Shown here: positions 1 through 29,221 of the stretch, in pieces
Position numbering within the stretch: position 1 is the stretch's first letter
Layout of the letters: every line of letters starts with the position of its first letter
IMG/VR virus record: IMGVR_UViG_3300044701_003360
Coordinates: 1-29,221 of that record
Source: a virus
DNA: 29,221 nt
Reading direction: 5' to 3' (one strand)
Made by a program: the position numbers and the translations under genes
Notes under the pieces: generated by a model
What the model was told of the DNA's origin: nothing
Database searches by the model: none
What the model saw: the letters and a program-made list of their open reading frames with translations, nothing else

Positions 1-1
1 T

Positions 2-376
2 GTAAATGCTTCTGCTACTACCAGTGTTATTTCTTTTGGTGATTTTCAGTATAAAAAATATGTAATATCGAACACCACAAACGTTTTCCAAGTAGATAAT
101 TTCCCTGTAGGATGCTATTCTGAAATATTTTTAGAGATAATTTCTTCTACAGGAACTAAAAGAGTTAGTTTCCAAAAAGGAGTTTTGGATAGTACATTAA
201 CTAGTTCTACTCAATACCTACATTTAGGTTCTGGATTCGGCAACAATGCTTATGTGGACTGTGCTAGAACAGATAATTCTAATAATATTCAAAGATATCT
301 ATTCAAAGTTGCAAGTCCTGATGGCGGCATTAATACATTTGTTTCAGTAGTAGATATTTTCAAACAGCAACCATAA
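2..376 (+). CDS. C-terminal part of a probable structural (tail or fibre) protein
   Basis: The frame is open from the window edge, so this is the last ~124 residues of a longer protein; the TTG at 185 is internal and not a real start. The visible residues are rich in Ser, Thr, Val, Asn and Phe in alternating polar/hydrophobic runs, which suggests beta strands of a tail or fibre protein. No catalytic motif, signal peptide or membrane segment is visible. The composition resembles the protein at 14823-15251, but I cannot show homology. The stop codon overlaps the next ATG (TAATG), so translation of the next gene is probably coupled. The structural role is inferred from composition only. Confidence 0.6.
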   Translation, partial: VNASATTSVISFGDFQYKKYVISNTTNVFQVDNFPVGCYSEIFLEIISSTGTKRVSFQKGVLDSTLTSSTQYLHLGSGFGNNAYVDCARTDNSNNIQRYLFKVASPDGGINTFVSVVDIFKQQP

Positions 377-612
377 TGCATCCTTTAATGCAGTCAGATT
401 TATCTAGTTTAACTGATTCACAACTAGAAGACAAGGTCAAAGAATTGACCAAAAAATATTTCACTGCGTTACAAATAAGTCCAACAGTTTCTGGTCAAGT
501 ATTGATGCTACTCGAAGAATACAAAAACGAGCAGGATAGTAGACAATCTAAACATTACCAATCATTGAAAAATGACGGTAAAGACTTTGATGACTTAATT
601 AATATAGGTTGA
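376..612 (+). CDS. Small conserved phage protein, unknown function
   Basis: A 78-residue, charged, probably helical protein with the segment LTDSQLEDKVKELTKKYF followed by LMLLEEYKNEQDSRQSKHY. It has no cysteine pair, membrane segment or enzyme motif. The pattern (SSLTDSQLE, then KKYF, then a helix rich in E/K) looks like small proteins I associate with marine T4-like phages, but that is from memory. Its ATG overlaps the preceding stop codon by one base, so it is probably co-translated with the structural gene upstream. No function is proposed. Confidence 0.75.
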   Translation: MHPLMQSDLSSLTDSQLEDKVKELTKKYFTALQISPTVSGQVLMLLEEYKNEQDSRQSKHYQSLKNDGKDFDDLINIG

Positions 613-643
613 CTAAGACTGATTAGTAGTGTACAATGAGTAC

Positions 644-1162
644 ATGGAAATTGATGCCTACGGACAAGTTCAAAGAACTGAACAAGAAATCATTGATATA
701 ATTTTACAAAATCCCGATATTGATATATCGGATTTGTTTCTAATTGACAAAAATGTCGTAGAAAAATTTAATGTGTCCGCTAAAAAGTGTAGTGTCGATA
801 AAACTGTTTCTATAAAAAATGAAATTTTAGACACATTAGAAAATTTTGATAAGAAAAATCAAAAAAATTGGTTTATTCCAGAAGAATATTTTGATATTAA
901 TATTGTAGAACTTCTTTTAGATAAAACTTCTAATGAAGGAGAATATCAAAGAGTTGTATCAGAATTAGAATTATTTTATGAAAAAGATATGATTCATATT
1001 CTAACAATTGCCATCTATCTAGTGGATGTTTTTAGAAAAAATAATATAGTGTGGGGTGTAGGTAGAGGATCAAGTGTAGCCAGTTATTGTTTATTTTTGA
1101 TAGGATTGCATAAAATAAACAGCTTACAATACAATTTAGACATTCATGAATTTCTAAAATGA
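644..1162 (+). CDS. Miniature DNA polymerase III alpha (DnaE)-like protein
   Basis: The C-terminal ~40 residues contain VWGVGRGSSVASYCLFLIGL followed by a short segment ending DIHEFLK. This matches the DnaE/PolC block GRGSxxGSLVAYxLxIT...DPL...FERFLN that binds nucleotide and DNA in bacterial Pol III alpha. The rest (YGQVQRTEQEII, helical, acidic) is not recognisable, and the catalytic DxD aspartates of Pol III are absent at this length (172 aa against over 1000), so it cannot be a complete polymerase. I chose the ATG at 644; a GTG at 629 would add five residues, and neither has a clear ribosome site. Stand-alone proteins with this block are known in marine T4-like phages; their role is unknown. 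Confidence 0.7.
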   Translation: MEIDAYGQVQRTEQEIIDIILQNPDIDISDLFLIDKNVVEKFNVSAKKCSVDKTVSIKNEILDTLENFDKKNQKNWFIPEEYFDINIVELLLDKTSNEGEYQRVVSELELFYEKDMIHILTIAIYLVDVFRKNNIVWGVGRGSSVASYCLFLIGLHKINSLQYNLDIHEFLK

Positions 1163-1187
1163 TAAAATAATAAACAAGGAGATTATA

Positions 1188-1490
1188 ATGGTAAGAAGAA
1201 TTTATACAACTATGCAAGGAAAACCAATTGATTTTGATAACATTCGTTTGAAAAATGAACTCGTTCCTGCTGTAGGTAACATGAAAGTAAATGCTAGGGG
1301 CGATGAAATCACTCCTGATGGCAACATCCTAAAAAAGAGAGACGATATCGTAGAGCAAAAGGTGCAGTCTGAATTAAAAAACATTCAAAAATTCGAAGAG
1401 GAAGAATTCGGCGGAGATTTGGAAATTACTCCTGAGGAAGCTCAAAAAATTCTTTCTAAAGGAAAAAAGTCTAAATCACAGGAGAAATAA
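1188..1490 (+). CDS. Conserved phage protein, unknown function
   Basis: A 100-residue soluble protein. The N-terminal half has the segments TMQGKPIDFDNIRLKNE, AVGNMKVNARGDEI and TPDGNILKKRDDIV; the C-terminal half is acidic and then lysine-rich (EEEEFGGD, then KGKKSKSQEK). A good Shine-Dalgarno (AAGGAGA) lies 7 bases before the ATG. It ends directly against the start of the GroES-like gene and is probably co-translated with it. The NARGDEI pattern recurs in small proteins of marine T4-like phages as far as I recall, without an assigned function. The charged tail could bind a partner protein or nucleic acid, but nothing here proves it. Confidence 0.8.
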   Translation: MVRRIYTTMQGKPIDFDNIRLKNELVPAVGNMKVNARGDEITPDGNILKKRDDIVEQKVQSELKNIQKFEEEEFGGDLEITPEEAQKILSKGKKSKSQEK

Positions 1491-1862
1491 ATGAGTCTAA
1501 TTAAAGGCAATCTTCGTCCTTTACGAGATAATATTTTTGTAAAGAACATGAATTTTGGCGAATCAGTAACAAAAAGTGGTATCGTGCTTACCAGTGATGA
1601 TGGAAAAAGCAGTGGGTTACATCCTAGATGGGCCGAAGTATTGTTCATTGGGCCAGAACAACAAGAAGTAGTTCCTGGTCAATGGGTATTGATACAACAT
1701 GGAAGATGGACTAGGGGTATGGAATACGAAGAAAATGGAGAGCCTATTAAAATTTGGATGGTAGACAACGAAGGAATTTTGTTAGTCAGCGATACACCAC
1801 CAGAAGAAGATGCCATGCGTGTTTCAGTTGGTGCAATGAATTTTAATATTCCAGGAGTATAA
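1491..1862 (+). CDS. 31: GroES/gp31-like co-chaperonin
   Basis: A 123-residue protein with GroES hallmarks: RPLRDNIFVKN near the N terminus, then SGIVLTSDD where the GroES mobile loop lies, AEVLFIGPEQQEVVPGQWVLI matching the 'G.V..vG.g....G....vk.GD.Vl' region, and a final strand WMVDNEGILLV. T4 gp31 (111 aa) replaces host GroES so that GroEL can fold the major capsid protein; the size and fold suggest the same job here, in the cytoplasm with host GroEL. The hydrophobic mobile-loop tripeptide (IVL in SGIVLTS) that would bind GroEL is visible. Ribosome site AGGAGA sits just before the ATG; neighbours abut on both sides. Exact orthology to gp31 is inferred. Confidence 0.82.
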   Translation: MSLIKGNLRPLRDNIFVKNMNFGESVTKSGIVLTSDDGKSSGLHPRWAEVLFIGPEQQEVVPGQWVLIQHGRWTRGMEYEENGEPIKIWMVDNEGILLVSDTPPEEDAMRVSVGAMNFNIPGV

Positions 1863-2246
1863 ATGACTAATCCTTTTAAAGATCAAGCTACATTTATGAA
1901 TGCTTGCAGTCAAACCACTGATGAACCTAATCTGCAACAATATGGCATGTATCTACAACTTATTGAAGAAGAAGCTAACGAATTAGCTGATGCTATTAAA
2001 AATAATGATCCGGTTGAACAACTAGATGCATTAATTGATATTCTTGTTGTTACTATTGGTGCTATTCATAGTATGGGTGCTAATGGTGAGGCTGCTTGGA
2101 ACGAAGTAATGCGTACCAACTTTGCTAAGATTGACAAAGATACAGGCAAAGTGCGTAAGCGTGAAGATGGAAAAGTATTAAAACCAGAAGGTTGGACTCC
2201 ACCAGAACTTTCACAATTTTTAAAAGTAAAACACAAGGAGATTTAA
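1863..2246 (+). CDS. MazG-like nucleotide pyrophosphohydrolase
   Basis: A 127-residue protein with the all-alpha NTP pyrophosphatase signature: LIEEEANELADAI gives E36-E37-x-x-E40, and VEQLDALIDILVV gives E52-x-x-D55 with D59, the metal-binding helices of the MazG/phosphoribosyl-ATP pyrophosphatase superfamily. The C-terminal part (TNFAKIDKDTGKVRKREDGKVLKPEGW) is a common ending in phage members. Such enzymes hydrolyse (d)NTPs or related nucleotides to monophosphates; phage forms have been proposed to adjust nucleotide pools or alarmone levels during infection, but substrate cannot be read from sequence. It abuts the GroES-like gene and the Bax-inhibitor gene, so all three are one transcription unit. 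Confidence 0.87.
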   Translation: MTNPFKDQATFMNACSQTTDEPNLQQYGMYLQLIEEEANELADAIKNNDPVEQLDALIDILVVTIGAIHSMGANGEAAWNEVMRTNFAKIDKDTGKVRKREDGKVLKPEGWTPPELSQFLKVKHKEI

Positions 2247-2918
2247 ATGTTTGCTACATCAACATATCGTACTGCTTCTGAAATTAATGAAGCTATGGGC
2301 AGAGTTTATCAGCATATGAGCATTGCAATTATTACTAGTATGATTGTAAGTTATTTTGTTGGTAGTACTCCTGCGTTGTTAGAATTCTTTTTTACAGGTA
2401 TTATCAAATGGGTAGTAATTTTTGCTCCATTGGTAGCTATCCTAGGTATGACTTTTGCCAGTGAAAAATTGGACAAAACAGGATTACAATTGTTCCTACA
2501 TGGATTTGCTGGACTAATGGGACTTAGTTTTGCTACAATTTTTGCAGTGTTTACCATGGGCAGTATTTTTACTGCATTCATGGGGGCCGCAGTACTTTTT
2601 AGTGTTATGAGTTTTTATGGTTACTTTACTAAACGAGATTTAAGCGGATTAGGATCTTTTTTATTTGTAGGATTGATCGCTATTGTTATTGCTAGTATAA
2701 TCAATATTTTTATCGGTAGCACACTAATGCAAATGGTCATTTCTGCCGTAGCCATTATAATATTTTTAGGATTAACGGCATATGACACGCAAAGAATTAG
2801 AGAAATGGTTAGCAGTGATGGTGATGGAAGGGAGGAAGTTTTGGGTGCGCTTAGTTTATACCTAAACTTCATTAATTTATTTTTAAGTCTATTGCAACTT
2901 TTTGGTGATAGGCGATAA
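2247..2918 (+). CDS. Bax inhibitor-1/YccA family membrane protein
   Basis: A 223-residue polytopic inner-membrane protein with about seven hydrophobic helices (near residues 20-40, 50-75, 80-100, 105-125, 137-158, 160-182 and 198-215). Two family signatures are clear: LTAYDTQRIREM after the sixth helix and LGALSLYLNFINLFLSLLQLFGDRR at the C terminus, which closely follows bacterial YbhL/YccA proteins. Bacterial relatives bind the FtsH protease (YccA) or act as pH-sensitive calcium leak channels (BsYetJ). In a phage it might restrain FtsH or alter host ion balance; that is inference. Ribosome site AAGGAGA precedes the ATG and it follows MazG directly. Confidence 0.9.
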   Translation: MFATSTYRTASEINEAMGRVYQHMSIAIITSMIVSYFVGSTPALLEFFFTGIIKWVVIFAPLVAILGMTFASEKLDKTGLQLFLHGFAGLMGLSFATIFAVFTMGSIFTAFMGAAVLFSVMSFYGYFTKRDLSGLGSFLFVGLIAIVIASIINIFIGSTLMQMVISAVAIIIFLGLTAYDTQRIREMVSSDGDGREEVLGALSLYLNFINLFLSLLQLFGDRR

Positions 2919-2928
2919 CAAGGAAAAT

Positions 2929-3132
2929 ATGAGAAAAGAATTATTGGACGCACTCAGAGTGCATTTTTCGGGGCATATAATTAAACATAAAATGAATGTT
3001 GAAGTTATGCTAAACAACCCAATGGCTATACATGATCATACTGATTGGATGACTGCTGTAGAAAACGAGATTACACATATTGCCGAATATGAAGATAAAC
3101 TCGAAGTTTTAAACAAACATTTTTTAAAGTAA
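2929..3132 (+). CDS. Small conserved phage protein, unknown function
   Basis: A 67-residue protein beginning MRKELLDALRVHFSGHIIKH, His-rich and mainly helical. I chose the ATG at 2929, which has a good ribosome site (AAGGAAA), over the GTG-type start at 2902 that would overlap the Bax-inhibitor gene. The body (AIHDHTDWMTAVENEITHIAEYEDKLEVL) predicts two helices; no catalytic motif is certain. Note that its start MRKELL differs from the capsid-targeting-like motif of the 15-25 kb cassette: no Glu follows and the helix runs on. The next gene starts one base after this stop. Confidence 0.75.
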   Translation: MRKELLDALRVHFSGHIIKHKMNVEVMLNNPMAIHDHTDWMTAVENEITHIAEYEDKLEVLNKHFLK

Positions 3133-3133
3133 T

Positions 3134-3319
3134 ATGAGTAAGGGATCCAGACCTAGACCATATAGTGTAACGCAGAATCAATTTTCTAAAAACTGGGATA
3201 ACATATTCAAAAAAGATGTTACGACACCCGAAGAATGTGATATTCCAGTTTTAGAAAATGAAGAGATGTGGGCACAACGAGTTATTGACGAACATCAATC
3301 TAAGGAAAATAAAAAATGA
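3134..3319 (+). CDS. Small conserved phage protein, unknown function
   Basis: A 61-residue protein with the N-terminal signature SKGSRPRPYSVTQNQF followed by NWDNIFKKD. The SxGSRPRPYSV...F...WDxIF pattern is one I recall from small proteins of T4-like and other large phages, always without assigned function. The C-terminal half is acidic (ENEEMWAQRVIDEHQ). It starts one base after the previous stop and its last codons overlap the next start (ATGA), so it sits in a translationally coupled run leading to gene 44. No domain, membrane segment or signal peptide can be identified. Confidence 0.75.
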   Translation: MSKGSRPRPYSVTQNQFSKNWDNIFKKDVTTPEECDIPVLENEEMWAQRVIDEHQSKENKK

Positions 3320-3741
3320 GGATAGGTTTTACTTGTTCTTCATTTGATTTATTTCATGCCGGACATGTAATGATGCTTGAAGAAGCAAAAAAACAATGTG
3401 ATTTCTTAATAGTAGGATTACAAACTGATCCTACTATTGACCGTCCAAATGAAAAAAATGTGCCAGTCCAAGGTGTATTTGAAAGATTTATTCAACTCAA
3501 AGCCTGCAAATTTGTTGATCAAATTGTTCCTTATGCTACAGAAAAAGAACTCGTAGACATATTGCTCTGTTATCCTATAGATGTTAGAATATTAGGTGAA
3601 GAATATGAAATTAAAGAATTTACAGGAAAATACGAGTGTATCAATAAAGGTATTGAATTTTATTTTAATAAACGGGGACATTCTTTTTCCACAACTGAAC
3701 TTAGATATCGAGTAGAAAATGCAAATAAAAACACGAGATGA
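3316..3741 (+). CDS. Cytidylyltransferase-like nucleotidyltransferase (TagD type)
   Basis: A 141-residue enzyme of the HxGH nucleotidylyltransferase superfamily. GFTCSSFDLFHAGH puts the HxGH motif at residues 14-17, and HSFSTTELRYR near the C terminus matches the second signature (S-T-T-x-[IL]-x-x-R). The fold and length fit glycerol-3-phosphate cytidylyltransferase (TagD/GCT, ~130 aa), which makes CDP-glycerol from CTP. Phage homologues are usually annotated this way without biochemical proof; the substrate could be another phosphorylated polyol or sugar. It is translated within an overlapping chain of small genes ahead of gene 44: ATGA overlap upstream, 23-base overlap downstream. Confidence 0.87.
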   Translation: MRIGFTCSSFDLFHAGHVMMLEEAKKQCDFLIVGLQTDPTIDRPNEKNVPVQGVFERFIQLKACKFVDQIVPYATEKELVDILLCYPIDVRILGEEYEIKEFTGKYECINKGIEFYFNKRGHSFSTTELRYRVENANKNTR

Positions 3742-3937
3742 AATCATTACTTCAATGTGTTACACCTACAGACACGATTTTGGCCTAAACAAAGAACAAA
3801 ACGCATATCCTTTTCAGGCAGGTATGACTCAAGAAGATCGCGAAAGTCTATGGAGACAAATGGCACAAATTTTTGACAATGATATTCATCCTTATATGGA
3901 TTTTAAAAATGAAACTCCTCAAGGAAATATAAAATGA
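3719..3937 (+). CDS. Small conserved phage protein, unknown function
   Basis: A 72-residue soluble protein with TRDEIITSMCYTYRHDFGL, then GMTQEDRESLWRQMAQIFDNDIHPYM. The segments ITSMCYTYRHD and QMAQIFDNDI look like a conserved compact helical protein that I associate with marine T4-like phages near the clamp loader; no function is known to me. It overlaps the cytidylyltransferase gene by 23 bases and gene 44 by four (ATGA), so it is probably expressed with both. Nothing in the sequence indicates an enzyme or DNA-binding motif. Confidence 0.72.
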   Translation: MQIKTRDEIITSMCYTYRHDFGLNKEQNAYPFQAGMTQEDRESLWRQMAQIFDNDIHPYMDFKNETPQGNIK

Positions 3938-4857
3938 AAGAATTATGGGTAGAAAAATATCGTCCTAAAAAAGTAGATGGGTATGTTTTTAGGGACAACA
4001 ATCAAAAAAGTCAAGTTCAATCTTGGATTAAAGATGGTAGTATTCCGCATCTTTTGCTTAGTGGTAGTCCGGGAATTGGCAAAACTACTATGGCAAAGAT
4101 GCTACTTCATGAATTGGAAATTCCAGAATATGATATTCTTGAAATCAATGCTAGTAGAGAACGTGGTATTGGGGAAGTAAGAGAACGTATTACTAATTTT
4201 ATCAGTATGATGCCATTTGGTCCTTTTAAAGTAGTATTATTAGACGAGGCAGACTATTTGACTCCGGAAGCGCAGGCAGCTATGCGTGGAGTTATGGAAG
4301 AATACGCTGGTACTAGTAGATTTATTTTAACGTGCAATCATCCGAATCAAATTATTCCAGCAATACACAGTCGCTGTCAAAGTTTTCACTTTGAGAAAAT
4401 TGATCAGACAGAATTTACAGCTAGAGCAGCCACAATTTTAGTTGAAGAAAACATTGAATTTGATCTAGATACTTTAGATACATACATCAAAGTAACATAT
4501 CCTGATCTAAGAAAATGTATTAATCTTGTACAGCAAAACTGCAGAGACGGAAAATTATTAGCTCCAGAAAAGTCTGATGCAGGTATGCAGGATTGGAAAA
4601 TTAAAATGGTAGAGATGTTCAAAGCCCGACAAATATCTAAAGCAAGAAAAATTATTTGTGAAAACTCCAGACCAGAAGAAATTGAGGGCATTTTCCGTTG
4701 GTTGTATGACAATGTAGCATTGTTCAGTGATGACGAAGTAATTCAAGACGAAGCTATTATTATCATAAAACAAGGGATGGTGGATCATACATTGATCGCA
4801 GACCCTGAAATTAACCTTAGTGCAACTTTAATAAAACTTAATAAAATTTGTAAATGA
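3934..4857 (+). CDS. 44: Clamp-loader large subunit (T4 gp44-like AAA+ ATPase)
   Basis: A 307-residue AAA+ protein, close to T4 gp44 (319 aa). LWVEKYRPKKV at the N terminus is the usual RFC/gp44 opening. Walker A GSPGIGKT is residues 44-51, Walker B VVLLDEAD ends at 107, sensor 1 is around TCN 133-135, and the SRC arginine-finger motif is 146-148. The C-terminal third is the helical collar (LRKCINLVQQN; FRWLYDNVALF). gp44 forms a 4:1 complex with gp62 and loads the gp45 sliding clamp for gp43. The gene starts in an ATGA overlap and ends in one with a ten-codon reading frame at 4854-4883. gp62 is not recognisable downstream, unlike T4 order. Confidence 0.94.
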   Translation: MKELWVEKYRPKKVDGYVFRDNNQKSQVQSWIKDGSIPHLLLSGSPGIGKTTMAKMLLHELEIPEYDILEINASRERGIGEVRERITNFISMMPFGPFKVVLLDEADYLTPEAQAAMRGVMEEYAGTSRFILTCNHPNQIIPAIHSRCQSFHFEKIDQTEFTARAATILVEENIEFDLDTLDTYIKVTYPDLRKCINLVQQNCRDGKLLAPEKSDAGMQDWKIKMVEMFKARQISKARKIICENSRPEEIEGIFRWLYDNVALFSDDEVIQDEAIIIIKQGMVDHTLIADPEINLSATLIKLNKICK

Positions 4858-4875
4858 TTACTCTTAAATTTATCC

Positions 4876-5178
4876 GTGCTTAAGAAAAAGTTATTAACTG
4901 ATAGAGATGGAGATCTTGCAGATCGGATAATGGAAGAAAAAATCAAAGAATTAGCCAATGAGATGGACAGAGAAATTCTTTGGAATATGCTTGAGTCTCT
5001 TGGCTGGAAAAGAGTTATACTACCACATCTATATTCTATCGAGGATTTAAAAGAAATTCATTCTTGGATTGATAATAATATTATTGGATCTTATGAAAAA
5101 AATAGGAGAGATTTTATCTTTGAAAGCAAAAAAGATGCTACTTGGTTCGCTTTAAGGTGGATAGAAAAAGTTGACTAA
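4876..5178 (+). CDS. Hypothetical protein downstream of gene 44
   Basis: A 100-residue protein from a GTG start (4876); ATG at 4930 would cut off LLTDRDGDLADRI, which looks like part of the folded protein. The core is KIKELANEMDREILWNML followed by GWKRVILPHL, then NRRDFIFESKKDATWFALRW. I do not recognise the family and it does not resemble T4 gp62 (187 aa). Neither start has a clear ribosome site. A short frame MITLKFIRA starts at 4854 inside the gp44 stop and would join this frame by a +1 shift at GCT-TAA, so the true N terminus may be longer. The end overlaps the next gene by eight bases. Confidence 0.65.
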   Translation: MLKKKLLTDRDGDLADRIMEEKIKELANEMDREILWNMLESLGWKRVILPHLYSIEDLKEIHSWIDNNIIGSYEKNRRDFIFESKKDATWFALRWIEKVD

Positions 5179-5641
5179 GAAAACTAAAAATTCTGCTAAA
5201 GGAAGAAATAGTTATGATTCTGAAATAGGAAATACTATTGTACCTTTTTTCAATCGCAATATCACACCTTACCCTACAGAGGCAGGTGCTCCTAAATTTG
5301 ATCTAATCCCAGTAACTAAACAAAAAGATATAATGATTAATCATGCTAGGATGTATGCTCAGCAGGAATATGATCGTATTATGGAATTAGTTACTGTATT
5401 ACAAAAACAAGCAGCTGATATTAAGAGAAGATTAGATGTTACTGATGCTGTACACTCTGCAGAATACCAATTTCAAGTGGTCATGGGACAAAGTTATTGG
5501 TTAGTGTGGGATCAAAGAAAAAATAAAACACTATTAGTTCATCACGGACCCAATGATTGGAGTTCAGGTCCGCCTGTAGATTACGTGTACCAAACTAAAG
5601 TAAGGTACATGGGCGACCATACTTGGATGGAAGTAGAATAA
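5171..5641 (+). CDS. Conserved protein, possibly DUF2452-like
   Basis: A 156-residue protein started by a TTG that overlaps the previous stop; the first in-frame ATG lies inside the conserved region (KDIMINHARM), so the TTG is needed. After a polar N terminus come PYPTEAGAPKFDLIPVTKQK, a long helix QEYDRIMELVTVLQKQAADI, and a C-terminal beta region with YQFQVVMGQSYWLVWD, HHGPNDWSSGPP and GDHTWMEVE. I recall this arrangement from bacterial and phage proteins labelled DUF2452, but cannot confirm it. No function is known. Its stop codon is part of the hairpin that ends the operon. Confidence 0.7.
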   Translation: MTKKTKNSAKGRNSYDSEIGNTIVPFFNRNITPYPTEAGAPKFDLIPVTKQKDIMINHARMYAQQEYDRIMELVTVLQKQAADIKRRLDVTDAVHSAEYQFQVVMGQSYWLVWDQRKNKTLLVHHGPNDWSSGPPVDYVYQTKVRYMGDHTWMEVE

Positions 5642-5665
5642 AGGGGCAATTCGCCCCTTTATTTT
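5639..5665. terminator. Bidirectional terminator between convergent genes
   Basis: A perfect 9-bp stem (TAAAGGGGC / GCCCCTTTA) with a 5-base loop (AATTC), followed by TTTT on the + strand and preceded by A residues that give a short U-run on the - strand. Stop codons of the + gene (5639-5641) and of phoH (5664-5666, complement) lie in or against it. It is placed to end transcription from both sides. Confidence 0.85.
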
Positions 5666-6389
5666 ATGCCTGATTGTCTCCGTATATCCGTAAAATTTCC
5701 TTTACAGCCTCATGTCTTTCGATGTCTTTAACATCGAATTGTACCATGTCAACAGATTTTTTAGAATTAGTGTTTTGAAACTTTTCTATAAAATCTAAAA
5801 GGCCGTTTGCAGATGGTCTGTCAGCTTGTTGCAGGTCGCCGGTAACCGCCATCTTGCTATTTTCGCCTAATCTAGTCAATAACATCTTCATTTGACTAGG
5901 TGTTGCATTTTGCATTTCGTCAGCTATTATGAAACTGTTTTTGAATGTCCTCCCTCTCATATATGCCAATGGACTGATTTCTAATATTCCGTCATCCATC
6001 ATCCTAGCTATTTCATGAGTTGAATAGTACTCTTCAAAAACATCGAAAATTGGCCTAGTCCACGGGGCCATCTTTTCATTTAATGTTCCTGGAAGAAACC
6101 CATGTTCCTCATCCACACTGACTGCGGGTCTCGTAATGACTATTTTTTCGACAGTTTGCTCTTGCAATGATTTTATAGCCATCTGAACACCCAACAGAGT
6201 TTTACCCGTGCCCGCTGGGCCGATAGCAAATACAATGTGTTTTCGTGGGTTTTTAAGTAAATCTAGGTAAGTTTCCTGCGTTAAACTGCGTGGAACTATA
6301 TGGACTTGACGCTTTTTTTGCTGATATTGTTTAATATCAATTAAGTTTGCTTGAGAATTTTGACGTTCTCTATGTTTCGCTCTTGACAA
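5664..6389 (-). CDS. phoH: PhoH-like P-loop ATPase
   Basis: Counting from the TTG at 6389-6387, the 241-residue protein has Walker A GPAGTGKT at 57-64, the PhoH segment ITRPAVSVDEEHGFLPG near 85-101, RGRTFKNSFIIADEMQN with Walker B D157-E158, and GDLQQ, all hallmarks of the PhoH family. The TTG start is preferred because GGAGG lies 6 bases upstream on the - strand; the ATG at 6419 would add ten residues and lacks a ribosome site. PhoH is a cytoplasmic ATPase tied to phosphate starvation in E. coli, with a proposed RNA-related role; it is very common in marine phages, where function is unsettled. It is the only minus-strand gene, with a late-type promoter candidate at 6423-6430. Confidence 0.92.
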   Translation of the reverse strand: MSRAKHRERQNSQANLIDIKQYQQKKRQVHIVPRSLTQETYLDLLKNPRKHIVFAIGPAGTGKTLLGVQMAIKSLQEQTVEKIVITRPAVSVDEEHGFLPGTLNEKMAPWTRPIFDVFEEYYSTHEIARMMDDGILEISPLAYMRGRTFKNSFIIADEMQNATPSQMKMLLTRLGENSKMAVTGDLQQADRPSANGLLDFIEKFQNTNSKKSVDMVQFDVKDIERHEAVKEILRIYGDNQA

Positions 6390-6422
6390 TGAACACCTCC
6401 TTGTTAAAGCGACCTGCATAGA

Positions 6423-6430
6423 TATTTAAC
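6423..6430 (-). promoter_or_regulatory. Late-promoter candidate for phoH
   Basis: On the - strand the sequence reads GTTAAATATCTATG; the core matches the T4 late element TATAAATA at six of eight positions and resembles seven other intergenic TAAATA elements in this window. It lies about 34 bases before the phoH start. Confidence 0.4.
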
Positions 6431-6469
6431 CGAGTGTTAAAAAACCTAGCTCATATACCCAAATTTTTT

Positions 6470-6477
6470 GCTAAATA
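6470..6477 (+). promoter_or_regulatory. Late-promoter candidate for the 6497 operon
   Basis: GCTAAATATTGATG in the divergent gap between phoH and the gene at 6497. It matches the T4 late element TATAAATA at six of eight positions and is placed about 20 bases before the ATG, with GAGG between. It would be read by a gp55-type sigma factor. Confidence 0.45.
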
Positions 6478-6496
6478 TTGATGAGGACTTTAAACC

Positions 6497-7021
6497 ATGC
6501 TAGATATTATTGACGTTATTAAAAACACCAAAGAAATTTATGGGGCAAACAGCACATTAAGCATCTTAAAGGATTTTGAACGTGTATTAGACGAGCTTGA
6601 CATGTACGTGTTTGAAAATTGGGAAGATGGCGAGTTGGTCGAAGGACCGATCGTGAACAGATATACTGTTAAATGTACATTTATGTGGCCCGCAGATAAA
6701 GCGCCAAATCCGGATGGTGCAAAAAAGTTAACAGACTATGACTGTGTCGTTACTTACAGAAAAGATAAACTTTTAGAACCTAGAAAAATTGTAAATCCAG
6801 ATGACTATCGCCCAGGTAGTAAAAAAGGAAAAATAGATGAAAAATTAGTTTGGTTAGTTTCCATCACGATTCCTAAAAAACTGATGCAAGACATTTATCA
6901 AGGTTATGTTAAAAAAGAAAACGAAAAAATGTCTGACGATATGAGACAATCAAGTATTAATAGCAACGTGATGCCTGACGCAAACGTAAGCCAAAATGAA
7001 GAGGTGAGTCAGGATGCTTAA
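6497..7021 (+). CDS. Conserved phage protein, unknown function
   Basis: A 174-residue protein. The first ~120 residues look like one alpha/beta domain (YVFENWEDGELVEGPIV; VKCTFMWPADKAPNPDG; LVWLVSITIPKKLMQDI), and the last ~40 are polar and probably disordered (Ser, Asn, Asp, Gln). GAGG at 6483 is a modest ribosome site. It overlaps the next gene by eight bases, so the two are co-translated and may form a complex. I recall similar pairs in marine T4-like phages, where a virion role has been suggested, but the sequence does not show it. No catalytic motif, membrane segment or signal peptide. Confidence 0.8.
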   Translation: MLDIIDVIKNTKEIYGANSTLSILKDFERVLDELDMYVFENWEDGELVEGPIVNRYTVKCTFMWPADKAPNPDGAKKLTDYDCVVTYRKDKLLEPRKIVNPDDYRPGSKKGKIDEKLVWLVSITIPKKLMQDIYQGYVKKENEKMSDDMRQSSINSNVMPDANVSQNEEVSQDA

Positions 7022-7745
7022 GAAATTAAATGAGGGACTACGGGCAAAAGATTTAGAAGGGTTTGTGACTTCAACCTTTCTCATCGATACCTATAAAAGT
7101 AAAATGGGAGAAGATAGAGATGTTGCTGTTCTAAGTTTCAGAGTAGCAGATAGACTACCTGCTCTAGATCTTATGGAATTCGTAGAAAGAGGTTATTCTT
7201 TTGTATTAGATGCTGATATAAGCAGCGGCGAAGAAAGCGATGGCAAATATTCAGTTTTCGTCGAGATAGAAAGAAATAACGATGTGATAAAAAATATTAA
7301 TCAAATAATTGAAGGTGTTAGTAAACTTACTGGTATCGACGATTGGAGATTTAGATATCATAAAGAAGCAAAGAGTAAATCATATAATTTAGAAACAATA
7401 GCAGAAACAATGCCATCAACTCCAGAAAAATATGACTTATTCTTAAATGAGACAAGAAATAGTTTAGTAAAAGATTTTTTTAATGACGTAATGTACGACG
7501 ATGTTGTTGTTAACGAAAATATTATTACACTATATAGACCATTTACAGATGGCCTAAAATTTGAATTACAAAAATTTGATCATTACACAAAAATTTTAGA
7601 TAATTCAAATATTAAATTAGACGAACAATCATCTGCAGAAGTAATGTATCTTAATAAGATATTTGGCAGTTATGACGTTGTAAAAATTGGTGATTCATTC
7701 ATGGTAAAAAAGAATGATCAAGCAATATTAATCAAACCATTATGA
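7014..7745 (+). CDS. Conserved phage protein, unknown function
   Basis: A 243-residue soluble protein with segments TSTFLIDTYKSKMGEDRDVAV, VADRLPALDLMEFVERGY, DGKYSVFVEIERN and GVSKLTGIDDWRFRYHKE, then a helical C-terminal half rich in Asp, Asn and Lys. The early VEIERN and ELTGIDDWRF-type pattern looks like a compact alpha/beta fold, but I do not recognise the family. Overlap with the gene before it (ATGCTTAA) points to a common function. It directly precedes the lysis cassette by nine bases and probably shares its late transcript. The sequence gives no enzyme signature. Confidence 0.8.
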   Translation: MLKKLNEGLRAKDLEGFVTSTFLIDTYKSKMGEDRDVAVLSFRVADRLPALDLMEFVERGYSFVLDADISSGEESDGKYSVFVEIERNNDVIKNINQIIEGVSKLTGIDDWRFRYHKEAKSKSYNLETIAETMPSTPEKYDLFLNETRNSLVKDFFNDVMYDDVVVNENIITLYRPFTDGLKFELQKFDHYTKILDNSNIKLDEQSSAEVMYLNKIFGSYDVVKIGDSFMVKKNDQAILIKPL

Positions 7746-7754
7746 GGTGTATAA

Positions 7755-8384
7755 ATGAGCTTTACATTTGAATTTAAAAAACAACAATTAAGTGAAATTA
7801 TTGGTAAAAATCCATATCTAGATTATTGGTATAATGCCTTATCAGAAATTTTACCAGTATACGAAATTAATACTCCGCAGCGTGTGGCTGCGTTTATTGC
7901 TCAATGCGCACATGAGAGTGGCGGCTTTAAATTCCTTAAAGAAAATTTAAACTATCGTGCTGAAAGTCTAATAAAAACTTTCCCTAAGTATTTTCCAGAT
8001 ATGGCCACAGCAAAATCATATGAAAAGCAACCAGAAAAAATTGCTAATAGAGTTTACAGTAATAGAATGGGAAACAGTGACGAATCAAGTGGAGACGGTT
8101 TCCGCTATCTAGGTAGAGGGCTTATTCAATTAACTGGAAAAAATAATTATACAATTTTCGCTGCATCTATTGATACTCCTTTGGATCAAATTCCAGAATA
8201 TCTTCAAACTTTTGAAGGTGCTGTTCAAAGTGCTTGCTGGTTTTGGGAACAAAATAATCTTAATAAAGAAGCAGACGCGGGCGATATCAAAACTATGACT
8301 AGGAAAATTAATGGCGGGTTCATTGGTTTAGACGATAGAATCAAACATTATACTCACGCTTTACACGTTTTCGGAGCTCACTAA
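7755..8384 (+). CDS. Endolysin, glycoside hydrolase family 19 (chitinase-like)
   Basis: A 209-residue GH19 enzyme without signal peptide. AQCAHESGGF places the general acid Glu at residue 54 after His53, and KENLNYRAESL provides the second candidate acid at E63. GRGLIQLTGKNNY (120-132) and KINGGFIGLDDRI near the C terminus are the other family blocks. GH19 phage enzymes cleave beta-1,4 glycosidic bonds in peptidoglycan, reaching the wall through a holin lesion. Immediate neighbours are a spanin pair and a small membrane protein, so this is the lytic enzyme of the lysis cassette. T4 itself uses an unrelated lysozyme (gpe). Ribosome site: GAGGTG upstream. Confidence 0.92.
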   Translation: MSFTFEFKKQQLSEIIGKNPYLDYWYNALSEILPVYEINTPQRVAAFIAQCAHESGGFKFLKENLNYRAESLIKTFPKYFPDMATAKSYEKQPEKIANRVYSNRMGNSDESSGDGFRYLGRGLIQLTGKNNYTIFAASIDTPLDQIPEYLQTFEGAVQSACWFWEQNNLNKEADAGDIKTMTRKINGGFIGLDDRIKHYTHALHVFGAH

Positions 8385-8385
8385 A

Positions 8386-8880
8386 ATGTGGTTGACTAGT
8401 TGGCTTCTTAGTTTTCTCCCAGATGCTATTTTTATCTGGTTAAGTTATGGGCTTGCTGGTCTCGGCCTCGTTCTATATATTTTAAGCAAGTTAATAAAAT
8501 GGATTCCCTTAATCAGTCAATATAAATTTCCTGCTGAAATATTAGGCGTAATTTTATTAACTGTGGGCGCATATATTTTTGGTAGCTATGGTACTGAGAT
8601 GATATGGAGAGAACGTGTTCGTGAAATGGAAGAAAAAGTTGCTATTGCTGAACAAAAGTCCAAAGAAAAGAACATCGAGATTCGAACTAAAATCGTAGAA
8701 AAAATTAAAGAAGTCAAAGTAGTACAGGAAGTAATTAGAAATATTATCGTCGAAAAAGAAAAAATAATCGATGCTAAGTGCGAAGTTGATCCTATAGCTA
8801 TAGAGATATTAAATTCTGCTGCCAAAGGCGAATTAAAGAAAGAAGATGACGTTTCTAAAGAGGAGGAAGAAAAGAAATGA
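8386..8880 (+). CDS. Inner-membrane spanin (Rz-like) with extra membrane helices
   Basis: A 164-residue protein with hydrophobic segments at about residues 1-42 (two helices) and 48-68, then a long charged coiled coil (WRERVREMEEKVAIAEQKS through VVQEVIRNIIVEKEKI) and a tail CEVDPIAIEILNSAAKGE. The tail resembles the C-terminal 'C...P......LN.AA.G' of many Rz-type i-spanins. The next gene is a small lipoprotein overlapping it by four bases (ATGA), the usual i-spanin/o-spanin arrangement. The complex would fuse inner and outer membranes in the last step of lysis. Several transmembrane helices instead of one is unusual; a holin or pinholin part cannot be excluded. Confidence 0.75.
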   Translation: MWLTSWLLSFLPDAIFIWLSYGLAGLGLVLYILSKLIKWIPLISQYKFPAEILGVILLTVGAYIFGSYGTEMIWRERVREMEEKVAIAEQKSKEKNIEIRTKIVEKIKEVKVVQEVIRNIIVEKEKIIDAKCEVDPIAIEILNSAAKGELKKEDDVSKEEEEKK

Positions 8881-9146
8881 TTAAATTATCACTAATTCTT
8901 CCAATAATTTTTCTAGTAGGGTGTTCTACTACTGTTCCTGTCAAAAGGAATTTCCCCGAAGTACCTCCAGAGTTAATGAAGACTTGTCCAGCATTAAAAA
9001 CTGTAGAGCAAGATACTAAACAACTTAGCAAGATACTAAGTGTTGTTACAGACAACTATGCACAATATCACGAGTGTAAAATAAAAGTGGATAGCTGGAT
9101 AGAATGGTACAATGCACAAAAAGAGATTTTTGAAGAGGTAAAATAA
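8877..9146 (+). CDS. Outer-membrane lipoprotein spanin (Rz1-like)
   Basis: An 89-residue lipoprotein: a hydrophobic signal MIKLSLILPIIFLVGC with lipobox LVGC and lipidated Cys16. The mature part begins STTVPVKRNFPEVPPELMKTC; the proline-rich start and PPELMKTC motif are typical of o-spanins. A helix (TKQLSKILSVVTDNYAQYHECKIKVDSWI) follows, which could pair with the coiled coil of the i-spanin encoded just upstream. The ATGA overlap suggests equimolar synthesis. It would be sorted to the outer membrane and bridge the periplasm with its partner. The gene is separate from, not embedded in, the i-spanin gene. Confidence 0.82.
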   Translation: MIKLSLILPIIFLVGCSTTVPVKRNFPEVPPELMKTCPALKTVEQDTKQLSKILSVVTDNYAQYHECKIKVDSWIEWYNAQKEIFEEVK

Positions 9147-9175
9147 GTTTTAAAAGTGTTAAAGGAGCGGCAAAT

Positions 9176-9601
9176 ATGGGATTAAGGATAGAAAACGGGT
9201 CTGAATTAGATCATGCAGACACAAACGGTGATGGATTTTTATCTCGAGATGAGATAAAAATGCATTTGGAATTTCAGCGTAGAGAACTAGAAGATGCAGA
9301 TGCACAACGAGATGCCATGCGTAAAATGACTTGGTTCGCATTGTTTGGCATGCTATTATATCCAACTACTATTATGATTACATCAGCATTTGGTTTAGAT
9401 AAGGCAGCAACTATTATCGGTGACATTGCTCCTACCTACTTCGTTGCTATCTCTGCATTAGTCGCAGCGTTCTTTGGAGCTAATGCTTATTCTAGTAGTA
9501 AAAAATCGGAACATTCCACTGTGCCAACACCAAGAGTGTTCAATACGCCGACTAAGCCGGCACCGAAGGGACCTGCCCCTCAGCAGGATGAAGTAATTTA
9601 A
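9176..9601 (+). CDS. EF-hand membrane protein, holin candidate
   Basis: A 141-residue protein. Residues 15-26, DTNGDGFLSRDE, form a complete canonical EF-hand loop (ligands D15, N17, D19, S23, E26, with Gly at position 6). A charged helix follows (KMHLEFQRRELEDADAQRDAM), then two hydrophobic helices at about residues 57-75 (MTWFALFGMLLYPTTIMIT) and 85-108, and a Pro/Thr/Lys-rich tail. Position in the lysis cassette and two membrane helices make it the best holin candidate, although the EF-hand is not a standard holin feature; calcium gating would be speculation. Strong ribosome site AAAGGAG. Confidence 0.7.
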   Translation: MGLRIENGSELDHADTNGDGFLSRDEIKMHLEFQRRELEDADAQRDAMRKMTWFALFGMLLYPTTIMITSAFGLDKAATIIGDIAPTYFVAISALVAAFFGANAYSSSKKSEHSTVPTPRVFNTPTKPAPKGPAPQQDEVI

Positions 9602-9611
9602 GGAGATTAAA

Positions 9612-9851
9612 ATGAAATTATTTACAACAGCAATATTAGTAGGTATGATGGCTTTTGGTACAGCATATGCCAAAGATGAGCCAAAAAATGAAGCAGCACC
9701 AGAAGTAAAAACAGTATGTGTCGATGTACAGGGCAAAGATGGTAAGCCAGTTATCGATCCTAAAACTAAAAAGCCAAAACAAAACTGCACCAAAGTCAAA
9801 GTTCGTCAAAAATTTGAAGGAACTAAAATAGAGGATGCTAAGAAGAAATGA
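9612..9851 (+). CDS. Small secreted periplasmic protein
   Basis: A 79-residue protein with a Sec signal peptide (MKLFTTAILVGMMAFGTAYA, cleavage after AYA). The mature ~59 residues are lysine-rich with two cysteines about 22 residues apart (KTVCVDVQGKDGKP ... KQNCTKVKV), which could form a disulfide in the periplasm. AAGGAG ribosome site. The stop overlaps the next gene (ATGA), which encodes a lipoprotein, so the two probably act together in the envelope. No known family recognised. Roles in lysis, in blocking superinfection or in inhibiting an envelope enzyme are all possible. Confidence 0.75.
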   Translation: MKLFTTAILVGMMAFGTAYAKDEPKNEAAPEVKTVCVDVQGKDGKPVIDPKTKKPKQNCTKVKVRQKFEGTKIEDAKKK

Positions 9852-10243
9852 AAAAACTGATACTGGCTGCAATTATTGCAGTATCGTTGTCGGGCTGTGC
9901 ATCTATCAAAACACTTATTCCAAGTTTTTGGGACGATAATCAGTCCGCCAGCATAATTAATGTTCGTCAAAAAATAGAAAATATTTCTTGTGAACCAAAC
10001 ACACAGTATGCTGACTCAACAAAAATATTGGCCGAAGTTGAGTGGTTTGAATTATACAGTCAAAGTAAAGGCTTTAGACAACAAGATGTTATCAAAATTA
10101 TAAAGCCCATGAAAGAAACGTTGGATGACTGGCAAAAACGTTCTAAAGAAAAAGAAGGCTCTAAAATATATTGTGAAGGGAAGAAAAAAGTTTTACAAAA
10201 ACAATCTTCTAGAGCTGCTGAAGCAATATTAGGGAGATTTTAA
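9848..10243 (+). CDS. Lipoprotein, unknown function
   Basis: A 131-residue lipoprotein: signal MKKLILAAIIAVSLSGC with lipobox LSGC (lipidated Cys17), then a mostly helical mature part (INVRQKIENISCEPNT, ILAEVEWFELYSQSKGF, IKPMKETLDDWQKRS) carrying two further cysteines (C54 region and IYCEGKK). The residue after the lipid Cys is Ala, which favours outer-membrane sorting by the +2 rule of enteric bacteria. It is coupled by ATGA overlap to the secreted protein upstream. A second lipoprotein so close to the o-spanin suggests an accessory envelope role; homology to spanins is not apparent. Confidence 0.78.
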   Translation: MKKLILAAIIAVSLSGCASIKTLIPSFWDDNQSASIINVRQKIENISCEPNTQYADSTKILAEVEWFELYSQSKGFRQQDVIKIIKPMKETLDDWQKRSKEKEGSKIYCEGKKKVLQKQSSRAAEAILGRF

Positions 10244-10477
10244 ATGTTAGATCAATTACAAGCATTAACTGGCAGTCCAGATCCGGCAATTTCTGAAAGA
10301 GCTAATATGGCATTATCATTTTTACAGCAATATCAAAATGGACAAATGTCAGAAAGCGAATATAAGGAACTAATGTTAGATTTGGTAAGGACTGACAGGT
10401 TGGACGAAGAATGCAGTGATTTGGAAACCAAAACTATGTTAGTTACTGCCGTTTATGCAGTTGCACAAGTGGTATAA
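10244..10477 (+). CDS. Small conserved phage protein, unknown function
   Basis: A 77-residue acidic, helical protein: ALTGSPDPAISERANMALSFL, QQYQNGQMSESEYKELMLDLV, then ETKTMLVTAVYAVAQVV. The last segment is moderately hydrophobic but contains Lys and Tyr and is more likely a buried helix than a membrane span. Good ribosome site (GGGAGA). It is the last gene of the lysis/envelope operon, ending just before a terminator hairpin. I recall similar small proteins in marine T4-like phages with unknown function. Confidence 0.78.
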   Translation: MLDQLQALTGSPDPAISERANMALSFLQQYQNGQMSESEYKELMLDLVRTDRLDEECSDLETKTMLVTAVYAVAQVV

Positions 10478-10492
10478 AAATTTTTTATTTTC

Positions 10493-10521
10493 AAAAGGCA
10501 ACTAGACAGTTGCCTTTTTTT
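10493..10521 (+). terminator. Intrinsic terminator ending the lysis/envelope operon
   Basis: A perfect 11-bp stem (AAAAGGCAACT / AGTTGCCTTTT) with a 4-base loop (AGAC), followed by a run of seven T residues from 10515. It lies 16 bases after the preceding stop. It overlaps the -35 region of the dnaJ promoter, so termination and initiation are stacked. Confidence 0.9.
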
Positions 10522-10531
10522 GTTATATAAT
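10503..10531 (+). promoter_or_regulatory. Sigma-70-type promoter of dnaJ-def-clpA
   Basis: TAGACA at 10503-10508 and TATAAT at 10526-10531 are separated by exactly 17 bases. The expected start of transcription, 6-7 bases after the -10 box, falls on the A of the dnaJ ATG (10538), so the mRNA would have no leader. No Shine-Dalgarno is present, which agrees. The -35 box lies in the loop and 3' arm of the upstream terminator. Confidence 0.72.
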
Positions 10532-10537
10532 AATGCA

Positions 10538-11383
10538 ATGAAAGATTATTATAGTGTCTTAGGCGTTAATCGCTCTTCTTCAAGTGAAGATATAAAAAAG
10601 GCTTTTAGAAAAGCCGCAATGCAACATCATCCAGATAGAGGCGGGGATCAAGCACGATTCAAAGAAATCAATGAAGCGTATGATATTCTGAGTAATGATG
10701 ATAAAAGAAGAATGTATGACTCAGGAGTAGATCCTTTAAACCCAAATCAAGGTCATCATAGATATCAAGGTGGTCCACATTTTGATAATATGGAAGATAT
10801 ATTCAATTCTTTTGGTTTCAATTTTGGTTTTGGACCAAATGGTCCAACTTTTAGAACAAATAGACAACCTGTAAAAAATAAAACACTTAATGTGAATCTA
10901 AATCTAAGTTTAGAAGAAGCATATACAGGAGTGGACAAAAGTTTGTCTATTAGATATCCCAGTGGGCAAGAAAAAATTGTAAACATAACTATACCACCAG
11001 GTATAGATAATGGAATGGCTATAAGATATACAGGGATGGGCGATGATGAAATTTCATCTGTTCCGCCTGGAGATTTAATAATAATGGCCCACATTGTTCC
11101 TCACCCAGTATTTTCTAGAGATGGTTCTAATCTCTTAACAGATGTTACTGTGGATTGTTTCGATGCTATTTTAGGAACTTCAGTTAATGTTACTACTTTA
11201 GATAAAAGAAAATTACAAATAACTGTCCCTGCAGGAACACAACCCAATACTACATTAAGTCTAAAAAATGAAGGTATGAGGGATCAAAATGGTAATATTG
11301 GAAAATTATATGTTAGAATAAACGTCAGTATTCCTAATATAAATGATCCTTTTAAACTAGATCAAATAAAGAATTTAAAATAA
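10538..11383 (+). CDS. dnaJ: DnaJ/Hsp40 co-chaperone, class II type
   Basis: A 281-residue J-protein. The J domain begins at once (MKDYYSVLGVNRSSS) with HPD at residues 31-33. A Gly/Phe region follows (FNSFGFNFGFGPNGP near 87-105), then two C-terminal substrate-binding domains (LNVNLNLSLEEAYTGVDKSL; NITIPPGIDNGMAIRYTGMG; VTTLDKRKLQITVPAGTQP). The Cys-rich zinc domain of classical DnaJ is missing, so it is CbpA/DnaJB-like. It would stimulate host DnaK ATPase, perhaps for folding virion or replication proteins. The upstream TTG-type frame from 10520 is rejected because the J domain starts exactly at this ATG. No ribosome site; probably leaderless. Genes def and clpA follow on the same transcript. 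Confidence 0.93.
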   Translation: MKDYYSVLGVNRSSSSEDIKKAFRKAAMQHHPDRGGDQARFKEINEAYDILSNDDKRRMYDSGVDPLNPNQGHHRYQGGPHFDNMEDIFNSFGFNFGFGPNGPTFRTNRQPVKNKTLNVNLNLSLEEAYTGVDKSLSIRYPSGQEKIVNITIPPGIDNGMAIRYTGMGDDEISSVPPGDLIIMAHIVPHPVFSRDGSNLLTDVTVDCFDAILGTSVNVTTLDKRKLQITVPAGTQPNTTLSLKNEGMRDQNGNIGKLYVRINVSIPNINDPFKLDQIKNLK

Positions 11384-11384
11384 A

Positions 11385-11885
11385 ATGATAATTGTAAAAT
11401 ATCCGAATCCAATTTTAGATGAAGTAATGCCAAAATTTGATTTTGAAAATCCAATAATAACTCCCAAAGAATTAGAAAAAGACATGCTGTCAACGATGTT
11501 TGCCAACAATGGTATGGGACTTGCGGCTCCGCAAGTTGGCGTAAGAGCTAGAATGTTTGTAATGGGTCATGCACTTATGCCAGAAAAAAGTTTTGGAGTT
11601 TTTAATCCAGAAATATTAGATGCTAGTTCAGATCTTAGAGAATTGGAAGAGGGTTGTTTGAGTTTTCCAATAATTTATGCTAAAGTTAAAAGACCATCAT
11701 GGATAATTGCAAAATATCAAAACAGTGACGGGGAAGAACAAACTAACAGATTTGAAGGTTACGACTGTGTTTGTTTTTTACATGAATTAGACCATTTAAA
11801 TGGAATAGTATACAAAGACCGGCTAAGTACCTTAAAGTGGGCTATGGCTGTTAAAAAATCTAAAAAGGTAAATCGATATGCTTGA
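11385..11885 (+). CDS. def: Peptide deformylase
   Basis: A 166-residue metalloenzyme with all three deformylase motifs: GMGLAAPQVG (43-52), EGCLS with metal-ligand Cys91, and HELDH (133-137) with ligands His133 and His137 and catalytic Glu134. It removes the formyl group from N-terminal Met of new proteins, in the cytoplasm at the ribosome exit. Phage deformylases are known from marine T4-like phages, where faster processing of phage-encoded proteins has been proposed. It is shorter at the C terminus than most bacterial forms only slightly; a full active site is present. One base separates it from dnaJ and it overlaps clpA by eight bases. Confidence 0.96.
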   Translation: MIIVKYPNPILDEVMPKFDFENPIITPKELEKDMLSTMFANNGMGLAAPQVGVRARMFVMGHALMPEKSFGVFNPEILDASSDLRELEEGCLSFPIIYAKVKRPSWIIAKYQNSDGEEQTNRFEGYDCVCFLHELDHLNGIVYKDRLSTLKWAMAVKKSKKVNRYA

Positions 11886-14151
11886 ACCAAATGAAGAGCT
11901 GCAAGAAATTTTTGAAAAATCAATTCAACTTGCTGTAGAAAATAAACATCAATATATTACGCTAGAGCATTTTTTGTATAGCATGGTATCAAATGATCCT
12001 TTCTATAATTTGTTGAAGGACTTTGGAGCCAATATTGATGAAATTAAAAATCAGCTCAAAAATTACATAGAGCATGACTTAACTACCATTGTTGACTCTA
12101 ACGGACCAGTAAGACCAAAGAAAACAAATAGTGTGGAACGTATGCTGAATAGAGCATTTACACAAACCCTATTTGCTGGTAGAACTACCATCGAACCTAT
12201 GGATTGTTTTATTAGTATTTTACATGAAAAGAAAAGTCACGCATTATATTATCTAAGATCTAACGGTGTAGACAAAGAAAAGTTCCTAGAATATATACAA
12301 AAAGAAAATATTTCTACTTTAGAGTCTGATCAAGAAACTATTCCCGAAGGTAAATTAGAAGCTCTAATCAATAATTTCTGTGTTAATTTGAACAATAAAG
12401 TAAAACAGAAACAGATTGATCCAGTTATTGGTAGAGATAGAGAATTAGAGGAAATGCAACTAGTTTTAGCTAGAAGACACAAATCCAATGTCATGTTAAT
12501 TGGCGACCCAGGAGTAGGTAAAACTGCTCTTGCAGAAGGTTTAGCTAGAAAAATTGTAGAAGGCAAAGTTCCGAAATTTATCGAAGACTACACTGTTTAT
12601 AATTTAGACATTAGTGCATTGCTCGCAGGCAGCAAGTATCGAGGTGATTTTGAAGAAAGACTAAAAACTGTTTTAACTGCTATTCAAAAGAAAAAGAAAG
12701 CGATTCTTTTTATTGATGAAGCGCACATGATGAATGGTGCAGGTGCAAGTAGTGGTCAAAGTCAAGACATGGCTAATATGTTGAAGCCTGCATTAAGTAA
12801 GGGCGGACTAAAAGTTATTGCTAGTACTACTTGGGAAGAATTCCGTAAGCACTTTGAAAAGGATCGTGCGCTAATGCGTCGATTCCAACGTGTTACTGTT
12901 GGCGAGCCTGATGAAGAAACTTCTATTAAAATCCTAAAAGGATTAAAAAAGTATTATGAAAAGCATCATGGTTGTACTATTACCAATCAAGCTATTATTG
13001 ATGCTGTAAAATATAGTATCAAATATATGAGTGATAAAAAATTACCTGACAAAGCTATTGATATTATAGACTGTGCATGTGCTAGGTTTAAAGTTAGAGA
13101 CGAAGAAAATGGCATCGTAGATCATGACGAAGTTGTTTTTGAAGTTTCTAAAATGACAAACTTACCTTTAGAGCAAGTGGCGGCAAAAGAAACTAAAGTA
13201 TTGAAAAATTTAGAAAAAGAAATTAAAAATGAAGTTTTTGGTCAAGACTCGGCACTAGATCTTTTATTAGATAAAATTTATATTGCTCAGGCAGGTTTAA
13301 AAAGTATTAACAAACCAATTGGAAGTTTCCTTTTCGTAGGTCCCACTGGATGTGGTAAGACTGAAACTGCAAAAGTGTTAAGTCAAAAAATGGGCATACA
13401 TCTTACTAGGTTTGATATGAGTGAATTCCAAGAAAAGCATGCCGTAGCAAAATTTATTGGAGCTCCTCCGGGGTATGTTGGATTTGACGATAATGCTGGA
13501 CAATTGATTACACATCTTCAAGAAAATCCGAACTGTATTTTGCTATTAGATGAAATTGAAAAGGCGCATCCAGACGTTAGTAATGTTCTTCTACAGTTAA
13601 TGGACAATGGGTTCGTTACTGGTAGCAACGGCAAAAAGGCTGATGGTAGAAATGCTATTATCATTATGACATCTAATTTAGGTGCTGCTGATGCTGAAAG
13701 AAAGAAGATAGGATTCGGCAATAATGAAAAAACAGAAGAAATGCAAAGTGCTGTTACTAAATTCTTTGCTCCAGAATTCCGTAATAGACTAGATGGTGTG
13801 ATTTCATTTAATAAACTAGAATACAACACTATGGTAAAAATTGTAGACAAGTTTATAACTGATCTTAACTCATTAATTTCAGATAAAAATGTATTTGTAC
13901 AACTTTCGTCATCTGCTAAAGATCATTTAGTAGAAAAAGGCTTCAATGCAGCCATGGGTGCTAGACCATTGTTAAGAGTTATTGATGATAAAATTAAAAA
14001 GCCATTGAGTAAAGAAATCTTATTTGGCAACTTGATTAATGGCGGTGTTGTAAAGATAGATTTTAGTAATAATGAATTAGAATTTAATTATTTGGACCCA
14101 TTGCCTACAAGTAATAGCCAAAATTTGTTGGAGGCTCCTGTTGAAGATTGA
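11878..14151 (+). CDS. clpA: ClpA-type AAA+ unfoldase
   Basis: At 757 residues it equals E. coli ClpA (758) and lacks the middle coiled coil of ClpB. The N domain (two repeats, residues 1-145) fits the ClpS/substrate-binding domain. First AAA+ module: Walker A GDPGVGKT at 209-216, Walker B D280-E281. Second: Walker A GPTGCGKT at 488-495, Walker B D558-E559, then TPEFRNR-like FAPEFRNRLD and GARPLLRVI. AERKKIGFGNN puts I611-G612-F613 where E. coli ClpA has its ClpP-docking IGL loop. It should therefore deliver substrates to host ClpP, degrading or sparing chosen proteins. Phage ClpP is not in this window. It overlaps def, and a TTG-started gene overlaps its end. Confidence 0.94.
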   Translation: MLEPNEELQEIFEKSIQLAVENKHQYITLEHFLYSMVSNDPFYNLLKDFGANIDEIKNQLKNYIEHDLTTIVDSNGPVRPKKTNSVERMLNRAFTQTLFAGRTTIEPMDCFISILHEKKSHALYYLRSNGVDKEKFLEYIQKENISTLESDQETIPEGKLEALINNFCVNLNNKVKQKQIDPVIGRDRELEEMQLVLARRHKSNVMLIGDPGVGKTALAEGLARKIVEGKVPKFIEDYTVYNLDISALLAGSKYRGDFEERLKTVLTAIQKKKKAILFIDEAHMMNGAGASSGQSQDMANMLKPALSKGGLKVIASTTWEEFRKHFEKDRALMRRFQRVTVGEPDEETSIKILKGLKKYYEKHHGCTITNQAIIDAVKYSIKYMSDKKLPDKAIDIIDCACARFKVRDEENGIVDHDEVVFEVSKMTNLPLEQVAAKETKVLKNLEKEIKNEVFGQDSALDLLLDKIYIAQAGLKSINKPIGSFLFVGPTGCGKTETAKVLSQKMGIHLTRFDMSEFQEKHAVAKFIGAPPGYVGFDDNAGQLITHLQENPNCILLLDEIEKAHPDVSNVLLQLMDNGFVTGSNGKKADGRNAIIIMTSNLGAADAERKKIGFGNNEKTEEMQSAVTKFFAPEFRNRLDGVISFNKLEYNTMVKIVDKFITDLNSLISDKNVFVQLSSSAKDHLVEKGFNAAMGARPLLRVIDDKIKKPLSKEILFGNLINGGVVKIDFSNNELEFNYLDPLPTSNSQNLLEAPVED

Positions 14152-14812
14152 GACTACAAAAAAATTATTCTATAATAAATGGCTTTTTAAAATAGAATTA
14201 ACTGAACCTGGAATTTGTTATCTAAAAAGACTATCTTTAGAAGATATCAAAAATATGTCTGTACGAAACTTTGCTAACAGATTACATAATAGAGCTGTTG
14301 ATAATAAAGAGAATATATTAAAAATTGCATTTTTTCTCGAAGATGCAAAACTAGAACACGACTTTGTTACTAGAGCAGAGGGAGATACATTAAACATCTA
14401 TACTAATGATACTTCTCTTCTAGAAAAAGTTCAACTAAGATTTCCTAAGAAATTTCTTAGATTGTGGCAACCCAAATCAATCGTAGAACAATCATTCTTA
14501 GAAAAAAATAACAACGTAATAATTTGTAAAAAACTACCTAATCAAGGTTTTAGATTCAAATCCTATATCAGTTCTTTAGAGAAAATTTCTAGAAATACCA
14601 CTGACCAATTTTTAAAATGGACAGAGAATTATTCAGATTCTATTATTATTCCTAGAGCAACTAAAGAGCTTTTCACCGGATCCTACCGCGGGTATTGTTT
14701 CAATAACTACCTATATGTCAAAGATCCTAAAACTTTGATGATGGTCACCATGTATTTAGGTAACGCGATATCTAGAACTGAGCAATATGTGTTAGATACT
14801 GAAATAGTGTAA
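14141..14812 (+). CDS. Conserved phage protein, unknown function
   Basis: A 223-residue protein starting at TTG 14141, supported by GGAGG six bases upstream inside clpA. It has an early beta segment (WLFKIELTEPGICYLKRLS), a helix-rich middle (FANRLHNRAVDN), FLRLWQPKSIVEQSF, and a C-terminal block (GSYRGYCFNNYLYVKDPKTL, then MVTMYLGNAISRTEQYVL). It is basic and soluble. I do not recognise the family; nothing indicates an enzyme. It is the last gene of the dnaJ operon and ends inside a late-promoter element (stop codon TAA is part of TGTAAATA). Confidence 0.8.
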   Translation: MKIETTKKLFYNKWLFKIELTEPGICYLKRLSLEDIKNMSVRNFANRLHNRAVDNKENILKIAFFLEDAKLEHDFVTRAEGDTLNIYTNDTSLLEKVQLRFPKKFLRLWQPKSIVEQSFLEKNNNVIICKKLPNQGFRFKSYISSLEKISRNTTDQFLKWTENYSDSIIIPRATKELFTGSYRGYCFNNYLYVKDPKTLMMVTMYLGNAISRTEQYVLDTEIV

Positions 14813-14815
14813 ATA
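14808..14815 (+). promoter_or_regulatory. Late-promoter candidate, near-leaderless
   Basis: TGTAAATA followed by TACTACTATG. The core matches the T4 late element TATAAATA at seven of eight positions. With a start about six bases further on, the leader before the ATG at 14823 would be only one or two bases. Confidence 0.55.
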
Positions 14816-14822
14816 TACTACT

Positions 14823-15251
14823 ATGCCAAGATCAAGTAAAGTTTTTTATTTTAATGTAGATACTGATTCGAACAGAAACAGTATTAATGCCAGCACAGTC
14901 AAGCATCCTGTTGGGACTGTAGGGTCTGCTATACTTTTTAGCAATAAAGAAGAAGGAAGTGGTTATTATAATGGAGATGGCTTCCATTCAGTCACTTATG
15001 TTCCTTGGCCAGAAACAGATAATATTAATTACGGTGAAAATAACAACTTTAGAGGCTCTATTGTAATTCAAGCGACATTAGCTGAAGAGCCCAACGAAGG
15101 TGACTGGGTAGATATAACTAGTACTCTAACTACTTTCGACGGAACTAATAATTTCAATACTTTCCACAATTTTTCTGGGAATTTTGTTTGGATTCGTGCT
15201 AAAGTAACAGTCAATCAAGGCGTTTTACGCCAAATCTTGTTCAATCACTAA
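14823..15251 (+). CDS. Probable virion structural protein, beta-rich
   Basis: A 142-residue protein: FYFNVDTDSNRNSINASTV, AILFSNKEEGSGYYNGDGFHSV, FRGSIVIQATLAEEPNEGDW, LTTFDGTNNFNTFHNFSG and NFVWIRAKVTVNQGVLRQIL. Alternating hydrophobic/polar strands with Gly/Asn turns and few charges resemble a jelly-roll or Ig-like module of tail or baseplate proteins. There is no signal peptide or enzyme motif. Its own late-type promoter element just upstream fits a virion gene. The exact place in the particle cannot be read from the sequence. Confidence 0.72.
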   Translation: MPRSSKVFYFNVDTDSNRNSINASTVKHPVGTVGSAILFSNKEEGSGYYNGDGFHSVTYVPWPETDNINYGENNNFRGSIVIQATLAEEPNEGDWVDITSTLTTFDGTNNFNTFHNFSGNFVWIRAKVTVNQGVLRQILFNH

Positions 15252-15263
15252 GATAAAAAATCA

Positions 15264-15271
15264 AATAAATA
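15264..15271 (+). promoter_or_regulatory. Late-promoter candidate ahead of the 15.3-18.9 kb genes
   Basis: AATAAATA, seven of eight matches to T4 TATAAATA, in the 86-base gap before the first gene with the shared N-terminal motif. The start site would be near 15277, giving a leader of about 60 bases. Confidence 0.5.
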
Positions 15272-15293
15272 CAATGATAGCACATTATCATTG
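15272..15293 (+). other. Hairpin in the intergenic gap
   Basis: A perfect 8-bp inverted repeat, CAATGATA / TATCATTG, with a 6-base loop (GCACAT). No T-run follows directly (GGGCC comes next; TTTT appears at 15309-15312), so termination is uncertain. A transcript starting at the adjacent late element would begin inside the left arm. Confidence 0.5.
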
Positions 15294-15337
15294 GGCCATT
15301 CAATGGGCTTTTGAGTTTACTTTTTAGGGTATCAAAT

Positions 15338-15658
15338 ATGAAACTGGTTGAATTTTTTAGTGTAAGCACCAAAGTAGAAGAAGAAATACTTGTCGACGAA
15401 GAAATGCAGAAAGAAGTTATGGCATTTATATTAGACAATGATCAAATTTACAAACAAGACCTTTTTCCTATCATTGAAAAAATGCGTAAGGGCAAAGACG
15501 TAACCAAAGATCTTTCTGAAATGGTTAAAAAATCCTGCTTAGAATTCTATAAAGAAAAAGAATTTAAGAAAGATCCAAACAAACTATTCCCTAAAAAAAT
15601 GAGGGAAAATATCATCAATAATTTGCACAAGATTGCTTCCGAGAATTATATAAAATGA
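15338..15658 (+). CDS. Small protein with capsid-targeting-like N terminus
   Basis: A 106-residue protein started at the ATG at 15338. The N terminus MKLVEFFSVSTKVEEE is the first of twelve related starts in this region (M-K-x-x-E-F-F, then acidic residues). The remaining sequence is charged and helical (MQKEVMAFILDNDQIYKQDLF, then VTKDLSEMVKKSCLEFYKEKEF) with a lysine-rich C terminus that could bind DNA. No family is recognised. It overlaps the metallopeptidase gene by four bases (ATGA). By analogy with T4 internal proteins it may be a head protein, but this rests on the N-terminal motif and context. Confidence 0.75.
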   Translation: MKLVEFFSVSTKVEEEILVDEEMQKEVMAFILDNDQIYKQDLFPIIEKMRKGKDVTKDLSEMVKKSCLEFYKEKEFKKDPNKLFPKKMRENIINNLHKIASENYIK

Positions 15659-16047
15659 AAGTAAAAGATTTATTATTAGAGTATTCCCTAGGAGACCGTC
15701 GAGAAATATTAAATGATTTCTTAAAGTATTGTGCTGATGTATTAGAAATAAATGAACTTCCAGAAATACAATTAGTGACTGATAAAAGCTATTCAGCGAA
15801 ATATAAATCATTTGGCGGTTATCAACCAGGTGAAAATAAAATAATTTTAGCTATCGAAGGTCGGCATATTGCTGACATACTCAGAACTCTAGCACACGAA
15901 CTAACCCACTACAAACAAGATTTGGAAGGTGACTTGGACGATCCTTACGCAGGGGAAACTGGTAGTGATCAAGAAAACGAAGCAAATAGTGTAGCAGGGA
16001 TATTAATGAGAGACTTTGGCAGAGCCAACCCTAATATTTACGAATAA
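15655..16047 (+). CDS. Putative zinc metallopeptidase with capsid-targeting-like N terminus
   Basis: A 130-residue protein starting MKVKDLLLEYSLGDRRE. HELTH at residues 81-85 is an HExxH zinc site in the helix IADILRTLAHELTHYKQDL; SDQENEAN (E107 or E109), about 22-25 residues later, offers the third ligand as in gluzincin/IrrE-like minimal peptidases. The length is that of a minimal catalytic domain. The N-terminal motif resembles a T4 capsid-targeting sequence, so the peptidase might be packaged and act on a host protein straight after injection, or act during head maturation. Substrate unknown. Coupled to both neighbours (ATGA overlap before, two bases after). Confidence 0.8.
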   Translation: MKVKDLLLEYSLGDRREILNDFLKYCADVLEINELPEIQLVTDKSYSAKYKSFGGYQPGENKIILAIEGRHIADILRTLAHELTHYKQDLEGDLDDPYAGETGSDQENEANSVAGILMRDFGRANPNIYE

Positions 16048-16049
16048 TT

Positions 16050-17063
16050 ATGAGAATAAGAGAATTATTAGAAGGTGGCTGGGACACCAAAGTAACACAA
16101 AGCACTGTGATAAAACCACAGATAGTAAAAGCTGCCTTATCTATAGCACAAAAATTTGCTGTTGATTTTAATTCTTTTTTAAAAGAAAAAGATATTCCCA
16201 GTATACGTATTGGCGCTCCTACAGGCAGTAGTGCTTATCATGACGTAGACCCAGAAGATAAAATTTATGGTGATGTAGATTTACAAATAGTAGTTCCTGC
16301 ATTAGAACAAAACGCGGGACTAACTATGGCACAGGTTCAGACTTTTTGGCATAAGTTAGAAGATGAATTTGTAAAAACTATCAAACCAAACTATATACAT
16401 CCAGAAAGTGAACCAGGACATCCAATTTTCTCTATAGGCAATGATCAATATGTGCAAGTAGACTTAATGCCACATCCAGTTCCATTAGAACAATGGGGAA
16501 GATATAGAGTCACTCCTGAAAGAGGACTAAAAGGTTTACTTTATGGAAATATGTTCAGTGTTTTGGGTGAACTACTACTGATGAGTATACAACACAGTGG
16601 AGCTCAAATTAAAGTTAGAGATGGGCAAAGACTCCCATACACTCCTACTAGAAAAGATTATGAACTACAAACAGTTACTTCTAATATCGAAACGTTTGTT
16701 TATGATATATTCATGCACGAAGCAAAATTGTTAGGAGTCACCAAACCATATATTGATCCATTGTTAAAAAAGCATCCTGGAGTTAACACACAAGATATTA
16801 AAATCAGTAATTTAGTTAATGCTGTTAAAGGCATAGCAAGTAGTTTTGAACTAAATGATATGTATGGTAAAGGTGCTTTGTCAAATTATGCTAATTCAAA
16901 TGACTTTATAAACAAATTTTTAGAAATATATGAAGCAAAAGCCATGAAAGATATCACTGCTAGTAAACGCGATAAAGCAGAAACTCCTGAAGCTAAGGCT
17001 CGTGCAGAAGATGATAAAAAGAAAGTTGCTCAAGGACTTGAGTTTGTTAAAGGACTATTCTAA
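16050..17063 (+). CDS. Pol beta-type nucleotidyltransferase with capsid-targeting-like N terminus
   Basis: A 337-residue protein beginning MRIRELLEGGW. IGAPTGSSAY then YGDVDLQIVV give the nucleotidyltransferase signature: GSS at 59-61, D75-x-D77, and a third acidic residue in YVQVDLMPHP. This places it in the DNA polymerase beta/CCA/2-5A synthetase-type superfamily, which transfers NMP to protein, RNA or small molecules. The helical C-terminal half ends in a charged segment. LLE followed by GG is a fit to the T4 gp21 protease consensus [LI]-x-E/[GAS]. Whether it modifies a host tRNA, protein or something else is unknown. A second DxD nucleotidyltransferase is encoded at 18161. Confidence 0.8.
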   Translation: MRIRELLEGGWDTKVTQSTVIKPQIVKAALSIAQKFAVDFNSFLKEKDIPSIRIGAPTGSSAYHDVDPEDKIYGDVDLQIVVPALEQNAGLTMAQVQTFWHKLEDEFVKTIKPNYIHPESEPGHPIFSIGNDQYVQVDLMPHPVPLEQWGRYRVTPERGLKGLLYGNMFSVLGELLLMSIQHSGAQIKVRDGQRLPYTPTRKDYELQTVTSNIETFVYDIFMHEAKLLGVTKPYIDPLLKKHPGVNTQDIKISNLVNAVKGIASSFELNDMYGKGALSNYANSNDFINKFLEIYEAKAMKDITASKRDKAETPEAKARAEDDKKKVAQGLEFVKGLF

Positions 17064-17803
17064 TGCGAGCAAGAGAATTTATGGAGCAAGCTCCTTTTAA
17101 AAATAATAAAGAAGACGAGTTAAGAAGAGCATTACAACGAGACATTGACATACCAGTGATGCCTACTGAAAAAGACTGGAGAACTGATCCAGAAGCTCGC
17201 AGAAAAAAAGAAAAAGAACAGGCATTAGAACTTCCACCTGTTAGTCCAGAGGATTTGATTGGTACTGGTATATTCAAAGCACCAGCTCTTGCCGCAGTTA
17301 ACACACTGTCAAAAACTGCTCCTAAAAAATTATCCACTAAAATTGGTGATATTGCATATGATTTAAAAAATAAACCCAATCCTTTCAATCCAATGACAAT
17401 AAAAGATGTTGGAACTGAAAAAGCAACTATACAATATCATGCTGATAATGCCTTTAGAAAAAAATATGGTATGGAGCCTCCAACATACGACATAGATAAA
17501 GATCTAAAAAGATTTGGTGGTACAGATGCATATCGCAAAGCCACCAACGATTATGCTACAATATCTAATGATTTTCAAAACAGAGGTTATAAGATTGGTG
17601 TCAGGTTTCCAGAAATTGGTGCCAATGTAGACAGCACTGATTTATTAACACCTAGAACTAGAATACCTAGTCCCAGCGCAAAAGAAAAATTTCAGGACAT
17701 TGTAGATAAAGAAGCGTTTAGAATTGCGAACCCTTTAAATATGTTAGATTTTAGCACAAAGGCTGTGGCTAATAGAAATAGGAATAACGATGAAAATAAG
17801 TGA
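17063..17803 (+). CDS. Unknown protein with capsid-targeting-like N terminus
   Basis: A 246-residue protein beginning MRAREFMEQAPFKNN. It is rich in Lys, Asp, Pro and Asn, with mostly disordered-looking segments (RRKKEKEQALELPPVSPED), one short apolar stretch (IFKAPALAAVNTLSK) and a C-terminal part with GVRFPEIGANVDSTDLL. No known domain recognised. It shares one base with the preceding stop (TAATG) and overlaps the next gene by 14 bases, so it belongs to a tight unit between the two nucleotidyltransferase genes and may be a partner or regulator of one of them; that is inferred from position only. Confidence 0.75.
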   Translation: MRAREFMEQAPFKNNKEDELRRALQRDIDIPVMPTEKDWRTDPEARRKKEKEQALELPPVSPEDLIGTGIFKAPALAAVNTLSKTAPKKLSTKIGDIAYDLKNKPNPFNPMTIKDVGTEKATIQYHADNAFRKKYGMEPPTYDIDKDLKRFGGTDAYRKATNDYATISNDFQNRGYKIGVRFPEIGANVDSTDLLTPRTRIPSPSAKEKFQDIVDKEAFRIANPLNMLDFSTKAVANRNRNNDENK

Positions 17804-18164
17804 ACTATTAGAATCTAAAGATGGCAAGGTCACCAAAAGACAACGAGAGTCTACTCGTGGTTTGCACATTTATTCAGATGGTGAAAAATGGAGCGGTGAT
17901 TATACTCAATATAGAGTTATGATGGCTGCTGCATGTACTGATGGCGAATCAGTACCAGACATGGATGCTAAAAGTTGGATAGGGAAATATAAAACAGCAC
18001 ATCCTTATTCCGAGGAAGATCAAAAAAAATTAAAAATGGCTTACAAGGCTGCAGGAGCCAGTTATAAAGATTTAAATCATGGTAATTTGGATAGTGATGA
18101 ACTAAAAAGTATTAACACGCATAGTCCTGTTGCTAAAAAGAAAAAGAATAGGTATGGCATATGA
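17790..18164 (+). CDS. Unknown small basic protein with capsid-targeting-like N terminus
   Basis: A 124-residue protein beginning MKISELLESKDGKVTKRQRE; LLE followed by S fits the gp21 cleavage pattern. After it come GLHIYSDGEKWSGDYTQYRVMMAAAC, SWIGKYKTAHPYSEEDQKK and a basic C terminus KKKKNRYGI. The tyrosine/tryptophan-rich middle looks like a folded domain; the ends look unstructured and positively charged, consistent with DNA contact inside a capsid. No family recognised. It overlaps both neighbours (14 and 4 bases) and lies directly before a nucleotidyltransferase gene. Confidence 0.75.
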   Translation: MKISELLESKDGKVTKRQRESTRGLHIYSDGEKWSGDYTQYRVMMAAACTDGESVPDMDAKSWIGKYKTAHPYSEEDQKKLKMAYKAAGASYKDLNHGNLDSDELKSINTHSPVAKKKKNRYGI

Positions 18165-18988
18165 AAATAAGAGAATTATTAGAAAGCGGTAAACGTCTAG
18201 CAGGACAAGGGATAGAAGTTTCGAGAGTCAATAAAGATGTATTTCTAAAAGCTAAATCTGTTTTAAATCCTATCTTAAAAAAAGCCGGACTTAAAGCAGG
18301 TTGGACTGCTGGCGGTGCAGGAAGTTTTGATCCTGAACATCCTTATGGTGGCGGTGGTAGAGAAGATAGCGGAGACATAGATATTATGATTGACCCTATG
18401 CAACTTTTAAAGCAGTTTCCACCAGACATCGAATCATATAACGCTGCGAGTAAAAAACCTTTAGGTCCAAAAGCCATGGCAACTACTCTAGCAGATCCTA
18501 ATAAAAAAGCTAGACTAGAACTGAGTGCTAGTAAATGGGCTTTGGCATCATATATGACTCAGAGTGGCTTTCCCACTGATCCTGGCACACTTACAGTAGA
18601 ATATTCAGATAATGGTAGAAGTTATTCTATTGATTTAATTGTTAGACCTGAAAGTTCTTGGGAACTACATTCACATGATTTTACTAGAGATCCTGGAATG
18701 AGAGGTGGACAACTATTTACAGATGTATATCCTACATTAGTCAAATTAGCCAGCAAATCTACTTTCACAGATCCTAAAACTGGCGAGGAAAAAGGTAGTT
18801 TACAATACAGTCCAGATAGGGGACTCGTAGATAGAGAAACTGACGAAGTAGTTGCTATAAACAAGAACGATATAGCTAAAATATTGCTAGGTCCAACTGC
18901 TACTGCTAAAGATATGTCAAGTATTTCGGGAATTAAAGACGCTTTAGCCAAAGATCCAGCAAAAATGCGTCAAGTCTTTCCAAATTAA
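18161..18988 (+). CDS. Second nucleotidyltransferase with capsid-targeting-like N terminus
   Basis: A 275-residue protein beginning MKIRELLESGKRLAG; its first ~25 nucleotides are nearly identical to those of the gene at 16050. WTAGGAGSFDPEHPYGGGG leads into EDSGDIDIMIDP with D72-x-D74, and YSIDLIVRP supplies a third acidic residue, a Pol beta-type nucleotidyltransferase pattern. The long Gly-rich loop between GS and the DxD pair is unusual. No obvious similarity to the other nucleotidyltransferase beyond motif and N terminus, so the two may have different targets. A late-promoter-like element follows its stop. Confidence 0.76.
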   Translation: MKIRELLESGKRLAGQGIEVSRVNKDVFLKAKSVLNPILKKAGLKAGWTAGGAGSFDPEHPYGGGGREDSGDIDIMIDPMQLLKQFPPDIESYNAASKKPLGPKAMATTLADPNKKARLELSASKWALASYMTQSGFPTDPGTLTVEYSDNGRSYSIDLIVRPESSWELHSHDFTRDPGMRGGQLFTDVYPTLVKLASKSTFTDPKTGEEKGSLQYSPDRGLVDRETDEVVAINKNDIAKILLGPTATAKDMSSISGIKDALAKDPAKMRQVFPN

Positions 18989-18993
18989 AATAC

Positions 18994-19001
18994 AATAAAT
19001 A
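18994..19001 (+). promoter_or_regulatory. Late-promoter candidate, leaderless
   Basis: AATAAATA followed by TAGCT and the ATG at 19007. Seven of eight bases match T4 TATAAATA. The expected start, about six bases on, coincides with the ATG, and no Shine-Dalgarno is present. Confidence 0.55.
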
Positions 19002-19006
19002 TAGCT

Positions 19007-20974
19007 ATGAAATTATTAGAATTCTTCAACTCCAGCAAAAAAGCTATAATGGAAGGCATTGACCATCCAGAAGACCTTATTATCTCTAATGGCAGTGCTG
19101 GCGCAGAAAGAGTTCTAAAAGACTTAATAAATTTACAGAAAGACCCCAGCACTGTTAGTGTTAAATGGGACGGATTTCCTGCTGTAGTATTTGGCAGAGA
19201 TTCAAAAGGTAATCTAGTGTTTGTAGACAAACACATGTATGACAAAATTTCTAAAGGTAAAATGAATTTTACTAGTATTAGATCATATGATGAAGAACGT
19301 GATGCTAATAGAACTAGTCTTTGGGAACAAGAAAGTGTATTAAGACCTGCATTAGATAAAGTAATTCCTAATGTTCGTGATCAATACTGGATGGGAGATC
19401 TAATGTGGACTGGAACTCCTAAAACAGATAATGGATATTTTGTTTTTAAACCAAATACTGTGGAGTATAGAGTAAAAATAGATGATACTCCTGGCAGAGG
19501 TAATACTTTAAGTGACAAAATTGCTAGAAGTGTTGGCGGTATTGCTGTACATACTTTTATACCTGGATTAGGTCAATCAGACCAACCATTAGTAGGTCTT
19601 AAAGGATTGAATGACGATGGTGGAATAACTTTCATGGTAGGAGAAATGAAAGATAAACCTAGGGTTGCAGTTAATACAGATTTAGCCAATAAAACTCAAC
19701 AAATTATTAGTCAACACAAATCATCAGTAGATAAATTTATTCAAGATCTAACAGAAATGAAATCTAAAAGTGTAATAACTGCCATGGGCCCATTTATTAC
19801 ACGTATGTTAGAAGAAGATGACATATCAGGAAACATTGTTCCGAGATTTTTAGAATTTTTAAAAGAAAGACTAACTGACTCAGCGGCGCAAAAAATGCTG
19901 GGAACTAATAAAGATGGTTGGTTGTATCAAGAAGATGGTGGCGGACCTGGACTATTAGGAATATGGTCAATGTGGGCAGCTATCACAGAACTTAAAACTA
20001 ATATTAAACAACAGATAGATGCTCAACAACAAGGTAGCGAAATAATTGCTATCACTGACGGCGTTAATGCACACGAAGGATATGTATTTGGTTCTGGAAA
20101 AGATAAACTAAAATTAATTGATAGATTAGGATTTAGTAGAGCAAATTTTGCTAAACACAAAGTCAGCGATGAAGAAGTTTCTCAAAAGAAACAAATGCCT
20201 TTAGCTGTGTTTTGTTTCGGTAGAATGAATCCACCTACATTAGGTCATGGATTAGTAATAAACAAGACTTTAGAGTCAGGTGGTGAAAACGCATTTATCT
20301 TTTTAAGTAACAGTGTTGGAACTGATGATCCGCTAGACCCATCTACTAAAGCAAAGTTTATAGCAGAAATATATCCAAATGCTGCAGGAAGAATAGTGAC
20401 TGATTTTGTTCAAGGTCCAATTTACGCTGCTAATTGGCTATATAGCAAAGGTTTTAGGAATATGGCATTTGTTGCTGGTAGTGATAGATTAGGCAAAGAA
20501 AAAGGTAGTATTGAAAAATTACTAAATGGTTGGAACAGCGGTCCTATTCGTAGCACTGATCCATCTGGCGCAAGAGATTTCGTTCACATGAGCTACATTA
20601 GTGCTGGAGATAGAGATCCAGAAAGCACAGGTATACAAGGATTTAGTGGCACTAAAGCTAGAGAGGCTGCGATTTCTGGCAATGAACAAAAGTTTCAAGA
20701 ATATACAGGTGTCGACTCTAATATTACTGTAAATGGGCTTACACTTTATCAAGCTGTTAGAAAAGCTATGAACTTAGATAAAGAAGAAGCAACTCCAGCT
20801 ACCAATGTAGTAGCAAAACAACCAGTCGCTAAAAAACAAATAGCAAAGAAGGTTCCAGGACAATCTCCCGAAACAGACAAACAAGTAGATAAATTAAATG
20901 CTTCTCTTAGAGAACAGCTTTCTGATTTACGTATAATTGTAGAAAATTTAAAACAGATTAGGAAATTAAAATGA
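19007..20974 (+). CDS. Fusion of KxDG ligase-like and TxGH adenylyltransferase-like domains
   Basis: A 655-residue protein beginning MKLLEFFNSSKKAIMEGI, another variant of the shared N terminus (IME followed by G fits gp21 cleavage). SVKWDGFPAVVFGRD gives K53-x-D-G56, motif I of ATP-dependent ligases and capping enzymes; NAHEGYVFG (E357) and KLKLID (K367/K369) fit motifs IV and V. The second domain has FCFGRMNPPTLGHG (T411-L-G-H414) and GFSGTKAREA (546-555), matching the NMN adenylyltransferase-type superfamily signatures (H/TxGH and ISGTxxR). The tail is Lys/Gln-rich with a coiled coil. Two AMP-transferring active sites in one chain suggest RNA or NAD metabolism; the actual substrate is unknown. 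Confidence 0.78.
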   Translation: MKLLEFFNSSKKAIMEGIDHPEDLIISNGSAGAERVLKDLINLQKDPSTVSVKWDGFPAVVFGRDSKGNLVFVDKHMYDKISKGKMNFTSIRSYDEERDANRTSLWEQESVLRPALDKVIPNVRDQYWMGDLMWTGTPKTDNGYFVFKPNTVEYRVKIDDTPGRGNTLSDKIARSVGGIAVHTFIPGLGQSDQPLVGLKGLNDDGGITFMVGEMKDKPRVAVNTDLANKTQQIISQHKSSVDKFIQDLTEMKSKSVITAMGPFITRMLEEDDISGNIVPRFLEFLKERLTDSAAQKMLGTNKDGWLYQEDGGGPGLLGIWSMWAAITELKTNIKQQIDAQQQGSEIIAITDGVNAHEGYVFGSGKDKLKLIDRLGFSRANFAKHKVSDEEVSQKKQMPLAVFCFGRMNPPTLGHGLVINKTLESGGENAFIFLSNSVGTDDPLDPSTKAKFIAEIYPNAAGRIVTDFVQGPIYAANWLYSKGFRNMAFVAGSDRLGKEKGSIEKLLNGWNSGPIRSTDPSGARDFVHMSYISAGDRDPESTGIQGFSGTKAREAAISGNEQKFQEYTGVDSNITVNGLTLYQAVRKAMNLDKEEATPATNVVAKQPVAKKQIAKKVPGQSPETDKQVDKLNASLREQLSDLRIIVENLKQIRKLK

Positions 20975-21495
20975 AAATCACTGAAATATTATTAGAAAAT
21001 AAAAAAGGCGTAAAAGCTCCAGTGAAACCTCGCAACTTTGTTGCCAAAAATCAACAGACTAGTGGCTCAGGTGCTCATCGTGATAAAAAGAAAGAGCAAA
21101 AGCAAGGTTACGAAAAACATAAAAGTAAAAGCGTAGCGGAAGGTTTCAATAACGAAATAGATATGGAACTACATCGTATTGCGCAATCTGAAGATGAGGA
21201 AATGTTAGTTGATGCTATGCACGGACTGTTAGGCACTGGTGTATCAGATACATTAGAAGATATGATTAATGAGTTAGCAGATGAATTAGCTGCTAAGGGA
21301 ATGACAGAACTATTAAATGATGAAGATAAAATGATAGAACTTTTAATGGATAAGGTTACAAAAGAATACGGCAATCCTGACATAGCGGAAGGTTTAAAAG
21401 ATCCAAAAGACAATCCTTGTTGGAAAGGATATAAGCCTGTAGGAACCAAAAAGAAAAATGGCAAAACTGTACCAAATTGTGTGCCTAAGGAATAA
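20971..21495 (+). CDS. Unknown protein with capsid-targeting-like N terminus and Cys-pair tail
   Basis: A 174-residue protein beginning MKITEILLENKKGVKAP. A very basic segment follows (KPRNFVAKNQQTSGSGAHRDKKKEQKQ), then an acidic helical middle with repeated ELADELAAKG-type heptads, then a C-terminal module NPCWKGYKPVG...VPNCVPKE with two cysteines about 18 apart. VAE followed by G (near residue 57) and IAE followed by G (near 138) fit the T4 gp21 cleavage consensus, so maturation at several points is possible. It overlaps the upstream gene by four bases (ATGA). The pattern suggests a head-internal or scaffold-type protein; no enzymatic motif is visible. Confidence 0.76.
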   Translation: MKITEILLENKKGVKAPVKPRNFVAKNQQTSGSGAHRDKKKEQKQGYEKHKSKSVAEGFNNEIDMELHRIAQSEDEEMLVDAMHGLLGTGVSDTLEDMINELADELAAKGMTELLNDEDKMIELLMDKVTKEYGNPDIAEGLKDPKDNPCWKGYKPVGTKKKNGKTVPNCVPKE

Positions 21496-21497
21496 AG

Positions 21498-21932
21498 ATG
21501 GAAAAATTACAACAAGCTCTAAAAATTGCATTTGCTAGTGAATTTAGTTTTTATCTAAAAGCACATTATTTTCACTGGAATGTTGAAGGCGAAAATTTTC
21601 AACAATATCATGAATTGTTTGGAAAAATTTATGAGGAAGTATATGCTAGTATTGATGATTTTGCAGAAAATATACGTAAAATAAATGCTTATACACCTGG
21701 TAGTTTAATCGGATTCAATATGCTGAGTGCTATCGAAGACGAAACTGTTATCCCGTCTGCAAAAGAAATGGTCATTGAACTATTACAGGACAGTGAGAAA
21801 ATGTCAGAGATTTTTAAATTCACTTTTAGACTTTCAGAAGAATATAACGAATATGGCCTAAGTGATTTTTTAGCCAATAGACAAGATGCACATAATAAAC
21901 ACAGCTGGATGCTAAGAGCAACATTAAAATGA
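21498..21932 (+). CDS. Dps-like ferritin
   Basis: A 144-residue four-helix protein of the Dps family. LKAHYFHWNVEG contains H26 of the HWN motif, QYHELF gives H38, and IDDFAENIR gives D53 and E57; these correspond to the inter-subunit ferroxidase ligands of Dps (E. coli H51, H63, D78, E82). The ending FLANRQDAHNKHSWMLRATLK is a typical Dps last helix. Dps forms 12-mers that oxidise iron and protect DNA. It lacks the shared N-terminal motif of its neighbours but lies in the middle of the same cassette, two bases after a motif-bearing gene. It may protect phage or host DNA during infection. Confidence 0.88.
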   Translation: MEKLQQALKIAFASEFSFYLKAHYFHWNVEGENFQQYHELFGKIYEEVYASIDDFAENIRKINAYTPGSLIGFNMLSAIEDETVIPSAKEMVIELLQDSEKMSEIFKFTFRLSEEYNEYGLSDFLANRQDAHNKHSWMLRATLK

Positions 21933-22219
21933 AACAATACAGAGTAACTAGTCAAGATATTAATCAATCCAGTGACGACGACTGTTACTTGGATCCAAAA
22001 GATCCTATACAAGAATTAAAAATACTTTCTGGTATGGGAGGAATAAACGGACAGGCAAGGTTACAAGAGTATAAACTAAGTCAGCGAGATATTAACATAA
22101 GTCATACAGCAAATAATAATGCAGAATTAATGAAACAACACGATATTAAACCTGGTACTCCAGAATGGTTTAAACTTTGGTTTAGCAAACCATATCTAAC
22201 AGGTGAGAAAAGGATTTAA
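21929..22219 (+). CDS. Small protein, unknown function
   Basis: A 96-residue protein beginning MKQYRVTSQDINQSSDDDCY, with ILSGMGGINGQARLQEYKLSQRDI in the middle and KPGTPEWFKLWFSKPYLTGEK at the end. No capsid-targeting-like start. The C-terminal KPGTPEWFKLWFSKP segment looks like a short linear module I have seen at the ends of other marine phage proteins, but cannot name. It overlaps the Dps-like gene by four bases (ATGA), so the two are co-translated. Mostly polar and likely flexible. Confidence 0.72.
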   Translation: MKQYRVTSQDINQSSDDDCYLDPKDPIQELKILSGMGGINGQARLQEYKLSQRDINISHTANNNAELMKQHDIKPGTPEWFKLWFSKPYLTGEKRI

Positions 22220-22220
22220 C

Positions 22221-22661
22221 ATGAGAGCTACTGAATTCATCACAGAAAGTTGGAGTGAAAAATATAAGAGCAGCATTAATTGCGACAGTCCTAAAGGATT
22301 TAGTCAACGTGCTCACTGTCAAGGTAGAAAAAAGAATGAAAGTTTAGAAGAAACATATGACGGTGATGAATTCTACGAAGCATACGGAGAACTTTGGTAC
22401 AATGAAGATCATCAATTAGATGAGGCGGAATATCAGGGTCGTAGTGTACCTTTAGGTAAACCTATGCGTGGTGATGTTAAAAAATTCAAAGTTTATGTTA
22501 AAAATTCAAAAGGAAACATAGTTAAGGTTAACTTTGGTGATCCTAATATGAAGATTAAAAAATCAAATCCTGCAAGACGCAGGAGTTTTAGAGCAAGACA
22601 TAATTGTGATAATCCTGGTCCCAGAGATAAAGCACGTTATTGGTCATGTAGGAAATGGTAA
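22221..22661 (+). CDS. Cys-pair protein with capsid-targeting-like N terminus
   Basis: A 146-residue basic protein beginning MRATEFITESWSEKYKSS; ITE followed by S is a possible gp21 cut. The ATG at 22221 has a good ribosome site (AAAGGA); the upstream GTG at 22203 is rejected. Two similar Cys-pair modules are visible: NCDSPKGFSQRAHCQGRKK (C-x11-C) at the start and HNCDNPGPRDKARYWSCRKW (C-x13-C) at the end, each flanked by Arg/Lys/His. They might be small zinc- or nucleic-acid-binding units. The middle is acidic then beta-like (KKFKVYVKNSKGNIVKVNFG). Function unknown. Confidence 0.76.
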   Translation: MRATEFITESWSEKYKSSINCDSPKGFSQRAHCQGRKKNESLEETYDGDEFYEAYGELWYNEDHQLDEAEYQGRSVPLGKPMRGDVKKFKVYVKNSKGNIVKVNFGDPNMKIKKSNPARRRSFRARHNCDNPGPRDKARYWSCRKW

Positions 22662-22662
22662 T

Positions 22663-23436
22663 ATGAAGATTACTGAGTTACTTGCTGAAAATAAAGACAC
22701 TAAAGCTGACACTGTTCAAAAAAATAGTGACGAACTTGCTACAATCCAAAGTAATGTTCACGGAACTGAAAGTGGGTATGGGAAAGCAAAAACTGACAAA
22801 CCTAATTATGCAGGTGCTATAGGCCCAATGCAAATTCTTCCATCAACATTTGGTTGGATGCAAAAAACTGGTATAATACCAAAAGATTATGATATACAAA
22901 ATCCAGAACAAAACAAGGCTGCAGGTGATGCACTATTAGCTCATTATTATAAAAAATATGATGGCGATCCTTCCAAAGTATATGCAGCATATTATGGAGG
23001 CCCTGGCGCAGTTAATAAAGACGGCACTATTAATACACACTGGCGAGACAGAAAAAATCCTAAAGCACCTACAGTAGGAGAATATATTGCAATAGCTATG
23101 GCAAAGAGTGGAACTTCACAACCTAGAAGCAGAGACGGAAAAACTGATGTTTCACTACCGAAATCTGTCGCAGTTGCTTCTGCTCCAACAGCAAAATCTG
23201 TTTTAGATACTGATAACGTGTCAAGAACTATTTCTGATATAGGTTCTTCTATTGGAAATTTCTATGACAGAGTCAGATCCGATTTAACAAGAAACATTAG
23301 TTCTACAGATAATATAGAGAATAATGAAATAGTATTGCTCATAGGTGGCAAGAAAAGAAAATTTAAAAACAAGAAAGAGGCGGAGATGGCAATAAAATTA
23401 GCAATGCAATCAGGAGAGGAGATTGTTAATGTCTAA
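22663..23436 (+). CDS. Lytic transglycosylase (SLT-type) with capsid-targeting-like N terminus
   Basis: A 257-residue protein beginning MKITELLAENKDTKA at the ATG at 22663. The catalytic Glu is E36 in HGTESGYGKAK; GAIGPMQILPSTFGWM and KVYAAYYGGPGAV are the other SLT (goose-lysozyme-like) blocks. It would cleave peptidoglycan between MurNAc and GlcNAc. There is no signal peptide, and a separate GH19 endolysin exists, so its use in ordinary lysis is unlikely. The N-terminal motif suggests that it travels in the head and helps DNA cross the wall, as virion transglycosylases of other phages do. The C-terminal part carries a basic KKRKFKNKKEAEMAI segment. Confidence 0.85.
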   Translation: MKITELLAENKDTKADTVQKNSDELATIQSNVHGTESGYGKAKTDKPNYAGAIGPMQILPSTFGWMQKTGIIPKDYDIQNPEQNKAAGDALLAHYYKKYDGDPSKVYAAYYGGPGAVNKDGTINTHWRDRKNPKAPTVGEYIAIAMAKSGTSQPRSRDGKTDVSLPKSVAVASAPTAKSVLDTDNVSRTISDIGSSIGNFYDRVRSDLTRNISSTDNIENNEIVLLIGGKKRKFKNKKEAEMAIKLAMQSGEEIVNV

Positions 23437-24202
23437 ACCAGAAGTTTATTTAGATATGGATGGAGTTATCGCAGACTTCTTTGCCGAGTATGCTAAACTT
23501 GCAGGAGTCACTTCCGGTGATTACAGATCTATACCTCCAGCCAAAGTAGATCCTACTTTAGATAAAATGATAGGTACTGATTTCTTTTTTAGATTACCCA
23601 AATTTCCCAGTGCTGATGCATTAGTAGATATGATTGTAAAAACTTTTGGTCATTATCATATATGCTCAAGTCCATTAAGGGGAGACCATGCTGGGAGTGA
23701 GAAATGGAAAAAGGCATGGATTAAAAAATATTTAAAAATACAGCCTAAAGAAATAATAATTACACCCAATAAAGCCAAATATGCAGTACAAGCAGACGGT
23801 ACTCCAAATATTTTAATTGATGATAGAGGTAGTAACATCAGTGCATGGGAAGCTAAAGGTGGTGTTGGTATTAAGTATCAAGCAGATGAGGATGGTCTCG
23901 ACGTTGTTCTAAAAGGATTTAAGCGAGCTATAGAAATAGTTAAAGGTCAACAAAAACACGAACCACAAAAACTACAAAGTTTAGACAGAGGGAAAATGAT
24001 CGCTGTACAACAAAGTGGTGATAAAGACATTGAAGAAAATTTTGCTGATGGAAAAAATCCTGGACGCAAAGGTCTGGCTAAACGTATGGGTGTTAATACT
24101 AAAGCCAGTGTTAGCAGTCTTCGTAAGACTGCCAAAAATTCATCAGGTGAAAAGCAACGCATGGCACATTGGTTGGCCAATATGAAAGGCGGAAAAAAAT
24201 AA
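23429..24202 (+). CDS. HAD-type 5'-nucleotidase with C-terminal GRKG module
   Basis: A 257-residue protein from the ATG at 23429 (GGAG ahead); it overlaps the transglycosylase gene by eight bases. VYLDMDGVIADF gives the HAD nucleophile D9 and acid D11, CSSPLRGD is motif II, and KAKYAVQ...NILIDDRGSN gives motifs III/IV (DD), the 5'(3')-deoxyribonucleotidase arrangement. It would dephosphorylate nucleoside monophosphates. After residue ~200 follows a separate basic module, NPGRKGLAKRMGVNTKASVSSLRK ending KQRMAHWLANMK, which I recall as a stand-alone or appended domain in other marine phage proteins. No capsid-targeting-like start. Confidence 0.82.
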   Translation: MSKPEVYLDMDGVIADFFAEYAKLAGVTSGDYRSIPPAKVDPTLDKMIGTDFFFRLPKFPSADALVDMIVKTFGHYHICSSPLRGDHAGSEKWKKAWIKKYLKIQPKEIIITPNKAKYAVQADGTPNILIDDRGSNISAWEAKGGVGIKYQADEDGLDVVLKGFKRAIEIVKGQQKHEPQKLQSLDRGKMIAVQQSGDKDIEENFADGKNPGRKGLAKRMGVNTKASVSSLRKTAKNSSGEKQRMAHWLANMKGGKK

Positions 24203-24570
24203 TGAAAATATTTGAATTACTTAATGAAAATGATGTTGTAGATCCAGACAGAGATTCTGTAGAAAAAAGATTAGATGATTTGGTAAAAAGAGAAAAAGAG
24301 ATTGATGCTTTATTAAAAGACATAACCCCAGGTTTCAATCCAATATCTCCAGATGAAGGTGACGATCAATTGGTTGGATATACTACTCCAAGAAAATCTC
24401 GTGAAATATTGAAAAATCCTGAGTTGTATCAATATGGAACGACTATAGAGAAAGAGAAAGATTTTCAACGTCCGGTGTTTAACAAAAATACTAAACCACC
24501 AGATAATTGGAAGAAAAAAGGAATGCCATTACCTAATGATGAATATCCGACAAAAAATATAGACATCTAA
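24202..24570 (+). CDS. Small protein with capsid-targeting-like N terminus
   Basis: A 122-residue protein from the ATG at 24202, sharing a base with the preceding stop (TAATG). It begins MKIFELLNENDVVDPDRD, then a charged helix (KRLDDLVKREKEIDALLKDI) and a Pro-rich, polar C-terminal half (GFNPISPDEGDDQ, TTPRKSREILKNPELYQYG, KPPDNWKKKGMPLPNDEYP). No catalytic motif or known domain. Highly charged and probably extended. A late-type promoter candidate lies at its stop codon. Confidence 0.74.
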   Translation: MKIFELLNENDVVDPDRDSVEKRLDDLVKREKEIDALLKDITPGFNPISPDEGDDQLVGYTTPRKSREILKNPELYQYGTTIEKEKDFQRPVFNKNTKPPDNWKKKGMPLPNDEYPTKNIDI

Positions 24571-24577
24571 TTAAATA
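24570..24577 (+). promoter_or_regulatory. Late-promoter candidate
   Basis: ATTAAATA followed by ACTTGATAAAGAG in the 27-base gap before the ATG at 24598; six of eight matches to the T4 late element. Weaker than its relatives because AAC replaces the usual TA after the core. Confidence 0.35.
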
Positions 24578-24597
24578 ACTTGATAAAGAGATATAAA

Positions 24598-25341
24598 ATG
24601 AAAATTAATGAACTTTTAGAAAACATTTTAAATGAAGATGAAATTCGTGATGCAGAGTTGCTTAAAATGGGTGACACTTCACTGACCGCAGGCGATGTTG
24701 CAGATGCACTGAGTATTGAACCGTCGACTGCTTTAAAATACGGAAAAGATATTGTTAATTTTTTAAGTTCAGAAATTAGACCTGGTTACACTACTGGCGA
24801 AGCTGCATTAGATGTTGCTACAGTTATTCCGTTACTACGTGCTTCCAAATGGGTTATTGGTCCAATTTTAGCTAGAAAAGAATTACAAGCAACTACCAAG
24901 AAACAAGTTGGTAAAGAGATTCAAAAAGGCGCAACAAGACAGACTGGTAAAGAAATAGTCACACGCAATGTAAGTAAAGGGTCTGCATTTAATACGCCAT
25001 CAGACAAAAGTTCATCTGATACTGCTCAACCTAAAAAACGAAGATATTCAATTGGTGATATGATTAATGTCAATTATCAAGGAATGACTATTAAAGGAGT
25101 GGTTAAAAATGTAATTCCAGGGGGATATTCAATAGGATTACCAGATGGGAAAACTGTTAGTATTCCGGAACCAATAATGGAATCTCCTACACAAGGATCA
25201 ACATCTGCAGCCGACGTCACTGTTGGGGCAGTTTATCCTAATAAAAAAGTAAAAAATTCTAAAAATAAAGATGGCACCGTTAAAAACGCATTAGATATGG
25301 ATGCCAATTTACTTACTGGCGGCAGTTTAGTAAAACGATAA
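24598..25341 (+). CDS. Unknown protein with capsid-targeting-like N terminus
   Basis: A 247-residue protein from the ATG at 24598, beginning MKINELLENILNEDEIRD. Early segments LTAGDVADALSIEPSTALKYG suggest a helical, possibly helix-turn-helix-like stretch; TGEAALDVATVIPLLRASKWVIGPIL is moderately apolar. A basic linker (KKQVGKEIQKGATRQTGKE) follows, then a small beta-barrel-like domain KRRYSIGDMINVNYQGMTIKG with GGYSIGLPDGKTVSI, similar in outline to SH3/KOW-like folds. No enzyme motif. Last of the motif-bearing genes; its stop codon lies in a late-promoter element. Confidence 0.75.
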   Translation: MKINELLENILNEDEIRDAELLKMGDTSLTAGDVADALSIEPSTALKYGKDIVNFLSSEIRPGYTTGEAALDVATVIPLLRASKWVIGPILARKELQATTKKQVGKEIQKGATRQTGKEIVTRNVSKGSAFNTPSDKSSSDTAQPKKRRYSIGDMINVNYQGMTIKGVVKNVIPGGYSIGLPDGKTVSIPEPIMESPTQGSTSAADVTVGAVYPNKKVKNSKNKDGTVKNALDMDANLLTGGSLVKR

Positions 25342-25344
25342 ATA
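25337..25344 (+). promoter_or_regulatory. Late-promoter candidate
   Basis: GATAAATATTG, seven of eight matches to T4 TATAAATA, overlapping the stop codon of the preceding gene. The predicted transcript start near 25350 leaves a short leader with AAAGGA before the ATG at 25367. Confidence 0.55.
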
Positions 25345-25366
25345 TTGTAAAATAAAGGAATAGGTT

Positions 25367-26740
25367 ATGCCATCAAAAAGTCGAGCTCAACAAGGTCTTA
25401 TAGGAGCAGTATACGCTGCTAAAAAAGGAGGGCCAGCAGCTAGTCCTAAAGTTGCAAAAATAGCAAAAGGAATGAGCCAAAAATCTGCTAAAGATTTTGC
25501 CAGTACTAAACACAAAGGCCTGCCTAAAAAAATCAAAGAAGATCTACGTCAAAGAGCTGCTGCTGCTTTTGATGAATTAGATAATGAAATAGCACTATCT
25601 AGACGTCCACAGTCAGTAAAAGATGCAGAAGCTGCGGCTGCACGGGATGCTGCTCCATTACGTTCAGACCCAAATAGTCTTAACAGTTATGATAAGAACA
25701 TATTAAGGAGTGTTGATAAAGATCCTGACAACGCTACCTACACGGTTAATGGCAGAGTAATGAATAAAGCACAGTACCAAAAGTTTCAACAGGATTACGG
25801 TAATCAACAACAGGACCCAAGAGAAATGGAGCTAGATAGACAAATGAATGATTTTAAATTTAGAAATAAAGTGAAAGAAGGCGGCAAAGAAGGGGACAAG
25901 TACAAAGTAAAATCTGGCTCAAATAAAGACAAGCGTTGGAGTCCGGACACACCTGGTCCAACTAATCCTAATTATAAAGAAATTGATGGAAATATTCCCA
26001 GCCCGCCAGATGGAGCCACTGCACCTCCCCCAGGTTGGAAACCAGAAAAATCTAAGAGTGCTCCTGCCACAAGAAGTAATAAACGTGCTGATGCTGGAGA
26101 CTTTGAACTAGATGACGAAGCCGTGGCTGAAAGTAAGAAGCGTAAAAAAGATTTAACTGGTGACGGTAAACATAATTTTGATGATGTTCAAACCGCACGT
26201 AGAATGGCTAGTGGGCAGGATAAAAAGACTGCTGTAAAAGCCGCTACCTCAGACAAGTTAAAAGAAGAAACATACACAATAAATGGTAAAGAAGTTTCTA
26301 AAGCAGCATATGAAAAAGAAATGGCCAAAGCCAAAAAATCTAAAGACAAAAAATCTAAAGACAAAATAAAAGAAGCATTGCAACTAGTACGACAGGCAAA
26401 AAGTTTAATTGCTGAATCTAAAAAAGAAGAACTAGCAGCTAGACTATTCGAGTCACATGATGAAATGCATGATCATGGTGAGTATGATGATGAAGCTGGA
26501 ATGGCCGACAATAATCTGGAAACTTTGAAACGTGCAGTAATGGGGATTGATGACGAAATTGGTCCTGGAGATAATTTACCAGAATGGTGCCAAGAAAAAA
26601 TCGCTGTTGCAACAGATATGTTGATTACTGTTTGGGATTATATGCAAAGCGAAAAAAATTCAGAGCAAGAAATGGAAATACCAACTGATGATCAATATAT
26701 GCTGATGTTAAAAGAACGATTAGAACAATTTAAAAAGTAA
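25367..26740 (+). CDS. Long lysine-rich protein with DUF3008-like N terminus and dockerin-like loop
   Basis: A 457-residue, very charged protein. The first ~55 residues (MPSKSRAQQGLIGAVYAAKKG, SPKVAKIAKGMSQKSAKDFAS, TKHKGLPKKI) resemble the small DUF3008-type proteins of bacteria and phages. The middle is Pro/Asp/Lys-rich and looks disordered. Residues 262-273, DLTGDGKHNFDD, form a dockerin/EF-hand-like calcium loop followed by a helix (VQTARRMASG). Two YTVNGRVMNKAQYQK / YTINGKEVSKAAYEK segments near 125 and 304 look like internal repeats. The C terminus is helical and acidic. Function unknown; the modules could connect head or DNA components. Confidence 0.78.
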   Translation: MPSKSRAQQGLIGAVYAAKKGGPAASPKVAKIAKGMSQKSAKDFASTKHKGLPKKIKEDLRQRAAAAFDELDNEIALSRRPQSVKDAEAAAARDAAPLRSDPNSLNSYDKNILRSVDKDPDNATYTVNGRVMNKAQYQKFQQDYGNQQQDPREMELDRQMNDFKFRNKVKEGGKEGDKYKVKSGSNKDKRWSPDTPGPTNPNYKEIDGNIPSPPDGATAPPPGWKPEKSKSAPATRSNKRADAGDFELDDEAVAESKKRKKDLTGDGKHNFDDVQTARRMASGQDKKTAVKAATSDKLKEETYTINGKEVSKAAYEKEMAKAKKSKDKKSKDKIKEALQLVRQAKSLIAESKKEELAARLFESHDEMHDHGEYDDEAGMADNNLETLKRAVMGIDDEIGPGDNLPEWCQEKIAVATDMLITVWDYMQSEKNSEQEMEIPTDDQYMLMLKERLEQFKK

Positions 26741-26754
26741 AAAAGTAAAAAATT

Positions 26755-26782
26755 GAATAGGGCTTTTGGGCCCTATTCGTTT
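26755..26782 (+). terminator. Intrinsic terminator ending the cassette
   Basis: A perfect 9-bp stem, GAATAGGGC / GCCCTATTC (26755-26763 and 26770-26778), with a 6-base loop (TTTTGG), followed by GTTT. The T-run is short but the stem is strong, and a promoter begins 10 bases later. Confidence 0.75.
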
Positions 26783-26791
26783 GACTACCTA

Positions 26792-26820
26792 TTGACTTAG
26801 TTTTAAATAGAACTTATAAT
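26792..26820 (+). promoter_or_regulatory. Consensus sigma-70 promoter
   Basis: TTGACT (26792-26797) and TATAAT (26815-26820) with a 17-base spacer. Start expected near 26827, giving an 18-base leader with AGGAG before the ATG at 26845. It should be read by the unmodified host polymerase, so early or constitutive expression is likely. Confidence 0.85.
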
Positions 26821-26844
26821 ATAGACTATTCATAGGAGTTAAAC

Positions 26845-27180
26845 ATGTCCAAAGTTTTCGGTGCACCAGAACAAGCAAAATTGAAACAACTAGTAAAAGA
26901 TGGTTGGCAGACTTTAGAAGAAATCAAAAGCCTTCAAGAAGGTCTAAACGATACCATCAAAGCAGTAGCAGAAGAACTAGACATTAAACCTAGCGTCATT
27001 AAAAAAGCTATTCGAACAGCGATGAAAGACGATTGGGAACAAACAGCAAAAGATTTTAGTGATTTGGAAGATATCGTACATACTACGGGTCATGCTGGCC
27101 CTTGGAATCAAACTGTATCTACTGCTAAATCTACAACTACACAAGGCTCTGATGATACAGAAGATTCGTCACCATTTTAA
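26845..27180 (+). CDS. Small DNA-binding protein candidate (DsbA-like)
   Basis: A 111-residue protein. Residues ~10-70 are helical: LKQLVKDGWQTLEEIKSLQEG, DTIKAVAEELDIKPSVIKKAIRTAMKDDW, with AEELDIKPSVIKKAIRTA resembling a helix-turn-helix-like unit. The C-terminal third is Ser/Thr/Asp-rich and flexible. The layout recalls small T4-like DsbA/double-strand-binding proteins linked to late transcription, but similarity is weak and remembered, not computed. A strong host-type promoter and good ribosome site (AGGAG) precede it. It overlaps the next gene by 29 bases. Confidence 0.75.
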   Translation: MSKVFGAPEQAKLKQLVKDGWQTLEEIKSLQEGLNDTIKAVAEELDIKPSVIKKAIRTAMKDDWEQTAKDFSDLEDIVHTTGHAGPWNQTVSTAKSTTTQGSDDTEDSSPF

Positions 27181-27457
27181 TCTAACTAAAAAATGGGTAG
27201 CCGCTGATTGGAATGCTAATCCTTGGAGACTGTCTGCTGAAACATATAATGCGTTTACTGCATTAGCCACTGCAATTATATTTGCGCAAATGGCTCCAAA
27301 TGTTCCATATGGCATTACGTATCCTCTTTGGCTCAGTGGAACCTTTCTAATGATATTTTGCGGTATCAGTCGAGGCAGTGTTGGAATGGTAGTAATGAGT
27401 GTAGTAATGACCGTCATTGATACTTACGGGTATATTAGATTTTTATTAACAACATGA
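27152..27457 (+). CDS. Small membrane protein, unknown function
   Basis: A 101-residue protein from the ATG at 27152 (MIQKIRHHFNLTKKWVAADWN); the frame is open further upstream but the ATG at 27059 would lie deep in the previous gene. Residues after NANPWRLSAETYNAFTALATA form three hydrophobic helices (FTALATAIIFAQMA, YPLWLSGTFLMIFCGIS, GMVVMSVVMTVIDTYGYIRF). Probably inner-membrane. It overlaps the previous gene by 29 bases and the next by four. I recall similar NPWRLSAE...YNAFTALATAI proteins from marine T4-like phages, function unknown. Confidence 0.75.
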   Translation: MIQKIRHHFNLTKKWVAADWNANPWRLSAETYNAFTALATAIIFAQMAPNVPYGITYPLWLSGTFLMIFCGISRGSVGMVVMSVVMTVIDTYGYIRFLLTT

Positions 27458-27588
27458 TATATTCTATTATACTAAAAATAATTTTAAATTGGATTTTAAT
27501 GGGAATATTCCTAGCAGGAATAATGGCTGCATGTCTTTACTTTGCAATCATGTGTGAAAAAATTGTTGATCTAATTTTTAAGAATTAA
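27454..27588 (+). CDS. Very small membrane protein
   Basis: A 44-codon frame starting in an ATGA overlap with the previous stop: MIYSIILKIILNWILMGIFL, then AGIMAACLYFAIMCEKIV and a short end. It is one long hydrophobic stretch with a charged C terminus, fitting one or two membrane helices. Overlap with a membrane-protein gene and the uninterrupted coding spacing support translation. The stop is part of a late-promoter-like element (ATTAAATA). Function unknown. Confidence 0.6.
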   Translation: MIYSIILKIILNWILMGIFLAGIMAACLYFAIMCEKIVDLIFKN

Positions 27589-27591
27589 ATA
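27584..27591 (+). promoter_or_regulatory. Late-promoter candidate ahead of gene 43
   Basis: ATTAAATATAGTAG, six of eight matches to T4 TATAAATA, ending the preceding gene. A start near 27597 would leave a ~67-base leader containing two hairpins. Confidence 0.4.
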
Positions 27592-27607
27592 TAGTAGAGA
27601 AAGGTTT

Positions 27608-27630
27608 GATCAGCCATAAATGATCTTTTT
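27608..27630 (+). terminator. Weak terminator-like or regulatory hairpin
   Basis: GATCA (27608-27612), 8-base loop GCCATAAA, TGATC (27621-27625), then five T residues. The stem is short and AT-rich, so it may attenuate rather than end transcription, or be part of the gene 43 leader structure. Confidence 0.35.
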
Positions 27631-27634
27631 GGTT

Positions 27635-27658
27635 TGCCAGCCGAAAGTGGCAGAGGAG
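27635..27658 (+). promoter_or_regulatory. Candidate translational operator of gene 43
   Basis: TGCCA / TGGCA, a 5-bp stem with an 8-base loop (GCCGAAAG), ending at 27652 directly against the ribosome site GAGGAG (27653-27658) six bases from the ATG. In T4, gp43 represses its own translation by binding a hairpin with an 8-base loop at the same place; the loop bases differ here. Confidence 0.55.
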
Positions 27659-27663
27659 ATAGA

Positions 27664-29221
27664 ATGAGTTATGTAGACGCCCTTTGGGATAGGGATAAAG
27701 ATGTCATTCACGTCGTAGAACGTGATGCTAAAGGACATAGAAAATTTATCGATTATCCTGCAAAATATCTTTTTTATTATCCTGACGGAAAAGGAAAATA
27801 TAAAAGCATCTTCGGTGAAAATCTTAGTAAAGTTTCTACAAGAAGTTTTAAGGAATTTACTAAAGAGCAAAAAATTCACAGTAATCATACATTATATGAA
27901 AGTGACATTAATCCAGTATTCAGATGCTTAGAAGAAAATTATTTAGGTATCGACGCCCCTAAATTACATGTCGCATTTTTTGATATCGAAGTAGATTTCG
28001 ATCCAGAACGTGGATATGCTAGTCCAGATGATGCGTTTATGCCAATCACTGCTATCGCTGTTCATCTACAATGGATGGATACGTTAGTATGTTTAGCAAT
28101 ACCTCCCAAAACTTTGACCATGGATCAGGCCAAAGAGCAAGTCAAAGATTTTCCAAATACAATTTTATTTGAAACTGAAGCAGAAATGTTAGATACGTTT
28201 CTAACATTAATTGACGATGCAGATGTATTAACTGGTTGGAATTCGGAAGGTTACGATATTCCGTATACTGTTAACCGTGTTGTCAAAGTATTAAGCAAAG
28301 AAGACACTAAAAGATTCTGTTTGTGGGATCATTATCCTAAGAAAAGAGAATATGAAAAATTTGGTAAAATGGCTGTCACTTATGACTTGGTTGGCAGAGT
28401 ACATTTAGATAGTTTAGAAGTTTATAGAAAATACAAGTATGAAGAACAACATAGTTATCGATTAGATGCTATTGGTGAACTAGAGCTCGGTGAAAAGAAA
28501 ACGCAATACGAAGGAACTTTAGATCAACTTTATAATAACGATTTTAAAAAGTTCATTGAATATAACAGACAAGACACTTCTCTGTTAAACAAATTAGATA
28601 GAAAATTAAAATTTTTAGATCTAGCCAATGTACTTGCACATGGTAACACAGTACTATTACAAACTACAATGGGTGCTGTAGCCATGACCGAGCAAGCTAT
28701 CATTAACGAATCACATCAACAAGGATTAATTGTTCCTAGCAGAACTAGAAAATCAGAACAAGGCGACACACAAGCAGCTGGTGCATATGTAGCATATCCT
28801 AAAAAAGGATTACATGATTGGATTGGGGCAATTGATATTAACAGTCTTTATCCTAGTGCTATTCGAGCATTAAACATGGCACCTGAAACTATTGTGGGTC
28901 AGCTAAGACAAACTAAAACACAAGAATTTATTGAAACACAGATGACTTTATACAAAAAAAGTTTTGCTGGGTCTTGGGAAGATAAATTTGGTAGTTTAGA
29001 ATATGAGGCTGTGATTAATCAAGATAAAGCAGAAGAAATAACCATTGATTGGGAAAATGGTGATGTATCTATACATAGTGGTGCTGAAATTTATGAAATG
29101 ATTTTTAACAGTCATAAACCATGGATACTAAGTGCTAACGGTACGATCTTTACATATGAAAAAGAAGGTATTATTCCTGGACTGCTAAAACGCTGGTATG
29201 CTGAACGTAAAGAGATGCAGA
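27664..29221 (+). CDS. 43: DNA polymerase gp43, family B (5' part, cut by window end)
   Basis: The first ~519 residues of a T4-type replicative polymerase (T4: 898). N-terminal domain MSYVDALWDRDKDVIHVVER; 3'-5' exonuclease motifs FFDIEVD (D107, E109), GWNSEGYDIPY (D198) and EYNRQDTSLL (Y300, D304); polymerase motif A AIDINSLYPSAIRALNM with catalytic D391 (T4 D408). Motifs B and C lie beyond the window. It copies the phage genome with the gp45 clamp loaded by gp44/62. The start has GAGGAG and is preceded by an operator-like hairpin. No intein or split is visible in the part seen. Confidence 0.96.
   Translation, partial: MSYVDALWDRDKDVIHVVERDAKGHRKFIDYPAKYLFYYPDGKGKYKSIFGENLSKVSTRSFKEFTKEQKIHSNHTLYESDINPVFRCLEENYLGIDAPKLHVAFFDIEVDFDPERGYASPDDAFMPITAIAVHLQWMDTLVCLAIPPKTLTMDQAKEQVKDFPNTILFETEAEMLDTFLTLIDDADVLTGWNSEGYDIPYTVNRVVKVLSKEDTKRFCLWDHYPKKREYEKFGKMAVTYDLVGRVHLDSLEVYRKYKYEEQHSYRLDAIGELELGEKKTQYEGTLDQLYNNDFKKFIEYNRQDTSLLNKLDRKLKFLDLANVLAHGNTVLLQTTMGAVAMTEQAIINESHQQGLIVPSRTRKSEQGDTQAAGAYVAYPKKGLHDWIGAIDINSLYPSAIRALNMAPETIVGQLRQTKTQEFIETQMTLYKKSFAGSWEDKFGSLEYEAVINQDKAEEITIDWENGDVSIHSGAEIYEMIFNSHKPWILSANGTIFTYEKEGIIPGLLKRWYAERKEMQ

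Follow-up and report, generated by a model that had tools for sequence, protein, structure and literature searches.

A cluster of twelve phage genes shares a short N-terminal leader resembling the capsid-targeting propeptides of T4

Genes of the cluster and their shared N-terminus

The window analyzed here is the entire record of an uncultivated virus, 29,221 bases long. It carries T4-type genes for a clamp loader, a PhoH-like protein and a DNA polymerase, and head genes are absent from this 29 kb fragment. Comparison at the DNA level found no close named relative of the window, and a PADLOC search found no defence families. Twelve of the 50 called genes, all within 15338-25341, begin with variants of one leader, and they are listed below with their neighbors (numbers are window positions; a slash marks the putative cut). 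Genes for DnaJ-like proteins also lie upstream of the cluster.

11878..14151: ClpA-type ATPase, just upstream of the cluster (TIGR02639, E=6e-263)
15264..15271, + strand: late-promoter-like motif AATAAATA, 74 nt upstream of 15338, where the leader genes begin
15338..15658, + strand: leader protein MKLVEFF..., 106 aa
15655..16047, + strand: leader MKVKDLLLE/, putative zinc metallopeptidase (HELTH; phrog_87 metallo-protease, E=1.9e-4)
16050..17063, + strand: leader MRIRELLE/GGWDT, Pol-beta-superfamily nucleotidyltransferase fold (predicted fold, Foldseek)
17063..17803, + strand: leader MRAREFME/, 246 aa
17790..18164, + strand: leader MKISELLE/, 124 aa
18161..18988, + strand: leader MKIRELLE/SGKRLA, Pol-beta-superfamily nucleotidyltransferase fold (predicted fold, Foldseek)
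18994..19001, + strand: late-promoter-like motif AATAAATA, before 19007
19007..20974, + strand: leader MKLLEFFNSSKKAIME/GIDHPED, DUF6267 fused to NMNAT/cytidylyltransferase (PF19782, E=5e-35; phrog_3041/395 cytidyltransferase)
20971..21495, + strand: leader MKITEILLE/, basic protein with the tail CWKGYK...PNCVP
21498: Dps-like gene without leader, between leader genes
21929: gene without leader, between leader genes
22221..22661, + strand: leader MRATEFITE/S, protein with a CDSPKGFSQRAHCQGRKK module (phrog_7595)
22663..23436, + strand: leader MKITELLAE/, SLT lytic transglycosylase (PF01464, E=1.5e-16; phrog_342)
23429: gene without leader, between leader genes
24202..24570, + strand: leader MKIFELLNE/, 122 aa
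24598..25341, + strand: leader MKINELLE/, second site PIME/S
25337..25344, + strand: late-promoter-like motif, before the leaderless gene 25367
25367..26740, + strand: leaderless DUF3008-type protein (PF11450, E=6e-5)

The twelve gene starts and N-termini given by the first-pass annotation were all confirmed, in coordinates and in sequence. Its description of a dozen genes in a row holds for the number, but the series is interrupted by the leaderless genes 21498, 21929 and 23429. The leaders comprise 8-9 residues (16 in 19007) and always occupy the extreme N-terminus, and the bodies that follow them are mutually unrelated.

To quantify the likeness, we applied the strict regular expression M[KR]xx[ED][LFIMV][LFIMV] to the 50 called genes, and it picked exactly the 12 leader genes. 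When residues 2-30 were shuffled within each gene, the mean number of matches was 0.10 and the maximum 2 (2000 rounds), while none of the 232 internal methionines matched. An equal frequency of the motif in random genes had been named beforehand as counting against the reading, and these counts do not show it. The codons differ at the conserved positions (AAA, AAG, AGA or CGA; TTA, CTA or CTT; GAA or GAG), which indicates that the likeness lies at the protein level, with selection acting on the protein sequence, and is not a repeated DNA element; a DNA-level repeat as its cause was rejected on account of this codon diversity.

Conservation of the predicted cleavage junction

The first-pass annotation proposed that several of the motifs end as sites of gp21, the prohead protease of T4. 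In three families (18161, 16050 and 19007), the leaders of orthologues differ in sequence and length and the junction [LI]xE followed by G, A or S is kept. Leader-bearing members of all three have E directly before the body and nearly always a hydrophobic residue at P3. Leaders of the 18161 family have mostly 8, 9 or 16 residues, followed by E/[SA]GKRLA, and the 16050 family has the junction E/GGWD. In the 19007 family, leaders of 16-24 residues mostly end in [IL]xE/GI, the site of 19007 itself being placed differently, at residues 14-16 (IME/G); a distant homologue of the type found in the relative G005 (see below) reads LLE/AGTAH, offset by one residue. The proposal thus stands as an invariant junction in these three families, but the leader of 15338 has no conserved [LI]xE cut site.

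One orthologue of 18161 lacks the leader altogether (L028): it begins M/AGKRLSS, exactly at the predicted cut, with an in-frame stop just upstream. Among 111 distinct leaders, the P1' residue after the first site is mostly G, A or S. All ten distinct N-termini of the homologues of 15655 fit the motif expression, and those of 17790 carry the motif in 10 of 10 cases. In the AlphaFold models of 16050 (pLDDT 88) and 18161 (pLDDT 87), the leader is the sole segment with a pLDDT under 50, corresponding to residues 1-11 and 1-9, respectively.

Relatives and late-promoter motifs

We found close relatives of the window in IMG/VR, on the contigs G003 (245 kb), G004 (~215 kb) and G005 (266 kb). All three encode a peptidase S77, the family of the T4 prohead protease gp21; the window fragment stops short of the head genes. 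The strict expression finds 8, 8 and 6 leader genes in G003, G004 and G005, respectively, for 0.3-0.4 after shuffling. These genes are arranged as the same cluster in G003 and G004 and are dispersed in G005, where the orthologues retain their leaders. Hence, the initial observation that no gene outside the region has the motif is correct inside the 29 kb fragment, but does not extend to the relatives, given the leader gene at 51461 in G004 and the dispersed ones in G005. The G005 gene adjoining the portal starts with MHLRDLMEN. Judging from its likeness to T4 gp23, the capsid protein of the relatives would have the same kind of cut site (RYLAE/S).

The sequence ATAAATA is the core of T4-type late promoters. 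It occurs 3 times in the window, for 18 expected, and all 3 sites lie before cluster genes (15338, 19007 and 25367). The late-promoter-like motifs are kept at orthologous places in G003 and G004, and G003 also has this motif before the gene adjoining the portal. This suggests, from the sequence, that the cluster is expressed late, along with the head genes.

Predicted functions of the proteins behind the leaders

The bodies had been said to include enzymes, and the predictions agree with this: two nucleotidyltransferases, the DUF6267-NMNAT protein, a putative metallopeptidase and the SLT transglycosylase. The last matches phrog_342, an internal virion protein with an endolysin domain. The family searches of the window proteins gave no match for 17063.

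Neither 16050 nor 18161 has a significant match in Pfam or NCBIfam, and searching the PDB by sequence returned nothing for 18161 and a single insignificant match for 16050 (E=0.36). Foldseek matched the model of 16050 to pol beta (E=6.5e-4) and CdnD (1.3e-3), and that of 18161 to pol lambda (E=1e-4, prob 1.0), with low TM-scores for both proteins (0.31-0.43). A G-S, a D-x-D and a third D are invariant in both families; the alignment of 16050 has invariant E8-G-G-W-D, G59, S60, D75, D77 and D138. The models thus make these two proteins likely members of the Pol-beta nucleotidyltransferase superfamily. The DUF6267 part of 19007 has KWDG, EG and K-L motifs, of which KWDG and EG are suggestive of a ligase-type nucleotidyltransferase; the DUF6267-NMNAT protein had no match in the PDB by sequence.

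The end of 24598 resembles the region that follows the cut in the capsid protein (SPTQGSTSAADV versus SATAGSTSAGNV), and the site PIME/S precedes this likeness. Small relatives of 24598 share the likeness to the N-arm of the mature capsid protein. The leaderless protein 25367 resembles gp93 of the cyanophage S-SCSM1, a DUF3008-type protein annotated as a virion protein.

A rule derived from T4 and the virion proteomes of cyanophages

In T4, gp21 cleaves short peptides off the N-termini of IPI, IPII, IPIII, Alt and gp24 (PMC9958956). The propeptides of the internal proteins have 10-19 residues; in IPIII, targeting is sensitive to residues 4 and 7, and processing to residues 8 and 10 (PMC9026906). 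The T4-type spacing, in which E comes 5-6 residues past the first hydrophobic residue, is found in 10 of the 12 window leaders, of which 5 have the exact IPIII spacing in register i=3. With E allowed at i+5 or i+6, 10 window genes fit for 0.58 expected. No window gene fits in T4's own register, i=4, and the spacing agrees only when shifted by one residue.

The proposed motif search of other T4-like genomes was successful in part: it recovered the leader cluster in G003 and G004, but the strict expression found nothing in S-CREM2, S-SZBM1 or HTVC008M, and broader expressions were also tried. We therefore chose as an a priori test the rule ^M..H..hh.E, written solely from the mutagenesis of T4 IPIII and not fitted to the window. 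Among the 315 called genes of T4, it picks 5: IPII, IPIII, gp24, Alt and the unstudied 61.1. In S-CREM2, it picks 6 of 219 proteins, and 5 of these 6 were detected by mass spectrometry in virions according to the published proteome table (PMC10665884), namely the SAM hydrolase, the kinase, the cytidylyltransferase, gp13 and gp136. Fisher's test gives p=0.0032 when all proteins are counted and p=2.4e-4 when those annotated as structural are left aside. The rule does less well elsewhere: 1 of 4 matches was detected in virions in each of S-SZBM1 and S-SCSM1, and the pelagiphage HTVC008M shows no excess of rule matches. In the protein of S-CREM2 annotated as 'Cas9', the motif lies 16 residues in, not at the annotated start. 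Many proteins detected in virions are leaderless.

Homologues of the NMNAT/cytidylyltransferase of 19007 were found in the virions of S-CREM2, S-SZBM1 and S-SCSM1 (PMC10665884, PMC9146016, PMC9602691), and they have leaders of their own: MKNFSSFLTE/A, MRFRQFIIE/A and MKSFLQFLKE/A, respectively. Around the NMNAT gene of S-SCSM1, the annotation assigns the products of genes 89-93, 95 and 97 to the virion. S-SZBM1 encodes the DUF6267 half on its own, in gene 141, whose product begins at the position corresponding to the mature end; gp139 had been considered as the DUF6267 homologue and was rejected in favor of gp141. In the S-SZBM1 mass spectrometry list, the leader-bearing cytidylyltransferase is present and gp141 is absent, a single case. 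The authors of the S-CREM2 study state that carry-over in the CsCl purification cannot be excluded (PMC10665884).

Discussion

We propose, with a probability of about 85%, that the leader is a capsid-targeting propeptide of the T4 type, carried by late-expressed cargo that is cut by a gp21-type protease and leaves with the DNA. The initial suggestion that these proteins are packed into the head has gained from the invariance of the junction, the leaderless orthologue, the gp21-type protease of the relatives, the late promoters, the T4 rule and the virion proteomes with NMNAT homologues. Packaging of the cluster proteins is thus well supported, in part through homologues in virions, and the locus is best read as holding at least 11-12 leader proteins as cargo. 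For these exact proteins, we infer packaging and cleavage, injection, and host targets in nucleotide transfer, NAD, the cell wall and proteolysis. Ejection and action on the host would follow by analogy with T4 IPI and Alt. In other words, the virion of this phage probably contains a set of enzymes that reach the host together with the DNA.

The proposed sequence of events relies, in its early steps, on evidence from the window and its relatives together with knowledge of T4. The leader proteins would be synthesized late, during prohead assembly. The leader would form a short amphipathic helix, with hydrophobic residues at i, i+3 and i+4, that docks the protein on the scaffold core. A gp21-type protease would then cut after [LI]-x-E, freeing the mature protein within the head, where it would be retained with the DNA and ejected into the next host at infection.

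One might instead consider that the leader does target the prohead core, but that the proteins are scaffold or assembly factors, which stay or leave without being injected as effectors. T4 IPIII affects head assembly (PMC9026906), several of the bodies are small and basic, and 24598 and its small relatives have the likeness to the capsid-protein N-arm. However, roles after injection would better suit an SLT transglycosylase and enzyme folds whose catalytic residues (GS, DxD, D) are all present, and we regard this alternative as improbable. Much less credible is that the leader governs protein turnover, marking its carriers for the phage ClpA-like ATPase (11878-14151) as a degron or adaptor tag. 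The genes for this ATPase and for the DnaJ-like proteins do lie upstream of the cluster, yet such a tag leaves unexplained the invariant junction between [LI]xE and body, the match to the leaders of the T4 internal proteins, gp24 and Alt, and the leader-bearing homologues in virions. Least plausible is that the likeness comes from a recent duplication of start regions, or from an element at gene starts that acts in translation or at the DNA level: the genes are tightly packed with overlapping starts, but codons differ at the conserved positions, and distant families as well as the scattered G005 genes retain the protein motif.

The propeptide reading invites comparison with known systems. Like the window proteins, T4 IPI, IPII, IPIII and Alt have an N-terminal leader (of ~10 aa) with hydrophobic residues at i, i+3 and i+4, an [LI]xE cut and unrelated bodies, and the T4 gp24 leader, MAKINELLRE/S, nearly equals MKINELLE of the window. 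Unlike those of T4, the window leaders are rich in Leu and mostly shorter by one residue; a single locus gathers a dozen cargos, and the predicted cargo has Pol-beta-fold nucleotidyltransferases, a DUF6267-NMNAT, a metallopeptidase and a transglycosylase. The virion enzymes of S-CREM2, S-SZBM1 and S-SCSM1 (NMNAT, SAM hydrolase, APH/ChoK kinase) include the homologous NMNAT and have T4-type N-terminal leaders, with fewer leader proteins per phage than in the window; the accessible parts of the papers call them virion-associated without mentioning a targeting signal. In P1, the N-terminal 30 residues of DarB send cargo to the capsid, and anti-restriction Dar proteins are carried (PMC9024508); here, the comparison with the window leaders is one of function, and the scaffold system differs. 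The ejection proteins of SPN3US and phiKZ-type phages, of another phage lineage, are likewise comparable by function, since many are packaged and ejected and some are cut by a prohead protease.

Capsid-targeting sequences are thus already known in T4 and, functionally, in P1. Our search of the open-access literature found no paper on capsid targeting in cyanophages or on a link between leaders and virion enzymes; within that literature, what is new is how many and which proteins the array comprises, that its leader is shorter, and that leaders are linked to cyanophage virion enzymes.

We lean slightly towards a broader view, in which T4-superfamily phages generally load sets of enzymes by means of a packaging code at the N-terminus, spelled differently from lineage to lineage. 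Such enzymes, among them Pol-beta-type nucleotidyltransferases, NAD-synthesis enzymes, peptidases, kinases and SAM hydrolases, would affect the host from time zero. If this is true, one could predict from sequence alone which proteins a phage of this kind injects. Scattered cyanophage virion enzymes, which the S-CREM2 authors could not tell from contamination, would come under a testable rule, the presence of a cleavable leader. The leaders also suggest new targeting tags with which proteins may be loaded into phage heads. Finally, they single out a large number of proteins of uncultivated aquatic phages as candidate time-zero effectors, two conserved families of predicted nucleotidyltransferases among them.

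T4 61.1 and other proteins with leader-like N-termini

T4 61.1 opens with MKTFKEFIKE, a leader of the capsid-targeting-like kind, and the segment after it, NISIGTTSGAV, resembles NIAAGQTSGAV, the region following the cut of the capsid protein gp23. This capsid-arm likeness was found in:

NC_000866 18966-19130, T4 gene 61.1, with leader
G003 (window-phage relative) 118340-118576, with leader, similar to T4 61.1
G005 (window-phage relative) 84670-84876, with leader, similar to T4 61.1
Window, C-terminus of leader gene 24598

Homologues of 61.1 occur in 1387 phage records, and among the matches listed the majority are named hypothetical.

A small conserved family in two cyanophages has perfect T4-type leaders (MKTFKQFMSESVNI, MKSFKSFLSESVNI):

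S-SCSM1 44215-44535
S-SZBM1 122311-122628

It was detected in neither virion proteome, and is perhaps a core protein degraded during maturation.

In Flavobacterium phage immuto 2-6A (L101), unrelated proteins share the N-termini (M)xNFDLKKFLVENKLTxNSxLLKE and MKKSQLRxIIKE, which from their sequences look like additional leader spellings; an NMNAT gene lies nearby.

Set 1: 5807-6355, 19632-20633, 20633-20932
Set 2: 4295-4870, 4881-5360, 15189-15947

Modules and gene context

The short basic modules CWKGYK..PNCVP, CDSPKGFSQRAHCQGRKK and SLRKTAKNSSGEKQRMAHWLANMK, repeated among different proteins of the cluster and of relatives, are possibly DNA-binding tails. Window genes carrying such modules are:

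20971-21495, leader gene
22221-22661, leader gene
23429-24202, leaderless
25367-26740, leaderless

Directly upstream of the cluster (10520-14151) lie DnaJ-like, peptide deformylase and ClpA-like ATPase genes. Across the whole window, ATAAATA is depleted about six-fold (3 observed versus 18 expected), a pattern that looks like avoidance of late-promoter motifs at other positions.

Leader genes are also present on a T4-like phage contig, L085 (G002), together with:

5742-7553, 5184-5483, 4243-4647, PQQ dehydrogenase and c-type cytochrome genes

The dehydrogenase is of the methanol/ethanol type (TIGR03075, E=2e-210) and one cytochrome is related to methanol metabolism. Carriage of these genes suggests that the host of this phage is a methylotroph.

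Follow-up and report, generated by a model that had tools for sequence, protein, structure and literature searches.

Genes and Features of the Locus

The window, by which we mean the whole 29,221-nucleotide stretch of viral DNA analyzed here, is a fragment from a T4-like aquatic phage, and the phage collection holds no near relative of it. At 19007..20974 on the plus strand lies a genuine open reading frame (ORF) for a 655-residue fusion protein, in which a capsid-targeting-like start is followed by a predicted ligase-like DUF6267 domain, a HIGH-type nucleotidyltransferase domain, and, in the full-length model, a C-terminal helix (residues 621-654, 20867..20968, +). Directly upstream on the same strand is a Pol-beta-type nucleotidyltransferase (NTase)-like gene with a capsid-targeting-sequence (CTS)-like start and conserved G-x-x-G, S70-G-D72-x-D74, and D158 (18161..18988, +). 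A second Pol-beta-like NTase candidate, with the pattern GSS...YGDVDLQ...VQVDLM and likewise a CTS-like start, is found at 16050..17063 (+). Scanning the window for tRNA genes and Rfam families gave no matches. The fusion protein recurs with 100% identity on L001, a 46.6-kb viral contig. The window and L001 are 99% identical, with ~295 and ~676 bases of L001 missing from the window at 21133-21143 and 24035-24082 (overlaps of 11 and 48 bases). Both gaps sit within or beside CTS-type genes; ORF 20971 encodes 174 residues in the window and 276 in L001, and ORF 23423 encodes 259 and 500, respectively.

A preliminary description of this DNA had read the fusion protein as a chain with a ligase-like K53-x-D-G56 site, E357, KLKLID, an adenylyltransferase-like T411-L-G-H414, and SGTKAREA, and all of these motifs are at the residues named. 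K53-W-D-G56, E357-G-Y-V360, K367-L-K-L-I-D372, T411-L-G-H414, and S547-G-T-K-A-R552 are each present exactly once. A KxDG motif is expected 0.38 times by chance in a protein of such size and thus carries little weight alone; the evidence lies in conservation.

A Predicted Ligase-like Fold in DUF6267

The DUF6267 domain (residues 18-385, 19058..20161, +; Pfam PF19782, E 5e-35) has a divergent covalent-nucleotidyltransferase-like fold in the model, and motifs I, III, IV, and V of that superfamily occur in order along it. Motif I (K53-W-D-G56, 19163..19174, +) would supply the adenylated lysine. A motif III-like G130-D131-L132 (19394..19402, +), absent from the preliminary list, carries an Asp where ligases have a Glu. 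Motif IV is E357-G-Y-V360 (20075..20086, +). The reading of KLKLID as motif V stood as to place but not as to residue: K369 rather than K367 is the invariant lysine, and it is followed by R373, so that the motif V-like element K369-L-I-D-R373 (20111..20125, +) offers a single conserved Lys plus Arg373, not K-x-K. The long spacing between motifs I and IV, from which insertions had been anticipated, is accounted for by a mostly helical insertion of ~130 residues (~214-343, 19646..20035, +) between motifs IIIa and IV in the predicted secondary structure of both models.

Conservation was assessed across 237 unique aligned sequences. E22, D23, K53-W-D-G56, Y154, K330, E357, G358, and K369 show no variation in any sequence that covers them, and R373, D131, H20, and H182 show next to none. 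Many homologues were retrieved by patterns containing KWDG or KL.DR, so the counts at those residues (KWDG in 236/236 unique homologues having a residue there, K369 in 233/233, R373 in 231/232) are inflated, whereas those at other residues, such as E357/G358 (233/233) and D131 (235/237), are unaffected; E22, D23, D131, Y154, and E357 are in none of the patterns behind the biased set. The window-like set and most of two cyanophage-type sets were retrieved by different patterns, with the exceptions in the cyanophage-type sets that one pattern contains KWD and another ends in KW. Even very divergent DUF6267 members (~20-25% identity) retain the Lys, Asp, Glu, and Lys predicted to be catalytic, and dN/dS values of 0.01-0.17 between relatives indicate that both the DUF6267 and HIGH domains are under purifying selection.

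Because a full-length fold search listed the C-terminal domain only, the DUF6267 domain was folded alone (pLDDT 90.6, pTM 0.85). The likeness to RNA ligases proposed in the preliminary description was recovered: the top 50 rows of the VIA-align comparison were RNA or DNA ligases (50/50), the best being Naegleria Rnl (Z 8.4, 184 residues, rmsd 4.0). A Foldseek search placed Trl1 tRNA ligase and TbREL1 in its first two rows, a weak match (E 0.075); its E-values were >0.05, and a Z of 8.4 is only moderate. CorA rows in the Foldseek list were helix matches and were set aside. In the structure-match listing, viral RNA ligases come next after the DUF6267 family itself. The Naegleria Rnl alignment ends with model residue 383 opposite chain residue 339, and a gapless reading back from this pair puts K369 at most one residue from catalytic K326 and E357 at most one from E312, both of which are among the mutated positions in the structure entries listed.

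Sequence comparison found no such relationship. Neither phmmer nor a profile search of PDB sequences with DUF6267 gave a match, hhalign against the T4 Rnl2 family returned a probability of 0.5% with EGYV alone aligned, and a Pfam scan of 70 DUF6267 members at E up to 5 listed 25 families without a ligase among them. The ligase assignment therefore draws on the motif set, the sequence in which the motifs occur, and the modeled fold, with sequence homology undetected; its main strength is that all listed structural matches fall in a single superfamily and that DUF6267 has invariant residues where this superfamily has its motifs. In predicted fold, and in the succession of motifs I, III, IV, and V, the domain resembles Naegleria Rnl, TbREL1, Trl1, and T4 Rnl2, but the window protein differs from these RNA ligases in having no detectable sequence similarity (Rnl2 compared by hhalign), in the helical insertion between IIIa and IV, in the Asp of motif III, and in its HIGH fusion; neither an OB-fold nor another known accessory domain of ligases is evident in it.

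On this evidence, DUF6267 very probably has a ligase-like fold that is active. A ligase-fold relative that is catalytically dead, or that serves in structure or RNA binding, would agree with the weak ligase similarity and the missing second lysine of motif V, but we regard it as improbable given the retention of the predicted catalytic residues at such divergence and the low dN/dS. That KxDG and TxGH arose by chance in a protein outside both superfamilies, an idea to which the 0.38 chance expectation lends something, was already disfavored by motif invariance and fold and is extremely unlikely.

The HIGH-Type Domain

Residues 397-590 (20195..20776, +) adopt a PPAT/NMNAT fold in the full-length model (pLDDT 88.5). 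PPAT gave the VIA match at Z 13.2 (rmsd 2.9 over 150 residues) and NMNAT gave a Z of ~12; overall, PPAT scores structurally as high as NMNAT or higher. The C-terminal half also matches PHROGs 3041 and 395 (cytidyltransferase), and both the (H/T)xGH and S-[ST]-x-x-R motifs of the HIGH superfamily are present, as T411-L-G-H414 (20237..20248, +) and S547-G-T-K-A-R552 (20645..20662, +). G413/H414 are conserved in 149/149 sequences and R552 in 141/141, and G405 and R406 are invariant where present. The fold and both motifs are held in common with PPAT (CoaD) and NMNAT (NadM, NadD), from which the phage family is set apart by its own signature, FGRxNPPTxGH and SxGxRDPD. The earlier assignment of this TxGH domain to the NMN-adenylyltransferase superfamily is thus matched clearly by the fold, and the proposed union of two nucleotidyltransferase folds in one chain is borne out by the models of both halves. 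Elsewhere in the window, 3316-3741 encodes another cytidylyltransferase-like protein, with HAGH (PF01467, E 2e-12).

Relatives and Neighboring NTases

A tblastn search with the DUF6267 half found 251 phage records, mostly cyanophages, and one with the C-terminal half found 497; four viral-contig scans and the phage records together gave 281 loci with a DUF6267 gene. Of the DUF6267 matches in cellular genomes, nearly all are on MAG contigs and are plausibly phage. The two domains are adjacent genes, T4-GC 71 (DUF6267) and T4-GC 190 (cytidyltransferase), in P-HM2 and S-MbCM7, lie one or two genes apart in pelagiphage HTVC008M and methylophage Melnitz, and are fused in S-PM2 (S-PM2d138). These cyanophage proteins have homologous domains in the same order and are annotated as hypothetical or cytitidyltransferase, but the DUF6267 half of P-HM2, S-MbCM7, S-SZBM1, and S-PM2 is without the CTS-like start of the window protein. 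Since the domain families are already known as sequence clusters, DUF6267 is a known Pfam family, and S-PM2 has the fused form, the fusion does not represent a novel type. DUF6267 is named nowhere in the literature searched; what appears new here is its ligase-like identity, the capsid-tagged form, and the recurrent tie to Pol-beta-like NTases.

That tie was surveyed at 42 DUF6267 loci with identity below 60%. A Pol-beta-like NTase, assigned by motif only, is immediately or closely upstream of DUF6267 in 19 and in the same chain in 4 (L028, L053, L103, and L110), making 23 of the 41 evaluable loci. Among the NTases, the catalytic pattern of G-x-x-G, S-G-D-x-D, and D158 hardly varies. Of the 37 loci evaluable for the HIGH domain, 11 have it either fused or encoded downstream, and many DUF6267 genes have none nearby. 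NTase, DUF6267, and HIGH domain are all present in the window lineage and share a single chain in L028, and L110 also has a weak C-terminal match to the HIGH domain. A homologue of the 16050-17063 product touches DUF6267 in L036. HTVC008M, Melnitz, and S-MbCM7, unlike the window, have no recognized NTase gene beside DUF6267.

Assignment of the neighboring NTases as RlaP was considered and rejected, as neither the 18161-18988 nor the 16050-17063 product matches PF10127 at E up to 1; a PF10127 search in three relatives likewise found none. A polynucleotide kinase as regular partner was also discarded. A P-loop kinase gene adjoins DUF6267 only in HTVC008M (L039 7706-8365, a Zeta-toxin/AAA_33-type kinase between DUF6267 and the cytidyltransferase) and L113, and no end-healing kinase or phosphatase is regularly adjacent in the loci surveyed. 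A T4 Rnl1-type ligase is encoded as well in one relative, G001.

A Capsid-Targeting-like Start

In T4, internal proteins reach the head by means of a 10-residue targeting peptide, and cleavage by gp21 follows L/I-X-E (PMC9026906). The fusion protein begins with a similar N-terminus, MKLLEFFNSSKKAIME (residues 1-16, 19007..19054, +), in which I14-M-E16 before G17 fits the gp21 protease rule; DUF6267 starts at residue 18, and residues 1-15 are disordered in the full-length model. The start M-[KRN]-x-x-[EDQ]-hydrophobic-hydrophobic is common to 11 of the 43 window ORFs (12 counting one internal start), all in a cassette between 15.3 and 25.3 kb (15338..25341, +), as compared to a mean of 0.10 and a maximum of 2 in shuffles and 0/196 internal methionines; the pattern was composed after inspecting the sequences, so these figures describe clustering and are not a blind test. 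The capsid-targeting-like start suspected in the preliminary description is thus real. An L/I-x-E just ahead of the first conserved histidine is frequent in related DUF6267 proteins. The window itself is a fragment, and three large relatives encode an S77 prohead protease (PF03420, gp21-type). The tag resembles that of T4 internal proteins and Alt, a short targeting peptide at the N-terminus with L/I-x-E at its end, but the T4 cargo is an ADP-ribosyltransferase and small basic proteins, and here it would consist of nucleotidyltransferases.

In virion proteomes, homologues of the C-terminal half have been detected, but the DUF6267 half has not. The cytidyltransferase of S-SZBM1 (362 residues, start MRFRQFIIEA) was detected in virions together with the product of the next gene; the split DUF6267 product of that phage is untagged and absent from the same proteome list (PMC9146016). 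Cytidyltransferase homologues were also detected in virions of S-CREM2 (PMC10665884) and S-SCSM1 (PMC9602691), with carry-over in CsCl preparations considered possible by the authors of the cyanophage proteomes. S-SCSM1_90, a virion protein beside the cytidyltransferase of that phage, was tested as a DUF6267 candidate and is not one. We judge it likely that the 655-residue protein is packaged in the phage head. The capsid tag would explain the partner-domain homologues in virions and points to an enzyme cassette thrown into the cell ahead of any phage gene expression.

Other tagged products include one from 22663-23436, a lytic transglycosylase (SLT, E 1.5e-16) with the start MKITELLAE and a candidate ejected wall enzyme. 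In L318 (1666-4131), the S-CRM01 kinase gene, annotated as serine/threonine kinase PKN8, has the CTS-like start MISFDQFLSEKK, and a virion kinase has been reported for S-CRM01 (PMC10665884).

Proposed Function and Alternatives

Taken together, sequence and models lead us to propose, with somewhat better than even confidence, a two-enzyme protein that travels in the head and reaches the cell together with the DNA as part of an ejected adenylyltransferase set. The prohead protease would remove residues 1-16, and in the infected cell K53 would take AMP from ATP and pass it to a 5′-phosphate, most likely of a broken RNA end. The neighboring Pol-beta-like NTase, with the same tag and sometimes in the same chain, may restore lost nucleotides, and the C-terminal domain could make a dinucleotide-type product such as NAD. 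The widespread "unknown" phage family DUF6267 thus probably acts as an enzyme delivered with DNA, and its reading as a ligase-like adenylyltransferase provides testable chemistry for a family very common in marine and freshwater phages.

The pathway served is less certain. RNA end repair or modification right after entry is the reading that we favor, tentatively, by analogy: in phage RNA repair, Pol-beta NTases (RlaP) accompany RNA ligases and are predicted to put back missing nucleotides ahead of sealing (PMC7824862), and a ligase-like enzyme beside a Pol-beta NTase is this same arrangement. The window differs from RlaP systems in that its NTases have no PF10127 match and its ligase-like domain is neither Rnl1 nor Rnl2. 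Because the NTases are unmatched to RlaP and a kinase or phosphatase is not a regular neighbor, RNA repair is a role that we infer. RNA is a reasonable candidate for the substrate of the ligase-like domain, at a little under even chances, and the narrower idea of tRNA repair against host nucleases is more doubtful.

A role in NAD metabolism, in which an ejected NMN adenylyltransferase raises or restores NAD early and DUF6267 serves as regulator or NAD-using partner, was proposed by cyanophage proteome authors for the virion homologues (PMC10665884, PMC9602691) and would suit the NMNAT match. We consider it unlikely, as PPAT equals or beats NMNAT in structure scores, neither Nampt nor another NAD gene was recognized beside the fusion gene, and many DUF6267 genes stand without a HIGH domain nearby. 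Slightly less probable still is nucleotidylation of proteins or small molecules for host takeover by the ejected NTases and ligase-like domain, a counterpart of T4 Alt ADP-ribosylation. The cassette does resemble a takeover effector set, including as it does a zinc-peptidase-like HELTH ORF, and a Lys-AMP intermediate could serve protein targets, but the KxDG enzymes described so far act on the ends of nucleic acids (reviewed in works cited in PMC7824862), and no target or docking domain was recognized. We give little credence to a capsid-delivered kit in which lysine-AMP ligase-like, HIGH-type, and Pol-beta-type chemistries would work on one pathway at infection, for example as a self-recycling ligase whose ligase-like half would use NAD as AMP donor while the NMNAT-like half would turn the released NMN into NAD; we know of no phage system that operates in such a manner.

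The HELTH ORF (15655-16047, 130 residues) has a CTS-like start and, with its zincin motif, is a candidate ejected metallopeptidase. The same phage encodes a ClpA/ClpB-like AAA protein (11878-14151) and a Dps/ferritin-like protein (21498-21932).
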